A stretch of DNA of 64,000 nucleotides, from assembly GCF_947494015.1 (NCBI RefSeq), contig NZ_CANLTL010000006.1, positions 62,001-126,000 on the forward strand, in the 5' to 3' direction. Shown piece after piece: positions 1 through 64,000 of the stretch. A program made the position numbers and the translations under genes. The stretch is from an uncultured Cellulomonas sp. (GTDB lineage: Bacteria; Actinomycetota; Actinomycetes; Actinomycetales; Cellulomonadaceae). The notes under the pieces are model-generated. The model saw only the letters and a list, made by a program, of their open reading frames with translations, had not been told where the DNA came from and searched no databases. How positions within the stretch are numbered: position 1 is the stretch's first letter; every line of letters begins with the position of its first letter.

Positions 1-350
1 TAGCCGGCCATCGAGGCCGTCACCAGGATCACGAGCGTCTGGAGCGTCGCGGCGAGCAGGCTGTTGACCAGCCAGCGCACGACGGGCGTCCCGGAGGTGC
101 CCAGGATCGACTCGTACGCCTGCAGGGTGGGGTCGTCGGGGATCCACTGCGGCGTCGACGCGGCGGCCCCCGCCGTGGTCTTGAACGACGTCGTCAGCAT
201 GTAGATCAACGGGGAGATGAACACCAGCGTCAGGACGACGAGCAGCACGTAGAGCACCACGCGCCGGGAGCTGGTCCCCCGTCGCGCCGGCTCCGGGCTC
301 TGTGCCGTCCGCGGGGTGGGTGGCGTACGTGGCGCCGCGACCGTGCTCAT
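1..350 (-). CDS. Carbohydrate ABC transporter permease, MalG type (partial, cut by left edge)
   Basis: This is the N-terminal 116 or so residues of a binding-protein-dependent inner-membrane permease that would pair with the MalF-type permease just upstream to import a sugar. The start is the ATG at 350. A 30-residue basic N-terminus is followed by one hydrophobic segment (about residues 32-50, containing LVFISPLIYML) and the family's SFK loop, and the frame stays open to the window edge. The EAA loop that contacts the ATPase would lie outside the window. It is the third gene of a minus-strand operon, 39 bases after the MalF gene. The substrate cannot be told from the sequence. Confidence 0.85.
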   Translation of the reverse strand, partial: MSTVAAPRTPPTPRTAQSPEPARRGTSSRRVVLYVLLVVLTLVFISPLIYMLTTSFKTTAGAAASTPQWIPDDPTLQAYESILGTSGTPVVRWLVNSLLAATLQTLVILVTASMAG

Positions 351-389
351 GGCTGCTCCTGTCCCGGTGGCGGATCGTCGCGCTGCGCC

Positions 390-1382
390 TCAGCGGGCGT
401 CGCGGTCACGGAAGACGTAGAAGACGGCGACGCTGACCGCCGCCAGGAAGACCGTGAAGATGAGGGACATCGCCGAGGCGACGCCCGAGTTGAAGCTCGT
501 CAGGCCGGTCTCGGCGATCTGGTAGATCGCCGTGCGGGTGTCCTGACCGGGCCCGCCCTGCGTCATGAGGTACGACTGACCGAACATGTTCACCGACGCG
601 ATGATCGTCACGCTGGTGATGAACAGCAGCACCGGGCGCAGCCCGGGGAGCGTCACGTTGCGGAACCGCTGCACGGCCGTGGCGCCGTCCATCCTGGCCG
701 CCTCGTACAGCTCGGGCGAGATGTCCTGCAGCGCGGCGAGGTAGATGACGGTGTTGAAGCCGAGCGTCCACCACAGCGTCACGCCGACCAGCGAGACCCA
801 GGCCCACGGCAGCTGGGTCAGCCACGGGATCGCACCGGACAGCCCGACGGCGTCCAGGTAGCTGTTGACGAGACCGATGTTGGTGTCGAGCAGGTAGCGC
901 CACAGGACCGCGACCACGGCGACCCCGAGCACGTACGGCGCGAAGTACATCGCCCGGAAGAAGTTGCGGCCGCGGAACCTGAGGTTCATGGCGAGCGCCA
1001 CGGCGAGCGGCAGCACCAGGAGCAACGGCACGGACGCGAGGGTGAAGATCGCGGTCGCCTGCATGCCGCTCCAGAACGGAGCCGCGAACGGCGAGTCACC
1101 GGTCAGCAGCCCGGTGTAGTTGTCCAGCCCCACGAACGGCTTCTCGGGGAGCGTGTAGTCGTAGTCGTGCAGGCTGATCCACAGCCCGAAGACCGCCGGG
1201 ACGATGACGAACACGGTGAAGAGCACGAGGTAGGGCAGCAGGAACAGCCAGCCGTCACGGGTGTCCCGGCCCTGGGTCGACGCCGTGTCGCGAGGTCTGG
1301 CCGCGACGTCCTTGCCGGCCACGGTGCCGGGCTTGCCCCCTGCTGCGGCTGCGGCGCGCAGCCCTGTCCCGGTCGAGGACAT
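390..1382 (-). CDS. Carbohydrate ABC transporter permease, MalF type
   Basis: This 330-residue protein has the usual six-helix layout of sugar permeases. A charged, low-complexity N-terminus of about 45 residues is followed by a first helix around WLFLLPYLVLFTVFVIVP. The EAA loop that docks the ATPase is visible as YEAARMDGATAVQRFRNVTL, followed by LPGLRPVL. The ATG at 1382 is preferred over the GTG at 1385 because GAGAGG lies 7 bases before it. It follows the binding-protein gene by a few bases, so the two are probably translationally coupled. As in many actinobacterial sugar importers, no ATPase gene is present; a shared MsiK-like ATPase elsewhere is likely but is inferred. Confidence 0.93.
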   Translation of the reverse strand: MSSTGTGLRAAAAAGGKPGTVAGKDVAARPRDTASTQGRDTRDGWLFLLPYLVLFTVFVIVPAVFGLWISLHDYDYTLPEKPFVGLDNYTGLLTGDSPFAAPFWSGMQATAIFTLASVPLLLVLPLAVALAMNLRFRGRNFFRAMYFAPYVLGVAVVAVLWRYLLDTNIGLVNSYLDAVGLSGAIPWLTQLPWAWVSLVGVTLWWTLGFNTVIYLAALQDISPELYEAARMDGATAVQRFRNVTLPGLRPVLLFITSVTIIASVNMFGQSYLMTQGGPGQDTRTAIYQIAETGLTSFNSGVASAMSLIFTVFLAAVSVAVFYVFRDRDAR

Positions 1383-1386
1383 CACG

Positions 1387-2709
1387 TCACCTCTCGAACT
1401 TCTGCAGGTTGCCCTGCATCAGGGCGGTGGCACGCTCTGCAGCCGCGCTCAGCGCGGCGGCGGGCTCGGCGCGGCCGAGCACGGAGTCGGCGACGGCGGT
1501 CTCCAGGGTCTGCGCCTGGACCTCCCCGACGGCGGCGACGGTGGGCAGGAACCGCATGGACGGGATGGCGTCGGCCACCGCTGCCTGCGGGCTGGCGCGG
1601 AACTCGGGTGTCTCGCGCGCCTCGGAGCGGGCCGGGATCATCCCGGCCGCAGCCCACGCCGCCGAGTTGTCCGTCAGGTACCGCAGGAACGCCTTCGAGG
1701 CCAGCAGGCGGTTGTCGTCCGGGGTGCGGCTGCGGAACAGCACCAGCTGGTGGGAGTTGGCCCACACCGCCGGCTCCGTGCCGACCGTGGGGATCGGCGC
1801 CAGGCTCCACCGCAGGTCCGGCGCCGTGGCCTGCAGGTCGTTGATCTGCCAGATGCCGTCCCACGTCACGGCGCCCTCGCCGTTCTTGAAGGCGGTGTAC
1901 TGGGAGTCCGGCGCGACGTTCGGCGGGCTGAACCCCTGGTCGATGTTCTGGGTCATCCAGGTCAGCGCCTGCACGCCGGCGTCGCTGTCGAAGGTCGCGC
2001 TGCCGCCGTCCGGCGCGTACGGCTCGCCGCCGAACTGCCACAGCAGCGACAGGAAGATCAGGTGCGCGGGCCAGCGGTTGGGCACCCAGAACGGCGTCTC
2101 GACACCGGCGGCGACCAGCGCGGAGAGGTTGCGCTGGAGCTCCTCGCCGGTCGACGCGCGGTCCGTGATCCCGGCCTGCTCCAGCAGCGCGGTGTTGGCG
2201 TACGACCCGAGGGAGTGCACGTCCAGCGGGATGCCGTAGCGCCGGCCGTCGTAGGTCCCGGCGTCCCAGACCTGGGCCGGGTACTCGCTCGCGGACAGGC
2301 CGAGCTCGGTCACCACGTCGTCGAGCGGGCTGATGGTCTGCCGGGCCGCCTGGGTGGCGAGCTGCTCCACGTGCATCGCACCCACGTCGGGTCCCTTGCC
2401 GGCGTGCACCGCCGCGATGACGCGCTGGTAGTACTGCGCCCACTGGACGACGTTCATCTTGACCGTGACCAGGTCCTGGCTGGCGTTGAAGTCGGCCACG
2501 AGCTGCCGCATCGCCGGACCGTCACCGCCGGTGAACCCGTTCCAGTACTCCAGGGTGACCGGCGGACCGCTGTAGGCACCGCTCAGCGCCGGGCCCGTGG
2601 ACGCGACCGGCTGGGCGGTGGCGCAGCCGGCCAGGGCGAACGCCGAACCGGCCGCGGTGAGGGCCAGGAACTGCCTGCGTGACGTCACGGTGCTCGAGAG
2701 CCGGGTCAT
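1387..2709 (-). CDS. Sugar ABC transporter substrate-binding lipoprotein (family 1)
   Basis: This 440-residue extracellular solute-binding protein captures a sugar and delivers it to the two permeases encoded next. The N-terminus carries a twin-arginine motif (SRRQFLA, residues 10-16) and a lipobox (LAGC, Cys29), so it is probably exported by Tat and lipid-anchored. The mature part starts with VTLEYWNGFTGGDGP, typical of family-1 binding proteins. It is the first gene of the operon. A TAGTGT hexamer at 2761-2766 (read on the minus strand) could be its -10 element. Regulation is unknown, and no LacI gene lies beside it within the window. Confidence 0.93.
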   Translation of the reverse strand: MTRLSSTVTSRRQFLALTAAGSAFALAGCATAQPVASTGPALSGAYSGPPVTLEYWNGFTGGDGPAMRQLVADFNASQDLVTVKMNVVQWAQYYQRVIAAVHAGKGPDVGAMHVEQLATQAARQTISPLDDVVTELGLSASEYPAQVWDAGTYDGRRYGIPLDVHSLGSYANTALLEQAGITDRASTGEELQRNLSALVAAGVETPFWVPNRWPAHLIFLSLLWQFGGEPYAPDGGSATFDSDAGVQALTWMTQNIDQGFSPPNVAPDSQYTAFKNGEGAVTWDGIWQINDLQATAPDLRWSLAPIPTVGTEPAVWANSHQLVLFRSRTPDDNRLLASKAFLRYLTDNSAAWAAAGMIPARSEARETPEFRASPQAAVADAIPSMRFLPTVAAVGEVQAQTLETAVADSVLGRAEPAAALSAAAERATALMQGNLQKFER

Positions 2710-2856
2710 GCGCCCACCACCCTGTGGATCATCAGTACCGACACCGCTGTGTGACTCAGGACACTAGACCCGGCGGTGCCTGCGGGCGAGGCGGGTCACG
2801 GCGCGTCATGACACGCTGGGCGGCCGTCACCTCAGCACCAGCACCCAGGGAGCACC

Positions 2857-3459
2857 GTGCGCGCGCAGACCCTCATCGGCATCGACCGCTTCGCCGTCGA
2901 GCAGAAGATCACCATGATGGTGAACCGGTACGAGATCCGTGCCCTCGGGCCCGACGACGAGGTCGGCGAGGTGCTCGCGGTCGCCCAGCAGAAGCGGCTG
3001 GCGTTCAAGGAGCAGGTCACCTTCTACGCCGACGAGGACCGTCGCACGCCGGTGTTCTCGTTCCGGGCCCGCCAGCGGATCGACCTCGGGGCGACCTACG
3101 ACGTCACCGACGCGGACGGCACCGTGATCGGGGAGTTCGGCAAGGACTTCGGCAGGTCCCTGCTCCGCTCGACGTGGAACCTGGCCTCCGCCGGGATCAC
3201 CGCCGTCGGGCGCGAGCGGAGCGCGAAGGTGGCCGTGGCGCGCCGGGCATGGGAGATGCTGCCGGTCGTCGACAGCCTGCCGTCCCCGTTCGTCTTCCAC
3301 TTCGACTTCACCGACACCACCACGGGCGCGGTCGTGATGAGCTCGCAGCGGCGCCGCTCGCTGCGGGACCGCTACGTCGTCACGGTCCCGGGTGCGAGCC
3401 TCGACGGCCGGGTGGCCGCCGCGATGGCGGTGGCGCTCGACGCGCTGCAGTCCCGGTGA
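2857..3459 (+). CDS. LURP-one-related / tubby-like barrel protein
   Basis: This 200-residue protein has the pattern of the LURP-one-related (DUF567) family, which adopts a tubby-like beta barrel. It shows alternating beta strands such as VNRYEIRALGPDDEVGEVLA and FSFRARQRIDLGATYDVTDADG, then a long central amphipathic segment. There is no signal peptide. The GTG start at 2857 has GGGAG a few bases upstream. The stop overlaps the start of the next gene (GTGA), so it is probably co-translated with the methyltransferase. The biochemical role of bacterial members is not established. The family assignment is by pattern recognition only. Confidence 0.7.
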   Translation: MRAQTLIGIDRFAVEQKITMMVNRYEIRALGPDDEVGEVLAVAQQKRLAFKEQVTFYADEDRRTPVFSFRARQRIDLGATYDVTDADGTVIGEFGKDFGRSLLRSTWNLASAGITAVGRERSAKVAVARRAWEMLPVVDSLPSPFVFHFDFTDTTTGAVVMSSQRRRSLRDRYVVTVPGASLDGRVAAAMAVALDALQSR

Positions 3460-4070
3460 CCGAGGCACGCCGGCCCACCCGCTGGGAGGAGCAGGTCCGG
3501 GCCAACCCGGACCACTCCCGCTGGTACGTCGAGCGGTTCCGCCAGATGGCGGCCCGCGGCGCCGACCTCGCCGGTGAGGCGCGGATGGTCGACGCCATGG
3601 TGCCGCGCGGGTCGCGGGTCCTGGACGCCGGCTGCGGGCCGGGCCGGGTGGGAGCCGAGCTCGCGGCACGCGGGCACACGGTCGTCGGCGTCGACGTCGA
3701 CCCGGTGCTCGTCGCCGCCGCGCAGGAGGACCACCCGGGCGCGACGTGGCTGGTCGGCGACCTGGCGGAGCTCGACCTGCCGGCCCGCGACGTGGCCGAG
3801 GGGTTCGACGTCGTCGTCTGCGCCGGCAACGTGCTGACCTTCCTCGCACCCGGCACGGAGGTCGAGGTGCTGCGCCGGCTGCGCGCGCACCTGCGTCCCG
3901 GTGGCCGGGCCGTGATCGGGTTCGGCGCCGGCCGCGGACTGGGGTTCGACGCGTTCTTCACCCACGCCCGGTCGGCCGGCCTGACGCTCGACGTCGCGCT
4001 GTCCACGTGGGACCTGCGCCCGTTCGACGAGGGGTCGGACTTCCTGGTCGCCGTGCTGTCGGCCGGCTGA
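3456..4070 (+). CDS. Class I SAM-dependent methyltransferase
   Basis: This 204-residue soluble protein carries the Rossmann SAM-binding core. Motif I is VLDAGCGPGRVG, followed by the acidic end of strand 2 in VVGVDVDP and an aspartate-containing GDLAELDLP segment. The later YD-like strand reads FDVVVCAGNVL. The start is the GTG at 3456, overlapping the previous stop by 4 bases. The acceptor substrate cannot be predicted. The coupling to the LURP-one-like gene suggests a shared process, but that is an inference. Confidence 0.85.
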   Translation: MTEARRPTRWEEQVRANPDHSRWYVERFRQMAARGADLAGEARMVDAMVPRGSRVLDAGCGPGRVGAELAARGHTVVGVDVDPVLVAAAQEDHPGATWLVGDLAELDLPARDVAEGFDVVVCAGNVLTFLAPGTEVEVLRRLRAHLRPGGRAVIGFGAGRGLGFDAFFTHARSAGLTLDVALSTWDLRPFDEGSDFLVAVLSAG

Positions 4071-4080
4071 GGGCAGGCGT

Positions 4081-4127
4081 CGCCCCGGCCGCGCGAGCCC
4101 GCGGCGGGGCGCCCGGCGCCGGGCGCC
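4081..4127. terminator. GC-rich double hairpin between convergent genes
   Basis: Between two convergent genes lie a hairpin-forming stretch (4081-4111, CGCCCCG-type arms) and a perfect 20-bp palindrome, GGCGCCCGGCGCCGGGCGCC, at 4108-4127. No T-run follows, as is usual for high-GC actinobacteria. It probably acts on both transcripts. Confidence 0.55.
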
Positions 4128-4151
4128 GGGCGCCGCCACCCGCGCCCGCCG

Positions 4152-4889
4152 TCAGGGCAGGTCGTGGGCCATGCTCCAGATGCTCCACAGCGTGCTGCGC
4201 AGGCGACGCGGCTGCTGCAGGCAGGTCAGCACCTGGAACGCGATGTCCTCCGGCTGCAGGAACTCCTCCAGCGCCGGGTCGCCCTCGGTGCGTCCGGCGC
4301 CGATCGCGAACTCCGTGGTGACGCCCGCCGGGCACAGCGCGGTGACCCGGATGCCGTCGGCACGCAGCTCGCGGTCCAGCGCGCCGGCCAGCCCCACCTG
4401 GCCGAACTTCGTCGAGGCGTACACGGCCTCGTTGCCGTCTCCACGCAGGCCGGCGACGCTCGCGACGATGATGATGTCGCCGCCGCCGGCGCGCCGCAGC
4501 TCGGGCACCGCGGCCCGCACCGACCAGACGGTGCCGGTGAGGTTCACCTGGAGCATCCGCTCGATGTCCTCGTCGCTGCCGTCCTCGATGCCGCCGTACA
4601 TCCCGATGCCGGCGTTGGCGACGAGCGTGTCGAGCTTGCCGAACCGGTCGACCGCCGCCTGCACCAGCGCGCGGTTCTGCTCCGGGTCGCGCACGTCGGT
4701 GGCCACCGCGACCGCGTGCTCGGGACCGATCTGCTCGACGAGCTCGTCCAGCCGCTCGGTCCGCCGCGCACCCAGGACGACGTCGGCGCCCGCCTCGGCG
4801 AGCATCAGGGCGGTGGAGCGTCCGATCCCGGCGCTCGCGCCGGTGATGGCCACGACGGTTCCGGTCAGGTCACGCTTCTCGTACGGCAC
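4152..4889 (-). CDS. Short-chain dehydrogenase/reductase (SDR family)
   Basis: This 245-residue classical SDR is an NAD(P)-dependent oxidoreductase. It shows the cofactor motif TGASAGIG (residues 16-23), NAGIG, the catalytic serine in VASVAG and the catalytic YASTK. An arginine pair after strand 2 (GARRTERL) suggests a preference for NADP. The start is a GTG at 4889 preceded by AGGAGA. It is transcribed alone, convergent with the methyltransferase gene. The substrate is unknown. Confidence 0.93.
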
Positions 4890-5000
4890 GGGTGTCTCCT
4901 GGTGTCGGGCGGGGTGGGGGACAGGCTGCCGACGCTAGGCGGCGACGCGCGTCCGCGCCTGCCGTGGCAGCCCGGTGGCCGCGGGCGGCACCATGACGGG

Positions 5001-5753
5001 GTGACCGACGCCGACCCCCGGGACCCCGCCTACCCGCGCACGGCCGGGACCGCGGGCACGGTGGCCGAGCTCGACGCCCTGGTCGTGGACTGCTGCGCGT
5101 GCCCGCGGCTGGTCGCGTGGCGCGAGGAGGTCGCCGTCGTCAAGCGGGCCGCGTTCCGGGACGAGACGTACTGGGCGCGGCCGGCGCCCGGCTTCGGCGA
5201 CGCGAGCGCGAGGATCCTCGTGGTCGGGTTGGCGCCCGCCGCGCACGGTGCCAACCGCACGGGGCGGATGTTCACCGGCGACCGCAGCGGGGACTTCCTG
5301 TTCGCGTCCCTGCACCGGACGGGGTTCGCCTCCCAGCCGACGTCGACCCACGCCGGCGACGGGCTCACCCTCACCGGCCTGCGGCTGACCGCGCCGGTGC
5401 GCTGCGCACCGCCGGCCAACCTGCCCAGGCCCGACGAGCGTCGCCGCTGCGGGCCGTGGCTCGGCCGCGAGCTGGAGCTGGTCGACCCGGACGTCGTCGT
5501 GGTGCTCGGCGGGTTCGGCTGGACGGCGCTGCTCGCGACGCTCGCCGAGCAGGGGTGGGTGGTCCCCCGCCCGCGCCCGCGCTTCGGCCACGGCGCCGAG
5601 GTGACGCTCACCGGTCCGGGTGCGCGCACCCTGACGCTGCTGGGGTGCTTCCACGTCAGCCAGCAGAACACCTTCACGGGCCGGCTGACCCCGGCGATGC
5701 TCGACGCCGTCCTCGTCCGGGCACGCGACCTCGCGGGGCTCGCGGGGCTGTGA
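5001..5753 (+). CDS. Uracil-DNA glycosylase, family 5 (UdgB-like)
   Basis: This 250-residue base-excision repair enzyme removes uracil (and probably hypoxanthine) from DNA. The family-5 motif A reads [19 protein letters not shown], with the alanine seen in UdgB in place of a catalytic acidic residue. The C-terminal motif reads [15 protein letters not shown]; the usual HPS is HVS here. N-terminal cysteines (CCACPRL) and later ones in [10 protein letters not shown] and RRRCGPW fit the family's Fe-S cluster. The GTG at 5001 is chosen because the upstream frame has no better start and lacks homologous content. It is monocistronic. Confidence 0.9.
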
Positions 5754-5801
5754 GGCCGGCCTGACGGGGCGGTGAGCGCGCTGTGACGTTGGACCGTTCG
5801 G

Positions 5802-6118
5802 GTGACATCCGATCGGGTCGTGGGCATCGTCTCAGTCCTCGTCTGCTCCATCCCCGTGGTCGACATCGTGTCGATCGTCGGGGGCATCGTCGCCCTCGTC
5901 CTCGGCATCGTCGCCCTGCGCACGCTCGCCCCCGGTGTGACCGGCAAGGGCATGGCGGTCACGGGCATCGTGCTCGGGGTCGTCTCGGTGGTCGTGGCCG
6001 TCATCGTGTCGGTGGTCCTCGTGATGGCCATCGGCGACGCCGTCCGCAGCGGCGAGCTCGACCACAGCTCACCATCGACGCCGACGGCGAGCTGGACATC
6101 GCCTACGCCGCCGAGTAG
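5802..6118 (+). pseudogene. Decayed DUF4190 membrane protein (copy 1, frameshifted)
   Basis: This is a degenerate neighbour of the intact DUF4190 gene at 6210. From the GTG at 5802 the frame encodes the two hydrophobic helices almost as in copy 2 (VVGIVSVLVCSIPVV, SIVGGIVALVLGIVALR, KGMAVTGIVLGVVS). Around 6060-6068 the coding frame shifts by one base: the original frame runs on into non-native sequence, while a sensible tail (QLTIDADGELDIAYAAE, then TAG at 6116-6118) lies in another frame. The soluble N-terminus present in copy 2 is missing, and I see no ribosome-binding site. If the original frame were used it would run into copy 2 as a fusion. A sequencing error could explain the shift but not the missing N-terminus. 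Confidence 0.65.
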
Positions 6119-6209
6119 TCCGGCGCGCACCGGCGGCGGCTGGACCCGGCCGCCGCCGGCCGCCAGGGTGGGGCGTGCGCGGGCGCGCACCGACGACCGG
6201 AGGTCACCC

Positions 6210-6710
6210 ATGAGCCACACCGATCCGCAGCACCCCTCGTCCGACGACTCCTCGGCGACCCCGTCCGGGTCGAGCCCGTACGGGTCGACGTACGGGTCCT
6301 CGGCGTACGGGTCGTCGCAGGACGCGTCCCCCGGGTACGGCCAGCAGGGCGGTGGGTGGCCGGTGGACCCGGCACCGGCACGGCCCAGCGGTCTGGCGGT
6401 CGCGGCGCTCGTGGTCGGGATCGTCTCCCTGCTGGTCTGCTGGGTCCCGGTGGTCAACGCCGTCTCCATCGTCGGCGGCATCGTCGCCGTGGTCCTCGGC
6501 ATCCTCGCCCTGCGCAAGCTGACCGCGGGCCGGCCCGGCAAGGGCTTCGCGGTCACCGGCATCGTGCTCGGTGCGGTGTCCGCCCTGGTCGCGATCGCCA
6601 TCTGGGTCGTCCTGGCGTTCGCCGTCGCCGGTCTGGAGGAGGGCGACCTGGACTCGGGCGTCGTCGACGACGCCTCCGCCGCCCAGCACGCGGTCGTCGC
6701 CCCGCGGTAG
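6210..6710 (+). CDS. DUF4190 domain-containing membrane protein (intact copy 2)
   Basis: This 166-residue protein has a Ser/Gly/Tyr-rich cytoplasmic N-terminus of about 60 residues with YGSS-type repeats. The DUF4190 unit follows: two transmembrane helices (LAVAALVVGIVSLLVCWVPVV and SIVGGIVAVVLGILALRKL), the conserved GKGFAVTGIVLG and a third helix. The tail is short and acidic. The ATG at 6210 has GGAGG 6 bases upstream. The function of DUF4190 is unknown. In actinobacteria such proteins often have a Pro/Gly/Tyr-rich tail, and some are linked to envelope or division proteins. It is a tandem paralogue of the decayed gene just upstream. Confidence 0.88.
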   Translation: MSHTDPQHPSSDDSSATPSGSSPYGSTYGSSAYGSSQDASPGYGQQGGGWPVDPAPARPSGLAVAALVVGIVSLLVCWVPVVNAVSIVGGIVAVVLGILALRKLTAGRPGKGFAVTGIVLGAVSALVAIAIWVVLAFAVAGLEEGDLDSGVVDDASAAQHAVVAPR

Positions 6711-6723
6711 CCGGCGGCGGCTG

Positions 6724-6745
6724 CCCCGGGCGGCGGCGCCCGGGG
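6724..6745. terminator. Hairpin between convergent DUF4190 and hypothetical genes
   Basis: CCCCGGGC (6724-6731) pairs with GCCCGGGG (6738-6745) across a 6-base loop. It lies 13 bases after the stop of the plus-strand gene and just beyond the stop of the convergent minus-strand gene. Confidence 0.5.
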
Positions 6746-6777
6746 TGGGGCGTCGGCGGGCGCGTCGTCGGGCGAGG

Positions 6778-7470
6778 TCAGGCGTCGTCGGACGACCCCG
6801 GGCCGAGCCGGGGCCGGGGCGGCGCCCCGAGACGCCGGGCCTCACGCTCGGGCCAGCCGGCCGGGATCCACCCGCCGGACGCCAGCTGCGGGTGGGCCGG
6901 GTGCCGCGCGAGGCACCACAGCACGAAGGCGAGCTCGGCCCAGTCCGACCGGATGATCCAGCTCACCGGTCCCTGCTCGGAGCGGCCCCGCAGGTGCACC
7001 GCGCCGGGAGCGGCCAGCTCCATGCTGTCCACGTGCGGCCAGGCCCACGGCAGCAGGGCGTGGCCCGTGTCGAGGTAGACGCCGTGGGTGGAGACGAAGG
7101 CGGTCCCCGCCGCGTCGACGACCCAGCGTGGCACCGCGTCCTCGGCGGCGGCCTGCCGCCGGTTGCGGTCGGCCAGCGCCCGGTAGCCGGCGACCGCCGC
7201 GGTCGCGGCCAGGCCGCCGCGGCCGGCGGCGAAGAAGAACCCCCGTCCGCCCGACTGGACGGTGCCGTCGCCGATCGGGCGGAAGGTGAGCAGCTGGAAC
7301 GGGCCGCGCGCGAGGACCCGCTCGCCGCCGTCGACGGCGCCGAGCCCGGGCGGGAAGGTGGTCGGCACGTGCGGGAGCGTCTCGGGGCGGCCGTCCGCCA
7401 GCGACTGCAGCATCGCGCGGGTGTGCCAGATGGCGGCGTCGTGGTCGCTGTACTGCGGTCCGTCGTCCAT
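6778..7470 (-). CDS. Hypothetical protein, 230 aa
   Basis: I do not recognise this family. The 230-residue protein is soluble, with no signal peptide or membrane helix. It is rich in Trp and Gly, with segments such as GPFQLLTFRPIGDG, GRGFFFAAGRGG, FVSTHGVYLDTG and SWIIRSDWAELAFVLWCLARHP. The two central stretches look like beta strands of a sensor or reader domain, and the C-terminus ends in a low-complexity Arg/Pro tail. The ATG at 7470 has AGGAGG 6 bases upstream, a strong start. The gene stands alone, convergent with DUF4190. Confidence 0.8.
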   Translation of the reverse strand: MDDGPQYSDHDAAIWHTRAMLQSLADGRPETLPHVPTTFPPGLGAVDGGERVLARGPFQLLTFRPIGDGTVQSGGRGFFFAAGRGGLAATAAVAGYRALADRNRRQAAAEDAVPRWVVDAAGTAFVSTHGVYLDTGHALLPWAWPHVDSMELAAPGAVHLRGRSEQGPVSWIIRSDWAELAFVLWCLARHPAHPQLASGGWIPAGWPEREARRLGAPPRPRLGPGSSDDA

Positions 7471-7600
7471 CGGCGCCTCCTGTCCGGGTCGCAGGAGTCA
7501 AACCCGGCACGCACCCGGCGTCCACCCGCGGGCCGCCGCCGCGGGTGCGCGTCACCCGGATGGCCCTGCCGCCGCCGCCTCGGCGGTCAGCGCACCGCGG

Positions 7601-7891
7601 TCAGCGCATCGGGTGCCAGCGGTTGCCCCAGCGCCGGGTGACCCGGCTCGTCTCGACCACGACGAGCTCCCCGACCCGCGCGACGACGGCCCGGCCGACG
7701 TGGGCGGCCGTGAGGTCGTCCGGCGCCTCGTAGCGGACGGTGATCCGGGGCTGACCGCGCACGACCTCGACGGTGCCGGCCTCCACGGTGGTGTGCTCGG
7801 CCGCCGCGTCGGTGGCCGCCGGCAGGACGGTGGCCGGGTCGGTGCCGCGGTGCAGCGTCCCCGGCACCAGCAGGACGCGGTAGGACGGCAC
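7601..7891 (-). CDS. Hypothetical protein, 96 aa
   Basis: This small protein of unknown family reads as a chain of beta strands (SYRVLLVPGTLH, TVEVVRGQPRITVRYEAPDD, VARVGELVVVETSRVTRRWGNRWHP), suggesting a compact alpha/beta fold. The start is GTG at 7891. A TAGGCT hexamer (7898-7903, read on the minus strand) ends 6 bases before it, which fits leaderless transcription and supports this start. There is no signal peptide or metal motif. Confidence 0.7.
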   Translation of the reverse strand: MPSYRVLLVPGTLHRGTDPATVLPAATDAAAEHTTVEAGTVEVVRGQPRITVRYEAPDDLTAAHVGRAVVARVGELVVVETSRVTRRWGNRWHPMR

Positions 7892-7897
7892 CGGGTG

Positions 7898-7903
7898 AGC
7901 CTA
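7898..7903 (-). promoter_or_regulatory. -10 element of a leaderless promoter (TAGGCT)
   Basis: TAGGCT is followed by 6 bases and then the GTG start at 7891. This spacing would put the transcription start on or next to the start codon. Confidence 0.5.
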
Positions 7904-7912
7904 CGGCGGCGG

Positions 7913-8323
7913 TCAGCCGCTGACGCTCGGCCCCGCCTCCTCGGGCGTCAGCACGAGCACGCACCGCCGCTCACGTCGCATCGCGGCCCGGTACTCGTCC
8001 CAGTCGTCGTGCTCGCCGGCCGCTCGCCGGTAGTACTCCACGAGCAGGTCCATGGCGTGGGGCAGCGACACGACCTCGACGGTGCCGGTCAGCTGGACCC
8101 ACGGTCCGAAGAAGCGCCCGGAGAGCACGCACACCGACGCCCGCGGGTGCCGCCGGACGTTGCGGGTCTTGACGGCGGTCTCCCGCGTGCTGATCAGCAG
8201 CCGGCCGGCGTCGTCGGCCACGACGAGGACCGGGGACTGCTGGGCGTCGCCGGTGCGGCGGCGGGTGGCCAGGACCGCGTGGCCGTTGCTGCGGACGAAG
8301 TCCAGCGCGTCGTCGATGGTCAT
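7913..8323 (-). CDS. PPOX-class (pyridoxamine 5'-phosphate oxidase-like) flavoprotein
   Basis: This 136-residue split-barrel flavin-binding protein probably belongs to the F420- or FMN-dependent oxidoreductases common in actinobacteria. Visible features are the opening strand GHAVLATRRRTGDAQQSPVL, the central STRETAVKTRNVRRHPRASVCVLSG segment (KxRNxRxxP is typical of PPOX proteins) and WVQLTGTVEVV. The substrate and the choice of F420 or FMN cannot be decided by eye. The ATG at 8323 begins a gene divergent from the MDR gene. Confidence 0.85.
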   Translation of the reverse strand: MTIDDALDFVRSNGHAVLATRRRTGDAQQSPVLVVADDAGRLLISTRETAVKTRNVRRHPRASVCVLSGRFFGPWVQLTGTVEVVSLPHAMDLLVEYYRRAAGEHDDWDEYRAAMRRERRCVLVLTPEEAGPSVSG

Positions 8324-8409
8324 CGGTCAGGCGTACCACGGCACGCTCCGGGGCGGGGCGGCACGAGGCGGCGGGAAGAGCGGGACGCCGGCTGGGGTTG
8401 CCCACCGGC

Positions 8410-9333
8410 ATGAGAGCCATCGCCTACTCCCGCTACGGCGGCCCCGACGTCCTCGAGCTCATGGAGCTGCCCGACCCCAAGGTGGGCCCCGACTCGGTCC
8501 TCGTCCGGGTCCGCGCGACGTCCGTCAACCCGGTCGACTGGAAGGTCCGCGAGGGCTACCTCGACGGCCTGATGGACGCCGTCTTCCCGGTCGTCCCCGG
8601 CTGGGACGTGGCCGGCGTCGTCGAGCGGGTCGGGCTGGACACCCCCGAGCTCGCCGTCGGCGACGAGGTCTACGGGTACGTCCGCAAGGACGTCGTCGGC
8701 GGCGGGACGACGGCCGAGCTGGTCGCCGCGCCGGTGCGCACGCTCGCACCCAAGCCGCGGTCGCTGTCGTTCGAGGAGGCCGCCGCGGTGCCGCTCGCCG
8801 GGCTGACCGCGTACCAGGCGCTGCGGCGCCTGGACGTGGGTGAGGGCGACACGGTGCTGGTCCACAACGCGGCGGGCGGCGTCGGCACGTTCGCCGTCCA
8901 GATCGCCCGCGCCTGGGGGGCCCGGGTCATCGGGACCGCGTCCCCGGCCCGGCACGACTTCGTGCGCGAGCTCGGCGCCGAGCCCGTCCCGTACGGCGAC
9001 GGCATGGTCGACGCCGTCCGCGCGCTCGCCCCCGAGGGGGTCGAGGTCGTCGCGGACTTCGTCGGCGGCGGCGTCGCGCAGACGACGCCCGAGGTCGGGA
9101 CGGCCGACGTGCGGCTCGGGTCGGTCGCCGATGCGGAGGTGTCCCGGCTCGGTGGCACGAACTTCTGGGTGCGACCGGACTCGGCCGACCTCGCGGCGCT
9201 CGGCGAGCTCATCGACCAGGGCCGGGTGACGGTCCAGGTGGCGCAGGTGTTCGGGCTGGAGGACGCCGCCGCGGCGCACGAGCTCAGCGCGACCGGGCAC
9301 GTGCAGGGCAAGGTCGTCATCCGGGTGGACTGA
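8410..9333 (+). CDS. Zinc-independent MDR / NADPH:quinone reductase-like oxidoreductase
   Basis: This 307-residue protein is an NADPH-dependent reductase of the medium-chain family. The N-terminal GroES-like domain (MRAIAYSRYGGPDVLELMELP) is followed by the cofactor Rossmann motif in HNAAGGVGTFAVQIARAWGA and an AAAAHELSATGHVQGKVVI tail typical of quinone-reductase-like MDRs. The structural-zinc cysteines of true alcohol dehydrogenases are absent. The ATG at 8410 fits the family start better than the in-frame TTG at 8398. It is monocistronic. Confidence 0.92.
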   Translation: MRAIAYSRYGGPDVLELMELPDPKVGPDSVLVRVRATSVNPVDWKVREGYLDGLMDAVFPVVPGWDVAGVVERVGLDTPELAVGDEVYGYVRKDVVGGGTTAELVAAPVRTLAPKPRSLSFEEAAAVPLAGLTAYQALRRLDVGEGDTVLVHNAAGGVGTFAVQIARAWGARVIGTASPARHDFVRELGAEPVPYGDGMVDAVRALAPEGVEVVADFVGGGVAQTTPEVGTADVRLGSVADAEVSRLGGTNFWVRPDSADLAALGELIDQGRVTVQVAQVFGLEDAAAAHELSATGHVQGKVVIRVD

Positions 9334-9360
9334 CGCCGCTGGACGCGGCGGTCGGTCCTT

Positions 9361-9398
9361 CCAGTGGCCCGCGGGATCCGTTCACCGCGGGCCACCGG
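9361..9398. terminator. Strong hairpin between convergent genes
   Basis: GTGGCCCGCGG (9364-9374) and CCGCGGGCCAC (9385-9395) form a perfect 11-bp stem with a 10-base loop. It is extended by CC/GG beyond one mismatch. It sits between the convergent MDR and transglycosylase-like genes and could terminate both. Confidence 0.7.
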
Positions 9399-9441
9399 AA
9401 TCTGTGGGCGGCGCCGCCGGTGGGGCCGCGCCGGGCGCGGC

Positions 9442-10059
9442 TCAGCCGCCGGTGATCTGCGCCGCCGAGGCGCCGGTCAGACGGGAGACGACGGCGACGG
9501 CGTCGTCCCAGTACCTCGTGTAGTGGTGGGGGTCGGCGTTGCGCTGGACGGCGTGCGCCACCTGGGTCGGTGACATGGCGTCGCGGTCACCGACCCGCTG
9601 GAGCGCGGTGAAGAAGCTCGTCGCGCTCGCCGTCGGGTCCATCCGCTGGGCGAGCGTCCCCCAGGCGCCGTTGTCCCGCTGCTGGAACAGGCCGCGGCTG
9701 TCCGGGCCGGCCTTGTCGCCGTGGTCGAGCACCTTCAGCGACGACTCACCCATCGCGGTCATCACGCCGATGGTCTGGTCGCGCAGGGACAGCCCCAGCC
9801 GCGCGCCGGCAGCCAGGATCGCCGCCGCGTTGTCGAGCTGGGCGCCGCTGTACCCGCCGACGGGAGCCGACGACGTGGGGCGGGACACCTCGGTGGCGAG
9901 GGCGGCGGCGAACTGCGACCCGGACGTGGCGGCCGAGGTCGTGCTCGGCGCCGTGGTGGACCGCAGGACGGCCGCCGAGGCGACCGGCTGCGGGCGCAGC
10001 GACGCCAGGGTGCTCTGGATCATCGAGATCCGGTTCTCGATCGCGGCGATGCCGTCCAC
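9442..10059 (-). CDS. Lytic transglycosylase-like / peptidoglycan hydrolase-type protein
   Basis: This 205-residue protein probably cuts or binds peptidoglycan. The N-terminal half (residues 1-70) is Ser/Thr/Ala-rich and begins MDGIAAIENRISMIQSTL, a helix resembling flagellum-associated or phage-type hydrolases. The C-terminal half has a putative catalytic glutamate in TAMGESSLKV, followed by DSRGLFQQRDNGAWGT and a TALQRVGDRDAMSPTQVAHAVQ helix. There is no clear signal peptide, so export may be non-classical. The GTG at 10059 has a GGAGG-type site upstream. No flagellar genes are seen in the window. Confidence 0.75.
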   Translation of the reverse strand: MDGIAAIENRISMIQSTLASLRPQPVASAAVLRSTTAPSTTSAATSGSQFAAALATEVSRPTSSAPVGGYSGAQLDNAAAILAAGARLGLSLRDQTIGVMTAMGESSLKVLDHGDKAGPDSRGLFQQRDNGAWGTLAQRMDPTASATSFFTALQRVGDRDAMSPTQVAHAVQRNADPHHYTRYWDDAVAVVSRLTGASAAQITGG

Positions 10060-10152
10060 GCGTTGCCTCCCTCCGGCGTCCAGTCCGTCCCTGTCATCGG
10101 CAGCCGGGACCGGGTGCTGAGCCTTCGCGTGGACGGCCTCGCGGGCGGCGCC

Positions 10153-11256
10153 TCACACGACGTCGTCGCAGCCGTCCTCGTGCGGCAGCAGGGGGCGCAG
10201 CCACACGTCGTAGCGGACGCCGCCCTGCTCGTACAGCGTCGCCGAGCTCGTCCCGGCCACCGCCTCGCGCAGGGTGCCGGCGTCGTCGCCGTCGACGAGC
10301 ACGCACTGCTCGGCGTCGGCCAGCGGCAGGTCGAGCGGCCACGGCAGCACCTCGCGCTGCAGCCCGTCGTCGGGAGCCGGCACCGTGCCGGCGGCGTCCT
10401 GGTCCTCGGCGGACGGCGTCTCGGGCGGGGCGTCACCGGGCTCCGGGGTGGGCGCAGGTCGGGCCATGACCGCGAAGGCGTCCAGGGGGTACGGCTCACC
10501 CTCGCCGGACGTCCCGACCAGCTCGTGCGCGCGTGCAATGAAGGCAGCGAGCTCGGCGCGGGCCGACCGCTCGTCCTCGGTGAGGCCCGGGAGCAGCTCG
10601 TCGCCGGGCCGCGGCTCGTCCGGCAGGGCGTCGTCGGTGCCCGCATCGGCGCCCTCGTCGGTGCCCTCGGTCGTGCCCTCGGTCGTGGCGGGCACCGGCT
10701 CGGCCGGCGCCGCGCCGTCGCCGATGCCGAGCGCCTCGGCGGAGTGCACGAACTCGCGCCCGTCGACCCGCAGGGTCACGAACGTCGTCGGGGCGTCCGC
10801 GACCGGCGGCTGCCCGTAGTCGCCGGCGGCGTCGAGCAGACCGGCCTCGCGGGCCGCAGCGATCAGGGCCTCGACGTCGGCGTCGGAGAGGTCGTGCCGC
10901 ACGAGGTTGGGCAGCGCCGGGGGCGGGTAGATGAGGATCTGCGGCCCGTGCGCGATCGCCTCGCCGTCGGCGTACACCGTCAGCTCGGGGACGCTCGCGA
11001 AGTCGGTGCCCATCAGGACGAAGCCCCCGCTGCGCTCGATCTGCAGCAGCGGGAGGTCGGCGGCCACCACCTCGCCGGCCGGGTCACCGCTCGGGTCCGG
11101 CGTCGTCGGGGACCCGACCCCGTCGACGTCGGCGCACCCCGCCAGGACCACAGCGGCCGCCACGGCGGAAGCCGCACCCAGCCGTCGTGGCCGCCGTCGA
11201 CCCTGGACCGCGGCGCCTCGCCGGGCCTGCGTGCCGTGGATCCGTCGCGCGTGCAT
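10153..11256 (-). CDS. Putative lipoprotein of unknown function, 367 aa
   Basis: This is an exported lipoprotein: a long basic n-region, a hydrophobic stretch and the lipobox VLAGC with the lipid-modified Cys at residue 41. The mature part has two similar-looking beta/alpha segments: GFVLMGTDFASVPELTVYADGEAI with LSDADVEALIAAAREAGLL, and a later ELAAFIARAHELVG with DAFAVMARP. They are separated by a Pro/Thr/Glu-rich linker (about residues 215-265). It ends with a cysteine-containing DGCDDVV. The ATG at 11256 is chosen because GAGGAGG lies 5 bases before it. I do not recognise the family; the layout suggests a cell-surface binding or inhibitor role. It is divergent from the MFS gene. Confidence 0.8.
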   Translation of the reverse strand: MHARRIHGTQARRGAAVQGRRRPRRLGAASAVAAAVVLAGCADVDGVGSPTTPDPSGDPAGEVVAADLPLLQIERSGGFVLMGTDFASVPELTVYADGEAIAHGPQILIYPPPALPNLVRHDLSDADVEALIAAAREAGLLDAAGDYGQPPVADAPTTFVTLRVDGREFVHSAEALGIGDGAAPAEPVPATTEGTTEGTDEGADAGTDDALPDEPRPGDELLPGLTEDERSARAELAAFIARAHELVGTSGEGEPYPLDAFAVMARPAPTPEPGDAPPETPSAEDQDAAGTVPAPDDGLQREVLPWPLDLPLADAEQCVLVDGDDAGTLREAVAGTSSATLYEQGGVRYDVWLRPLLPHEDGCDDVV

Positions 11257-11390
11257 CGCGTCCTCCTCGTCTCGCCACCGGACGTCCGCCGGTCCGGTGG
11301 GCCGTGTGGTGGGCCGTCTGCTGCCGGGCGCCGCCGGCGAGTGCCGTGGCGCGCGCCCACCTCGTACGTGTCCCCACCGGGCACGTCCTT

Positions 11391-11407
11391 GCACCCTCAG
11401 GGGGTGC
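11391..11407. promoter_or_regulatory. Candidate operator palindrome upstream of the MFS gene
   Basis: GCACCC and GGGTGC form a perfect inverted repeat with a 5-base spacer in the divergent region between the lipoprotein and MFS genes. TACCGT at 11425-11430 could be a -10 element. A repressor or MerR/TetR-type activator site is possible, but no regulator gene is adjacent. Confidence 0.35.
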
Positions 11408-11497
11408 GGATCGTGACGCCGTCGTACCGTGTGGTGCGCCGGCCCGGACGTGCACGCCCCGTCCGTGCGGCCCTGAGCACCGAGAGAAGGCACTCCC

Positions 11498-12922
11498 CTG
11501 AGCACCGCCGACACCACGACGGCAGCCGACGGCGTCGGCTTCCGCTCGACCCGTGGCCCGATCCTCATCGCGATCATGATGACCACCAGCCTGGTCGCCA
11601 TCGACTCCACGATCCTGGCCACCGCGGTCCCCACGATCGTCGCGGACCTCGGCGGGTTCACGAGCTTCCCGTGGCTGTTCTCCATCTACCTGCTCACCCA
11701 GGCCGTCTCGGTCCCGATCTACTCCAAGCTCGCGGACACCGTCGGCCGCAAGCCGGTGATCCTGTTCGGCGTCGGGCTGTTCCTGCTCGGCTCGGTGCTG
11801 TGCGGGTTCGCGTGGTCGATGCCGGCGCTGATCGCGTTCCGCGCCGTGCAGGGGCTGGGCGCCGGCGCGGTGCAGCCGATGGCGATCACCATCGCCGGGG
11901 ACATCTACACGGTGGCCGAACGCGCCAAGGCGCAGGGCTACATGGCCAGCGTGTGGGCGATCTCCGCGGTGGTCGGGCCGACCCTCGGCGGGTTCTTCTC
12001 GGAGTTCCTGACCTGGAACTGGATCTTCTTCGTCAACATCCCGCTGTGCCTGCTCGCGGCATGGCTGCTGGTCAAGCACCTGCATGAGACGGTCGAGCGG
12101 GAGAAGCACCGCATCGACTGGCTCGGCGGGTCCCTGCTCACCGTGGGGGTCAGCCTGCTCATCCTGGCGCTGCTCGAGGGCGGCACCGCGTGGGCATGGG
12201 ACTCGCCGATCAGCATCGGGGCGCTGGTGACCGCCGTCGCGCTGCTGACCGTGTTCGTGCTGGTCGAGCGACGTGCGGTCGAGCCGGTCCTGCCGCTGTG
12301 GGTGCTGCGCCGCCGGCTGCTGGTCGCGACCGCGATGATCAGCATCGGCGTCGGCGTGGTGCTCATCGGGCTGACGTCGTACGTGCCGACGTTCCTCGAG
12401 GCGCTGCTCGGCGTCTCGCCGCTCGTCTCGGGGCTCACGCTGGCCATGCTGACGATCGGCTGGCCCATCGCCGCGACGTTGTCCGGCCGCATCTACCTGC
12501 GCATCGGGTTCCGCTCGACCGTGCTGATCGGCGCGTCCCTCGTCGTGGTCGCCACGGGTGCGCTCGCGCTGATCTCGGGGTCCCCGTCGGTCGTCTCCGT
12601 GGGGGTGTGCTGCTTCGCGATCGGGCTCGGCATGGGTCTGGTCGCCTCCCCCAGCCTCATCGCGGCGCAGTCGAGCGTCGGGTGGGGCGAGCGCGGCATC
12701 GTCACCGGGGCGAACATGTTCGCCCGCTCGGTCGGCAGCGCCGTCGGGGTCGCCGTCCTCGGGGCGATCGTCAACGCCCGGCTCGACGGCGCGGAGGCCA
12801 TGACGGAGCCGGAGCTGTTCGGCGACGCCGTCACGGGGGTGTTCGTGTCGGTGGTCGGGGTGGCGCTGGCGGTGGTGCTCGCTGGGCTGCTCATGCCGAA
12901 GGGCGAGCGCGCCGACGCGTGA
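11498..12922 (+). CDS. MFS drug exporter, DHA2 (EmrB/QacA) type, apparent CTG start
   Basis: This protein of about 474 residues has 14 predicted helices and is a proton-driven multidrug exporter of the DHA2 family. The first helix contains SLVAIDSTILATAVPTI, motif A reads KLADTVGRKPVI, and the motif C-like region reads GLGAGAVQPMAI. The start is unusual. An in-frame stop lies at 11474-11476, and between it and the ATG at 11576 there is no in-frame ATG, GTG or TTG. A CTG at 11498 sits 7 bases after AGAAGG and opens LSTADTTTAADGVGFRSTRGP, a normal N-terminus. Starting at 11576 would begin inside helix 1 with no ribosome-binding site. The function call is firm; the start is an inference. Confidence 0.88.
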   Translation: MSTADTTTAADGVGFRSTRGPILIAIMMTTSLVAIDSTILATAVPTIVADLGGFTSFPWLFSIYLLTQAVSVPIYSKLADTVGRKPVILFGVGLFLLGSVLCGFAWSMPALIAFRAVQGLGAGAVQPMAITIAGDIYTVAERAKAQGYMASVWAISAVVGPTLGGFFSEFLTWNWIFFVNIPLCLLAAWLLVKHLHETVEREKHRIDWLGGSLLTVGVSLLILALLEGGTAWAWDSPISIGALVTAVALLTVFVLVERRAVEPVLPLWVLRRRLLVATAMISIGVGVVLIGLTSYVPTFLEALLGVSPLVSGLTLAMLTIGWPIAATLSGRIYLRIGFRSTVLIGASLVVVATGALALISGSPSVVSVGVCCFAIGLGMGLVASPSLIAAQSSVGWGERGIVTGANMFARSVGSAVGVAVLGAIVNARLDGAEAMTEPELFGDAVTGVFVSVVGVALAVVLAGLLMPKGERADA

Positions 12923-12967
12923 CCCGGGCTGCGGTCACCGAGGGCCGGCCATGTCGGACGCCCCAGG

Positions 12968-12973
12968 TAGCGT
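12968..12973 (+). promoter_or_regulatory. Possible -10 element (TAGCGT) of the recCBD operon
   Basis: TAGCGT lies 39 bases before the recC start codon and matches the actinobacterial TANNNT consensus. I see no convincing -35 hexamer. Confidence 0.4.
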
Positions 12974-13012
12974 GCCCGCGAGGCGTCGACGACACCGCTG
13001 GAGGGGGGCACC

Positions 13013-16000
13013 GTGCTCAGGCTGCACCGTTCGGAGCGTGCGGACGCACTGGTGACGCCGCTGGCCGACGTCCTGGCGCACGCCCCCGCCGACCCGTTCG
13101 CGGTGGACGTCGTCGCGGTGCCCACCCGTGGCGTCGAGCGCTGGCTGGCCCAACGGCTGTCGCACCGCCTGGGTGCCGGCCCCGGGACCGGTGCGCGCCC
13201 CGAGGGCGGCATCGCGGCCGCGATCCGGTTCGACTCCCCCGGCCGCCTGCTCGACGACGTGGTCAACGCGGCGCTCGGCACCGGGCACACCGCCGACGAC
13301 GACCCGTGGTCCCGTGACCGGCTCACCTGGCACCTGCTCGACGTGGTCGACGCCTGCGCGGGCGAGCCGTGGTGCCGTCCCCTGGGCCGGCACCTGGGCG
13401 TGGACGGGGCCCCCGACGACGTCCGCCGGGGCCGGCGCCTGCAGGCGGCCGCGCACCTCGCCGGCCTGTTCACCTCGTACGCGACCCAGCGCCCCGAGCT
13501 GCTCACCGCGTGGGCGGGCGGCCGCGACGAGGACGGCACCGGCCGGCCGGTGCCCGGGGACCTCGCCTGGCAGGCCGAGCTGTGGCGGCGGGTGCGGTCC
13601 AGGATCGGCACCGCGAGTCCCGCCGAGCGCCTGGACGAGGTCGTCCGACGCCTGCACGACGACCCGGGCGCCGTGGACCTGCCCGACCGCGTCTCGGTGT
13701 TCGGCGCCACCCGGCTCGCGGAGGCACGGCTGCGCGTGCTGGTCGCGCTCGGCGGGCACCGTGACGTGCACCTGTGGTTGCCGCACCCGTCCCCCGCGCT
13801 GTGGGACGCGGTGCGGCGGTCGGCACCGCCCCCCGGTGCCGGCCTGCGGCGCGGCGCGCTGCCCGCCGTGGCCCGGCACCCGCTGCTGGCCTCGATGGCC
13901 CGGGACGTCACCGAGCTGGAGCTGCGGCTGGCGACAGCCGGCACGGCGGGTAGCCCGGTCGGCACGACGGGCGCGGCGGCCGGGGCAGGCACGACGGGCG
14001 CGGCGGGCGACACCCACCACGCGCCGCCCGAGCCGCCCGCCACCCTGCTCGGCGCCCTGCAGCGCCGGCTGCGCGACGACACGCCGGACGCCGACCCGCA
14101 CGTCCTGGACCCGGCCGACCGCAGCGTGCAGGTGCACGCCTGCCACGGTCGCTCGCGCCAGGTGGAGGTGCTCCGCGAGGCGCTCATCGGGCTGTTCGAC
14201 GCCGACCCGTCACTCGAGCCCCGCGACGTCATCGTCCTGTCGCCCGACATCGAGGCGGTCGCCCCCCTGGTCGCGGCGACGTTCGGCGTCGTCCCCGACG
14301 ACCCGTCCGGCGACGACGTGCACCCGGGGCACCGGCTACGGGTGCGGCTCGCCGACCGGTCCCTGCGCCAGACGAACCCGCTGCTGTCGCTGCTGAGCCG
14401 CCTGCTGGAGATGGCCGACGGCCGGGTGACCGCGTCCGACGTGGTCGACCTCGCCGGCAGCGACCCGGTTCGTGGCCGCTTCCGGTTCGGCGACGAGGCC
14501 GTCGACCGGATCCGCGAGTGGGCGGTCGAGGCCGGGGCACGGTGGGGCGAGGACCGCGCGCGGCGCGAGCGGTTCGGCCTCGGCGCCGTCGCGCAGGGCA
14601 CCTGGCAGACCGCGCTCGACCGCATCCTGCTGGGCGCCGCGATGGCGGACGAGGACCAGCGCTACGTCGCCTCGGCCCTCCCGCTCGACGACGTCGACAG
14701 CACCGACGTCGAGCTGGCCGGGCGCCTCGCCGAGCTGGTCGACCGGCTCGCCGAGGTGCTCGCCGAGCTCGACGGCGCCCAGCCGGCCGCACGGTGGCTC
14801 GACACCCTGGACCGGGCGCTGGACCTGCTCGGTGGCACCGCGCCCGCGGACCTGTGGCAGGCGGTGGAGGCCCGCGCCGTGCTCGACGACGTCCGGCGGG
14901 CCGCGGGAGCCTCCGGCGACCCCGCGCTGCGGTTGCCGGACGTGCGCGCCCTGCTGGCCCGCCGACTGCAGGGCCGCCCCACCCGGGCCGGCTTCCGCAC
15001 CGGGGCGCTGACCATGTGCTCGATGGAGCCCATGCGTGCGGTGCCGCACCGGGTCGTGGTGCTGCTCGGCATGGACGACGGCGCCTTCCCGCGCGGCACC
15101 CGCGTCGACGGCGACGACCTCCTGCTGCGCGACCCCCTGGCGGGTGAGCGGGACCGGCGCGGCGAGGACCGCCAGCTGTTCCTCGACGCGGTCGCCGCGG
15201 CGACCGGTCACCTGGTGGTCCTGTACTCGGGGGCCGACGAGCGGACCGGCGCGCTGCGGCCCCCGGCCGTCCCGGTCGGTGAGCTGCTGGACGCGCTCGA
15301 CCTCGCCGCGGAGGTGCCCGGTGGAGGTTCGGTCCGGGACCGGGTGCTGGTGCGTCACCCGCTGCAGACCGTGGACGAGCGCAACTTCACGCCCGGAGCG
15401 CTCGGGGCGCCGAGACCGTTCAGCTACGACGCCGTCGCGCACCGCGCCGCGCGCGCCGCACGCGCGGCGCGAGCTGCACCGGGCCCGTTCCTCGACGCCC
15501 CGCTGGCCCCGGACCAGGACCTGCGGGCCGACCTGGACCTGGACGACCTCGTGCGGGACCTCGAGCACCCGGTCCGCGCGTTCCTGCGGCGCCGGCTCGG
15601 CCTGTCGCTGCCGGCCGAGGCGGACGACGTCGACGACCGGTTGCCGCTCGCGGTGGACCCGCTGACGCGCTGGGGCATCGGGGACCGGCTGCTGACGGCG
15701 GCGCTGGCCGGGGTGGACCCCGACCGCGCGCGGGAGGCGGAGCTGCGCCGCGGCGAGCTGCCGCCCCGTCGCCTGGGCGGCGCCGTGCTGGACGACGTGC
15801 GCCACCACGTCGACCCGATCGCCGACGTGGCCCGCCACCACCTCGGCACGCCGGCGCGGGTCGTGGACGTGACGATCACCCTCGCCGACGGGCGGGAGGT
15901 GAACGGGTCGGTCCCCGGCGTGCGGGGCGACGTCCTGCTGCGGCCGGTGTTCTCCAGGCTGCGCCCGAGGTACCGGCTGCGGGCTTGGGTGCAGCTGCTG

Positions 16001-16462
16001 GCGCTGAGCGCGGGCAGCGGCTCGGAGGGCTTCCGTGCGGTGACCGTCGGCCAGTCGGCCACGACCAGCTCGCGGGCGACCGTCGCGACCATGACCGCGC
16101 CCCCGCCCGAGCAGGCGCGCGTGCTGCTCGCGGGGCTGGTCGCGCTGCGGGACGCCGCCCTCGACGAGCCGCTGCCGCTGCCGGTCGCGGCGAGCTACAC
16201 CTACGCGCGTGACCGTGCCGGTGGCGACCTCGAGGAGCAGGCGCTGCTGGGTGCCGCGCGTCAGTTCGTCGACGCCTACGAGCACCTCGACGACCACCAC
16301 GCGTACGTGTGGGGTGACCGGGTGCGGCTGGACGACCTGCTCGGTGCCCGGCCCACCGCCACCGAGCACTCCTGGTGGCCCGACGAGGGCACCCGGTTCG
16401 GAGCGCTGGCACGGCGGCTGTGGCAGCCCGTCGTCACCCACGAGACCACGGAGACGGTGTGA
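13013..16462 (+). CDS. recC: RecC, exonuclease V gamma subunit
   Basis: This 1149-residue subunit is the scaffold and Chi-scanning part of the RecBCD helicase-nuclease, which processes double-strand DNA ends for recombination. It begins MLRLHRSERADALVTPLADVL and VVAVPTRGVERWLAQRLS, the usual RecC opening. It also has VQVHACHGRSRQVEVLREAL and RLADRSLRQTNPLLSLLSRLLE, the inactive helicase-like domain. The C-terminal inactive nuclease-like region contains FSYDAVAHRAARA and LEEQALLGAARQFVDAYEHL. A Gly/Thr/Ala-rich linker lies around residues 308-335. The GTG at 13013 follows GGAGGGG. Its stop overlaps the recB start, so expression is coupled. Confidence 0.95.
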   Translation: MLRLHRSERADALVTPLADVLAHAPADPFAVDVVAVPTRGVERWLAQRLSHRLGAGPGTGARPEGGIAAAIRFDSPGRLLDDVVNAALGTGHTADDDPWSRDRLTWHLLDVVDACAGEPWCRPLGRHLGVDGAPDDVRRGRRLQAAAHLAGLFTSYATQRPELLTAWAGGRDEDGTGRPVPGDLAWQAELWRRVRSRIGTASPAERLDEVVRRLHDDPGAVDLPDRVSVFGATRLAEARLRVLVALGGHRDVHLWLPHPSPALWDAVRRSAPPPGAGLRRGALPAVARHPLLASMARDVTELELRLATAGTAGSPVGTTGAAAGAGTTGAAGDTHHAPPEPPATLLGALQRRLRDDTPDADPHVLDPADRSVQVHACHGRSRQVEVLREALIGLFDADPSLEPRDVIVLSPDIEAVAPLVAATFGVVPDDPSGDDVHPGHRLRVRLADRSLRQTNPLLSLLSRLLEMADGRVTASDVVDLAGSDPVRGRFRFGDEAVDRIREWAVEAGARWGEDRARRERFGLGAVAQGTWQTALDRILLGAAMADEDQRYVASALPLDDVDSTDVELAGRLAELVDRLAEVLAELDGAQPAARWLDTLDRALDLLGGTAPADLWQAVEARAVLDDVRRAAGASGDPALRLPDVRALLARRLQGRPTRAGFRTGALTMCSMEPMRAVPHRVVVLLGMDDGAFPRGTRVDGDDLLLRDPLAGERDRRGEDRQLFLDAVAAATGHLVVLYSGADERTGALRPPAVPVGELLDALDLAAEVPGGGSVRDRVLVRHPLQTVDERNFTPGALGAPRPFSYDAVAHRAARAARAARAAPGPFLDAPLAPDQDLRADLDLDDLVRDLEHPVRAFLRRRLGLSLPAEADDVDDRLPLAVDPLTRWGIGDRLLTAALAGVDPDRAREAELRRGELPPRRLGGAVLDDVRHHVDPIADVARHHLGTPARVVDVTITLADGREVNGSVPGVRGDVLLRPVFSRLRPRYRLRAWVQLLALSAGSGSEGFRAVTVGQSATTSSRATVATMTAPPPEQARVLLAGLVALRDAALDEPLPLPVAASYTYARDRAGGDLEEQALLGAARQFVDAYEHLDDHHAYVWGDRVRLDDLLGARPTATEHSWWPDEGTRFGALARRLWQPVVTHETTETV

Positions 16463-19400
16463 GCACCGCCCCGGCCGGCGCCGCGATCGCGACGTCCGTC
16501 TTCGACGTGTGCGGGCCGCTGCCGTCCGGCACCACGGTGCTCGAGGCGAGCGCCGGCACGGGCAAGACCTTCACCATCGCGGCGCTGGCGACCCGGTACG
16601 TCGCCGAGGGCCACGCCGAGCTCTCCGACCTCATGCTGGTCACCTTCGGGCGCGCGGCGACGTCGGAGCTGCGTGACCGGGTCCGCGACCGGCTGGTCAC
16701 CACCGAACGGGCCCTGCGTGACCCCGACGCCGCACGGTCGTCCGACGCCCTCGTGCGCCACCTCGCGGCCGGAGGCGACGACCAGCGCGTGCGGCGCCGG
16801 CGCCGCCTGACCACCGCGCTGGCCCAGTTCGACGCCGCCACGATCGCGACCACGCACGGGTTCTGCCAGCAGATGCTCGGGGCGCTGGGTACCGCGGGTG
16901 ACGTGGATGCCGACGCGGTCCTGGTGCCCGACATCGCCGACCTCGTGGACGAGGTCGTCGACGACCTGTACGTGCGCGCGTACGCGGCGAGCCGGCCGGC
17001 GCTCACGGTCGACGACGCCCGTCGGACCGCCCGCACGGCGGTCTCCGACCACGACGCCGAGCTGCGCCCGCCGGACGCCGAGCCGGCGTCCGAGGCCTCG
17101 CACCGGGTCCGGCTGGCCGGGGCCGTGCGGGCCGAGCTGGCGCGGCGCAAGCGGGCCCGGCGGGTGCTCGACTACGACGACCTGCTCGTCCTGCTGCGCG
17201 ACGCGCTGGTGCACCCGGTGACCGGGCCCGCCGCGGTGGAGCGCGTGCGGTCCCGCTACCGCGTGGTCATGGTGGACGAGTTCCAGGACACCGACCCGGT
17301 CCAGTGGGAGATCCTGCGCGCCGCCTTCCACGGGCACCGAACCCTGGTGCTCATCGGCGACCCCAAGCAGGCCATCTACGCCTTCCGGGGCGCGGACGTG
17401 GTGACCTACCTGCGCGCGCTCGGCGAGGCCGACACCGTCCAGACGCTGGGCCGCAACTGGCGCAGCGACGAGGCCGTGCTGGACGGGCTCGCGGCCGTGC
17501 TGGGGCCGACGGCTCTGGGCGACCCGCGGATCGTGGTGCGGCCGGTGGACGCCGAGCACCGCGAGCGCCGGCTCGACGGCGGGCCGCCGGTGCGGCTGCG
17601 GCAGGTGACCCGGGCCTCCCTCGGTGTCACGGGCGTGCGCAACCCCAAGGTCGGCGCCGTCCGCGACCTGATCTACGCGGACGTCGCGGCGCAGGTCGTG
17701 GCGTCGCTGAGCACGACCCGGCTGCGCGACGGCGACGGCTGGCGACCGCTGCGCCCGGGCGACGTCGCCGTGCTCGCCCGCCGCAACGCCGACGCGTCCG
17801 CCATCCGCGCCGCGCTGGCCGACGCCGGGGTGCCCGCCGTCGAGTCCGGGGTGTCCAGCGTGTTCACCGCGCCCGCGGCGCGGCACTGGCTGGCGGTGCT
17901 GACGGCCCTGAGCCAGCCTGGCCACTCGGGCCGGGTCGCCGCCGCGGCGCTCACCGTGTTCGTCGGCTGGACGGCGCGGGACCTCGCCCAGGCCTCCGAC
18001 GCCGACCGGGACGTGCTGGCCGACCGGCTGCGGACCTGGGCGCACGTCCTCGACGAGCAGGGCGTCGCCGCGCTGCTGGAGCGGTCGAGCGCCGAGGGGC
18101 TGACCGAGCGGCTGCTGCGCACGACGACGGGTGAGCGGATGCTCACCGACCTGCGCCACATCGGGCAGGCGCTGCACGAGGCGGCGATCGCCGGTCGGAT
18201 GGGTACCGTCGCGTTGACCGAGTGGCTCCGGACCCGCGTGGCCGAGGCGGAGACGGACTACGCCGAGGAACGCAGCCGACGTCTGGACACCGATGCCGCC
18301 GCGGTGCAGGTGGTCACGGTCCACGCCAGCAAGGGCCTGGAGTTCCCGGTGGTCCACGTGCCGTTCGCGTGGGACCGCTACGTCGACAAGAACCCGGCCC
18401 AGCTGAGGTACCACGACCACGACGGCACCCGGCTGCTGCACCTGGGCGGGCCGGGGTCCCCGGGCTACGACGACGCCCGCAGCCGGCACGTCGCCGAGGA
18501 GTTCGGCGAGGACCTGCGCATCGCCTACGTCGCGCTGACCCGCGCCGCCTCGCAGGTCGTCGTCTGGTGGGCGCCGTCGACCAACAGCGCCTCCGCTCCG
18601 CTGACCCGGCTGCTGCTCGGTGGGCACGGCCCGGGGGCGGAGCCGCCGCACGCCGTCAGGCTCCCCGACGACGACGCCGTGGCGACCGCGCTGGGGGCCG
18701 TCGCGGCGCGCTCCGCGGGGTCGGTCCGGCACGAGGTCGTCGAGGTACCGGTCCCGCCCGCGCACTGGGACCCCCCGACGGCCGACCGACCGACGCTGGC
18801 CGTCGGCAGCCTGACCCGGGGGCTCGACCCGACGTGGCGCCGCACGTCGTACTCGGGGCTGACCGCGGCCGCGCACGACGCGTCGGTGTCCACCGAGCCG
18901 GAGGTGACCGGGGTCCGGGACGAGCCGGGGTCCGATGCCGGTCCGGGGTCGGTCGTGCCGCTGCCCGGGACGGACGGCGCGGCGGAGTACGGGACCGCCG
19001 AGGACGGTGCAGCCTCGGACGGTGCGGCGCAGGAGGCACGCCTGCGCGGGGTGCCGTCGCCGATGAGCGACCTGCCCGGCGGCACGACGTTCGGGACGCT
19101 CGTGCACGAGGTGCTCGAGCACGTCGACACCGGCACGGGCGACCTCGCTGCCGAGCTCGGGCGGCACTGCCGTGAGGCGTCGCTGACCCGGGGCCTGGGT
19201 GTGCAGCCCGACGCCCTGGCCGCCGCGCTGCTGCCGGTCATGTCGACGCCGCTGGGCCCGGCCGCCGACGGGCGGACCCTGGGCGAGATCTCACCGGCCG
19301 ACCGGCTCGCGGAGCTCGTCTTCGAGCTGCCGCTCGCGGGCGGGGACGAGCCGCGCGCCGGCGCCGCGACGCTGCGCGCGGTCGGCGACCTGCTGCGCCG

Positions 19401-19887
19401 GCACCTCCCGGCCGACGACCCGTTCGCGGCGTACGCCGACCGCCTCACCGGTCCCGGCATGCCCACCGAGCCGCTGCGCGGGTACCTCACCGGGTCGATC
19501 GACGCCGTCCTGCGGATCCGACCCGACCACGACGGTGACGTCCGGTACGTCGTCGTGGACTACAAGACGAACCGGCTGGCGCCGGTCGCCGAGCCCGTCA
19601 CCGCCTGGCACTACCGACCGCAGGCCATGGTGGCGGCCATGATCGACGCGCACTACCCGCTGCAGCTCCTGCTCTACTCCGTGGCGCTGCACCGGTTCCT
19701 GCGGTGGCGGCAGCCCGGGTACGACCCGGACCGCCACCTGGGCGGCGGCCTGTACCTGTTCGTCCGCGGGATGGCCGGACCGACGACCCCCGTCGTCGAC
19801 GGCCTGCCGTGCGGGGTCCTGGGCTGGCGGCCACCGACCGCGCTCGTGGTCGAGCTGTCGGCGCTGATCGACGGGGGCACGCCGTGA
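16459..19887 (+). CDS. recB: RecB, exonuclease V beta subunit (helicase-nuclease)
   Basis: This 1142-residue protein is a UvrD-like 3'-5' helicase fused to the complex's only nuclease. Walker A is EASAGTGKTFT (residues 29-39), motif II VMVDEFQDTDPVQW, motif III VLIGDPKQAIYAFRGAD, motif V VVTVHASKGLEFPVV and motif VI RIAYVALTRA. The C-terminal nuclease domain shows GTLVHEVLEHVD (the metal His), SIDAVLRI and VVDYKTNRL (the DYK signature). A variable linker around residues 815-865 separates the helicase and nuclease parts. The GTG start overlaps the recC stop (GTGTGA), and the recB stop overlaps the recD start. Confidence 0.97.
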   Translation: MSTAPAGAAIATSVFDVCGPLPSGTTVLEASAGTGKTFTIAALATRYVAEGHAELSDLMLVTFGRAATSELRDRVRDRLVTTERALRDPDAARSSDALVRHLAAGGDDQRVRRRRRLTTALAQFDAATIATTHGFCQQMLGALGTAGDVDADAVLVPDIADLVDEVVDDLYVRAYAASRPALTVDDARRTARTAVSDHDAELRPPDAEPASEASHRVRLAGAVRAELARRKRARRVLDYDDLLVLLRDALVHPVTGPAAVERVRSRYRVVMVDEFQDTDPVQWEILRAAFHGHRTLVLIGDPKQAIYAFRGADVVTYLRALGEADTVQTLGRNWRSDEAVLDGLAAVLGPTALGDPRIVVRPVDAEHRERRLDGGPPVRLRQVTRASLGVTGVRNPKVGAVRDLIYADVAAQVVASLSTTRLRDGDGWRPLRPGDVAVLARRNADASAIRAALADAGVPAVESGVSSVFTAPAARHWLAVLTALSQPGHSGRVAAAALTVFVGWTARDLAQASDADRDVLADRLRTWAHVLDEQGVAALLERSSAEGLTERLLRTTTGERMLTDLRHIGQALHEAAIAGRMGTVALTEWLRTRVAEAETDYAEERSRRLDTDAAAVQVVTVHASKGLEFPVVHVPFAWDRYVDKNPAQLRYHDHDGTRLLHLGGPGSPGYDDARSRHVAEEFGEDLRIAYVALTRAASQVVVWWAPSTNSASAPLTRLLLGGHGPGAEPPHAVRLPDDDAVATALGAVAARSAGSVRHEVVEVPVPPAHWDPPTADRPTLAVGSLTRGLDPTWRRTSYSGLTAAAHDASVSTEPEVTGVRDEPGSDAGPGSVVPLPGTDGAAEYGTAEDGAASDGAAQEARLRGVPSPMSDLPGGTTFGTLVHEVLEHVDTGTGDLAAELGRHCREASLTRGLGVQPDALAAALLPVMSTPLGPAADGRTLGEISPADRLAELVFELPLAGGDEPRAGAATLRAVGDLLRRHLPADDPFAAYADRLTGPGMPTEPLRGYLTGSIDAVLRIRPDHDGDVRYVVVDYKTNRLAPVAEPVTAWHYRPQAMVAAMIDAHYPLQLLLYSVALHRFLRWRQPGYDPDRHLGGGLYLFVRGMAGPTTPVVDGLPCGVLGWRPPTALVVELSALIDGGTP

Positions 19888-21803
19888 GCGGCACGGCACC
19901 GGGGCCGGGAGCGGTCGACGCCCGTCTGGCGACCCGGGCCGGCGGGCTGCTGGCGACCTTCAACCGGGCCGGCGTGCTCGACTCCGCCGACGTGCACGTG
20001 GCCCAGCGGCTGGGGCGCCTGACCGGCGAGGACGACGACCGCGTGCTGCTCGCCGTGGCCCTGACCGTGCGGGCCGTCCGCGCCGGCTCGGTGTGCCTGG
20101 ACCTCGACGAGGTGGAGCAGCTCGCGGTCGCCGACGCCGAGGACGCCGGGGACACGGCGCCGTCCGGACCGGTGGGGCCCGCCGACCAGGATCTGCCGTG
20201 GCCGGCCCCCACCGCGTGGCGCGCCGCGGTCGCCGCCAGCCCCCTGGTCGCCGTCGGTATGGACGGGCCCGACGACCGGCCCGCGCGATGGGTGGGCGAC
20301 CGGCTGTACCTGGACCGCTACTGGCGCCACGAGCAGGTGGTCCGTCGGGAGGTCGACGGCCGGCTCCGGGCCGCGCCACTCGCGGTCCCGCCCGACCGGC
20401 TCGCCGAGGCGGCACGCCGCCTCTTCCCGGGTGCACCCGGCGCCGACGGCAGCCGGCAGCGGCTGGCTGCGACGACCGCGGCGCTCAGCCGGGTCACCGT
20501 GCTCACCGGCGGTCCCGGCACCGGCAAGACCACGACGATCGCGCGGCTGCTGGCGGTGCTGCACGACGTCACCGACGCGCCGCTGCGGGTGGCGCTCGCC
20601 GCGCCCACCGGCAAGGCGGCGGCCCGGCTGCAGGAGGCGGTCGGCGAGGTGGTCGACGCCATGGAGCCGACCGACCACCGACGCGTGGGGACACCGTCGG
20701 CGACCACGCTGCACCGGCTGCTCGGCTGGCGACCCGGGTCGTCCACGAGGTTCCGGCACGACGCCGACCATCGGCTGCCGCACGACGTGGTCGTGGTCGA
20801 CGAGACGTCGATGGTGTCGCTGCCGCTCATGGCACGGCTGCTCGAGGCGCTGCGCCCCGACGCCCGGCTGGTCCTGGTCGGCGACCCCGACCAGCTCGCG
20901 TCGGTCGAGGCGGGGGCCGTGCTCGGCGGCCTGGTGCGCCGACCCCCGGCCGCCGACGGTCTGCCCGACCGGCTCCGCGCCGTGCTCGGCGCCGACGTCC
21001 CGCACGACCCCGAGGCGGTGCGGGCCCTGCGCAACGGCGTCGTCCGGCTCACCGAGACGTACCGGTACGGCATGGAGCTCGGCGCGCTCGCCGAGGCGAT
21101 CCGGCGCGGCGACCCCGACGCCGCCGTGGACGTCCTGCGCGCCGGGTCGGCCACGGTCGAGCTGGTCCAGACCGGGGACCGGCTCACCGAGGCCGACGTC
21201 GCGGGCGTGCGTGCGGACGTCGTCGCGGCGGGTACCCGGCTCACGGCCGCGGCCCGGGCCGGCGACGCCGCCGGCGCGCTGCACGCGCTCGAGGACCATC
21301 GGCTGCTGCTGGCGCACCGGCACGGTCCGGCCGGCGTCGGACGCTGGGCGGCGCTCGCCCGGGGGTGGGTGTCCGAGGCGGTCGGCGGGCCGGACGACCA
21401 GGCGTGGCCACCGGGACTGCCGCTGCTGGTCACCGCGAACGACCGGGACACGGGTCTGTACAACGGCGACACCGGCGTGGTGGTCGCGGACGGCGCCGGC
21501 GGCAGCGTGGTGGCGTTCGGCAACCCTGCCGAGCCGCACCTCGTGCGGCCGCACCGGCTCCCGGCCGTGCAGCCGGTGCACGCCATGACGGTCCACCGCG
21601 GCCAGGGCAGCCAGTTCCGCCGGGTCTGCGTGCTCCTGCCGCCGGAGTCCTCACCGCTGCTCACCCGGGAGCTGCTGTACACGGCGGTGACCCGCGCCCG
21701 CGAGCACGTGCGCGTGGTGGGCTCCGAGGCGGCGGTCCGCGCGGCGATCGCCCGTCCGGTGCGGCGCGCGAGCGGGCTGCAGGACCCGCTCACCGGGCCG
21801 TGA
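19884..21803 (+). CDS. recD: RecD, exonuclease V alpha subunit (5'-3' helicase)
   Basis: This 639-residue SF1B helicase is the fast motor of RecBCD. An N-terminal RecB-binding domain of about 190 residues is followed by Walker A TGGPGTGKTTTIARL (about residue 207), Walker B VVVDETSMVSLPLM (about residue 304), VLVGDPDQLASVEAGAVLGG, and the C-terminal motifs VHAMTVHRGQGSQF and LLYTAVTRAREHV. It is a RecD1 of the RecBCD complex rather than a stand-alone RecD2, judging by operon position and length. GTG at 19884 overlaps the recB stop by 4 bases. It is the last gene of the operon. Confidence 0.96.
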   Translation: MSGTAPGPGAVDARLATRAGGLLATFNRAGVLDSADVHVAQRLGRLTGEDDDRVLLAVALTVRAVRAGSVCLDLDEVEQLAVADAEDAGDTAPSGPVGPADQDLPWPAPTAWRAAVAASPLVAVGMDGPDDRPARWVGDRLYLDRYWRHEQVVRREVDGRLRAAPLAVPPDRLAEAARRLFPGAPGADGSRQRLAATTAALSRVTVLTGGPGTGKTTTIARLLAVLHDVTDAPLRVALAAPTGKAAARLQEAVGEVVDAMEPTDHRRVGTPSATTLHRLLGWRPGSSTRFRHDADHRLPHDVVVVDETSMVSLPLMARLLEALRPDARLVLVGDPDQLASVEAGAVLGGLVRRPPAADGLPDRLRAVLGADVPHDPEAVRALRNGVVRLTETYRYGMELGALAEAIRRGDPDAAVDVLRAGSATVELVQTGDRLTEADVAGVRADVVAAGTRLTAAARAGDAAGALHALEDHRLLLAHRHGPAGVGRWAALARGWVSEAVGGPDDQAWPPGLPLLVTANDRDTGLYNGDTGVVVADGAGGSVVAFGNPAEPHLVRPHRLPAVQPVHAMTVHRGQGSQFRRVCVLLPPESSPLLTRELLYTAVTRAREHVRVVGSEAAVRAAIARPVRRASGLQDPLTGP

Positions 21804-21827
21804 TCCCGGCGGCACGCCCGGTCGGCC

Positions 21828-22244
21828 TCAGCGCGGCGTCTGCTGGTGGGAGGCCATCCGCCAGCCGTCGTCGGTGCGGACGTAGAGGCTGGCGAACAGG
21901 GCGGAATAGGTGTGCTCGCCGCGACGCGCTCGGCCGCCGTAGTGCACCAGCGCCGTCCCCGGGGCCGGCTCCAGCACGGCGAGGTCCTCGAGGTCGTACC
22001 AGTCCCACGCCGGCCCGCCCATGGAGGCCACCACCTGCGCCCGATCGGTGAGCACCGTGCCACCCGGCAGCAGCATCACCACCCGGTCGGCGAGGACCGC
22101 GTCGTAGTGCGCGGTCGCCGCGTCGGCGCCGCTCGTCAGCGCCCGCCAGCCCGCACGCTCGAGGGCGACCGGGTCGTCCTGCGGACCCGCACTCGGGCCG
22201 GCCGGGCCTGCGCCAGGCGTGGGAGGGGCTGCTCCACCGGACAT
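21828..22244 (-). CDS. DUF4440 / SnoaL-like (NTF2 fold) protein
   Basis: This 138-residue protein has the NTF2-like cone fold pattern: an N-terminal helix (ALERAGWRALTSGADAATAHYDAVL), then strands ADRVVMLLPGGTVLTD, GTALVHYGGRARRG, YSALFASLYVRTDDGWRMASHQQTP. The final strand is the DUF4440 hallmark. The ATG at 22244 has AGGAGG 5 bases upstream; an in-frame ATG at 22262 lies before that site and is less likely. The family includes ketosteroid-isomerase-like enzymes and binding proteins, so the function is unknown. It is convergent with recD. Confidence 0.82.
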   Translation of the reverse strand: MSGGAAPPTPGAGPAGPSAGPQDDPVALERAGWRALTSGADAATAHYDAVLADRVVMLLPGGTVLTDRAQVVASMGGPAWDWYDLEDLAVLEPAPGTALVHYGGRARRGEHTYSALFASLYVRTDDGWRMASHQQTPR

Positions 22245-22355
22245 CGTCGTCCTCCTCGTCATGAACTGGCCCTCATGGACCCGTCGTCAGGGGGCCGTCG
22301 TCAGGGGGCCGTCGCCGTCACGGCCGCCCGGTCGTCACGGCCCGGCGCCACCCCG

Positions 22356-23078
22356 TCACGATGGTGGACCGTGCAGCAGGCCGAGGTCGAGGGCCCGCAG
22401 CACCGCGCGGGTGCGGTCCCGGACCCCGAGCTTGAGCAGCACCGCGGTGACGTGGTTCTTCACCGTCCCGGGAGCGAGGTGCAGGGCGGAGCCGATCTCG
22501 TTGTTGGACAGTCCCGCGGCGACCAGCCGCAGGACGTCGAGCTCGCGCGTGGTCAACGGGTCGGGCCGGTCGAAGCCCTCCACCGGCCCGGACCGGCCCG
22601 CGGACACCGCACGCAGCAGCCGGTCCGTGAGCGCCGGCTGCAGCAGCGTGCCGCCCGACGCCAGCGTGCGGACCGCCCCGAGCAGCTGCTCGAGCGTGAC
22701 GTCCTTGAGCAGGTAGCCGCGGGCGCCGGCCCGGACGGCACGGAGCACGAGCTCGTCGTCGTCGAAGGTGGTCAGCACCAGGACCGGCACCGTCAGCCCG
22801 CGGTCCGCGAGCGCCTCGAGGGTCGCGATGCCGTCACGGCGCGGCATCCGCAGGTCGAGCAGCAGCACGTCGACCTCGGTGCCCGCGACGATCTCGAGCG
22901 CGTCGTCCCCGTCGGCACCCTCCGCCACCACCAGCACGTCGGGGCTCAGCGCCAGCAGGCTCCGGATCCCCTGGCGCACCAGCGTCTGGTCGTCCACGAT
23001 CGCCACCCGGGTGACCGGCGTGACCGGCGCCCCGGGCGAGCCAGGCCGACCGGGAGTCACCGGCGGCACGGGCGGCAT
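22356..23078 (-). CDS. NarL/LuxR-family response regulator
   Basis: This two-component response regulator has about 240 residues. The receiver domain shows VAIVDDQTLVRQG (acidic pocket), the phosphorylatable Asp in VLLLDLRMPRRDG and the conserved Lys in GYLLKDV. The C-terminal LuxR-type helix-turn-helix reads LTTRELDVLRLVAAG with SNNEIGSALHLAPGTVKNHV. The start is uncertain. I use ATG 23078; GTG 23060 and GTG 23096 are alternatives, all preceding a Pro/Val-rich leader and none with a good ribosome-binding site. It lies directly downstream of the kinase gene and is probably translated by coupling. It is intact although its partner kinase is frameshifted. Confidence 0.88.
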   Translation of the reverse strand: MPPVPPVTPGRPGSPGAPVTPVTRVAIVDDQTLVRQGIRSLLALSPDVLVVAEGADGDDALEIVAGTEVDVLLLDLRMPRRDGIATLEALADRGLTVPVLVLTTFDDDELVLRAVRAGARGYLLKDVTLEQLLGAVRTLASGGTLLQPALTDRLLRAVSAGRSGPVEGFDRPDPLTTRELDVLRLVAAGLSNNEIGSALHLAPGTVKNHVTAVLLKLGVRDRTRAVLRALDLGLLHGPPS

Positions 23079-23101
23079 CGGCGGCACGGGGGGCACGGGC
23101 G

Positions 23102-24243
23102 TCAGGGCGCCGGGATGCGCGCGGTGACGGCGAACCCGCGACCGGGCGCCGGGTCGAACCGGATCACGCCACCGCGGTGCTGCACCCGCTCGGTCATGCC
23201 GGTCAGCCCGTTGCCCGGGACGAGCCGGTCCACCCCGTGGCCGTCGTCGCGCGCCTCGATCGTGACCCCGTGCCCATCCCCGACCACCCGGACCACCAGC
23301 CGCCGCGCACCGGCGTGCCGGACGGCGTTCGTGACGAGCTCCTGCACGCACCGCACCACCACGAGCGCGTCCTCCTGGCTCACCGGCACCCTCTGGGTCA
23401 CGCAGAGGTCGACGGTCAGCCCGGGCACGTCCTCGACGACGTCCCGCAGCGCCGACTCCAGCCCCTGCGGACGACCGCGCAGGTCGCCGACGGTCGCCCG
23501 GACGTCGGCCAGCAGGTCCTTGGCGATGCCCCGGGCCCGGACCACGTGCTCGGCGGCGTCCCCGTCCACGCGGTGCGCGGCGACCTCGAGCTCGAGCGCG
23601 AGCGCCGTGAGCTGGTGGCCGACGACGTCGTGCAGGTCGCGTGAGATGCGCAGCCGCTCGGCGTCCCGGCTCGAGGCGGCGAGCAGGGTCGACGCCGCGC
23701 GCAGGTCCGCGTGCGCAGCCGCGAGCGCCGCCCGGCTGTCCGACTCGCGCCGCGCGGAGTGCACCACCAGCCCGGCGAAGCCCTGGAACGAGGCGTAGAT
23801 CAGCGTGGACAGCACGACGTCGGCGGTGGGCGACCCTGCACGGCCGTGCCGACGGCCACCGCGAGCGTCTGCAGCGCGACGACCGCCGCGGTCGCGCTGC
23901 GTGACAGCGCGAACGCGGCGGACGCCGCGTTGACCACGAACAGCACCGCGCTGAACCCGCCGTACGGATCGGCGAACCACACCACCAGGGCTGCGACGAC
24001 CTCCACCGCCACCAGGACCTGCGACCGCAACCACGCCGGTCGTGCGCCGGTGGCGGCGCCCGGCGCCAGGTCGGAGTCCGCCAGGAAGGCGGCGACGAAG
24101 ACGACGTAGGCCGTCCACCACACCCCGGGCAGGTCGGCGCCCGAGCCGCCGGTCCACACCCCCACCAGCCCGGCGACGCCGACCACCAGGGTCGCGGCGA
24201 TGCCGGTCCCGGCCGCGAGCCGGTCGTCCGTGCGGGAGGCCAC
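23102..24243 (-). pseudogene. Sensor histidine kinase (HisKA_3 type), frameshifted
   Basis: This membrane sensor kinase is split between two frames. The N-terminal part from GTG 24243 encodes about four to five helices (GIAATLVVGVAGLVGVWTG, YVVFVAAFLA, VEVVAALVVWFADPYGGF, LQTLAVAVGTAV). The C-terminal part, in the other frame, encodes SPTADVVLSTLIYASFQGFAG, the phospho-acceptor box RDLHDVVGHQLTAL, the N box VQELVTNAVRHAGA and the G box DGHGVDRLVPGNGLTGM, ending at 23102. The join requires one extra base near the CCC run at 23834-23836. It could be a true mutation, a sequencing error or phase variation; the rest of both halves is well conserved. A leaderless promoter (TAGAGT) supports the start. 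Confidence 0.82.
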
Positions 24244-24249
24244 CCACCG

Positions 24250-24255
24250 ACTCTA
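24250..24255 (-). promoter_or_regulatory. -10 element of a leaderless promoter (TAGAGT) for the kinase gene
   Basis: TAGAGT, read on the minus strand, is followed by 6 bases and then the GTG at 24243. The transcript would begin at the start codon. Confidence 0.5.
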
Positions 24256-24275
24256 CGAGCGCCCCGGCACGGTGA

Positions 24276-24320
24276 CCCGTGCCGGAGGTCATGGTCCCGA
24301 TCGATGACCTCCGGCACGGG
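24276..24320. promoter_or_regulatory. Perfect 17-bp inverted repeat between kinase and ABC genes
   Basis: CCCGTGCCGGAGGTCAT (24276-24292) and ATGACCTCCGGCACGGG (24304-24320) are exact reverse complements with an 11-base spacer. It lies upstream of both divergent units. It most likely is the binding site of the adjacent LuxR-type regulator, placed to control the ABC exporter and its own operon. A transcript hairpin is an alternative. Confidence 0.7.
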
Positions 24321-24341
24321 CCCGGAGCGCCCGCCGCTCCC

Positions 24342-24347
24342 TAGCGT
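24342..24347 (+). promoter_or_regulatory. Possible -10 element (TAGCGT) of the ABC exporter
   Basis: TAGCGT lies 21 bases downstream of the inverted repeat and 23 bases before the ATG at 24371, with a GGGAG ribosome-binding site in between. A regulator bound at the repeat would sit where activators usually act. Confidence 0.45.
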
Positions 24348-24370
24348 CGACGGCGAGAGAGGGAGATCCG

Positions 24371-25090
24371 ATGACCGCCATCGCGTTGTCCGACGTCACC
24401 AAGAGGTACGGCTCCGTCCATGCGCTGGACGGCGTGGACCTGACCGTGGAGCGCGGCGGGATCGTCGCGCTGCTCGGGCCGAACGGAGCCGGCAAGACGA
24501 CGACCTTCGAGCTCCTGCTGGACCTGGCCCGTCCCACCTCCGGACGGGTCGAGGTGCTCGGCGGGCCACCCGCGGCCGCGCGCGGTCGGGTCGGCGCGAT
24601 GCTCCAGTCCGCCGGGCTGCCGGAGCAGGTGACGGTCCGCGAGCTCGTCCGGCTCGTCGGCCGGGCCTTCCCCCGCGCCGTCCCGGTGGACGACGTCCTG
24701 GCGCGCGTCGCGCTGACCGACCGCGCCGGTCGCACCGTGACGACGCTCTCCGGCGGGGAGCGTCAGCGGCTGCTCCTCGCCCTGGCCCTGGTCGGGGAGC
24801 CGGAGCTGCTGCTGCTCGACGAGCCGACGGCCGCCATGGACGTCGTCTCCCGCCGCTCGTTCTGGGCCCAAGCCCGCGCCGCCGTCGGGCACGGGGCGAC
24901 CGTCCTGTTCGCGACGCACGACATGACCGAGGCCGCCCAGGTGGCCGACCGGGTCCTGGTCGTCGCGCGGGGGCGCCTGCTCGCGGACGGCACGCCGGCC
25001 GAGCTCATGGGCGAGGACGACCTCGAGGACGTGTTCCTCGCCCTCACCGAGGAGACCTCCGCAGCGCATCCCGAAGGAGCAGTCCGATGA
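24371..25090 (+). CDS. ABC-2 exporter ATP-binding protein
   Basis: This 239-residue ATPase drives an ABC-2 type efflux pump. Walker A is GPNGAGKTT (about residues 37-45), the ABC signature LSGGERQR, Walker B LLLLDEPTA and the H-loop FATHDMTE. The C-terminal helix is short. It overlaps the permease gene by 4 bases (ATGA). The context of a divergent NarL-type two-component system is common for bacitracin- or drug-responsive and lipid-responsive exporters in Gram-positives. The substrate is unknown. Confidence 0.94.
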   Translation: MTAIALSDVTKRYGSVHALDGVDLTVERGGIVALLGPNGAGKTTTFELLLDLARPTSGRVEVLGGPPAAARGRVGAMLQSAGLPEQVTVRELVRLVGRAFPRAVPVDDVLARVALTDRAGRTVTTLSGGERQRLLLALALVGEPELLLLDEPTAAMDVVSRRSFWAQARAAVGHGATVLFATHDMTEAAQVADRVLVVARGRLLADGTPAELMGEDDLEDVFLALTEETSAAHPEGAVR

Positions 25091-25977
25091 GCACCCACGC
25101 CGTCCCGGACCGCCGCGTCCCGGCCCCTACCACCGCCCCGTCGGCCAGGTCCGCACCGGACGACGTCGTGCACGCCCGGCCCACCGGTGGCGGCACCGGC
25201 CTGCTCGCGCTGCAGGTGGTCACCGAGGTGCGGGCCAGCCTGCGCAGCCCCGAGTTCGCCGTCGGGGCCGTGGTCATCCCGGTGATCCTCTACGCGATGT
25301 TCGGGCTGACCAACGCCGCGAGCCTGCTGCCGGGGGGCACCCGGATCGGCCTGGCGATGCTGCTGTCGCTGTCCTGCTACGGAGTGGTCACGCTGGCGAT
25401 CGTGGTGTTCGGGGAGGACGTCGCCAAGGACCGCGGCCGGGGCTGGCTGCGCACGCTGCGCGCGACGCCGTTCCCCACCTGGGCCTACCTGGCCGGCAAG
25501 CTCGGGGCGGCGCTCGTGCACACCCTGCTCATCGCGCTGACCATGGCGGTGCTGGCGGCGACCGCGGGCGGGGTGCACCTGGCCGCCCCGCAGTGGGCGG
25601 CCTACGCCGCGCTCATGCTGGCCGGCGTCGTGCTGTTCGCGCCGCTCGGGTTCGCGATCGCCTACCTGGCCCGGCCACGGACGGCCGCCGTGGTCGCGAA
25701 CGTCGTGTTCCTCCCGCTGGCGTTCGCCTCCGGGTTCTTCATCCCGCTGTCCGAGCTCCCGGACGTCATGGGCGACCTCGCGCGCTACCTGCCGACGTAC
25801 CACTTCGGCCAGCTCGTGTACCGCGCCCTGCTCCCCGCGCAGGACGTCGAGGCGTTCACCGGTGCGGCGACCGGGCCGGCCACCGTGCACGTGGCGTGGG
25901 TGGTCGGCTCCGCCGTGGTGCTGACCGCGGCGGCCCTCCTCGCCGCCCGCCGGGAGGCGGTGACCCGGCGGGGGTGA
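25087..25977 (+). CDS. ABC-2 type exporter permease
   Basis: This 296-residue membrane protein forms the pore with the preceding ATPase. After a 45-residue Pro/Ala-rich N-terminus there are six predicted helices, including FAVGAVVIPVILYAMFGL, LAMLLSLSCYGVVTLAIVVFG, LIALTMAVLAATAGG and VVANVVFLPLAFASGFFIPL. The last contains the FxSGxFIP pattern typical of ABC-2 permeases. The long EDVAKDRGRGWLRTLRATPFP loop is the usual coupling region. The ATG at 25087 overlaps the ATPase stop. A hairpin terminator follows. Confidence 0.93.
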   Translation: MSTHAVPDRRVPAPTTAPSARSAPDDVVHARPTGGGTGLLALQVVTEVRASLRSPEFAVGAVVIPVILYAMFGLTNAASLLPGGTRIGLAMLLSLSCYGVVTLAIVVFGEDVAKDRGRGWLRTLRATPFPTWAYLAGKLGAALVHTLLIALTMAVLAATAGGVHLAAPQWAAYAALMLAGVVLFAPLGFAIAYLARPRTAAVVANVVFLPLAFASGFFIPLSELPDVMGDLARYLPTYHFGQLVYRALLPAQDVEAFTGAATGPATVHVAWVVGSAVVLTAAALLAARREAVTRRG

Positions 25978-25995
25978 CCCCCGGTCCTGGCCCCC

Positions 25996-26038
25996 GCGCG
26001 CCGACGCCGGGGCCTGCGGGCCCCGTGCGCCGGCGCGC
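25996..26038 (+). terminator. Long GC-rich hairpin after the ABC exporter
   Basis: Arms at 25996-26014 (GCGCGCC...GGGGCC) and 26019-26038 (GGCCCC...GGCGCGC) pair almost fully, with one bulge, around a TGCG loop. It lies 18 bases after the permease stop and before the esterase gene. Confidence 0.65.
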
Positions 26039-26055
26039 TGCGGGAGGCTGACGTC

Positions 26056-27048
26056 ATGCCCATCGACCCGTTCTTCGTGCGCCGCTTCCCGATGCTCGAC
26101 GGCATCGACCTCGCGACCGACGCCGCGCGCAGCCCCGAGCAGGACGCCCGGCTCGCCGCGTACCGGTCGCACCCCCACCCCTACACGGTGCCGGACACCG
26201 TCGCGGTCTCGCCGCTGACCATCCCCGGACCGCACGGGCCCGTCGCGGCGCGGCTGCTGCGCCCGCGCGACGCAGCACCGTCCGAGGCCACCGCGCACGC
26301 CCGGGGGCCCGGGGTGCTGTGGCTGCACGGCGGCGGGTTCGCCGGCGGCTCCCTCGACGCCCCGGAGGCGCACGTGGTCGGCGCCGAGCTCGCGCGCCGG
26401 GCCGGGGCCGTGGTGCTGACCGTCGGCTACCGGCTCGCCGTCGGCGGCGTGCGTCACCCCGTCCCGCTCGACGACGTCGCCGCCGCCTGGGACTGGCTGG
26501 TCGCCGCGGCGGGGGACCTCGGCATCGACCCGACCCGCATGTCGATCGGCGGGACGAGCGCGGGCGGCAACCTCGCGGCGGCCGCGTGCCTGCGCGCCCG
26601 GGACCGGGGCACCGCCCGGCCGGCGCGCATGCTGCTCGCCTATCCCGCCCTGCACTTCCCCACCCCCGCCCTGCCGGACGCCGTCCTGGCGCAGATGCGC
26701 GAGGTCCCGGTGCTGCACCGCTTCACCGACCGGTGGGAATCGATCGTGCGTACCTACGTCGGCCGCCTCACCGACGTGCCGCACGAGGCGATGCCCGGGC
26801 ACGCGGACCTGACCGGCCTGCCGCCCGCGCTCGTCGTCGTCGCCGAGCACGACGACCTGCGACCGTCCGGCGAGCTGTTCGCCCGCCAGCTCCTCGACAG
26901 CGGCGGGGAGGCGACGACCTACCTCGCCGCCGGGATGCTGCACGGGCACCTGAACCGCGAGCCCACGCCCGAGCTGCCCGAGGTGGACCGCACGATCGAC
27001 GTGCTGGCCGACGCCCTGCGCCGACCGGTGCGGGCGCCGGTGCGCTGA
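26056..27048 (+). CDS. Alpha/beta hydrolase, HSL-type esterase
   Basis: This 330-residue cytoplasmic esterase belongs to the hormone-sensitive-lipase group. The oxyanion motif is LHGGGFAGGS, the nucleophile elbow IGGTSAGGN (Ser), the catalytic Asp lies in VVAEHDDLRPSGELF and the His in MLHGHLNRE. The N-terminal cap segment contains DPFFVRRFPMLDGIDLATD. The ATG at 26056 has GGGAGG 8 bases upstream. The natural substrate is unknown; the family hydrolyses short acyl esters. Confidence 0.93.
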   Translation: MPIDPFFVRRFPMLDGIDLATDAARSPEQDARLAAYRSHPHPYTVPDTVAVSPLTIPGPHGPVAARLLRPRDAAPSEATAHARGPGVLWLHGGGFAGGSLDAPEAHVVGAELARRAGAVVLTVGYRLAVGGVRHPVPLDDVAAAWDWLVAAAGDLGIDPTRMSIGGTSAGGNLAAAACLRARDRGTARPARMLLAYPALHFPTPALPDAVLAQMREVPVLHRFTDRWESIVRTYVGRLTDVPHEAMPGHADLTGLPPALVVVAEHDDLRPSGELFARQLLDSGGEATTYLAAGMLHGHLNREPTPELPEVDRTIDVLADALRRPVRAPVR

Positions 27049-27096
27049 CCGGTGCGCCGGCCGCGCCGGTCCTGGTGGGGCACGGAGAGGCGCGGC

Positions 27097-27102
27097 TAGC
27101 GT
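27097..27102 (+). promoter_or_regulatory. -10 element of a leaderless promoter (TAGCGT)
   Basis: TAGCGT ends 6 bases before the ATG at 27109, the spacing expected for a leaderless transcript. Confidence 0.55.
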
Positions 27103-27108
27103 GGCGCG

Positions 27109-27732
27109 ATGGGACCTGACGACGCGGCCGGCCCTCGCCCCGACCGGCCGGCCCCCACCCGGGCGACGCTGCTGTGGGCCGGCTTCGACGCCGTGCTCAC
27201 CGCGCTGTGGACCGCCGCCCGCGAGCTGGACGACCGGCCCGCCCGGCGCCGGCTCGTCCGTGCCGGCCTGCTGGCGGCGGTCGTCCCCCGCGTGATCGGT
27301 GCGCTCCGGGCCGCCCGCGCCGCGATGGCCGAGGACCGCACCGACCCGGACGGCGACGTCACCGGGGGCGGCCAGCGCGGGGACGCCACGCACGACGACG
27401 CGACGGTCGACCCCGCAACCGCCGCCACGCCCGCGGCAGACACCGGCGCCCCCGCCGACGACCACACCGCCGCGGACCAGCCGTCCCCCGACGGGCGGTC
27501 CCGGCTCGCGCGGCGGACGACCGCCTGGGCCGTCGCCGCGGCGCTGGCCGGGCTCGGCACGCTCACGGTCGTCGGGTCGCACCGGCTCGAGGCTGCCGCG
27601 ATCGGCGCCCTGGGCCGCCGGGGAGTGCGCCGCCCGGCCGTGGCCCTCGGGGCGGCGCTCGGCGCGGTCCAGCTCGTCCTGAGCCTGCTCGACCGGCCGG
27701 ACGACGCCGGCAGCCAGCCGCAGACCCGCTGA
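27109..27732 (+). CDS. Hypothetical protein with two hydrophobic segments, 207 aa
   Basis: The family is not recognised. An N-terminal helical domain (TRATLLWAGFDAVLTALWTAARELDD, LVRAGLLAAVVPRVIGALRAARAAM) is followed by an Asp/Thr/Ala/Pro-rich spacer (about residues 85-135). The C-terminal membrane-like part is TTAWAVAAALAGLGTLTVVGSH and VALGAALGAVQLVLSLL. The start is supported by the leaderless -10 element. It precedes the ZIP transporter on the same strand by about 65 bases, but any shared role is unproven. Confidence 0.75.
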   Translation: MGPDDAAGPRPDRPAPTRATLLWAGFDAVLTALWTAARELDDRPARRRLVRAGLLAAVVPRVIGALRAARAAMAEDRTDPDGDVTGGGQRGDATHDDATVDPATAATPAADTGAPADDHTAADQPSPDGRSRLARRTTAWAVAAALAGLGTLTVVGSHRLEAAAIGALGRRGVRRPAVALGAALGAVQLVLSLLDRPDDAGSQPQTR

Positions 27733-27796
27733 ACGCGTGCACCGCTGCCCGTCGTCAGCGGTTGCGGGCCCCGTGACCGGACCCCACCATCGCCCG

Positions 27797-28552
27797 GTGA
27801 CGGGATGGGTCGAGGCCGGGGCGTGGGGACTGCTGGGCGGGGCCGCGCTGGTCGTGGGCGCCGCGATCGCGTGGTTCGTGCGCGTCCCGCAGGCGGTGAT
27901 CGCGGCGGTGATGGCGTTCGGGTCCGGGGTGCTGATCTCCGCGCTCGCGTTCGACCTCACCGCCGAGGCCGCGGACACCGGGGGCCTGGCGTCCACCGTG
28001 GCCGGGTTCCTCGCCGGCGCGGCGGTCTACGTCGCGGCGAACGTCGCGCTGGCCCGCCGGGGCGCACGGCACCGCAAGCGGTCGGGCGACCAGCAGCCCG
28101 GTGAGGACGAGCAGTCCGGCAGCGGCTCGGCGATCGCCATCGGTGCCCTGCTCGACGGCGTGCCCGAGTCGGTCGTCCTCGGCGTCAGCCTGCTCGGCGG
28201 GGGCGGCGTGAGCGTCGCCGTGGTCGCGGCCGTCGTCATCTCCAACGTGCCCGAGGGGCTGTCCAGCGCCGCCGGCATGCGCCGCGCCGGCCGCAGCGCT
28301 CGGTACGTCTTCGGCGTGTGGACGGTGATCGCCCTGGCCAGCGCCGCATCCGCCGCGGTGGGGTACGCGACCCTCGGCGCCGCCAGCCCCGCCGTCGTCG
28401 CGGTGATCACGGCGGTCGCCGCCGGCGCCATCCTGACGATGGTCGCCGACACGATGATCCCCGAGGCGTTCGAGCGCACCCACATCCTGACCGGGTTCAT
28501 CACGACGCTGGGGTTCCTGGCCGCGTTCAGCCTGAGCCGGCTGGGCGGCTGA
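27797..28552 (+). CDS. ZIP-family metal transporter
   Basis: This 251-residue membrane protein has about eight helices and probably imports Zn2+ or another divalent metal. The two metal-site helices are visible as GALLDGVPESVVLG and VVISNVPEGLSSAAGM. The first lacks the His of the classical HNxPEG motif and has Asp-Gly instead, as in one prokaryotic ZIP subgroup; the second keeps Asn and PEG. A variable cytoplasmic loop (RRGARHRKRSGDQQPGEDE) separates the halves. GTG at 27797 gives a natural membrane N-terminus (VTGWVEAGAWGLLGG). No Zur-type box was recognised upstream. Confidence 0.85.
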   Translation: MTGWVEAGAWGLLGGAALVVGAAIAWFVRVPQAVIAAVMAFGSGVLISALAFDLTAEAADTGGLASTVAGFLAGAAVYVAANVALARRGARHRKRSGDQQPGEDEQSGSGSAIAIGALLDGVPESVVLGVSLLGGGGVSVAVVAAVVISNVPEGLSSAAGMRRAGRSARYVFGVWTVIALASAASAAVGYATLGAASPAVVAVITAVAAGAILTMVADTMIPEAFERTHILTGFITTLGFLAAFSLSRLGG

Positions 28553-28593
28553 GGACCGCCGCGCGCGGGACCGTCCGGCGGCGGCAGCCCCGG

Positions 28594-29034
28594 TCAGGCG
28601 GGCTGCACCCACAGGTAGACGTTCAGGCCCTCGCGCGCGGCACCGGTCACCAGCTCGACGAGGTCCGCGACGACGGGCTGGGTCACCGAGGCGTCGACGT
28701 CCATCTCGTCGGACGCCGCCCACGCGGCCGCCACCTCGGACAACGCGTCGGGGTCCTCGGCCTTGCCCAGCTCGACGAGCACCTCGCACAGGAACGGCGG
28801 CAGCTCGAACAGCGACTCGTGGTCGAGGTCGACCTCCTCGAGCTCGAGGTCACCGGTGCCGAACCGCAGCGTCCCGGCGGCGATCTCGCCCAGCACCTCC
28901 AGCTCGAGCGTCGTGACGTCGCTCAGCTCCAGGTGCGGGACGTCGTCGGGGGCGTCGTCGCCGGCGTCCAGCGCCTCGGCCCGCGCCAGCGCGCCCTTGT
29001 GCTTGGTCGCGAAGATCTCGGACAGGACAGCCAT
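28594..29034 (-). CDS. Acidic hypothetical protein, 146 aa
   Basis: This small, very acidic soluble protein of unknown family begins MAVLSEIFATKHKGALARAEAL and continues with Leu/Glu-rich repeating segments (LELSDVTTLELEVLGEIAAG, DLELEEVDLDHESLFELPPFLCEVL). The composition suggests a helical protein or an immunity- or inhibitor-like binding protein. The start has GGGGAG upstream. Divergent from it is another unknown gene at 29173; a functional pair is possible but not shown. Confidence 0.78.
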   Translation of the reverse strand: MAVLSEIFATKHKGALARAEALDAGDDAPDDVPHLELSDVTTLELEVLGEIAAGTLRFGTGDLELEEVDLDHESLFELPPFLCEVLVELGKAEDPDALSEVAAAWAASDEMDVDASVTQPVVADLVELVTGAAREGLNVYLWVQPA

Positions 29035-29172
29035 GACTGCTCCCCAGAGGTCGGGTCACGCAGAGCCGATCGGCCACGCGGCGGCAGCCTAACCCCGACC
29101 GTCGACCGGCGACCGCCCCGTCGGCGGCAGGTCCCGGGTGCGTGGGGCGGTCCGCCGTCGGACGATGTCCGC

Positions 29173-29682
29173 ATGAGCCAGCCCGAGCCCACCGCCGACG
29201 ACGTCCCGGGCGGCGCCCCCGCCCTGCCGACCGACCCCGACCGGCCCGACCCCGCGCACCAGGCCCCCGACGGCGTCGACGACGCGACGGTCCGGGCGGT
29301 CGGCAAGGTGACCGCGGCACTGGAGGTCGCCGACCACGCGCGCGGGATGCTCTACGCCTTCCACCGCCTCATCGGGCGGGCGGACAACGAGCTGCAGGAC
29401 GCCCTGGACGAGCTCGAGGACGCCGGGCACGCCGACCTCGCCGACGCCGTCCGCGCCGAGCTCGTGGGCCGCAACGTGCTGGAGGGGCGCTGGTCGTTCC
29501 AGGTGGTGGAGGACTTCGACGACGGCTACTGGACGACGTTCCGCGAGTCCGAGCGCGTGGTCCGCGAGCGCCTCGTGGGCGGCCGGCGGCACGTGTACGA
29601 GTCGACCATGAAGGAGGCCAACCGCACGCACGGGCGACGGGGGCACGAGGCCCGCCCGGGTGAGCCCGGCCAGCAGGACTGA
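29173..29682 (+). CDS. Hypothetical protein, 169 aa
   Basis: The family is not named here with certainty. A 45-residue Pro/Asp-rich disordered N-terminus precedes a helical domain: VRAVGKVTAALEVADHARGMLYAFHRLIG and ADNELQDALDELEDAGHADLADAVRAELVG. A conserved-looking segment follows: GRWSFQVVEDFDDGYWTTFRESERVVRERLVGG and RRHVYESTMKEANRTHG. The Trp/Tyr-rich core looks like a real domain. GACGAT 6 bases upstream of the ATG may be a weak leaderless -10. There is no signal peptide. Confidence 0.8.
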   Translation: MSQPEPTADDVPGGAPALPTDPDRPDPAHQAPDGVDDATVRAVGKVTAALEVADHARGMLYAFHRLIGRADNELQDALDELEDAGHADLADAVRAELVGRNVLEGRWSFQVVEDFDDGYWTTFRESERVVRERLVGGRRHVYESTMKEANRTHGRRGHEARPGEPGQQD

Positions 29683-29787
29683 CGGTCCGCCGCCACGGCC
29701 GACCCCCGGGCCGCGTGACCGGCGTCGCACCACCGACGGGGTCGCGCTTCGGCCGGAGTGTGGGCGCGGGATGGCACCCTCGTGCGC

Positions 29788-30522
29788 ATGCCGTCCGTCC
29801 TGCCCCGCCGTGCCCGACGGCGTCTGGTGCCGCTCGTCGTCTACCTCCTGTCCGCGGTGGCCGTGGCGGCCGGCGCGCTGCTCGCGGCGCCCGGGCTCAC
29901 GTCGACCGGGACCGGACTCCGCTACCCCGTCACCCCTGACGAGCTGGCGTCCGCCCGCGCGGCGCTGGCGTCGCTGGAGGTGAAGGGCCGTGCGCCGCGG
30001 ACCGGGTACGACCGGGACCTGTTCGGCCAGGCCTGGGTCGACGTGGACCGCAACGGCTGCGACACGCGCAACGACGTGCTCGGCCGTGATCTCGCGGTGC
30101 GGACCGTCAAGGACGGCACCGGCGGCTGCGTCGTGCTGACCGGGACGCTGCAGGACCCGTACAGCGGGCGACCCGTCGACTTCGTCCGCGGCGTCGACAC
30201 CAGCGCCGAGGTGCAGATCGACCACGTCGTCGCGCTCTCGGACGCCTGGCAGAAGGGTGCGCAGGGCTGGGACGACGCGACCCGGACCGCGTTCGCGAAC
30301 GACCCGCGCAACCTGCTCGCGGTCGACGGCGGCCTCAACCAGGCCAAGGGTGCGGGCGACGCGGCCACCTGGCTGCCGCCGCACCGGCCGTTCCGGTGCC
30401 GGTACGTGATGCGCCAGGCCGAGGTGAAGGCGGCGTACGGGCTGTGGGTGACGGCGGCCGAGCGGGACGCCGTGGAGCGCGAGCTGGACCGGTGCGAGGT
30501 GGTCGAGCCGGCGGCCCCATGA
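29788..30522 (+). CDS. Secreted DUF1524 / HNH-type nuclease
   Basis: This 244-residue protein has an N-terminal signal or anchor helix (residues 13-34) and a DUF1524 nuclease domain of the GmrSD-type His-Me fold. The active-site region reads VQIDHVVALSDAWQKGA, followed by NDPRNLLAVDGGLNQAKGAGDAATWLPP, with the Asn/Lys positions typical of the fold. Four or more cysteines in the mature part (GCDTRN, GGCVVL, FRCRYV, DRCEV) could form disulfides, consistent with export. The start may be ATG 29788 or GTG 29782. Stand-alone secreted versions are common in actinobacteria and are thought to degrade extracellular DNA. Confidence 0.88.
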   Translation: MPSVLPRRARRRLVPLVVYLLSAVAVAAGALLAAPGLTSTGTGLRYPVTPDELASARAALASLEVKGRAPRTGYDRDLFGQAWVDVDRNGCDTRNDVLGRDLAVRTVKDGTGGCVVLTGTLQDPYSGRPVDFVRGVDTSAEVQIDHVVALSDAWQKGAQGWDDATRTAFANDPRNLLAVDGGLNQAKGAGDAATWLPPHRPFRCRYVMRQAEVKAAYGLWVTAAERDAVERELDRCEVVEPAAP

Positions 30523-30540
30523 GCCGGTCGCCGCTGTGGA

Positions 30541-30589
30541 CCGGACCACGGCGCGAGCCGGCGGCGTGAGCCGGACCACGGCGCGAGCC
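30541..30589. repeat. 19-bp direct repeat in a convergent intergenic region
   Basis: CCGGACCACGGCGCGAGCC occurs at 30541-30559 and again at 30571-30589 (period 30 bp). It lies just after the nuclease stop and before the end of the convergent DUF2993 gene. Confidence 0.8.
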
Positions 30590-30623
30590 CGTCGGCGGCG
30601 CGAGCCGGGCGGCCGCCGCGCCG

Positions 30624-31316
30624 TCAGCCCTGGGGGACGGTGACGTCGGTGCCGACGGCGACGAGCCGGACGCCGTCGGCGGTGACGGTCACGTCGGTCA
30701 GCTCCACACCCTCGGGCAGGCCGTCGACGGGGATGCTCAGGGCGTCGAGCCGGTCGATCAGGCGCTGGGGGAGCTCGCCCACCTCGACCCGCGACCCCGC
30801 GACGTCGAGCCGCTCGAGGTCGGCCTCGATCGCGCGACCTGCCGCCCGCGGCAGGAGTCCGGCGACGACGTCCACGCCCAGCACGCTCGTGGTTGCGATG
30901 ACCAGGCCCTCCTCCACCGCCAGCTCGACCACACCCAGTCCGGTGTACTCGGCCACGAGCTCGGTCAGGTTCGCCGTGGTCAGGGTGCCGGTGAGCTCGG
31001 CCGTGCCCGCCGTGTACGGCTCGGCGGTGCTGACGTCGCCGGCGCGCACCTGGACCTCCTCGAGGGGGACGCCGTCCAGCGTCGCGCCGTCCGCGGTCAC
31101 CGTGAGGTCGTCGAAGGACCCGGCGGCGAGCTGGGTGAGGAACGGGAACCCCGCGATGTCGACGTCGGGCTCCCCGGACACGTCCTCGACGCCGTCAGCG
31201 ATCGCCTCCGCGACCCGGCGCTCGGTGACGCCCAGTGCCACCCGGTCGCCGACCACCGCACCCGCGGCAAGCACCGCGACGGCGACCACGCTGACCACGA
31301 CGGCTCGGTGTCCCAT
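30624..31316 (-). CDS. DUF2993 (LmeA-like) exported protein
   Basis: This 230-residue protein has an N-terminal signal or anchor helix (VVVSVVAVAVLAAGAVVGDRVALG) and a DUF2993 domain. The domain shows VTERRVAEAIAD, PDVDIAGFPFLTQLAAGSFDDLTVTADGATL and LTDVTVTADGVRL. DUF2993 proteins resemble the mycobacterial LmeA lipid- or phosphoinositide-binding proteins of the cell envelope. The ATG at 31316 is preferred because TAGAGT ends 7 bases before it; an upstream ATG at 31361 would add only basic residues. Confidence 0.88.
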   Translation of the reverse strand: MGHRAVVVSVVAVAVLAAGAVVGDRVALGVTERRVAEAIADGVEDVSGEPDVDIAGFPFLTQLAAGSFDDLTVTADGATLDGVPLEEVQVRAGDVSTAEPYTAGTAELTGTLTTANLTELVAEYTGLGVVELAVEEGLVIATTSVLGVDVVAGLLPRAAGRAIEADLERLDVAGSRVEVGELPQRLIDRLDALSIPVDGLPEGVELTDVTVTADGVRLVAVGTDVTVPQG

Positions 31317-31323
31317 CGGCAGG

Positions 31324-31329
31324 ACTCTA
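31324..31329 (-). promoter_or_regulatory. -10 element of a leaderless promoter (TAGAGT) for DUF2993
   Basis: TAGAGT on the minus strand is followed by 7 bases and then the ATG at 31316. Confidence 0.5.
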
Positions 31330-31418
31330 CGCCGCGGCCGAAACGGTACCGCCGGGCCCATGGCGGGGCGCAGGCGCGCGGCTTAGCCTGAGCACCTGAG
31401 CCGACGAGGTGGTCAGCG

Positions 31419-31730
31419 ATGAGGTGGCTCGTTCTCCGGCTGCGGCGACCGACGCCGCCTCCGGACCCTTTCGAGGTGCTGCGGGTCCAGATGCGACTTG
31501 CCGTCCTCGCCGACGAGGTGCGCGCGCTCGAGCGCAGCGCCGAGGTCTACGCGCGCGTGCACCACCTGCGCGCGACCGAGGCCGCCTACGACGCGATGCT
31601 CGTCGAGGCGTGCCGGCTGGCGGGCGTGCCCACCCAGGGGCCGCCCGGGCGGCTGTCCACGGTGGTGCAGGACCGTCACGAGCGCTTCCGCGAGGAGGTC
31701 GAGCTCGCGGCACGCGGCTGGTCGTGGTGA
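31419..31730 (+). CDS. Hypothetical protein, 103 aa
   Basis: This small soluble, largely helical protein is of unknown family: FEVLRVQMRLAVLADEVRALE, YARVHHLRATEAAYDAMLVEACRLAG, then a Pro/Gly turn and VVQDRHERFREEVELAARGWSW. The heptad-like Leu/Val pattern suggests a helical bundle. TAGCCT at 31384-31389 may be its -10, and GAGGTGG lies upstream of the ATG. Confidence 0.7.
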   Translation: MRWLVLRLRRPTPPPDPFEVLRVQMRLAVLADEVRALERSAEVYARVHHLRATEAAYDAMLVEACRLAGVPTQGPPGRLSTVVQDRHERFREEVELAARGWSW

Positions 31731-31825
31731 GCCGAGCCGCGGGCGCCCGGCCCCGCGCGTGGTCCAGCATGCGGACAGGTGGCCGGGTCGGGAAGAGCGG
31801 GCCGCGGGGCACCGTTCCGGCCGAC

Positions 31826-33142
31826 ATGCCTGACGCTCCCGCGCCTTCGCGGTCCCGCCCCACCGCTGCCCCGCGCGCCCGGATCAGCGCCGGCCTCATC
31901 CTCCTGCTGTCCGCGCTCACGGCGGTCGGGCCGTTGACCTTCGACACCTACCTGGCGGCGTTCCCGCAGATCGCGGCGGACCTGGACGCGACGCCGGCCA
32001 CCGTCCAGCTGACCCTCACCGCCTCGCTCGCCGGCCTCGCGCTCGGCCAGGTGCTCATCGGGTCGCTCTCGGACACCTTCGGCCGACGGCGTCCGCTGCT
32101 GGGCGGCCTGGCGGTGTACGTGGTGACGTCGGCGGCACTGATGGTGGCCGACTCCATGGCCGTGTTCACCGCGCTGCGCCTGGTCCAGGGGTTCAGCGCC
32201 GCGGCGGGCATGGTGCTGTCGATGGCCATCCTGCGGGACAGCTTCGACGGCATCGCCGTCTCCAAGGCGATGGCGCGGCTCATGCTCGTCGTCGGGGTGG
32301 CCCCGGTGCTCGCGCCGACCCTGGGCGCCCAGCTGCTGCGGGTCGGGTCGTGGCGCACCATCTTCGGCTTCCTCACCGTCGCCGGCGTGCTGCTCGTCGT
32401 GCTCGCCGCGGTCCGGCTGCGCGAGACGCTCCCGGTCGAGCGCCGGCGGACCGGCGGAACGGCGGCCGCCCTGCGCACCTACCGCGAGCTCATCACCGAC
32501 CGCGGCTTCCTCGGGCTCGCGCTGCTGTCCGCGACCTACATGGGCGCCCTGTTCACGTACGTGTCCGGGTCGACCTTCGTCTTCCAGGACGGCTTCGGCC
32601 TGGACGCCCAGCAGTTCGGGTACGTGTTCGCGGGCGGCGCCGTCGCGATCACGATCGCGAGCCAGGTGTACGGCGCGGCGGTGGGGCGGTTCCGCCCGGA
32701 GCAGATGCTCACCGTGGCGGTCGCCGCGGGCGTCGTCCTGTCGCTCGCGCTGCTCGCGGTGACCCTGGCCGGCGGTGGACTGGTCCCGGTCCTGGTGCTG
32801 CTCGTGCTGACGCTCAGCACGGTCGGCCTGGTGATGCCGTCCGCCCCCGCGATCGCCCTGAACGCCAACCCGCACCGGGCCGGCAGCGCGGCCGCGCTGC
32901 TGGGTGCGCTGCAGTTCGGCGCCGGTGCGGCGATCGCGCCCATCACCGGCCTGATCGGCGGTGACCCGGCCACCGCCATGGCCACCGTGATGGCCGTGTG
33001 CATCCTGACCAGCGCGGTCCTGCTCGTAGGGGTGTCCCGCGGCTGGCGGCGCGCGTCCGGCCGGGCCCCCGCGGCGGCGTCGGACGTGACGCCGGCGGAG
33101 CGTGCCCCGGCCGCGGTGACGGAGCCGGCCCCGGCGTCCTGA
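31826..33142 (+). CDS. Bcr/CflA-family drug resistance MFS transporter
   Basis: This 438-residue exporter of the DHA1 branch has 12 predicted helices. The Bcr/CflA opening reads LTAVGPLTFDTYLAAFPQIAADL, motif A is GSLSDTFGRRRPLLGG, and a later NPHRAGSAAALLGALQFGAGA is typical of the family. Known members export bicyclomycin, sulfonamides or dipeptides; the substrate here is unknown. The ATG at 31826 was chosen as the first start giving a short charged N-terminus before helix 1. Confidence 0.93.
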   Translation: MPDAPAPSRSRPTAAPRARISAGLILLLSALTAVGPLTFDTYLAAFPQIAADLDATPATVQLTLTASLAGLALGQVLIGSLSDTFGRRRPLLGGLAVYVVTSAALMVADSMAVFTALRLVQGFSAAAGMVLSMAILRDSFDGIAVSKAMARLMLVVGVAPVLAPTLGAQLLRVGSWRTIFGFLTVAGVLLVVLAAVRLRETLPVERRRTGGTAAALRTYRELITDRGFLGLALLSATYMGALFTYVSGSTFVFQDGFGLDAQQFGYVFAGGAVAITIASQVYGAAVGRFRPEQMLTVAVAAGVVLSLALLAVTLAGGGLVPVLVLLVLTLSTVGLVMPSAPAIALNANPHRAGSAAALLGALQFGAGAAIAPITGLIGGDPATAMATVMAVCILTSAVLLVGVSRGWRRASGRAPAAASDVTPAERAPAAVTEPAPAS

Positions 33143-33175
33143 GCCGGGCGAGCGCCGGGCGAGCGCCGGGCGAGC
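33143..33175. repeat. Three 11-bp tandem repeats
   Basis: GCCGGGCGAGC is repeated three times head to tail immediately after the MFS stop. GTGGGCGCGG-type near-repeats follow to about 33200. It is intergenic. Confidence 0.85.
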
Positions 33176-33254
33176 GCGGGTGGGCGCAGGTGGGCGCGGG
33201 CGACGTCGACGGCTGCACCGGGCGCATCGGCGATGGTCACGGTAGACACGTCGA

Positions 33255-34235
33255 ATGACCATGATCGGCATCCACGCCTCCCATGAGCAGATCCACCCGG
33301 CCGAGCTGCTGCGCGTGGTGCGACGCGCGCAGGACGCCGGCTTCGACGCGGGCATGTGCTCGGACCACATCGCCCCGTGGAGCGAACGACAGGGCCACTC
33401 GGGCTTCGCCTGGTCCTGGCTGGGCTCGGCGCTGGCGACCACCGACCTGTCCTACGGCACCGTGAGCGCACCGGGACAGCGGTACCACCCAGCGGTCCTG
33501 GCGCAGGCCAGCGCGACGCTCGCCGCGATGTACCCCGGGCGGCTGTGGGTCGCGCTCGGCTCCGGGGAGAACGCCAACGAGCACATCACCGGTGACCGCT
33601 GGCCGTCCAAGGCCGAGCGGGACGAGCGGCTGCGCGAGTGCGTGGAGATCATCCGGGCGCTGCACGCCGGGGAGGAGGTCAGCCACCGCGGCCACGTGGT
33701 GGTCGACCGGGCCCGGCTGTGGTCGCTGCCCGAGGAGCCGCCGCTGCTGATCGGGCCCGCCGTGACGGTCGCGACCGCGCGGGCGCACGCCGACTGGGCG
33801 GACGGCCTGGTGACCACCAACCAGTCGCTGGACAAGCTCCGCGAGATGGTCGCGACCTACCGGGACGCCGGTGGGCGCGGGGAGCTCGCGGTCCAGGTCC
33901 ACCTGTCCTGGGCGCCCACCGAGGACGAGGCGTACGCCGTCGCGCACGACCAGTGGCGCACGAACGTCTACCCGCCCCCGGTCTGCTGGGACCTCGCGAC
34001 CCCGGGCCACTTCGACGTCGTCGGCGACGGCGTGACCGAGGACATGGTGCGCGGCGTGGTGATGGTCTCCGCGGACCTGGCCCGGCACACCCGGTACCTC
34101 GCCGACCTGATCGACGTCGGGTTCGACCGGGTGTACCTGCACCACGTGGGTCAGCAGCAGGACGCGTTCGTGGACGCCTTCGGCGAGCACGTGCTGCCCG
34201 AGCTGCGGACCGTCACCACGGCGGGTGCGCGATGA
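33255..34235 (+). CDS. LLM-class flavin oxidoreductase (TIGR03885-like, probably not F420)
   Basis: This 326-residue luciferase-like (beta/alpha)8 barrel enzyme matches the pattern of TIGR03885, described as probable non-F420 members of the LLM superfamily that reverted to FMN. Diagnostic segments are GIHASHEQIHPAELLRVV, GFDAGMCSDHIAPWSERQGHSG, GRLWVALGSGENANEHITG and FDRVYLHHVG. Its last codon overlaps the start of the GH13 gene (ATGA), so the two are co-translated. The reaction is unknown; the pairing points to a sugar or trehalose-linked role. Confidence 0.88.
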   Translation: MTMIGIHASHEQIHPAELLRVVRRAQDAGFDAGMCSDHIAPWSERQGHSGFAWSWLGSALATTDLSYGTVSAPGQRYHPAVLAQASATLAAMYPGRLWVALGSGENANEHITGDRWPSKAERDERLRECVEIIRALHAGEEVSHRGHVVVDRARLWSLPEEPPLLIGPAVTVATARAHADWADGLVTTNQSLDKLREMVATYRDAGGRGELAVQVHLSWAPTEDEAYAVAHDQWRTNVYPPPVCWDLATPGHFDVVGDGVTEDMVRGVVMVSADLARHTRYLADLIDVGFDRVYLHHVGQQQDAFVDAFGEHVLPELRTVTTAGAR

Positions 34236-35938
34236 AGATCACCGACACCGGCGACCTGTGGTGGAAGAACGCTGTCGTGTACTGCCTCGACGCCGAGACG
34301 TTCATGGACTGGGACGACGACGGCGTCGGCGACTTCCCCGGGCTCGCGCAGCGACTGGACCACCTCGCCGAGCTGGGGGTGACGTGCCTGTGGCTGATGC
34401 CGTTCTACACGTCGGCGGAGCGCGACGACGGCTACGACATCATCGACTTCTACGGCGTCGACTCCCGGCTCGGGTCGCACGGTGACCTGGTCGAGCTCAT
34501 CCGCACCGCCCGCGACCGCGGGATCCGGGTGATCGCGGACCTCGTGGTCAACCACACCTCCGACCAGCACCCGTGGTTCGTGCAGTCGCGGTCCTCCACG
34601 GACAACCCGTTCCGGGACTTCTACGTGTGGCGGGCCGACGAGCCGCCGGACACCAGCGACCAGGTGGTGTTCCCGGACGAGGAGGACAGCATCTGGGAGC
34701 TCGACGAGACCACCGGCGAGTGGTACCTGCACCGCTTCTACTCCCACCAGCCGGACCTCAACATCGCCAACCCCAAGGTCCGCGACGAGATCGCCAAGGT
34801 GATGGGCTTCTGGCTCGAGCTGGGCCTGTCGGGCTTCCGGGTGGACGCCGTGCCGTACCTGCTCGAGGGCGCGGCCGGCGGCGACGCGGCGAGCGGCGGG
34901 TCGACGGACGGCGAGGCGGGCGACCCGGGGGGCGACCCGCACGACTTCCTGCGGTCGCTGCGGTCCTTCCTGGGCCGACGGTCGGGGGACGCCATCTTGC
35001 TCGGTGAGGTCAACCTCCCCTACGAGGAGCAGATGCGCTTCTTCGGGGACGGCGCCGGCGACGAGCTCACGATGATGTTCGACTTCGTCGGGATGCAGCA
35101 GTTCTACCTCGCGCTGGCGCGCGAGGACGCCCGCCCGGCGGCGCAGGCGCTGCGGGACCGGCCCGAGATCCCCGTCGACGCGCAGTGGGCCACGTTCGTG
35201 CGCAACCACGACGAGCTGACCCTGGACAAGCTCACCGACTCCGAGCGGCAGGAGGTCTTCGACGCCTTCGGGCCGCAGGAGTCGATGCAGCTGTTCGGCC
35301 GGGGCCTGCGCCGGCGCCTGCCCCCCATGCTCGACGGGGATCCGCGCCGGATCCGCATGGTGTACTCGCTGCTGTTCTCCGTCCCGGGCACGCCGGTGCT
35401 GTTCTACGGCGAGGAGATCGGGATGGGCGAGAACCTCGACATCCCCGGCCGGCTCGCGGTGCGGACCCCGATGCAGTGGACGGCCCAGGCGAACGGGGGG
35501 TTCTCGCACGCCGACCCCGACGACCTCGTGGCGCCGGTGGTGACCGGCGGGTTCTCCCCCGAGCACGTCAACGTGGCCAGCCAGCGCAACGACCCCGACT
35601 CGCTGCTGAACTTCATCGGCCACCTCGCGCGGCGCTACCGCGAGTGCCCGGAGCTGGGGTGGTCCCGCGGGGAGGTGCTGGACCAGCCGCATCACGGTGT
35701 GCTCGCCCACCGCTGCACCTGGGACGACAGCTCGCTGGTGGCGGTGCACAACCTCTCGTCGGAGCCGTGCGTCGTCCCCCTGGAGCTCGACGACGTGGGC
35801 CCCGACACGCAGCTCGTCGACCTGCTCCAGGAGGGGCGGGTCCGGTGCGACGACGACGGCACCGTGCGCGTGCCCATGGAGGGGTACGGCTACCGCTGGC
35901 TGCGGGTGGTGCAGCCGGGCAGCCGCCGGCTGGTCTGA
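34232..35938 (+). CDS. GH13 alpha-amylase family protein, trehalose-synthase-like
   Basis: This 568-residue cytoplasmic alpha-glucan enzyme opens like TreS (WWKNAVVYCLDAETFMDWDDDGVGDFPGL). The catalytic triad is present: the nucleophile Asp in GFRVDAV (about residue 205), the acid/base Glu in LLGEVN (about 259) and the stabilising Asp in VRNHDEL (about 327). DLVVNHTSDQHPWF and FYGEEIGMGENL are further GH13 signatures. A Gly/Asp-rich insertion at about residues 212-234 follows the nucleophile. The C-terminal all-beta domain is intact. Likely reactions are maltose-trehalose isomerisation or alpha-glucoside hydrolysis. It is coupled to the LLM gene. Confidence 0.9.
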   Translation: MKITDTGDLWWKNAVVYCLDAETFMDWDDDGVGDFPGLAQRLDHLAELGVTCLWLMPFYTSAERDDGYDIIDFYGVDSRLGSHGDLVELIRTARDRGIRVIADLVVNHTSDQHPWFVQSRSSTDNPFRDFYVWRADEPPDTSDQVVFPDEEDSIWELDETTGEWYLHRFYSHQPDLNIANPKVRDEIAKVMGFWLELGLSGFRVDAVPYLLEGAAGGDAASGGSTDGEAGDPGGDPHDFLRSLRSFLGRRSGDAILLGEVNLPYEEQMRFFGDGAGDELTMMFDFVGMQQFYLALAREDARPAAQALRDRPEIPVDAQWATFVRNHDELTLDKLTDSERQEVFDAFGPQESMQLFGRGLRRRLPPMLDGDPRRIRMVYSLLFSVPGTPVLFYGEEIGMGENLDIPGRLAVRTPMQWTAQANGGFSHADPDDLVAPVVTGGFSPEHVNVASQRNDPDSLLNFIGHLARRYRECPELGWSRGEVLDQPHHGVLAHRCTWDDSSLVAVHNLSSEPCVVPLELDDVGPDTQLVDLLQEGRVRCDDDGTVRVPMEGYGYRWLRVVQPGSRRLV

Positions 35939-35940
35939 GG

Positions 35941-35975
35941 ACGGTGCGGGCCGGGGCCTACCCGGCCCGCACCGT
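35941..35975. terminator. Strong 15-bp hairpin overlapping the end of sbcC
   Basis: A perfect 15-bp stem (ACGGTGCGGGCCGGG at 35941-35955 with CCCGGCCCGCACCGT at 35961-35975) has a GCCTA loop. It lies 3 bases after the GH13 stop. It also contains the last sbcC codons and its stop (TAG at 35958-35960, minus strand), so one element serves both convergent genes. Confidence 0.8.
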
Positions 35976-38900
35976 GAGCGTGCTGGAGCCGTCGGGCAGC
36001 CGGCGCACCTCGATCCGGTCCGCGATGGACTGCTTGAGCGCCTCCACGTGGGAGACGACTCCCACCACGCGCCCCCCGGCCCGCAGGCGACCGAGCTCGG
36101 TGAGCACCGCCTCGAGGGTCTCGGGGTCCAGCGTGCCGAACCCCTCGTCGACGAACAGCGTCCCCAGGTCGATGCCGCCCGCCTCGGCGGTGACGACGTC
36201 GGCCATGCCCAAGGCCAGGCACAGGGAGACGTAGAAGGTCTCCCCGCCGGACAGGGTCCGCGGGTCACGCTCCGACTCCAGGCGGTGGTCGACGACCTTC
36301 ATCGCGAGTCCCCGCTTGCGGGAGCCGACGTCCTCGCGGTCCTCGCTGCGCACCAGCTCGAACCGCCCGTCGGACATCCCCGCGAGCCGGTCGTTGGCGG
36401 CCGCGACGACGTCCTCGAATCGACGCGTCAGGACGTACGTCGCCAGGGTGAGGCGCTTGGCGTTGTCACCGCCCGCGGCGGACGCGAGGTCTGCCATCCG
36501 GGCGACCGGCTCGGCGGCTCGGCGCGCCTGCCCGTGCGCGGTCAGCGCGGCGGCGACCTCGCGCACGCCCGCCGCGGCCGCGGCCGCGCAGCGCGCCGAC
36601 AGGGTCGCCTGCCGGGCCGCCTCCTGTGCCTGCTCCTCCGCGGCGGCGCACGCCCGACGTGCCGCGTCGACGTCGACGACGACGTCCTCGCCGAGCCCGG
36701 CGACCGCCGGCTCGGCCAGCCCCGCCTCGACCCGGGACAGGGCCGCCGCGTAGGCGCCGATCGCGTCCTCGAGCCGACGCAGGTCCGCGGCCGGCAGCAG
36801 CGCCGAGCGGGCGGCGTCGGCGTCCGGGAAGCCGTGCTCGGCCAGGCCCTGCTCGAGCTCACCGGTCCGTCGGCGCAGCGCCTCGTCGGCGGTCACGGCG
36901 GCGGACTGGGCCCGCGTGAGGTCCGTCAGCGAGCGGGTCGTCGCCTCGATCTCCGCCAGCCGCGCGGCCACGCTGGCGGCGCCGGCCCGAGCCGCGTCGA
37001 CCTCCTTGGCGTCCGCCTCGAGGGCCGTGACCAGGGAGTCGAGCGTGGCCCGGCGGTGCGCGACCGCGACGTCGAGGGTGCGCGCGCGGTCCAGCAGCAC
37101 GTCGGTCTCCGCGTCGTGGGCCGCCAGCCGCCGTCGGGTGGCGACGAGCTGCTGCTGCGCGGCGTCGCACTGCGCGACCTGGGACGCGAGCGTGGACAGC
37201 AGCGCGTCCTGCTCGTCGGGCCCGGCGTCACCGGCCACGGCCCGCAGCGACGCGAGCAGCTCGGACAGCCGGGTGACCTGGGCGACCGCGTCGGCCGCCG
37301 AGGTCTCGGCACGGGTGCGGGCGCGCTCGGCCGCCGTGACCGCCTCGGCATCGGGATGGTCGTCGGCCAGCGCGGCGACCCGGGGGTGGTCGGCTCCCCC
37401 GCACACGGGGCACGGGTCACCCGGGACGAGCGACGCGGCCAGCTCACCGGCCATCCCGGCGAGCCGCCGGGCCCGCAGATCGGCCTCCGTGTCGACCGCC
37501 CGCCGGGCCGCCGACACCGCGGCGGTCACCGCGGTCCGGGCGGTGGCCAGCTCGTCCTCGAGGCCTGCGGCGCGCACCGCCGCGTCCCGCCGACCGGTCA
37601 CCGCCGCGTGCTCGGCCCGCAGGGCATTGGCCTGCGCCGCGACGGCACCGAGGTCGGCGACGGACTCCTCCAGGGCGGTCCGCAGCGCCGGGCGCCCGCC
37701 CAGCTCCCGGGTGAGGGCCGCCTGCTCGGCGACGTCGGCGGCGAGGGCGCCCTCCTGTGCGGCCAGCGCCCGCCGCCGCGCGGGCAGCCCACGTTCGATC
37801 TCCCCGAGCCGGGCGAGCCGCACCGCCTCCGCTGCGAGGGACTCGCGCGCCGCAGCCAGGCCCTCGCCGTCCAGCTCGGCCAGGTCCGGGTGGGCGGCGC
37901 GCAGCCGCTCGACGGACCCGTGCGCGGCGTGCGCCTCCGCCCGGGCGGCATCGGCTCCGGCGAGCAGCGACCCCACCACCGCCGCTCGGCGGGCGAGGTC
38001 ACGGCGCTCGACCGCCTCGGCCTGCACGTCGCGGGCGGAGATCAGCTCGGCGTGCTCCCGGCGCAGCCGGTCCCGGCGCGCGACCGAGTCGGCGAGCGCA
38101 CGCTCGGCGTCGAGCCCCTCCCGGGCGGACGTCAGCGCGCTCTGGGCCGCCCGGAGCCGTCCGGCGTCCCGCTCGGCCTCGTGGGCCAGCGCCGTCGCGT
38201 GCGCCTGCGCGGCCGGCAGCAGGTCGGGGTCGGCGTGGTCGCCGAGCGCCCGCAGCTCGGCGGCGGTGGCCAGCCGGTCGGTCTCCTCGCCGGCTGCGCC
38301 GTCCGACCGTCCCGGGACCGCGTCGACCTCCGGCAGACCCGCGGCGGACCACGCACGACCGACCGCGAACCGGACGTCGTCGGTGACCGACGCCGCCCCG
38401 ACGAAGTGTGCGGCCGCCGTCGCGACGACCGATCGCGCCGACTCGACCGTGGCCTGCGCCTCCCGGCGCATGACCACCAGCCGGTCCTGGACCCGCTCGT
38501 ACACCTCGGTCCCGAAGACCTTCTGCAGCAGGCCGCGGCGCTGCTCGGGGTCGGCGCGCAGGAAGCTGGCGAACTCGCCCTGCGGGAGCACGATCGTCTG
38601 GACGAACTGAGTCCGGTCCAGCCCGATCACGCGCTGGATCTCCGGCCCGGCCTCGTCCAGCCGGGTGGACAGCAGCTCCCCGCCGTCGGGATCGTCCGGG
38701 TCGGTCAACCGCCACAGCTTGATGGTCGCGGGCTGCCTGGTGGTCCCGGCGCCCCGCTTCTTCGCGCGCAGCCGCTCGGGGGTGCGGCGCACCCGGTACA
38801 CCCCGGCACCGGTCTCGAACACCAGGTCCACGACCGTGTCGACGTCGTCCCGGGCGAAGCCGGACCGCAGCCGGTCGTCGCTCGTCGCGGCGGCCGCCAC

Positions 38901-39065
38901 CTTGCCGTACAGAGCGAACACGACCGCGTCGATCAGGGTCGACTTGCCGGCTCCGGTCGGCCCCTCGAGCAGGTACAGCCCCGACGCACCCAGCTCGGCG
39001 AAGTCGATCGTGTGCGTCCCGGCGAAGGGTCCCAGCGCCTGCAGGGTCATCGTGCGCAGGTGCAT
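35958..39065 (-). CDS. sbcC: SbcC, Rad50-like SMC ATPase
   Basis: This 1035-residue ATPase forms, with SbcD, the Mre11-Rad50-type nuclease that opens DNA hairpins and protein-blocked ends. Walker A is GPTGAGKST (residues 35-43), the zinc hook is PCPVCGGADHP (about residue 550) between two long Ala/Arg/Glu-rich coiled coils, the signature is LSGGETFYVSL and Walker B is LFVDEGFGTLD. The ATG at 39065 overlaps the sbcD stop by one base (TGATG), so the pair is an operon with sbcD first. Confidence 0.96.
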   Translation of the reverse strand: MHLRTMTLQALGPFAGTHTIDFAELGASGLYLLEGPTGAGKSTLIDAVVFALYGKVAAAATSDDRLRSGFARDDVDTVVDLVFETGAGVYRVRRTPERLRAKKRGAGTTRQPATIKLWRLTDPDDPDGGELLSTRLDEAGPEIQRVIGLDRTQFVQTIVLPQGEFASFLRADPEQRRGLLQKVFGTEVYERVQDRLVVMRREAQATVESARSVVATAAAHFVGAASVTDDVRFAVGRAWSAAGLPEVDAVPGRSDGAAGEETDRLATAAELRALGDHADPDLLPAAQAHATALAHEAERDAGRLRAAQSALTSAREGLDAERALADSVARRDRLRREHAELISARDVQAEAVERRDLARRAAVVGSLLAGADAARAEAHAAHGSVERLRAAHPDLAELDGEGLAAARESLAAEAVRLARLGEIERGLPARRRALAAQEGALAADVAEQAALTRELGGRPALRTALEESVADLGAVAAQANALRAEHAAVTGRRDAAVRAAGLEDELATARTAVTAAVSAARRAVDTEADLRARRLAGMAGELAASLVPGDPCPVCGGADHPRVAALADDHPDAEAVTAAERARTRAETSAADAVAQVTRLSELLASLRAVAGDAGPDEQDALLSTLASQVAQCDAAQQQLVATRRRLAAHDAETDVLLDRARTLDVAVAHRRATLDSLVTALEADAKEVDAARAGAASVAARLAEIEATTRSLTDLTRAQSAAVTADEALRRRTGELEQGLAEHGFPDADAARSALLPAADLRRLEDAIGAYAAALSRVEAGLAEPAVAGLGEDVVVDVDAARRACAAAEEQAQEAARQATLSARCAAAAAAGVREVAAALTAHGQARRAAEPVARMADLASAAGGDNAKRLTLATYVLTRRFEDVVAAANDRLAGMSDGRFELVRSEDREDVGSRKRGLAMKVVDHRLESERDPRTLSGGETFYVSLCLALGMADVVTAEAGGIDLGTLFVDEGFGTLDPETLEAVLTELGRLRAGGRVVGVVSHVEALKQSIADRIEVRRLPDGSSTLTVRAG

Positions 39066-40270
39066 CAGGCGCTCCGCTCGGCCGCGGTCACGTGCTCCAG
39101 CGCGGCACGCAGCACACCCACCTCGTCGCCGGACGGCGGACCGCCGGTGATGTGCTCGACGAACTGCGCCGCGACCTCGAGCGGGTCGTGAGCCGCGGTG
39201 ACGGCCACGGCGGTCCGCTCGGCGAGCCCGGGTGGTCGGTGCTGGACGACCAGCGCGTGCCGGAACCGCCCCCGCACCCGGGCGAACAGCTCGGCCGGAC
39301 GCGCGGCGTCCGTGACCACCACCCGGACCCAGTCGTCGACGAAGGGCTCACCGCCCGCACCGAGGAGCTCCTCGAGCGTCCCGGTCACGTCCGACAGGCG
39401 GCGCGGCACGGGCGCCGGCACGAGCTCGACCTCACCCGTCACGCCGTCGGGACCCAGGTCGACCAGGACGCTGGACTTGGTGTGGTGCCGCTCGGAGAAC
39501 GAGTACGCGAGCGGGGAGCCGGAGTAGCGCAGCACCACCCCGGGCGGGCCGGCCACCCGCTGCGGCCCGTGCAGGTGGCCGAGCCCGACGTAGTCGACAC
39601 CGGTGAAGACGTCCGCGGGGACGTGGTCGACGCCGCCGACCCGGATGTCGCGCTCGGACTCCGATGCGGCACCGCCCAGCACGAAGGCGTGGGCGAGCAC
39701 GACCGTCCGGGGCGGCGGCGAGCCCGGCCGGCGCCGCGCGGCGACGTCGGCGCGGACGCGGTCCATGGCGGCCCGCATGACGGCCTCGTGCGAGCGGGCC
39801 AGCGGCTGCTCGGCGTCCGGGGACAGCGCGCGCCGGGACGCGTCCGGGTCCAGGTAGGGCAGTCCGTAGACGAGCACGTCCGCGGCCGCCGCGCCGTTCC
39901 CGCCGTCCCCCCCGGCACGGGGGCGCAGCCGGACGGGGGCGCCGACGTCGGCCACGCGGGTGCGCAGGTGGACGCCGTCGCGCAGGAGGGCGGCGCCGAA
40001 GCCGAGGCGGGCCGCCGAGTCGTGGTTGCCCGGCGTCACCACGACCGTGCACAGCTCGGCCAGCCGGGCCAGCGTGTCGGACAGCAGGGTGACGGCCTCG
40101 ACGGGCGGGACGGCGCGGTCGTAGACGTCACCGGCGACGAGCACCGCGTCGACCGACCGGTCACGCACCACGTCCACGAGGTGGTCGAGGTACGCGGCCT
40201 GGTGCTCGAGCAGATCGACGCCGTGCAGGGTGCGACCCAGGTGCCAGTCGGAGGTGTGCAGCAGCCGCAT
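39065..40270 (-). CDS. sbcD: SbcD, Mre11-like exonuclease
   Basis: This 401-residue metal-dependent nuclease is the SbcC partner. All phosphoesterase motifs are visible: HTSDWHLGRT (residues 5-14), VLVAGDVYDRAVPP, VVTPGNHDSAARLGFG, VVLAHAFVLGG and GLGHLHGPQ. The ATG at 40270 is supported by TACGGT ending 6 bases before it, so the sbcDC transcript is probably leaderless. Upstream lies a 45-bp GGGCC-type repeat. Confidence 0.96.
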   Translation of the reverse strand: MRLLHTSDWHLGRTLHGVDLLEHQAAYLDHLVDVVRDRSVDAVLVAGDVYDRAVPPVEAVTLLSDTLARLAELCTVVVTPGNHDSAARLGFGAALLRDGVHLRTRVADVGAPVRLRPRAGGDGGNGAAAADVLVYGLPYLDPDASRRALSPDAEQPLARSHEAVMRAAMDRVRADVAARRRPGSPPPRTVVLAHAFVLGGAASESERDIRVGGVDHVPADVFTGVDYVGLGHLHGPQRVAGPPGVVLRYSGSPLAYSFSERHHTKSSVLVDLGPDGVTGEVELVPAPVPRRLSDVTGTLEELLGAGGEPFVDDWVRVVVTDAARPAELFARVRGRFRHALVVQHRPPGLAERTAVAVTAAHDPLEVAAQFVEHITGGPPSGDEVGVLRAALEHVTAAERSA

Positions 40271-40276
40271 GTCGCG

Positions 40277-40282
40277 ACCGTA
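40277..40282 (-). promoter_or_regulatory. -10 element of a leaderless promoter (TACGGT) for sbcDC
   Basis: TACGGT on the minus strand is followed by 6 bases and then the ATG of sbcD. Confidence 0.5.
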
Positions 40283-40320
40283 ACCCGAGCCACCGACACG
40301 CCCCGCCCGCCGTGCCGCGG

Positions 40321-40365
40321 CGGGCCGGGCCGGGCAGGGCAGGGCCGGGCCGGGCCGGGCCGGGC
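40321..40365. repeat. Nine 5-bp tandem repeats (CGGGC/AGGGC)
   Basis: The pentamer CGGGC is repeated with two AGGGC variants in the 104-bp gap between sbcD and the permease gene. It could form slipped or G-rich structures. Confidence 0.8.
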
Positions 40366-40374
40366 GGGCCGACC

Positions 40375-41700
40375 TCAGGCGGCCCGGCGCCCCGGGCGGA
40401 GCCGGGTGACCGCGTACAGGACCGCACCGACCGCGAGCAGCACACCGGCCCGCAGCCAGTTCGACGCCTCCTGCTGGGTGAACAGCACCAGGCAGGACGC
40501 GATCGCCAGCACCGGCAGCGGCGTCCACGCACGGAAGTGGCCGTGCTCCACCCGGTCCTTGCGCAGCACGAGCACCGCGACGTTGGTGCTGAGGAACACG
40601 AACAGCAGCAGGAGGACCACGGTGGAGGCCAGCTCCTCCAGGGTCCCGGTGACCGTGATGAGCATCGCGACCGCCGTGGTCACGGCGATGGCGACCCACG
40701 GCGTCCGGCGCTCCGGCAGGACCCGGCTGAGCCCGCCGGGCAGCAGGCCCTGCTCGGCCATGCCGTAGGTGAGCCGGCTCGCCATGATCATGGTCAGCAG
40801 CGCACCGTTCGCCACCGCGATGAGCGCCACGACCGCGAACAGCTCCAGCGGCACGCCCCCGGCGACCCGGACCACCTCGAGGAGGGGACCGGTGGAGCCG
40901 GAGAGCTGGTCCAGGGGCACGACGGCGGGGGCGACCACCGCGATGAGCAGGTAGACGACGCCCGCGACCAGCAGCGACCCGAACAGCGCCGTGGGGTACA
41001 CCCGGCGCACGTCGCGGACCTCCTCGGCGATGTTCGCCGACGTCTCGAAGCCGACGAACGAGTAGAACGCGATCAGCGCGCCGGCCAGGACGGCGCCGCC
41101 GACGCCGACGCCGTCGGGCAGCTCCGTCAGGCGGCCGAGGTCGCCGTCCCCGCGGCCCAGGACCACCGCACCCAGCACGACGACCAGCAGCAGTCCGGAC
41201 ACCTCGACCGTCGTCATCACGATGTTGGCCCGCAGCGACTCCTTGATCCCCCGGGCGTTGAGCAGTCCGATGAGCGCGAGGAACACCACGGCGGCAGCCA
41301 CCGGCGGGACGTCGATGAACTGGCCGAGGTAGTCCCCGGCGAACGCCAGGGACAGCGCGGCGGCGCTGGTGACCCCGGCGGACAGCATCGCGAAACCCAC
41401 GAGGAAGGACAGCAGCGGCTTGCGGTACGCGCGCTCGGCGAACACCGCGGAGCCGCCGGCGCGGGGGTACTTCGTGACGAGCTCGGCGTACGAGGCGGCG
41501 GTCAGCAGCGCCATCCCCAGCGCCACCAGCAGCGGCAGCCAGATCATCCCGCCGGCCGCATCGGACATCACCCCGACCAGCGCGTACACGCCGGCACCCA
41601 GGACGTCGCCGAGGATGAACAGGAACAGGAGCGGGCCGGTGACGCTGCGCCGCAGCCGCGTGGACTCCTCGGGCGGGGCAACCGGTACGGGGGTGGTCAT
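40375..41700 (-). CDS. APC-family amino acid permease
   Basis: This 441-residue transporter of the amino acid-polyamine-organocation superfamily has 12 predicted helices. Family signatures are LFLFILGDVLGAGVYALVG in helix 1, YAELVTKYPRAGGSAVFAERAY, IAFYSFVGFETSANIAEEVRDV in helix 6 and MIMASRLTYGMAEQGLLP. The substrate is probably a cationic or neutral amino acid but is not predictable. The ATG at 41700 follows GGGAG and gives the normal short N-terminus (MTTPVPVAPPEESTRLRR). Confidence 0.93.
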   Translation of the reverse strand: MTTPVPVAPPEESTRLRRSVTGPLLFLFILGDVLGAGVYALVGVMSDAAGGMIWLPLLVALGMALLTAASYAELVTKYPRAGGSAVFAERAYRKPLLSFLVGFAMLSAGVTSAAALSLAFAGDYLGQFIDVPPVAAAVVFLALIGLLNARGIKESLRANIVMTTVEVSGLLLVVVLGAVVLGRGDGDLGRLTELPDGVGVGGAVLAGALIAFYSFVGFETSANIAEEVRDVRRVYPTALFGSLLVAGVVYLLIAVVAPAVVPLDQLSGSTGPLLEVVRVAGGVPLELFAVVALIAVANGALLTMIMASRLTYGMAEQGLLPGGLSRVLPERRTPWVAIAVTTAVAMLITVTGTLEELASTVVLLLLFVFLSTNVAVLVLRKDRVEHGHFRAWTPLPVLAIASCLVLFTQQEASNWLRAGVLLAVGAVLYAVTRLRPGRRAA

Positions 41701-41754
41701 GCGGCGATGCTCCCGCGAGGCGAGGACATGCGCACTCGGGGAGGCGGTCGGCCG

Positions 41755-41798
41755 GTGGACGCCCCGTGGTCGCCCCGTGGACGCCCCGTGGTCGCGCG
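41755..41798. repeat. Four 11-bp tandem repeats
   Basis: GTGGACGCCCC and GTGGTCGCCCC alternate twice each (the last unit ends CGCG) in the 124-bp gap between the STAS gene and the permease gene. Confidence 0.85.
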
Positions 41799-41824
41799 TC
41801 GCCGTGCGACGTCGCCCGTGGCGG

Positions 41825-42169
41825 TCAGACGCCCTGCGGCTCCGCCCGCGGGAAGAGGGTGTCGAGCCCGACCAGGGCCAGCAGCTCGACCACCGCGCCG
41901 GACGGGTCACGCAGGAGGACGGGCCGCGCGGCGTCGGACGCCACCCCGTGCAGCTGGAGGAGGAACGCCAGACCGGACGAGTCGATGAACGTCACCGCCG
42001 ACGTGTCGAGCACCACCGGCCCGTCGGCCTCGAGGACCGCGACCATGCACTGGCTCGCCGCCTCGCGCTGGCCCGCGTCGACCTCCCCCCGCAGGATGAC
42101 CGTCGTGGTCCCGTCACGCTGCTCGACGGTGATCCCGTGAGGCGACCCCGCCCCGTCACTCTGGTCCAT
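41825..42169 (-). CDS. STAS-domain protein (anti-sigma factor antagonist type)
   Basis: This 114-residue single STAS domain resembles SpoIIAA/RsbV regulators of anti-sigma factors. The phosphorylation site is VTFIDSSGLAFLLQ, preceded by the strand GPVVLDTSA. The start strand reads TVILRGEVDAGQR. The ATG at 42169 follows AGAGGAG. No sigma factor or anti-sigma kinase gene is nearby, so it is an orphan whose partner must be elsewhere. Confidence 0.92.
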   Translation of the reverse strand: MDQSDGAGSPHGITVEQRDGTTTVILRGEVDAGQREAASQCMVAVLEADGPVVLDTSAVTFIDSSGLAFLLQLHGVASDAARPVLLRDPSGAVVELLALVGLDTLFPRAEPQGV

Positions 42170-42285
42170 CGCTCCTCTGTTCTGCTGGCTGCCGCGGGCA
42201 GGACCGCTGTGCGGGCCCGGGCGGCTCGACGGTACCTGCGAAGGCCGTGGGCGACATGTCGAGGTCGGGACGTGACGGGCGTCCG

Positions 42286-42291
42286 TACGCT
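42286..42291 (+). promoter_or_regulatory. -10 element of a leaderless promoter (TACGCT)
   Basis: TACGCT is followed by 7 bases and then the ATG at 42299. Confidence 0.5.
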
Positions 42292-42298
42292 GACGCCC

Positions 42299-42841
42299 AT
42301 GACCGAGCACCCGTCCAGCGGACCCGCGAGCGCCGAGGGCCACGACAACCCGTCGGCCGTGCAGACCACCGAGGGCGAGCGTCGTGCCGTGGCCGCGCTG
42401 GACCACTCCGGTCTGGCCTACACCCTCACCCGGCACGGTCGGGTGCGGTCGCTCGCCGAGGCGGCGCAGGTCCGCGGCATCGAGCCGTCGGGGATCGTCA
42501 AGACCCTCGTGGTGCGGCGCGGGGACGACGACTACCTGCTCGTGCTGGTCCCCGGCGACCGCACCATCTCCTGGCCCAAGCTCCGCGAGCTGCTCGGCGT
42601 CAGCCGCCTGTCCATGCCCGACGCCGCCACGGCCCAGTCGGTCACCGGGTACGAGCGCGGCACGATCACGCCGTTCGGCTCGACGCGCGCGTGGCCGGTG
42701 ATCGCCGACGCACGGGTGCCCGGGCGTCCGGCGTCCATCGGCGCGGGCGCCCACGGCACCGCGGCCACCGTCGACGGCGACGACCTGGTCCGGGTGCTCG
42801 GCGCACAGGTGGCCGATGTCACGGACCCCGAGGGCGCGTGA
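42299..42841 (+). CDS. YbaK/EbsC-type aminoacyl-tRNA deacylase
   Basis: This 180-residue editing protein probably hydrolyses mischarged Cys- or Pro-tRNA. The fold is seen in AALDHSGLAYTLTRHGRVRSLAEAAQVRG, GIVKTLVVRRGDDDYLLVLVPGD with the conserved lysine, KLRELLGVSRLSMPDA and TGYERGTITPFG, followed by PASIGAGAHGTAATVDGDDL. The N-terminal 25 residues are disordered. The start is supported by the leaderless promoter. The MarR gene follows 40 bases downstream. Confidence 0.92.
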   Translation: MTEHPSSGPASAEGHDNPSAVQTTEGERRAVAALDHSGLAYTLTRHGRVRSLAEAAQVRGIEPSGIVKTLVVRRGDDDYLLVLVPGDRTISWPKLRELLGVSRLSMPDAATAQSVTGYERGTITPFGSTRAWPVIADARVPGRPASIGAGAHGTAATVDGDDLVRVLGAQVADVTDPEGA

Positions 42842-42881
42842 CGGCGGCGGGCCCCGCGAGGCAGGGAGAGGAGCCGGGACC

Positions 42882-43322
42882 GTGGCACACCGCGCCGTCG
42901 ACGCCTGGGAGTCGCTGCTGCGCGCCCAGGTGACCCTGATGAAGGAGTTCAGCGAGGACTTCCGCGCCGCCCCGGTGACCATGCAGGAGTACGACGTCCT
43001 GTACACGCTGACCCGGTGCACGGACGGGCGCAGCCGGCTGCGCGACCTCGCCGACAACACCCGGCTCAGCCAGCCGGGCCTGAGCCGGCTCGTGGAGCGG
43101 ATGGAGGCCGACGACCTGGTGACCCGCGAGCGCGACCCCCTGGACGGACGCGGCACCGTGGTGACGCTGACGCCCCGCGGGCTCCACGTGCAGCGAGCCG
43201 TCGGCCGGGTGCACGCCCGCTCCATCGTCACCCGGGTGACCGGCGCGCTGACCGACGACGAGCAGGCCGAGCTCGCCCGGCTGTGCACCAAGCTGCGGGT
43301 CGGCGGGCACGGACCCCGCTGA
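42882..43322 (+). CDS. MarR-family transcriptional regulator
   Basis: This 146-residue winged-helix regulator is probably a dimeric repressor released by a small ligand. The HTH is in RLRDLADNTRLSQPGLSRLVERMEADDLV and the wing in TRERDPLDGRGTVVTLTPRG; the C-terminal dimerisation helix contains DDEQAELARLCTKL. The GTG at 42882 follows GGGAGAGGAG. The target is unknown; neighbours are YbaK upstream and a helicase downstream, neither a typical MarR target. Confidence 0.93.
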   Translation: MAHRAVDAWESLLRAQVTLMKEFSEDFRAAPVTMQEYDVLYTLTRCTDGRSRLRDLADNTRLSQPGLSRLVERMEADDLVTRERDPLDGRGTVVTLTPRGLHVQRAVGRVHARSIVTRVTGALTDDEQAELARLCTKLRVGGHGPR

Positions 43323-43451
43323 GGCGCCGCGGCGTCGGGCGCCCCCCGGTGCGCCGGCACGGCTCGCTCGCGCTCGGCACGACTCCGCGCGCGCACCCGC
43401 CGACCGCCGTGCGCGCGCCCACCCGTCACGCGTCGGGGAGAATGGTCCGTC

Positions 43452-46400
43452 GTGAGCGACGTCGAGAGCACCACCGACCGGGACCGCCGTCCCGAGGCGC
43501 CCGACGCCGGCGGCACACCGCGGCAGGGGGCTCGCCGCGGCAGCCGGCCCCGTCGACGTCGCGGCGGGTCGGGTCAGGCCGACGGCCAGCACCGGGGGCC
43601 CCGGGACGGGCGCGGCCCGCTCGACCCCGCCGAGGCCGACGCCCGCCAGGTCGCCCGGGTGGCCCGCAAGGCCGAGATCCGGCACCGGGTCGTCGTCCCG
43701 CCGGTCACCTACCCGCCCGAGCTGCCCGTGTCCGGGCGCCGGGACGACATCGCCGCCGCGATCCGCGACCACCAGGTCGTCATCGTCTCCGGCGCCACCG
43801 GGTCGGGGAAGACGACCCAGCTGCCCAAGATCCTGCTCGACCTGGGCCGGGGCCGGGACGGGCAGATCGGCCACACCCAGCCGCGCCGGATCGCCGCGCG
43901 CACCGTCGCCGAGCGGATCGCCGAGGAGGTCGGCACGGAGCTGGGCCAGATCGTCGGCTACCAGGTGCGGTTCACGGACACGTCGTCCGACGAGACGCTC
44001 GTGCGGGTCATGACCGACGGCATCCTGCTCGCCCAGATCCAGCGCGACCCGATGCTGCGCGGCTACGACACGCTGATCATCGACGAGGCGCACGAGCGGT
44101 CGCTCAACATCGACTTCATCCTCGGCTACCTGACCCGGCTGCTGCCGCAGCGCCCGGACCTCAAGGTCGTCATCACGTCGGCGACCATCGACTCCGAGCG
44201 GTTCGCCCGGCACTTCGCCGGGCCGGCCACGCCCGAGCACCCCGACGGCGTCCCCGCCCCGGTGGTCGAGGTCAGCGGACGCACCTACCCCGTCGAGATC
44301 CGCTACCGGCCGCTGTCGCCGGACGACGTCGGCACCGGTGACGACGAGGAGCTCGAGCTCGGCACCCCGCTGCGCAAGCCGGCGGGCGCGCCGTCCACCC
44401 CGTCGGGCAAGCGCGGCGAGGACCGCGACCTCATGACGGCGATCACCGACGCCGTCGACGAGCTGTGCGCCGAGGGGCCCGGCGACATCCTGGTGTTCCT
44501 GTCCGGCGAGCGGGAGATCCGCGACGCCGAGGACGCCCTCACCGGCGCGCTGGGCCCGCGCGTGACCGACCCCCGGCACCCGGACGCGGTCGAGATCGTC
44601 CCGCTGTACGCCCGGCTGTCGTCCGCCGAGCAGCACCGCGTGTTCGAGCGGCACTCCACCCGACGGGTCGTGCTGGCCACCAACGTCGCCGAGACCTCGC
44701 TGACCGTGCCGGGGATCCGGTACGTGATCGACCCCGGGACCGCCCGCATCTCGCGGTTCTCCAAGGCCACCAAGGTGCAGCGCCTGCCGATCGAGCCGAT
44801 CTCGCAGGCCAGCGCCAACCAGCGCTCGGGGCGGTGCGGCCGCGTCGCCGAGGGCATCGCGATCCGGCTGTACTCGGACGAGGACTTCGCGTCCCGGCCG
44901 GAGTTCACCGAGCCGGAGATCCTGCGCACCTCGCTCGCCTCGGTGATCCTGCAGATGGTCGCCGTCGGCGTCGCCGCCACGCCCGACGACGTCGCCCGGT
45001 TCCCCTTCGTCGAGCCGCCGGACGTGCGCTCGATCCGCGACGGCGTCCAGCTGCTCACCGAGCTCGGTGCGCTCGAGGCCCGCGGCACCGCCGCGGACGG
45101 CACCACCCCGGCGCAGCGGCTCACCGACACCGGCCGGGCGCTCGCGCAGCTGCCGATGGACCCCCGGCTGGCCCGGATGATCGTCGAGGGCGGGCGGCGC
45201 GGCGTCGCGCGCGAGGTGATGGTGATCGCGGCGGCGCTGTCCATCCAGGACCCGCGCGAGCGACCCGCTGAGCAGCGGCCGCAGGCCGACCAGCTGCACG
45301 CGCGGTTCGCGGACCCGTCGTCGGACTTCCTCACCTACCTGAACCTGTGGCAGTACGTGAAGGACTCCCAGCGCGAGCTGTCCGGGTCGGCGTTCCGGCG
45401 GCTGTGCCGCGCCGAGCACCTGAACTACCTGCGGCTGCGCGAGTGGCAGGACGTGGTGACCCAGCTGCGGGAGATGGCGAAGCCGCTCGACATCCGGGTC
45501 GAGCCGCCGCGGCACCCGCCGGGCACGTCCACGTCGTCGTCCAGCACGCCGTCGTCGAGCACGCCGTCCTCCGCCGCGTCGTCCTCGCCGGCCGCGACGC
45601 CCCCGCGGCGCCGCACCGCCCCCGGCGCCGCGCAGGACACGCTCGCCTCGGACGCCGGCGGCGACGCCACCTCCCTTCGGCTGGACTGGGACGCCGACCG
45701 CATCCACGTCTCGGTGCTGTCCGGCCTGCTCAGCCAGATCGGCATGCAGGAGGTCACCGAGGTCCGCGCCACCGCGAAGGCAGGGAAGGGCGCGCCGCCG
45801 CCCAAGCCGCGCAAGGGGGGCCGCAACGAGTACGTCGGCGCCCGCGGCGCGCGGTTCGCGATCTTCCCCGGCTCGCCGCTGTCCCGGAAGCCGCCGGCCT
45901 GGATCATGGCCGGCGAGCTCGTCGAGACCTCGCGGCTGTGGGCCCGCGACGCCGCCCGCATCCAGCCCGAGTGGGCCGAGGACCTGGCCGCCCACCTGGT
46001 CAAGCGCACCTACTCCGAGCCGACCTGGTCCACCAAGCAGGGTGCGGCGATGGCGTTCGAGCGGGTGCTGCTCTACGGCGTGCCGATCGTCGCCCAGCGC
46101 CGGGTGCTGTACGCCAAGGTCGACCCCGAGCACGCCCGCGAGCTGTTCATCCGGCACGCCTTGGTCGAGGGCGAGTGGACCACGCACCACGCGTTCTTCC
46201 ACGACAACCGGGCACTCCTGGCCCAGGCCGAGAGCCTCGAGCACCGCGCGCGGCGCCGCGACCTCGTGGTCGACGACGACGCGCTGTACGCCTTCTACGA
46301 CGAGCGCATCCCCGCCGACGTCGTCTCCTCGCGCCACTTCGACACCTGGTGGAAGTCCGCCCGCCGCCAGGACCCGGACAGCCTCACGTTCACCCTCGCG

Positions 46401-48059
46401 ATGCTCGTCGCCGACGACGCCGAGGTCTCCGAGGCCGACTTCCCGTCGGTGTGGCCGCAGGGCGACCTCGAGCTGCCGCTGACCTACCAGTTCCAGCCCG
46501 GCACCGACGCCGACGGCGTCACGGTGCACGTCCCGCTCGTCGTGCTGGACCGGGTGCGACCCGAGGGCTTCGACTGGATGGTCCCCGGTCTGCGCGAGGA
46601 GCTCGTCGTCGCGCTCGTCCGGTCCCTGCCCAAGCCGGTCCGGGTGCAGCTCGTGCCGGCCCCGGACGTCGCCCGCGAGGTGGTCGCCTGGATCGACGCG
46701 AACCTGCCGGCGTGGACGGACACGGTCCGCGCCGCCGACATGGCCGGCTCCTTCCACGAGGCCGTCGCGGCCGCGGTGCGTGCCCTGCGCGACGTCGTCG
46801 TGCCCGACGACGCCTGGGACGACGAACGCCTGCCGCCGCACCTGCGGATGACCTTCCGGGTCGAGGAGGAGCGGGGCGGCGGCGCCGTCGTGCTCGACGA
46901 GGGCAAGGACCTCGTCGTGCTGCAGCGCCGGCTGGCCGCGCGCACCCAGGACGCCGTCCGGGTCGCGGTGCGCTCCGCCGTCCGCGACGCGATGCGCGAC
47001 GCCGCACGCGAGGCGCGCACGGGCCCGATGGACTCCGGCGCCGCGGCCACCGGGGCGACCTCGACCACCCGGTCCGTGCCTGCCGCCGACGACGGGGCGC
47101 CCGCCGACCACGGCACGGCGGGCAGCGGGGCGTCCGTTGTCGCGCTCCCCTCGCCCGTCGCCGAGCGCACCGGGCTGCGGACGTGGCCGGACGACCTGCC
47201 GGACGGTCAATTGCCCGAGGTCGTCGAGACGTCCGGACCCGGCGGCCTGGTGATCCGCGGCTATCCCGCACTGGTGGAGGAGCCCGGCCCGCGGCACGAG
47301 CCGACGGTCGCGCTGCGGGTGCTCGCCGACGCCCGACGGCAGGCCGCGGAGCACCGGCGCGGGGTGCGCAGGCTGCTCACGTCCGAGGTCGCCCTGGCGA
47401 CGTCCCGGGTCACCACCCGCTGGAGCGGCACCCAGGCGCTGACCCTCGCGGCGAGCCCGTACCGCACCACCGACGCGCTCGTCGCCGACGTGCAGCTCGC
47501 CGCGGTGGACCAGCTCCTGGGGGACGCCGCCCCGGTCCGCGACGCCGCCGCCTACCGCGCGCTGCGGGACGCGGTCCGGCCGCGGCTCGAGGACACCGTG
47601 CACCGCATCATCACGGACCTCGTCGCCGTGCTCGGGGCCGCCCGCGAGCTCGACGCCGACGTGCGGGCCGGCACCAGCCTGGCCCTGCTCAACACGCTGC
47701 AGGACGTGCGCGAGCAGCTGGCCGACCTCGTCCACGACGGCTTCGTGCTCGAGACCGGCGCCACGCGCCTGCCGAACCTGGTGCGCTACCTGCGCGCGGC
47801 CCGGCACCGGCTCGCCAAGGCGCCGGACAACCCCAACCGCGACGCCGAGCTCGCCTGGAAGGTGCACGACCTGCAGACCCTGCTCGACGCCGCCCGGGAG
47901 CGGGTCGCGGCCGGCCCGCCCGACCCCGCCCGGACCGCCGCGCTGGCCGACGTCCGGTGGCTGCTCGAGGAGCTGCGGGTGAGCCTGTTCGCGCAGGGGC
48001 TGGGCACGGCCGTGCCGGTGTCGGAGAAGCGGGTGCGGGCGGCGCTGGCCGCGATCTGA
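43452..48059 (+). CDS. hrpA: HrpA-like DEAH-box ATP-dependent helicase
   Basis: This 1535-residue DEAH-box helicase of the HrpA family acts on RNA and may rescue stalled ribosomes or process mRNA. A basic, disordered N-terminus (about 60 residues, rich in Arg/Gly/Pro) precedes Walker A GATGSGKTTQ (about residue 114), DEAH (about residue 211) and SATIDSERFA, with motif V TNVAETSLTVPGI and motif VI QRSGRCGR. Two low-complexity inserts occur: a Ser/Thr/Pro run at about 690-740 and an Ala/Gly/Asp stretch at about 1193-1237. It is longer than E. coli HrpA (about 1300 residues) because of these and the N-terminus. It ends 4 bases from the convergent GH26 gene. Confidence 0.93.
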   Translation: MSDVESTTDRDRRPEAPDAGGTPRQGARRGSRPRRRRGGSGQADGQHRGPRDGRGPLDPAEADARQVARVARKAEIRHRVVVPPVTYPPELPVSGRRDDIAAAIRDHQVVIVSGATGSGKTTQLPKILLDLGRGRDGQIGHTQPRRIAARTVAERIAEEVGTELGQIVGYQVRFTDTSSDETLVRVMTDGILLAQIQRDPMLRGYDTLIIDEAHERSLNIDFILGYLTRLLPQRPDLKVVITSATIDSERFARHFAGPATPEHPDGVPAPVVEVSGRTYPVEIRYRPLSPDDVGTGDDEELELGTPLRKPAGAPSTPSGKRGEDRDLMTAITDAVDELCAEGPGDILVFLSGEREIRDAEDALTGALGPRVTDPRHPDAVEIVPLYARLSSAEQHRVFERHSTRRVVLATNVAETSLTVPGIRYVIDPGTARISRFSKATKVQRLPIEPISQASANQRSGRCGRVAEGIAIRLYSDEDFASRPEFTEPEILRTSLASVILQMVAVGVAATPDDVARFPFVEPPDVRSIRDGVQLLTELGALEARGTAADGTTPAQRLTDTGRALAQLPMDPRLARMIVEGGRRGVAREVMVIAAALSIQDPRERPAEQRPQADQLHARFADPSSDFLTYLNLWQYVKDSQRELSGSAFRRLCRAEHLNYLRLREWQDVVTQLREMAKPLDIRVEPPRHPPGTSTSSSSTPSSSTPSSAASSSPAATPPRRRTAPGAAQDTLASDAGGDATSLRLDWDADRIHVSVLSGLLSQIGMQEVTEVRATAKAGKGAPPPKPRKGGRNEYVGARGARFAIFPGSPLSRKPPAWIMAGELVETSRLWARDAARIQPEWAEDLAAHLVKRTYSEPTWSTKQGAAMAFERVLLYGVPIVAQRRVLYAKVDPEHARELFIRHALVEGEWTTHHAFFHDNRALLAQAESLEHRARRRDLVVDDDALYAFYDERIPADVVSSRHFDTWWKSARRQDPDSLTFTLAMLVADDAEVSEADFPSVWPQGDLELPLTYQFQPGTDADGVTVHVPLVVLDRVRPEGFDWMVPGLREELVVALVRSLPKPVRVQLVPAPDVAREVVAWIDANLPAWTDTVRAADMAGSFHEAVAAAVRALRDVVVPDDAWDDERLPPHLRMTFRVEEERGGGAVVLDEGKDLVVLQRRLAARTQDAVRVAVRSAVRDAMRDAAREARTGPMDSGAAATGATSTTRSVPAADDGAPADHGTAGSGASVVALPSPVAERTGLRTWPDDLPDGQLPEVVETSGPGGLVIRGYPALVEEPGPRHEPTVALRVLADARRQAAEHRRGVRRLLTSEVALATSRVTTRWSGTQALTLAASPYRTTDALVADVQLAAVDQLLGDAAPVRDAAAYRALRDAVRPRLEDTVHRIITDLVAVLGAARELDADVRAGTSLALLNTLQDVREQLADLVHDGFVLETGATRLPNLVRYLRAARHRLAKAPDNPNRDAELAWKVHDLQTLLDAARERVAAGPPDPARTAALADVRWLLEELRVSLFAQGLGTAVPVSEKRVRAALAAI

Positions 48060-48063
48060 CCGG

Positions 48064-49350
48064 TCAGCGCTCCGGGGCGAACGCGGCCCGGAAGGCGGCG
48101 GCCGACGTCGGCGAGCTGCTGAGGCGCCAGTCGGTCTCCTTGTTCTCGTCGAACCAGATCACCCCGCCCAGGTCGGGCTGGGCCGCCGCCCACGTGCCCA
48201 GAGCCGCCACCCAGGCCGCCTTGTCGCCGCCGAGCTCGGTCGACGCCGTCTCGGTCACCAGCAGCGGCTTGCCCGGCGCGAGCGCGCGGAGCTCGGCCAG
48301 GGTCGGGTCGAAGACCTCGGCCGGGGTGCGCCAGCGCTCCCAGGCCACCGAGGTGCCCCAGTTGTAGCCGTCCACCCCGACGACGTCGACGTAGTCGCCG
48401 CCGGGGTACAGCGCGGTCAGCGGCGTCGAGCCCGGGTAGACCACGTTCGGCGCCCACACCCACTGCACGGCGTGCGCGCCGCGGGCGGCGAACAGGTCGT
48501 GCACGTGGCGCCAGGCGGCGACGTGGTCCGCCGCGGTGGTCCCGTTCACCCCGGCCGACCAGGGGTACCAGTCCCCGTTCGCCTCGTGCGCGAACCGCAG
48601 CATGACCGGACCGCCCCAGGCCGCGAGCGCGTCGGCCCACGCGGTCAGGTAGGCGTCGTGGTCGCCGGCGACCACGGTCGACATCGCGAACCGCGGCTGG
48701 GTCACGCCGTCGGTCCACACCCACGGTTCCCAGGTGACGACCGGCACGGCGCCGGCGTCCACGACGGCCTGCAGCTTGGCGACGTCGGGCGCCTCGCCCC
48801 AGCCCGTGTACCACTGCAGGTACGAGGGGCCGACGCCGACGGTCGCGGCCGTGGCGGCGAGTGCCTGCGCGTCCAGCGGTCCCCAGGGGACCGTGACACC
48901 CAGCGGCACCGTGCGGCGGGCGACGTCGTCCGCGGCCGGCGCCGGGGTGGTGCTCCCGGTCGGCGGCTCGGGGACGGGCGCGGGCGGCGCAGGCTCCCCG
49001 GGGAGCGGCAGCGGCGCGACCGGCACGGGCACCGGCTCCGCGGGCGCCGTCGTCCCGCCCTTGCCGCCCCCGCCGCCCTTGCCCTGCCCGGACGGCGTCG
49101 AGGCCGTGGTCCTGGCCGTCATGGTCACCTCACCCGGCCACGCCACCGCGACGACGGCGGCATGCTGCGAGTGAGACGTGACCGCGGGCGCTGCACCGCC
49201 GGCGACCGCTGACCCGGTCGCGGCCGGCAGCGGCCCGTCCGCGACGACGGCCCGCGACGTGACCGGCGCGGTGGCCGCGTGCGTGGTCCCCGCCTGGGAC
49301 AGGAGAGCCGGCAGCAGCAGCGCCGCGCCGATCATCCGGGCTCTGCGCAT
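48064..49350 (-). CDS. Secreted GH26-like endo-beta-mannanase/xylanase
   Basis: This 428-residue secreted glycosidase has a signal peptide (MRRARMIGAALLLPALLSQAGTTHA) and a long Pro/Thr/Ala-rich linker to about residue 155. A (beta/alpha)8 domain of the GH26 family follows: RRTVPLGVTVPWGP, the acid/base Glu in RFAHEANGDWYPW (about residue 256), WVWAPNVVYPG and the nucleophile Glu in LLVTETAST (about residue 367). GH26 members cut mannan or xylan; exact specificity cannot be called. There is no carbohydrate-binding or SLH domain, so it is probably free. The ATG at 49350 has GAGAGGAA upstream. Confidence 0.88.
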   Translation of the reverse strand: MRRARMIGAALLLPALLSQAGTTHAATAPVTSRAVVADGPLPAATGSAVAGGAAPAVTSHSQHAAVVAVAWPGEVTMTARTTASTPSGQGKGGGGGKGGTTAPAEPVPVPVAPLPLPGEPAPPAPVPEPPTGSTTPAPAADDVARRTVPLGVTVPWGPLDAQALAATAATVGVGPSYLQWYTGWGEAPDVAKLQAVVDAGAVPVVTWEPWVWTDGVTQPRFAMSTVVAGDHDAYLTAWADALAAWGGPVMLRFAHEANGDWYPWSAGVNGTTAADHVAAWRHVHDLFAARGAHAVQWVWAPNVVYPGSTPLTALYPGGDYVDVVGVDGYNWGTSVAWERWRTPAEVFDPTLAELRALAPGKPLLVTETASTELGGDKAAWVAALGTWAAAQPDLGGVIWFDENKETDWRLSSSPTSAAAFRAAFAPER

Positions 49351-49710
49351 GGTGGTTCCTCTCGATGACGACGTCCTCCCTCCTCGCCATCGACGCCCCC
49401 GGGCACCGGCACGAGCGCGGCGGCCCCGGCCGGGGGCCATCCGGGTGCTCTACTCACCCGACCGGTGCACCCGGCGTCACCCGGTCGGTGGCGCGCTCGG
49501 CACGAAGGTGCGCGCGCTGCCCACGGGCCTGACCGGCACCGTGGAGGTGCTGGCGCAGGCGTTCGCCCCGCCGGACGACCCCGACCCGGTGGCGCTGCTC
49601 GAGGAGCACCGGGCGGTCGGCCGGGAGCACGACCTCGAGGTCCTCGTCGACGACGACGTCGATTCGGTCGCCCGGTACCTGCCGCCCGGGGCTCGGGCGT
49701 CGTCACGGCG
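49351..49710 (+). other. Intergenic stretch with a coding-like fragment (49445-49700)
   Basis: No complete gene is seen in this 360-bp gap between the GH26 start and the GH127 stop. On the plus strand, however, the frame from GTG 49445 has strong third-position GC and protein-like content (GTKVRALPTGLTGTVEVLAQ, DPVALLEEHRAVGREHDLEV, DDDVDSVARYLPPG) to about 49700. It has no stop of its own and runs into sequence antisense to GH127. It is best read as a gene remnant or chance coding-like sequence. The first 90 bp hold the GH26 promoter region. Confidence 0.35.
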
Positions 49711-51750
49711 TCAGGTGGGCACCCACACGCGCATGGTGGACGGGCCACGCGTCGCCCAGTCGTGGTACGGCCGCAGCACGATCTCGGTGCCCGCGGCGCC
49801 CTGGTCCGCGACCTCCCGGTCGATGCCGTCCCCGTACGGCCAGGCGTGCTCGGCCAGGTCCACCAGGGCGCCCCGCGCGACGACGTGGTCACCGCGGTCC
49901 TGCGGCGCCACCCCGGGATCGATCCGCACGACGTCGACGTGCGCCGTCCCCGGCAGGTCGACGGACTCCACGCACAGCACCTCCGGTCCCCGCTCGACCG
50001 CCACGCAGCCACGGACCGCGTCGATCCGTGGGTCGGCCCGGACGAACCGCGGCTCGAGGGGCAGCCCCAGGACGACCTCGTCACCCGGCGCGAAGTCGCA
50101 GGTGACCCGCACGGCACCGGGCTCGACCACCCGGCGCTCGCCGGCGACCTCCAGGGTCGCCCCGGTCGCCCAGGCGGGGACCCGCAGGGTCAGCGTCCAC
50201 CGGTGCGTGTCGACGCCGGCGACCCGCACGCGGACCTCCCCCGTGCGGGGGTAGTCCGTCACGACGTCGACCGCGACGGCGCGGCCGTCCGGCAGGGCGG
50301 TGCGGATCTCCGCCGGGGCGTACTGGTGGAGCTGGAGGCCGTCATCGTCCACCGTGGCCAGGTAGGCGGCCAGGCTCGCGAAGGTGCGGGCGACGTTGGT
50401 GGGGCAGCAGGAGACGCCGAACCACGGCGCCCGCAGGGACGAGGCGGCGCGTGGACTGGCCACGTCCTCCTCGGGCACCGTGGCCAGCTCCCGCTGGTGC
50501 AGGGTGTTCGTGTAGTAGAACGCGGTGCCCTCGGGGGACGGCGACGTCGCGACGACGTTGTACAGGGTCCGCTCGATGAGGTCACCGCGGGCGGGCGACC
50601 CGTCGGCGAGCAGCAGCCGCCAGCTGAGCATGACCGACCCGATCCCGGCGCACGTCTCGGAGTAGGCGCGGTCGGGGGGCAGCACGTAGTCCGGGCCGAA
50701 CGCCTCGTCCTGGTGCCGTGACCCCATCCCGCCGGTGAGGTAGGTGCGCCGGGCCACCGTGGTGTCGAGCTGGTGGCTGACGGCGTCGAGCAGGTCCCCG
50801 TCGCCGGTCTCGGACGCGAGGTCCACGGCGCCGGCCGACAGGTAGGTGGCGCGCACGGCGTGCCCGCGCAGCACGGTGGCGTCCCGCACCGGCAGGTCGT
50901 CCTGGAAGTACGCCCGTCCGAACTCGACGTCCTCGAGCACCCCGTGCCCGCGGCGCTCGAGGAACAGGCGCGCCTGCTCCAGGTACCGCTCCTCGCCGGT
51001 CACCCGGTACAGCTCGACGAGGGCCGGCTCGATCTCGGGGTGCCCGCACACCGATTCGATGCCGCCCGCACCGAACACCTCGCACACGTGGTCGGCGGCC
51101 CGCCGCGCCACGGTGACCAGTGCGTCGTCGCCGTCGGCGGGACGCGTCCGTGCCCGGGCGACGGCCGCCTGGACGAGGTGCCCGAAGCAGTAGAGCTCGT
51201 GGCCCCACTCCAGGTCGGAGTACCGGGGGGCCTGGCCGGGCCGGCCGAACCGGGTGCTGAGGTAGCCGTCCGGCTCCTGCGCCGCGGCGACGCGGGCCAC
51301 GATCGCCTCGAAGCGAGCCTCGAGGGCCTCGTCCCGGGTACGCCCGATCTCCCAGGCCATGGCCTCCAGGAGCTTGTACACCTCGGAGTCGGAGAACTCC
51401 CGTCCGCGGCGGTCCGCGGGCAGCCGTCCCTCGACCGCCGCGTCGAAGTTGCCCAGCCACCCCTCGCGCTCGAGCCACAGCTCGATGTGCGCCAGGGTGG
51501 CCGCGCCGTTGACCTGCTGGCGGCGGCCCCAGAAGCCGCCGGTGATGCGGACCTCGTCCAGGCCCAGCGGACGCAGCACGGCGCGGGACGGCACGACCGG
51601 GGCGATGGTGCCGGCCCGGCCGCCGGACGGCGTGGGCCCGGGCGCTGCGCCGGCCTCGGCATCGGGCGGGACCGGGACGGCGTCGCCGGTCGCGGTGGCA
51701 GCGGTGGTCGCCGTCGGCGCGGAGCTGCGGGACGTGGTGTCGGAAGTCAT
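49711..51750 (-). CDS. GH127 beta-L-arabinofuranosidase (DUF1680)
   Basis: This 679-residue cytoplasmic enzyme has the (alpha/alpha)6 barrel of GH127, which removes beta-linked L-arabinofuranose from plant glycans such as extensin. The residues equivalent to the Bifidobacterium HypBA1 active site line up: Glu349 in QDEAFG, Glu365 and Cys367 in SETCAG, and the Cys448-Cys449 pair in GVSCCPTN that holds zinc and the nucleophile. A 70-residue disordered N-terminus lacks a signal peptide. The ATG at 51750 lies 4 bases after the permease stop, so it is part of the importer operon and probably digests imported oligosaccharides. Confidence 0.93.
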   Translation of the reverse strand: MTSDTTSRSSAPTATTAATATGDAVPVPPDAEAGAAPGPTPSGGRAGTIAPVVPSRAVLRPLGLDEVRITGGFWGRRQQVNGAATLAHIELWLEREGWLGNFDAAVEGRLPADRRGREFSDSEVYKLLEAMAWEIGRTRDEALEARFEAIVARVAAAQEPDGYLSTRFGRPGQAPRYSDLEWGHELYCFGHLVQAAVARARTRPADGDDALVTVARRAADHVCEVFGAGGIESVCGHPEIEPALVELYRVTGEERYLEQARLFLERRGHGVLEDVEFGRAYFQDDLPVRDATVLRGHAVRATYLSAGAVDLASETGDGDLLDAVSHQLDTTVARRTYLTGGMGSRHQDEAFGPDYVLPPDRAYSETCAGIGSVMLSWRLLLADGSPARGDLIERTLYNVVATSPSPEGTAFYYTNTLHQRELATVPEEDVASPRAASSLRAPWFGVSCCPTNVARTFASLAAYLATVDDDGLQLHQYAPAEIRTALPDGRAVAVDVVTDYPRTGEVRVRVAGVDTHRWTLTLRVPAWATGATLEVAGERRVVEPGAVRVTCDFAPGDEVVLGLPLEPRFVRADPRIDAVRGCVAVERGPEVLCVESVDLPGTAHVDVVRIDPGVAPQDRGDHVVARGALVDLAEHAWPYGDGIDREVADQGAAGTEIVLRPYHDWATRGPSTMRVWVPT

Positions 51751-51754
51751 GGGT

Positions 51755-52660
51755 TCAACCTTTGAGTGCGCCGGACATGAAACCGCGTACGTAGTGACGC
51801 TGGAGGGCCAGGAACAGCACGACGCAGGGAAGAGCCAGCACGACGACACCCGCCTCGGTGGCGCCGTAGTCGATGATCCCCATCACCTGCTGGCGCATGT
51901 TCGCCACCGCGAGCGGCAGCGGCACCTTGGTGGCGTCGCTGATGAGGATCAGCGGGGCGATGAAGTCGTTCCAGGCGGCCAGGAACGCGAACAGCCCGAC
52001 CGTGATCAGCCCGGGCTTGACCGCCGGCACGAGCACCCGCACCAGCGCCGAGAACGTGCCGCAGCCGTCGACCAGCGCCGCCTCCTCGAGCTCCTTGGGG
52101 ACGGCCTCGAACGAGATCCGCATCATGAAGGTGGCGAACGGCAGCTGGAACATGGTCAGCACGAGCGCCAGCCCGACCAGGGAGTTCTGCAGGCCGATCG
52201 CGTTGAGCAGCACGTACAGCGGGATCAGCAGCGTCGCGTACGGGACCATGAGGATGGCCAGGGTCACCAGGAACAGCAGGTTCTTGCCCGGGAAGCGGAA
52301 CCTGGCGAACGCGTAGCCACCGAGCAGCGAGATGGACAGCGTGAACACCACGGTCAGCAGCGAGACGATCGTGGAGTTCAGCAAGTACTGGCCCAGCCCG
52401 GCCCCGTACGCGGCGAGCGTGGAGTAGTTGCCCAGCCCCCAGCCGTCGGTCTGCGCCGTACCGCCCTGCGGCGACACCGACGCGACCGCGGCCCACACCA
52501 GGGGCGCCAGGAACAGCAGCGCGAGCCCGCCGGTCAGGACGTAGTAGGGGGTGCGCAGCAGCGGGTTCGGGCCGTCGTCGCCGTGGTGGTGGTCCCCGCG
52601 ACCCGGGGCACGGCGGGTCGTCGTGCCGGCGGGGCCCGGCGCGTGGTCGGTTGCGGTCAC
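51755..52660 (-). CDS. Carbohydrate ABC transporter permease, MalG type
   Basis: This 301-residue six-helix permease is the second membrane half of the locus importer. After a 30-residue basic and Gly-rich N-terminus, LTGGLALLFLAPLVWAAVAS forms helix 1. The EAA loop reads LEEAALVDGCGTFSALVRV, followed by VPAVKPGL. The periplasmic loop GWGLGNYSTLAAYG is typical of MalG. The GTG at 52660 overlaps the preceding gene's end by sequence context (1 base apart). It sits between the MalF-type permease and GH127. Confidence 0.94.
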   Translation of the reverse strand: MTATDHAPGPAGTTTRRAPGRGDHHHGDDGPNPLLRTPYYVLTGGLALLFLAPLVWAAVASVSPQGGTAQTDGWGLGNYSTLAAYGAGLGQYLLNSTIVSLLTVVFTLSISLLGGYAFARFRFPGKNLLFLVTLAILMVPYATLLIPLYVLLNAIGLQNSLVGLALVLTMFQLPFATFMMRISFEAVPKELEEAALVDGCGTFSALVRVLVPAVKPGLITVGLFAFLAAWNDFIAPLILISDATKVPLPLAVANMRQQVMGIIDYGATEAGVVVLALPCVVLFLALQRHYVRGFMSGALKG

Positions 52661-52661
52661 G

Positions 52662-53618
52662 TCAGTTCTCCTTGCCGCGCAGCCCGCGGAACTGCAGGGC
52701 GTTGATGGCCAGCAGGGCGATCAGGACCATGACCGACAGCGCGGCGGCCAGCCCCAGATCGTTGCCGCCGGCGAAGGCCATGTTGTAGATGAGCTGGACG
52801 ATCGTGATCGTGCTGTTGTCCGGTCCGCCCTTGGTCAGGATGTAGAACTGGTCGAACGCGAGCAGGGACCCGGTGACGCACAGGATCGTGCACAGCGCCA
52901 GGGATGGCCGCAGCAGCGGCAGCGTGATCCGGCTGAAGATCTGCCAGCGGTTCGCGCCGTCGATGTGCGCGGCCTCGTACACGTCACCGGGGATGCCCTG
53001 CAGCCCCACCATCAGCAGCAGCATGTAGAACCCGGCGAACCGCCACACGATGAGGAACACCGTCGACCACAGCGCCGAGGTCGGCGTCCCCAGGAACGAG
53101 ATCGGCTCCTGGACGACTCCGAGCGCCATCAGGGCCGGGTTGATCGGGCTGCTCTGCGGGGAGTAGATCGCGTAGAACAGCAGCGACGCGGACGCCAGAC
53201 CGAGTGCGCTCGGCACGAGGATCGCGGTGCGCAGGACGCTGCGCCACCGGCTCGCCTCCTGCACGACCATCGCCAGGCCCAGCGCGACGGCCAGCAGCAG
53301 GACCGTGGTGATCACCGTGTACTTCACGGTGAACACGATCGCCGGCCACAGCAGGCGGTTGTCGGCGGCGTCGACGTAGTTCTCCGGCAGGTTCAACCCC
53401 CGGTTGCCGGCGAACAGACCCCAGTCGGACACCGACATCTGCAGCACGAGCAGCACCGGCAGGACGAAGAACACCAGGACCATGACGCCGGTCGGGGCCG
53501 CGTAGAGCATGCCGGACAGCGAGCGGGAGCCCCGCAGTCGGCGGGGGCGGGGTACGCCCCCGGACCGCGACTTCTCGCGGGCGGCCTCCGGGACCGTCGG
53601 GGTGGTGAGGTTGGCCAC
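52662..53618 (-). CDS. Carbohydrate ABC transporter permease, MalF type
   Basis: This 318-residue permease carries the EAA loop YEAAHIDGANRWQIFSR with ITLPLLRPSL. Helix 1 is GVMVLVFFVLPVLLVLQMSV, and the later ILTKGGPDNSTITIVQLIYNMAF is diagnostic for sugar MalF homologues. GTG at 53618 (VANLTTPTVPEAAREK) has GAAGGAGA upstream and is a better start than the in-frame site 57 bases earlier. It belongs to the operon led by the binding protein at 55031. Confidence 0.94.
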   Translation of the reverse strand: MANLTTPTVPEAAREKSRSGGVPRPRRLRGSRSLSGMLYAAPTGVMVLVFFVLPVLLVLQMSVSDWGLFAGNRGLNLPENYVDAADNRLLWPAIVFTVKYTVITTVLLLAVALGLAMVVQEASRWRSVLRTAILVPSALGLASASLLFYAIYSPQSSPINPALMALGVVQEPISFLGTPTSALWSTVFLIVWRFAGFYMLLLMVGLQGIPGDVYEAAHIDGANRWQIFSRITLPLLRPSLALCTILCVTGSLLAFDQFYILTKGGPDNSTITIVQLIYNMAFAGGNDLGLAAALSVMVLIALLAINALQFRGLRGKEN

Positions 53619-53696
53619 GGCGTCTCCTTCGCGGGGCCGGCGGGCCGGTGGCGCCGACGACGACGTCGGCACCACCGGCCCGTGGGGACGGGTGGA

Positions 53697-55031
53697 CTAC
53701 TGGCTGAGCACGTCGGTGATCGCCTCGTTGTCCTCCTCGACGCTGTCCCCGTCACCGAACACGGCGTCGCGGAACAGCGTCACCCAGGGCGACCCGGCCG
53801 CGTTGTAGGCCTGCTGGAAGTTCGGGGCGTACGGCGTGCGGCTCTCCGGTGCACCCGCGACCTCGTTGATGGTCACCAGCCGCGGGTCGGCGGCGGCGTA
53901 CTCGTTGTCCGCGAGGTCCGTGCGCGCCGGGGTGCTGCCGTTCGCGGCGAGCACCTCGACCTGGGCCTCCTCGGACATCATCCAGGCCAGGAAGTTCCAC
54001 GCCTGGTCGGTGACGTCGGAGTCCTTGGAGATGCCGATGCCGTCGCCACCGATGAACGTCGCGGCGCCGCCGTCGACCCCGGGGATGGGGGCCACGCCGA
54101 CGTCGACCGTCTCGTCGGCGGTCGCCAGCAGCGTGGCCGGGTACGGCATGACGCCGACGTTGCCCTGCTGGAAGTCGCCGACCCAGGTGGCACCGGTCTC
54201 GTCCTGCGACGCCGGCGCGACGGCGCCCGCCTCCCACAGCTCGCGCCAGGTGGAGTACACCTCCTGCGCGGAGTCGGACGCGAGCATCGCCTCGGTGCCG
54301 TCCTCGTTCATCACCTCGTCGCCCGACGCCCAGATCATCGGGAACCAGGTGAAGACGCCGCAGCCGCCGCAGTTGCCACCGAAGTAGGTGCCGTAGACGC
54401 CGGGCTTGCCCAGGGCCTGGATCGCCAGCGCGTGCTCCTTGAACTCCTCGAGGGTGGTCGGTCCCTGCTCGGGGTCCAGGCCGGCCTCGGCGTAGAGCTC
54501 CTTGTTGTAGAAGATGACCGACAGGTCCAGCACGAACGGCAGCACGTACTGCGCATCCTCGTAGGTGCCGGCCTCGATGTGGCCCTGGTTGATGTCGTCG
54601 GCGAACGGCAGCGACTCGATGCGCTCGCTGATGTCCTGGAACAGACCGGCCTCGGTCCAGTTCGGCACGTAGACGATGTCCGCCGCGAACAGGTCGGGCA
54701 GGTCGCCGCTGCCGGCCGCCGCACCGACCCGGGCGACGTAGTCGTCGTTCGGCGTGATGGTGAGCTCCACCTGGTTCTCGTGGGTCTCGTTGTAGGCGTC
54801 CACGAGCAGGTTCGCCTGGAACTCCATGGGGGCGCGCGTCCACAGCGTCAGCGTGGTGCCGTCGTCGACGCCCTCCCACGCCTCGGTGTCGCCGCCGGTG
54901 TCGCCGCCGGCGGCGGGCGGGGTGTCACCACCGTCGCCGGAACCGCAGGCGGTCAGGCCTACGGCGAGCAGGCTGACACCGGCGACGCCGGCCAGCGCGC
55001 GACGCGCACGCGTCAAGCGGGTGGTCCTCAT
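53697..55031 (-). CDS. Sugar ABC transporter substrate-binding lipoprotein
   Basis: This 444-residue family-1 binding lipoprotein has signal residues 1-28 and lipobox LTAC (Cys29), followed by a Gly/Asp-rich spacer. The mature protein contains TLTLWTRAPMEFQANLLVDAYNE and VYVPNWTEAGLFQDISERI. A cysteine trio, GGNCGGCGVFTWFP (about residues 222-235), is unusual for the family and could make a disulfide near the sugar cleft. The ATG at 55031 follows GAGGAG. It is the first gene of the arabinoside importer operon, facing the LacI gene. Confidence 0.94.
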   Translation of the reverse strand: MRTTRLTRARRALAGVAGVSLLAVGLTACGSGDGGDTPPAAGGDTGGDTEAWEGVDDGTTLTLWTRAPMEFQANLLVDAYNETHENQVELTITPNDDYVARVGAAAGSGDLPDLFAADIVYVPNWTEAGLFQDISERIESLPFADDINQGHIEAGTYEDAQYVLPFVLDLSVIFYNKELYAEAGLDPEQGPTTLEEFKEHALAIQALGKPGVYGTYFGGNCGGCGVFTWFPMIWASGDEVMNEDGTEAMLASDSAQEVYSTWRELWEAGAVAPASQDETGATWVGDFQQGNVGVMPYPATLLATADETVDVGVAPIPGVDGGAATFIGGDGIGISKDSDVTDQAWNFLAWMMSEEAQVEVLAANGSTPARTDLADNEYAAADPRLVTINEVAGAPESRTPYAPNFQQAYNAAGSPWVTLFRDAVFGDGDSVEEDNEAITDVLSQ

Positions 55032-55357
55032 CTCATCTCCTCGAGCTCGTCGTTGAGCGCCGCACGCATCTGCCCCGGCGTGCACCAAGGGCCACCAGGG
55101 CCCCTGCAACGCACCTACTGCTGGTTTCTGCACCTCGATCGGTAACCGCACCGGCGTCTGCACCGGATGGCTCGGACGGTGCGTCCTTGCTGGGACAACA
55201 CCACGATGAGCCGTCCACGTGCCGACCTCGCCACGTACCCGAAAAGGCTTTCTGAATCTATGGCGCACGAGGATGAGCGTCAAGGGCCCCTCGCGCTACA
55301 GTCGCCCCGAGGCCGGATCGAGACCTGATCGCGACCTGCGTCGACGAGGAGGTGCGC
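55032..55357. promoter_or_regulatory. Divergent control region between importer and LacI genes
   Basis: This 326-bp region holds the promoters of the importer operon and of LacI. Six (T/C)GCA(C/A)C half-sites occur, four of them TGCA(C/A)C at 55081, 55105, 55129 and 55159. The others are CGCACC at 55147 and its complement at 55179. An AT-rich patch at 55241-55260 contains AAAGGCTTT, an interrupted palindrome (AAAG, CTTT). Either feature could be the LacI operator; neither is proven. Confidence 0.45.
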
Positions 55358-56392
55358 GTGGCGTCACAGGCAGGCCCGGCAGGAGCATCCAAGGCGACCA
55401 CGTTGACCGACGTCGCCCGCCTCGCCGGGGTCTCGATCGCGACCGCGTCCAAGGCGCTCAACGGCCGTGCACAGGTCAAGGCCGAGACGCGCGCCCGGGT
55501 CATCGACGCCGCCGAGCGGCTGCAGTTCTCACCGAACGCGCTGGCCCGCGGGCTGCTCGCGGGCCGCTCGGGGACCGTGGGGCTGATCACGTCCGACCTG
55601 GAGGGCCGGTTCTCGATCCCGGTGCTCATGGGCGCGGAGGACGCCTTCGGCTCGGGCCAGACCTCGGTCTTCCTGTGCGACGCCCGCGGCGACGCCATCC
55701 GCGAGCAGCACCACGTCCGCGCGCTGCTCTCCCGGCGGGTCGACGGCCTCATCGTCGTGGGCGCGCGGCCCGACCCGCGCCCCCCGCTCGCCGCGGAGGT
55801 CCCCATCCCGGTGGTGTACGCCTACGCGCCGTCCGAGGACCCCGGCGACGTGTCGATCGTCAGCGACAACGTCGGCGGTGGCCGGATGGCGGTCGAACAC
55901 CTCGTCGCGTGCGGCCGGCAGCGGATCGCGCACATCAGTGGGGACCCGACCTACGGTGCGGCGCACGACCGCGAGCGCGGGGCCCTGGAGGCACTCGGCG
56001 AGGCGGGACTCGCGCTGGCCGGGGGGCGGGCGTACTACGGCAGCTGGTCCGAGGCGTGGGGCCGCGGCGCGACCCGGATGCTGCTCGAGCGCGACCCCGA
56101 CGTGGACGCGATCTTCGCCGGCTCGGACCAGATCGCCCGGGGCGTGCTCGACGCGCTGCACGAGGCGGGCCGGGACGTCCCCGGGGACGTGGCGGTGATC
56201 GGGTTCGACAACTGGGAGGTGCTCGCCACGAACGCCCGTCCCCCGCTGACCAGCGTGGACATCAACCTCGAGCACCTGGGCCGGGTCGCCGCCCAGCGGC
56301 TGTTCGCCGCGATCGACGGCAGCACCCGGTCGGGGACCGAGTCGCTGCCGTGCCGCGTGGTCGCGCGCGGGTCCACCACGCCGCTGGACTGA
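55358..56392 (+). CDS. LacI-family transcriptional repressor
   Basis: This 344-residue regulator has a LacI HTH at residues 15-40 (TLTDVARLAGVSIATASKAL) with the hinge helix NALARGLLAG, then a periplasmic-binding-protein-like sensor domain. Sensor landmarks are GTVGLITSDLEGRFSIPVL, SIVSDNVGGGRMAVEHLV, AIFAGSDQIARGVLDAL and VAVIGFDN. GTG at 55358 has GAGGAGG 5 bases upstream. It is divergent from the importer operon and probably represses it until a sugar, perhaps arabinose or an arabinoside, binds. Confidence 0.95.
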   Translation: MASQAGPAGASKATTLTDVARLAGVSIATASKALNGRAQVKAETRARVIDAAERLQFSPNALARGLLAGRSGTVGLITSDLEGRFSIPVLMGAEDAFGSGQTSVFLCDARGDAIREQHHVRALLSRRVDGLIVVGARPDPRPPLAAEVPIPVVYAYAPSEDPGDVSIVSDNVGGGRMAVEHLVACGRQRIAHISGDPTYGAAHDRERGALEALGEAGLALAGGRAYYGSWSEAWGRGATRMLLERDPDVDAIFAGSDQIARGVLDALHEAGRDVPGDVAVIGFDNWEVLATNARPPLTSVDINLEHLGRVAAQRLFAAIDGSTRSGTESLPCRVVARGSTTPLD

Positions 56393-56482
56393 GCCCCGCC
56401 GGTGGGCGGTCGTGGGTCCCGGCACACCGTGCCGGCGGGCGCCTCGGCACCGTGGCGCAGCCTCGTGGCGACCTCGGCGCGA

Positions 56483-56517
56483 CGAGGGGCGTGCCGGTGG
56501 GTCCGGCACGCCCCTCG
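56483..56517. terminator. Perfect 15-bp bidirectional hairpin terminator
   Basis: CGAGGGGCGTGCCGG (56483-56497) pairs fully with CCGGCACGCCCCTCG (56503-56517) around a TGGGT loop. It lies between the convergent LacI and GH43-SLH genes and is a strong terminator for both. Confidence 0.8.
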
Positions 56518-56533
56518 ATCCCTGCCGTGCGCA

Positions 56534-59500
56534 CTACGGCGCTGTCACCACCGCAGCGGTCGTCAGGAACCTGTCGTACCGGTGGAGGAACGCCGCCATC
56601 GCCTGCCGGCTGATCGGCACGGCGGTCCCGAACGAGCCGTCCGGATACCCCTTCGCGATCCCCGCCCCCTCCAGCCACCCGATCGCCTCCGCGAACGGAT
56701 GCCCCGGCGCCACGTCGGTGAACGTCGCCGCCGAGCCCGGCACCGGCTCACCGGCCGCCCGGTGCAGGAACGCCGCCATCGCCTGCCGGCTCACCGGACG
56801 CGTCGGACCGAACGTCCCGTCCGCGTACCCACCGGCCAGGTCCATCTCGGCCATCCACTCGATCTGCACGAAGAACGGATCCGTCGGATGCACGTCGGAG
56901 AACGACTGCGTCCCCTGCGCCGGCACCCAGTCCGCCCCCGCGTACCGGTACATGAACGCCGCCATCGCCTGCCGGCTGACCGCGGCCGCCGGACGGAAGA
57001 GGACCGTGTCACCGGCCTGGGAGCCCTCGGCCAGTCCGCGCTCGGCCATCCACCGGATCTCGTCGTAGAACACGTGACCTGGGGAGACGTCGACGAACAC
57101 CGGCGCACCCGGCTCGGGCTGCGGGTCCGGGTCGGGATCGGGGTCCGGGTCGGGATCGGGGTCCGGGTCCGGGCCGGGGTCGACGTCCGCCGCGAACACC
57201 TCCCACTCGCTGACGGCCACCGCGGACCGCGAGTCGCCGTCGTCGGCAGGGTGGGTGGTGAAGGTCGCCCGCAGCTGCGTGGTGGTGACGGGGTCGAACG
57301 TCGTGACGTTCACGCCCTCCGGGGACGTCCCGTAGCCGCTGGCGCCGGTGACGGGGACCCACGCCTGCGCGGCGTCGTCCCAGTGCTCGAGCACCCAGGA
57401 CTGCGGCACCGCTACGCCCACGCCCGACCCGGCAGGGGAGTCGCTCCAGAACCTGACCTCGGTCCGGTCGACGGTCACCTCCCGGTCCCAGGCGTACTGC
57501 AGCCACCGGGTCTCCGGCTCGGCGCCGGTCCAGGTCCCCCACACCTCGCTCTGGTCGCCACCGGCGTTGACTCCCCGGCCGTCGTTGACGGCGTCGACGT
57601 CGTTCCACCCGGCGGTGAAGGACGCCGTCGGGGTCGCCAGCGGCGCGATGTTGCCGACCAGCGGGGCGTCCGGGTCGAGCGGGACCTCGACCGTCGTGAC
57701 GGCCGAGGTGTTGCCCGCGACGTCGGTCGCCCGCACGTGCACGTCGTGCGGCAGGCCGTCCATCACGACCGGCCCGGTGTACGCGGTCCAGCCGCCGAGC
57801 CCGTCGACGGAGTACTCGAGCGAGTCGACCCCGGACACCGCGTCGGTCGCCTCGGCGGACACGGTCCGGCCCCCGGCGTGGAAGCCGGCCACGACCTCGG
57901 GACCGTCGACGTCGATCGACACGGTGAGCGTCGCCTCCGCGGTGTTGCCGCCGGCGTCCTCGACGGTCACGGCGAGAGCCTGCTCACCGGGCCCGGTGAG
58001 CTCGACCGTCGCCTCCCGGCTAGCCACGACGACCGGCTCGCCGTCGTCGACCTGCGTGGTGATCGCCAGCGCACCGTCGCGGTCGTCGTCGGCGGTGATC
58101 CGTGCGGTGACCGCGGAGGTGTACCAGCCGGCGTCACCCACGACCCCGGACGCCTGGACCTGCACCGTGGGGGCGGCGGTGTCCGGCTCCTCGGTCAGCA
58201 CGCGCCACTCGGCGACCGCCAGGGACCCGGTGCGGTCCGCGGTGCCCTGCGACTGCAGGACGGCGCGCAGCTGCGTCGTCGTCACCGGGTCGAACGTGGT
58301 CACCTCGGCCGTGTCCGCCGAGGTGCCGTACCCGCTGGCGCCCGGGACCTCGACCCACGACGCCGTCTCCGCGTGCCAGTACTCCAGGTGCCACGACTGC
58401 GGCACCTTGACGCCCTCCTCGGCGTCGTCGGTCACGTCCTGGAAGAACCGGATCTCCGAGCGCCCCACGGTGACCGGCTCCGACCAGGTGTAGCGGACCC
58501 ACTGCTCACCGACCTGCGGCCAGGTACCCCACAGCAGGGTCTGATCGACCGGGGCGGTCGGCAGCACCCCGTCGTTGAGCGCCGTCACCCTGTTGTGCCC
58601 GGCGGTGAAGGACGCGTCCGGCGTCGCCGCGGGGGCGACGTTGGTGCGCCACGGCGCGTCCGGCAGGACGGTCACCGAGGCCTCGACGTACCCGGCCGCA
58701 TGGCCGAGCACCCAGCCCTGGACGGTGACGGTGCCCGCCTCCGCGAGCGCGGCGGGGTCGACGTCGTCCCACCGGACCGGCAGCTCGAGCTCGACGCCTG
58801 CGGGGTAGGCCGCGGTGACGGTCGCCGGCAGGGAGGCGCCGCCCTCGGCACCCACCCAGGTCGTCGCGGTGACCGGCTCGATGCTCGTGGCCTGCTCCGC
58901 CAGCACCATCCACTCCTGCACCGCGACCGCGGCGTAGGTGACCGGGTCGGTGGCGGACGGCGACCCGTCGAGGACCGCGCGCAGCTGCGTCGTGGTGACC
59001 GGGTCGAAGGTGACCTCGTGGAGCACGCCGTGCTCGGTCGGGTAGCCGCTCGGGTCCGGGACGTCCCGCCACTCGCCGCTCGCGAGGTCGCGGTACTGCA
59101 GGACCCAGGCGTCAGGGGTGGACACGCCGGTGCCCACGCCGGGCGGCTGGTCACGCCAGAACTGGATCCGCGAGCCGCTCACCCGCATCGGCTGGTCCCA
59201 GGTGTACTGCGCCCAGACCTGCGCGGGCCGGTTGCTGGACCACGTCCCCCACAGGTCCGGCGGGAGCGGGTTCGGCCGGATGATCTCGTCGTTGAGCGAC
59301 TTGACCCAATACTGGGTGGGCACCGGCTCGTTGGACACGGTGACGGTCGCGGCGTGCGCGATGTTCGCGCGAGGGGTGCGGTCCGGCCCGCGCTCGGGGG
59401 TGGTCTGCACCGGCAGGATCCGCGCCGGGGTCTGCGTGTCGTCCCACTCGAGATCGTCGATCGCGACCGACCGGCGGAAGTGGTTGCCGCCCACCGCGTC

Positions 59501-60427
59501 GGCGGTGTGGTACGTCAGGTACCACTGGCCCCTGAACTCGACGATGCCGGGGTGGCTGGTGGTCGAGGACACCGGCGGCAGGATCGTGCCGCGGTAGGTC
59601 CACGGGCCCTCCGGCGCCGGCGCGGTCCCATAGGCGAGGCACGCGTGGTAGTTGGCCGGTGTGCACGGCGAGGTGGGGCCGGCGTTGTTGCCCGCGTAGG
59701 CGAGGTAGTAGGTGCCGTTGCGCTCGAACACCCACGGCGCCTCGAAGAACCCGCTCAGCCCGGTCACCGTCTGCACGTCACCGCGCAGGGTCCTCATGTC
59801 CGGCTCGAGGCCGATCCGGCGCAGGTTCCCGAAGCTGCCCCACCACATGTGCACCTCGCCGGACTCGGTGATGTGCACCGTCGGGTCGATGTTGTGGATG
59901 GTGTTGCCGAGGATGCTCTGGGACACGATGGGGCCGCCGGCGTGGTCGGTCCACGGCCCGAGCGGGTCGTCGGCGACCGCGACGCCGATGCCGAAGGCGT
60001 CGGGCGAGGTGCTGCCCGCCTCGTGCACCGGGACGTACCAGTAGAAGCGGCCGTCCGTGCCCTCGACGACCTCACCCGCGTAGGCGCGTCCCGGGGTCGC
60101 CCAGTCGAACACCTCCTCGGGTCGCATCAGCGCCGGGTGGTGCTGCCACGCCCCGGAGTCGAGATCCGCCGCGACGTCGGTGGTCGAGAACGCCTGCCAC
60201 TCGTTCATGACGAAGTCGTTGGTCGTCGGGCCCGCCTCGTCGCGCCCCGCGTAGATGTACAGGGTGTCGTCGACGACGAGGGGTGCGGGGTCGGCCGAGT
60301 AGACGGTGCCGTCCCCGAGGATCGGGTTCTCGACGGCCGAGGCCACGGTCGGGGCTGCCAGGGCGAGAGCGAGGGTCACGGCCAGCAACGCCGGCCCCCT
60401 CGGTCGCCGTCGGTCGGTCGCGGGCAT
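56534..60427 (-). CDS. Giant secreted GH43 enzyme with discoidin-like modules and three SLH domains
   Basis: This 1297-residue surface enzyme has a signal peptide ending near residue 31 (VASA). The GH43 five-bladed propeller (about 32-340) carries the catalytic Asp46 (SADPAPL), Asp181 (IDPTVHI) and Glu229 (FFEAPWVF). Three discoidin/F5-8C-like modules follow (NIAHAATVT, NVAPAATPDASFTAG, NIAPLATPTASFTAG), interspersed with Ig-like domains. An Asp-Pro linker (about 1082-1102) leads to three SLH repeats (about 1108-1290, VSRQAMAAFxxRYAG type) for non-covalent wall anchoring. GH43 members are mostly arabinanases, arabinofuranosidases or xylosidases. The ATG at 60427 follows AAGGAG. The SLH DNA is nearly identical to that of the next gene. 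Confidence 0.92.
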   Translation of the reverse strand: MPATDRRRPRGPALLAVTLALALAAPTVASAVENPILGDGTVYSADPAPLVVDDTLYIYAGRDEAGPTTNDFVMNEWQAFSTTDVAADLDSGAWQHHPALMRPEEVFDWATPGRAYAGEVVEGTDGRFYWYVPVHEAGSTSPDAFGIGVAVADDPLGPWTDHAGGPIVSQSILGNTIHNIDPTVHITESGEVHMWWGSFGNLRRIGLEPDMRTLRGDVQTVTGLSGFFEAPWVFERNGTYYLAYAGNNAGPTSPCTPANYHACLAYGTAPAPEGPWTYRGTILPPVSSTTSHPGIVEFRGQWYLTYHTADAVGGNHFRRSVAIDDLEWDDTQTPARILPVQTTPERGPDRTPRANIAHAATVTVSNEPVPTQYWVKSLNDEIIRPNPLPPDLWGTWSSNRPAQVWAQYTWDQPMRVSGSRIQFWRDQPPGVGTGVSTPDAWVLQYRDLASGEWRDVPDPSGYPTEHGVLHEVTFDPVTTTQLRAVLDGSPSATDPVTYAAVAVQEWMVLAEQATSIEPVTATTWVGAEGGASLPATVTAAYPAGVELELPVRWDDVDPAALAEAGTVTVQGWVLGHAAGYVEASVTVLPDAPWRTNVAPAATPDASFTAGHNRVTALNDGVLPTAPVDQTLLWGTWPQVGEQWVRYTWSEPVTVGRSEIRFFQDVTDDAEEGVKVPQSWHLEYWHAETASWVEVPGASGYGTSADTAEVTTFDPVTTTQLRAVLQSQGTADRTGSLAVAEWRVLTEEPDTAAPTVQVQASGVVGDAGWYTSAVTARITADDDRDGALAITTQVDDGEPVVVASREATVELTGPGEQALAVTVEDAGGNTAEATLTVSIDVDGPEVVAGFHAGGRTVSAEATDAVSGVDSLEYSVDGLGGWTAYTGPVVMDGLPHDVHVRATDVAGNTSAVTTVEVPLDPDAPLVGNIAPLATPTASFTAGWNDVDAVNDGRGVNAGGDQSEVWGTWTGAEPETRWLQYAWDREVTVDRTEVRFWSDSPAGSGVGVAVPQSWVLEHWDDAAQAWVPVTGASGYGTSPEGVNVTTFDPVTTTQLRATFTTHPADDGDSRSAVAVSEWEVFAADVDPGPDPDPDPDPDPDPDPDPQPEPGAPVFVDVSPGHVFYDEIRWMAERGLAEGSQAGDTVLFRPAAAVSRQAMAAFMYRYAGADWVPAQGTQSFSDVHPTDPFFVQIEWMAEMDLAGGYADGTFGPTRPVSRQAMAAFLHRAAGEPVPGSAATFTDVAPGHPFAEAIGWLEGAGIAKGYPDGSFGTAVPISRQAMAAFLHRYDRFLTTAAVVTAP
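56575..57100. repeat. SLH-coding repeat, copy A (pairs with 60575-61100)
   Basis: This region matches 60575-61100 at an exact 4,000-bp offset with no indel. About 395 bp (56575-56969) differ at only about 12 positions by eye. A more divergent 85-bp stretch follows, then about 46 identical bases (57055-57100). It encodes the three SLH domains of the GH43 protein. Confidence 0.9.
57121..57180. repeat. Imperfect tandem repeat coding an Asp-Pro linker
   Basis: GGGTCCGGGTCGGGATC-type units repeat within the GH43-SLH gene and encode alternating Asp-Pro residues, an extended rigid linker just before the SLH domains. Confidence 0.85.
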
Positions 60428-60491
60428 GGTGCTCCTTGGGCTGCGCTGCATCGGGAGGACGCGCTGTGCGCGCGGGGGGGGTCGGTGAGGC

Positions 60492-60530
60492 CGGACGCGC
60501 CGGTGAGCGGGATGCTCACCGGCGCGTCCG
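60492..60530 (-). terminator. Perfect 17-bp hairpin after the right-edge SLH gene
   Basis: The arms at 60492-60508 (CGGACGCGCCGGTGAGC) and 60514-60530 (GCTCACCGGCGCGTCCG) are exact complements with a GGGAT loop. It lies 6 bases past the stop of the upstream SLH gene (minus strand), separating it from the GH43 gene. Confidence 0.8.
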
Positions 60531-60536
60531 CGTGCA

Positions 60537-63500
60537 TCACTGCTGGGCCAGGTCGCCCGTCTGCGGCAGGGCGTCGTACCGGTGGAGGAACGCCGCCATA
60601 GCCTGCCGGCTGATCGGCACGGCGGTCCCGAACGAGCCGTCCGGATACCCCCGGGCGATCTCGACCTCCTCCAGCCACCCGATCGCCTCCGCGAACGGAT
60701 GCCCCGGCGCCACGTCGGTGAACGTCGCCGCCGAGCCCGGCACCGGCTCACCGGCCGCCCGGTGCAGGAACGCCGCCATCGCCTGCCGGCTCACCGGACG
60801 CGTCGGACCAAACGTCCCGTCCGCGTACCCACCGGCCAGGTCCATCTCGGCCATCCACTCGATCTGCACATAGAACGGATCCGTCGGGTGCACGTCGGAG
60901 AACGACTGCGTCCCCTGCGCCGGCACCCAGTCCGCCCCCGCGTACCGGTACATGAACGCCGCCATCGCCTGCCGGCTCATCGGGGACGCCGGGTAGAAGA
61001 ACACCTGGTCCCCGACCTGCGTGCCGGTGGACAGGCCCGACTCGGCCAGCCATCGGATCTCGTCGTAGAACACGTGACCTGGGGAGACGTCGACGAACAC
61101 GGGCGCCACCGGGTCGGGGTCGTCCACCGCGGGCACGTCGACCGACGTCGCCGTCGACACGTTCCCGACGGCGTCGGTGGCCCGCGCGTGCACGGTCACC
61201 GCGTCGTCACCGACGGTGACGGGCCCGGTGTAGGCCGTCCACTCGCCGTCACCCAGCCGGTACTGGACCGAGGCCACCCCGGAGCCGGCGTCGGTCGCCG
61301 TGACCACGACCCGGCGGCTGTCGCCGTCGAGCGCGGCCGCGACCTGCGGACCGGAGCGGTCGATCCCCACCGTGCGCTCGACCACGGCCGAGACGTTGCC
61401 GGCTGCGTCGGTCGCCCGGACGGCGACGCGGTGCTGCCCCTCGCCGGTGACCACGACCGGGGCGGTGTAAGCCGCCCAGGCGCCGTCGTCGACCTGGATC
61501 TGGACGGTGGGCGCCCCGGGGCGGTCGTCGGTCGCCGTGACCGTGACCGTCACGTCACCGGCGACCCAGCCGGAGGCCGAGGGGGTCGGCGCCAGGGCCA
61601 CCGAGACCTCGGGGGCGGTGGTGTCGGGATCGGTCGAGCCGCCGCCGGTCCCGACGGTGACCGTCGCGACGGCCGTGGTCGTCCCGGCGCCCTCGACCGT
61701 GCCGGTCACCTCGAAGGTGCCGTCCGCGGCGTAGTCGGCGGGGTCGATCTCCTCCCAGGTGACCGGGAGCATCTCGCGCGAGCCGTCGTTGTACTGCACG
61801 ACCACCGTCCCGGGCAGCTGCGGGGCGACCCCCGTGGCCGTCCGGACCGCCACGGGGTCGATCGTGTTGATCTGCCCCGGCGGCGTGGACCGGACCCAGA
61901 CGGTGACCGTCGGGGTCAGCGGCGTGCCCTCGGCGATGCCCTGCAGGGTGAACTGCCCGTCCGCGGCGACCTGGTCGGCGGTGATCTCCGGCCAGACGAC
62001 GCCCACGGTGCTGCGGCTGCCGTCGGCGTAGACGCCCACGACCTCGTCGGGCAGGTCGGGGACCACGCCCACCGCGGTGCGCACGTGCAGCGGCTCGAGG
62101 GTCTCGGGCGAGTCGGCGAACACCTCCCACTCGGCGACGCCGATCGCCGAGTACGACGTGGCGTCCGCGTTCGGCGCGGCGTCGAAGGTGGCCCGCAGCG
62201 CATCGGTGGTGACCGCGTCGAACGTGGTCACGTTGGTCCCGGTGCGCTCGGTGCCGTACCCGCTCGGGCCGGGCACGTCGACCCACGCACCCGCGGCGTC
62301 GCGGTACTGGATGACCCACGACTCCGGCACCGCCACGCCCTGGCCGCTGCCGGCCTCCGCGTCGGTCCAGAACATGATCTCCGAGCCGCTCACCCGCACC
62401 GGGCCGTCCCAGGTGTACTGCAGCCACTGCTGCTCGGGCCGGCTGCCGGACCACGTGCCCCACACCGCGTCCTGCGCGCCGCCGGCGTTCTGCCCGGCGC
62501 CGTCGTTGACCGCGGTCACGCGGTTCCACCCCGCGGTGTAGGACGCCGTCGGCGTCGCCGCCGGGGCGACGTTCGTGGTGCCGCCCGCCGGTGCCTGCCC
62601 GACGACGACGATCTCGGTGCCGGCCTCGGCAGCGCCGTCGGAGGCGGTCAGCCGGAACCGGTACTCGCCGTCGGCGGTGAACCGGACGACCGTGGTCGCC
62701 GCGGTGTCGTCGTCGAAGAGCACCGTGGCGCCCTCGGGTGCGGACACCAGGCTCCACCGCGAGGACAGCTCACCCGCGGGCAGGCCGTCGTCGCGCACGG
62801 TGCCGATCAGCCGGGCGGACCCGGCCTGGGAGTAGACGGCGTCCTGGATCGCGCTCACCGACGGTGCGGCGTTGTCGACCGCCGGCGCCGCCAGGCCCGT
62901 GCTGCGGACCTGGAGCTCCTTGACGCCCGTCCGGAAGCCGGGGGCGTGCGTCACGGTGAGCCGGATCCGCTGCGTCGTGATCTCCGGGAAGAGCACCCGG
63001 TTGAGGTTCCCCTGCGGGTAGACCGGGTCCTTCGCCTGGCCCGGGACCGGCCGCCAGGTGTCACCGTCGAGGTACTCGACGGTGTACATCGACGGGGCGG
63101 CGTACCCCGGGCGCGTCCCGGCCAGGCGACCGCCCTGGGGCGAGTCGGACGACGACGTGCGGTAGAAGTACACCCGCACCTCGTCGAGGGCCTGCGCCGA
63201 GCCGAGATCGATCTCGAGCGAGTCCTCGGCGTTCGGTGAGCCGGCGGTGCCCCAGAACGGCTCGTTGATGGTGGTGCCGTTGACCGCGGCCTGCGGGCTG
63301 CTGAACGGGTCGTCGGCCGTGAAGGTCGCGGTGACCTGGGCGCCCTCGGCGAGGTTGGGCGTCCCGGTGGTGCCGGTCGCGATGTCCGCGCCGGCCTTGG
63401 CGAACAGGTCCACCACGCGGGCGTCGTCGGCGAATCGCACCTCGTTGGGCGCCTGCAGGCTCTGCTGGGTGACCGTCACGACCGTCACGTCGTCGTCCTT

Positions 63501-64000
63501 CTCCACGACGGTCCCGGTGGCCGGGTCGTAGACCACGCGGCCCAGGGAGTCGGTGGTGAAGGCCAGCTCGCCGTCGAGGAAGGCCGAGTAGCCCTCGGGG
63601 ACGCCCTCGCCGTACGGGCGCTGCCCGTCGCCGGGCTCGTCCCACACGATGGTCAGGTCGCGGTCCCGCAGGGCGATGTTGTTGGCGGTGAAGTACGGCC
63701 AGTCGATGTCGATCGGGTCGAGCTCGATCATCGCGTCCGAGCGAGGACGCAGGCCCATCGCGTCCTCGATCATTGTGAAGTTGGTGGTGCCGAGGATCGT
63801 GTGGTGGATCCACGACCGGTAGCCGATGTCCTGCTCGTCGCCCCACTCGGTGTTCGCCGACCCGGTGTTCCAGAACTCGTTCTGGTCCGGCAGCCGGTTG
63901 TCACCGTCGATGTAGTGCGCCCACGCGTTCCAGTACAGGAGCTTCTTGTAGTAGTCCGAGCCGACGTACTCGTTCGGGTAGTTGCGCAGGACGCTGGACA
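60537..64000 (-). CDS. Large secreted multidomain glycosidase-like SLH protein (partial, cut by right edge)
   Basis: This is the C-terminal 1,150 or so residues of an SLH-anchored protein; the frame is open through the right edge. The first visible part (RNYPNEYVG, DYYKKLLYWNAWAHYIDGDN, GYRSWIHHTILGTTNFTMIEDAMG and NNIALRDRDLTIVWDE) looks like the end of an alpha/alpha-barrel glycosidase. The family cannot be named safely because the active site is mostly outside. Next come a discoidin-like module (NLAEGAQVTATFTADDPF), a PKD-like domain, a second discoidin-like module (NVAPAATPTASYTAGWN), two bacterial Ig-like (Big_4 type) units, two Ig-like domains (ATDAAGNVSAV, ATDAVGNVSTA) and three SLH repeats. 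It is the likely partner of the adjacent GH43 enzyme. Confidence 0.85.
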   Translation of the reverse strand, partial: SSVLRNYPNEYVGSDYYKKLLYWNAWAHYIDGDNRLPDQNEFWNTGSANTEWGDEQDIGYRSWIHHTILGTTNFTMIEDAMGLRPRSDAMIELDPIDIDWPYFTANNIALRDRDLTIVWDEPGDGQRPYGEGVPEGYSAFLDGELAFTTDSLGRVVYDPATGTVVEKDDDVTVVTVTQQSLQAPNEVRFADDARVVDLFAKAGADIATGTTGTPNLAEGAQVTATFTADDPFSSPQAAVNGTTINEPFWGTAGSPNAEDSLEIDLGSAQALDEVRVYFYRTSSSDSPQGGRLAGTRPGYAAPSMYTVEYLDGDTWRPVPGQAKDPVYPQGNLNRVLFPEITTQRIRLTVTHAPGFRTGVKELQVRSTGLAAPAVDNAAPSVSAIQDAVYSQAGSARLIGTVRDDGLPAGELSSRWSLVSAPEGATVLFDDDTAATTVVRFTADGEYRFRLTASDGAAEAGTEIVVVGQAPAGGTTNVAPAATPTASYTAGWNRVTAVNDGAGQNAGGAQDAVWGTWSGSRPEQQWLQYTWDGPVRVSGSEIMFWTDAEAGSGQGVAVPESWVIQYRDAAGAWVDVPGPSGYGTERTGTNVTTFDAVTTDALRATFDAAPNADATSYSAIGVAEWEVFADSPETLEPLHVRTAVGVVPDLPDEVVGVYADGSRSTVGVVWPEITADQVAADGQFTLQGIAEGTPLTPTVTVWVRSTPPGQINTIDPVAVRTATGVAPQLPGTVVVQYNDGSREMLPVTWEEIDPADYAADGTFEVTGTVEGAGTTTAVATVTVGTGGGSTDPDTTAPEVSVALAPTPSASGWVAGDVTVTVTATDDRPGAPTVQIQVDDGAWAAYTAPVVVTGEGQHRVAVRATDAAGNVSAVVERTVGIDRSGPQVAAALDGDSRRVVVTATDAGSGVASVQYRLGDGEWTAYTGPVTVGDDAVTVHARATDAVGNVSTATSVDVPAVDDPDPVAPVFVDVSPGHVFYDEIRWLAESGLSTGTQVGDQVFFYPASPMSRQAMAAFMYRYAGADWVPAQGTQSFSDVHPTDPFYVQIEWMAEMDLAGGYADGTFGPTRPVSRQAMAAFLHRAAGEPVPGSAATFTDVAPGHPFAEAIGWLEEVEIARGYPDGSFGTAVPISRQAMAAFLHRYDALPQTGDLAQQ
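60575..61100. repeat. SLH-coding repeat, copy B (pairs with 56575-57100)
   Basis: This is the second member of the 4,000-bp-offset direct repeat, encoding the SLH domains of the partial gene. The most divergent part (about 60970-61054) lies in the first SLH repeat. Confidence 0.9.

Follow-up and report, generated by a model that had tools for sequence, protein, structure and literature searches.

The window, a stretch of 64,000 nucleotides from an uncultured Cellulomonas sp., sits in a 4.28-Mb genome split over 44 contigs, and its right-hand part carries the features listed below (extended coordinates continue the numbering into the contig beyond the window). The eight genes named in a preliminary description of this DNA, which included a complete binding protein, two permeases and a divergent LacI gene, were found at or close to where they had been placed.

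48064-49350, minus strand: GH26 (PF02156, 49.9 bits)
49711-51750, minus strand: GH127, predicted cytoplasmic, last gene in the importer operon (PF07944/PF20736/PF20737)
51755-52660, minus strand: ABC permease B (PF00528; syntenic)
52662-53675, minus strand: ABC permease A (PF00528; syntenic)
53697-55031, minus strand: substrate-binding lipoprotein, putative beta-arabinobiose type (413 bits to 6lce)
55239-55254, no strand: candidate LacI operator O1, CNGAAAN4TTTCNG (core in 46/46 intergenic regions)
55255-55283, minus strand: promoter-like TTGACG-17-TAGATT of the importer operon (promoter scan)
55352-56392, plus strand: LacI-family regulator, BauR-like (PF00356/PF13377; 52% identity to the hyp-cluster LacI in genome G375)
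56483-56517, no strand: perfect hairpin in the gap between LacI and SLH-GH43 (inverted-repeat search)
56534-60424, minus strand: GH43 with predicted SLH anchor, putative HypAA type (PF04616, SLH)
56582-57097, minus strand: SLH region in the GH43 protein, approximate (NF033190 match span)
60492-60530, no strand: perfect hairpin in the gap between GH121 and GH43 (inverted-repeat search)
60537-64000 and on to extended 65924, minus strand: putative GH121 beta-L-arabinobiosidase with predicted SLH anchor (741 bits to 6m5a)
60582-61097, minus strand: SLH region in the GH121 protein, approximate (NF033190 match span)
extended 65986-66000: candidate operator O2 before GH121 (matrix search)

The protein at the right edge, described earlier as an SLH protein of no given family, does contain SLH repeats and is assigned to GH121, the family of HypBA2, with a predicted beta-L-arabinobiosidase activity. 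It comprises 1795 aa in the contig, with a start at extended 65924 that appears signal-peptide-like by inspection, and it matches the solved catalytic region of HypBA2 (6m5a) with 741 bits over residues 44-848. Its residues E364, D482 and E683, invariant in 20 aligned family members, align to E383, D515 and E713, which the available excerpt of PMC7263609 gives as essential in HypBA2. The NCBIfam equivalog cut-off for HypBA2 is missed (1235 vs 3200 bits), and it is reached in 0/221 genomes of the family and 0/396 genomes of the order, so the equivalog model is narrow. At E 1e-60 the GH121 model matches 38/221 family genomes, 20 of which (own genome counted) score at least 1205 bits; within the genus, GH121 occurs in one of five genomes, solely the source genome.

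The GH43 gene, which adjoins GH121, may encode an enzyme of the HypAA type, as its product is reciprocally the closest to HypAA among the GH43 proteins of this genome. It is the best own-genome match of HypAA from three Xanthomonas loci (55, 55 and 56% identity), while the second-best GH43 match reaches 29% when the loci of 16 GH43 matches are compared. For the GH43 of G375, a 2.1-Mb genome from another family of the same order and probably a Bifidobacterium, the five best matches listed all fall on this gene (34%).

The GH127 protein contains the three GH127 Pfam domains and, by inspection, no hydrophobic N-terminus, which agrees with the earlier statement that a signal peptide is lacking. 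Its active-site residues, also noted earlier, are kept in the alignment to HypBA1 (3wkw), including the zinc/cysteine site, which in HypBA1 numbering we take to be E322, E338, C340, C417 and C418. All four substrate residues of HypBA1 (H142, Y145, H194 and R273, as given in an excerpt of PMC10850190) are likewise retained. HypBA1 is not the closest relative, as 6ex6 (302 bits) and 4qjy (301 bits) score above 3wkw (256 bits) among solved structures, and the best NCBIfam model is that of aceric acid hydrolase, under its cut-off (340 vs 950 bits). Identity to the GH127 of G375 is 34%, and the exact specificity of this enzyme is the weakest link in the pathway assignment proposed below. The binding protein matches 6lce with 413 bits, the next solved relative scoring 102 bits; 6LCE is described in the accessible part of PMC8106489 as the beta-arabinobiose-binding protein of Bifidobacterium longum, and together with the two permeases the protein is thus provisionally identified as a beta-arabinobiose importer of this type.

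The hairpins that had been called terminators are indeed perfect, GC-rich inverted repeats between the units, with stems of 15 nt (56483-56517) and 17 nt (60492-60530). As neither is followed by a T run in the sequences displayed, and as the consensus terminator scan yielded 2 sites vs 1.4 in shuffles, neither of them between units, a terminator role is here only presumed. An Rfam search of 47900-64000 matched no RNA element.

Homologous loci were compared in 19 other family genomes with GH121 of at least 1205 bits, where the stretch is sometimes stopped by a contig end, and in named loci representing the best 80 of 121 relatives, which overlap with the family set. Regulatory sites were surveyed in 100 of these neighbourhoods (20 family, own genome included, and 80 named, some from the same genome), which provided 46 divergent intergenic regions between LacI and the substrate-binding protein (SBP). 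The palindrome GAAAN4TTTC is present in 46/46 of them (43 distinct) vs 0.2% of single-base shuffles, the motif having first been spotted in those same sequences. The genome holds the longer pattern of O1, CNGAAAN4TTTCNG, at a single location (55254-55239), immediately after TTGACG-17-TAGATT (55283-55255), the sole promoter-like site in 47900-64000, where 0.3 are expected in shuffles. In 41/46 loci a TTGACn-16..19-nAnnnT element lies within 60 bp 5' of the operator, a figure counted without shuffle control.

The strict palindrome precedes GH121 in 7/100 loci only, and a matrix trained on 42 sites from the importer operators of other genomes was used in its place. This matrix scores O1 at 27.3 and O2, before GH121, at 17.6, the second-best site in 78 kb; no other site scores above 4.9 within those 78 kb, above 8.7 in a further 155 kb of this genome or above 12.3 in 1 Mb of Markov sequence. 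Before GH121, 56/100 loci have a site scoring 8 or more, as compared with 0/100 for a stretch within the gene itself. These 56 include none from Streptomyces or Xanthomonas; in most Streptomyces loci GH121 comes directly after GH127.

The local LacI may bind both O1 and O2. Alternatively, O2 could serve another regulator, leaving the surface enzymes outside the local LacI regulon, which we consider unlikely. This alternative would fit the constant right half of the GH121-side sites, where TTGC replaces TTTC in 37 distinct GAAAN4TTGC sites, and the presence of a further LacI gene (33-35% identity) that immediately precedes GH121 in several family genomes (G042, G040 and G069). However, O2 stands above all three backgrounds on a matrix derived from importer operators of other genomes, no annotated LacI lies between the GH121 gene of this genome and the metE-type gene beyond it, and the TTGC half coincides with a -35 element, as TAnnnT follows TTGCnn at exactly 18 bp in 20/37 sites and at no other spacing from 12 to 24. 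An overlap of the GH121-side site with the -35 box is thus probable and would account for the asymmetry of the site. An extra GAAA lies 9 or 10 bp upstream in 33/37 of the GAAAN4TTGC sites. O2 itself, where CGAAAN4TTGCGG is found for the only time in the genome, is unlike those 20 relatives in having no TAnnnT 18 bp downstream.

Both putative surface enzymes carry SLH triplets at the C-terminal end (Pfam SLH and a three-repeat match) and signal-peptide-like starts by inspection, in agreement with the export proposed for them in the preliminary description. Its suggestion that such anchoring is uncommon is likewise borne out, since Pfam SLH is found in 1/20 family GH121 proteins and 1/15 aligned GH43 proteins, in both cases the protein of this genome, and an SLH match at E 1e-5 occurs in 32/221 family genomes, 26 of which have only one or two. 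Among the named loci (best 80 of 121), a search with a model built from the six repeats of this locus found SLH in 1/80, that of Serinibacter arcticus (L098). In the open-access literature, no report was found of an SLH-anchored GH121, nor of GH121 in Cellulomonas-type bacteria.

The SLH anchor is a habit of the source genome, where SLH matches fall into 22 open frames, two in the locus and 20 elsewhere. Thirteen of the latter (15/22 with the locus included) contain carbohydrate-active domains, namely GH3 (two), GH43 (four), GH10, GH13, GH62, GH51-type arabinofuranosidase, pectate lyase and rhamnogalacturonan lyase (two), while the other seven are three amidases, one GDSL lipase, one 5'-nucleotidase and two proteins without a catalytic domain. 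The plant-wall enzymes of this genome are thus often SLH-tagged, in a family where any SLH match is rare. The modules of GH43 and GH121 are 93% identical in DNA across 535 nt, where uninterrupted matches reach 142 nt, and 90% identical as protein, whereas the next most similar module in the genome shows 76-79% identity.

It is quite unlikely that the triplets fail to hold the enzymes on the wall because a pyruvylated wall polymer is missing. Such a failure is favoured by the single, weak PF04230 protein of the genome (37 bits; 16 bits vs a cut-off of 213 against the CsaB model) and by the occurrence of PF04230 in 19/32 SLH genomes vs 150/221 family genomes overall, which indicates no association of PF04230 with SLH in the family. 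On the other hand, so many SLH proteins, most of them carbohydrate-active, suggest selection for display, and SLH ligands besides pyruvylated polymers are conceivable. Attachment to the wall is the predicted role of the modules.

The Serinibacter locus is the only SLH-bearing one among the 80 named (best 80 of 121), with SLH on GH121, GH43 and a third protein; it differs in its order, LacI-SBP-perm-perm-GH127-GH121-GH43. Its modules are 85-89% alike mutually and 44-46% to the module of the GH121 described here, and the tree does not unite the GH121 proteins of the two genomes. Under the model used, an approximately unbiased (AU) test on 51 rows rejected their sisterhood (p 0.006), and with it a common origin of SLH-GH121. 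The tested pair was chosen with the first tree already at hand, and the GH121 of this genome forms a long branch, so that the evidence for separate gains of SLH in the two lineages is moderate.

Synteny is kept across the homologous loci. A GH43 relative is present in 17/19 family neighbourhoods and the importer SBP in 10/19, and synteny also shows in the named loci and in G375, which has the order LacI<SBP>perm>perm>GH127>GH121>GH43. GH26 was discarded as a member of the locus, being absent from 19/19 family neighbourhoods and 80/80 named loci (best 80 of 121), and it is a bystander.

The locus is very probably a utilisation system for the hydroxyproline-linked beta-L-arabinooligosaccharides of extensin-type glycoproteins, with SLH wall anchors on both surface enzymes. 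At the cell surface, the HypAA-type GH43 would remove the terminal alpha-1,3-arabinose from Ara4-Hyp, and GH121 would free beta-1,2-arabinobiose from Ara3-Hyp. The disaccharide would be brought in by the lipoprotein and the two permeases and cleaved by the cytoplasmic GH127 into two arabinoses, while LacI would repress the importer operon via O1, and probably the GH121 promoter via O2, until released by a sugar of the pathway. The earlier scheme of surface cutting, import and completion inside the cell fits both the synteny and the system by which B. longum uses hydroxyproline-rich glycoproteins, but the target it named was too broad, the likely one being hydroxyproline-linked (extensin type) and not general arabinan or mannan. 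That the locus serves arabinan, arabinogalactan or mannan utilisation in general, with hemicellulose or pectin side chains as the substrate of GH26 and GH43, is highly improbable: GH26 adjoins GH127, GH43 families are frequently arabinan-active (as the preliminary description noted) and NCBIfam arabinanase models match GH43 weakly, but GH121 and a 6lce-type binding protein are present, the closest GH43 type is HypAA, and GH26 is found in no relative compared (0/19 family neighbourhoods; 0/80 named loci, best 80 of 121). Observations that run against the extensin-type reading are the closer relation of GH127 to 6ex6/4qjy than to HypBA1, its best NCBIfam model and its 34% identity to the G375 enzyme, the GH121 score below the equivalog cut-off, the importer unit in only 10/19 neighbourhoods, the missing TAnnnT after O2 and the lack of a clear CsaB for the SLH anchors.

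The pathway is already known, and the variations here lie in the SLH display, in the arrangement of the operators and in a GH127 that is more distant. According to excerpts of PMC7263609 and PMC5928203, the hyp cluster of B. longum JCM 1217 (BLLJ_0208-0213) contains an SBP, two permeases, GH127, GH121, GH43 and the LacI BauR1, with GH121 and GH43 outside the cell and GH127 inside, and the excerpt of the latter reports that BauR1 regulons of bifidobacteria cover hypBA1, hypBA2 and the importer. The gene set is thus the same as in the present locus; G375 has the B. longum gene order and, as here, GAAAN4TTTC sites between LacI and SBP. In B. longum, HypBA2 and HypAA are described as having a C-terminal membrane anchor, whereas the enzymes described here have SLH; moreover, the present GH127 comes from another subgroup, and GH121 and GH43 make up a unit of their own beyond LacI. 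Xanthomonas euvesicatoria (XeHypBA1/XeHypBA2/XeHypAA) likewise has GH121 beside a HypAA-type GH43, and the accessible part of PMC6085000 reports activity of its enzymes on Ara4-Hyp and Ara3-Hyp. Its enzymes are, in the same excerpt, secreted without an anchor, and XeHypBA1 belongs to GH146 (excerpt of PMC10850190); the named Xanthomonas loci (best 80 of 121) contain a GH43 53-57% identical to the present one, and the importer unit was not found in them.

We tentatively propose, as a possible but somewhat doubtful extension, that the SLH anchor behaves as a cassette, spreading to every surface enzyme within a locus. Two actinobacterial lineages would each have acquired it independently on the GH121 and GH43 pair, and recombination would keep the copies alike in each genome. 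To this would be added a two-operator regulon, with a weaker, asymmetric repressor site in the -35 box of GH121 and a stronger one just after the importer -10, so that GH121 would act as a wall-bound sentry enzyme, expressed first and feeding the inducer. With the locus described here, the extensin-arabinoside pathway of gut bifidobacteria and Xanthomonas would extend to a plant-polymer-degrading actinobacterium with a different surface retention, and the concrete operator pair makes the regulon testable across many genera.

The cobalamin-independent methionine synthase gene, transcribed divergently from the GH121 gene, is the boundary of the locus on the GH121 side. A helicase gene flanks the bystander GH26 gene. 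The sole tRNA gene of the window is listed with them.

Window 14404–14488, + strand: tRNA-Arg (CCG)
Window 43452–48059, + strand: HrpA-like helicase of the DEAH type, containing DUF3418; its gene and that of GH26 are convergent
L003:9118–11565 (own genome, past the right window edge), + strand: cobalamin-independent methionine synthase

A divergent second group of GH121-like proteins, scoring approximately 400–570 bits to the HypBA2 model and found mostly in three genera of the family (g6, g9 and g19), may be a subfamily acting on a different substrate. Two genomes, G110 and G126, encode such a protein alongside a canonical GH121. In three others (G042, G040 and G069), an additional LacI-family gene, sharing 33–35% identity with the LacI of the own locus, lies immediately upstream of GH121.

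Besides the GH127 of the locus, the own genome (G000) encodes one more protein of this subtype (C1:126821–127996; L193:3733–6657, + strand), which lies within a long open frame whose start is upstream of the gene.

SLH triplets are also carried by three amidase-domain proteins of this genome (on stretches L182, L186 and L191), the amidase domain being an unusual companion of the wall anchor. As for the wall ligand, PF04230 pyruvyltransferase-like genes are located near SLH genes in two other genomes of the family (G203 C14:184608–186003 and G004 C18:24260–39004), and provide a lead on its identity.
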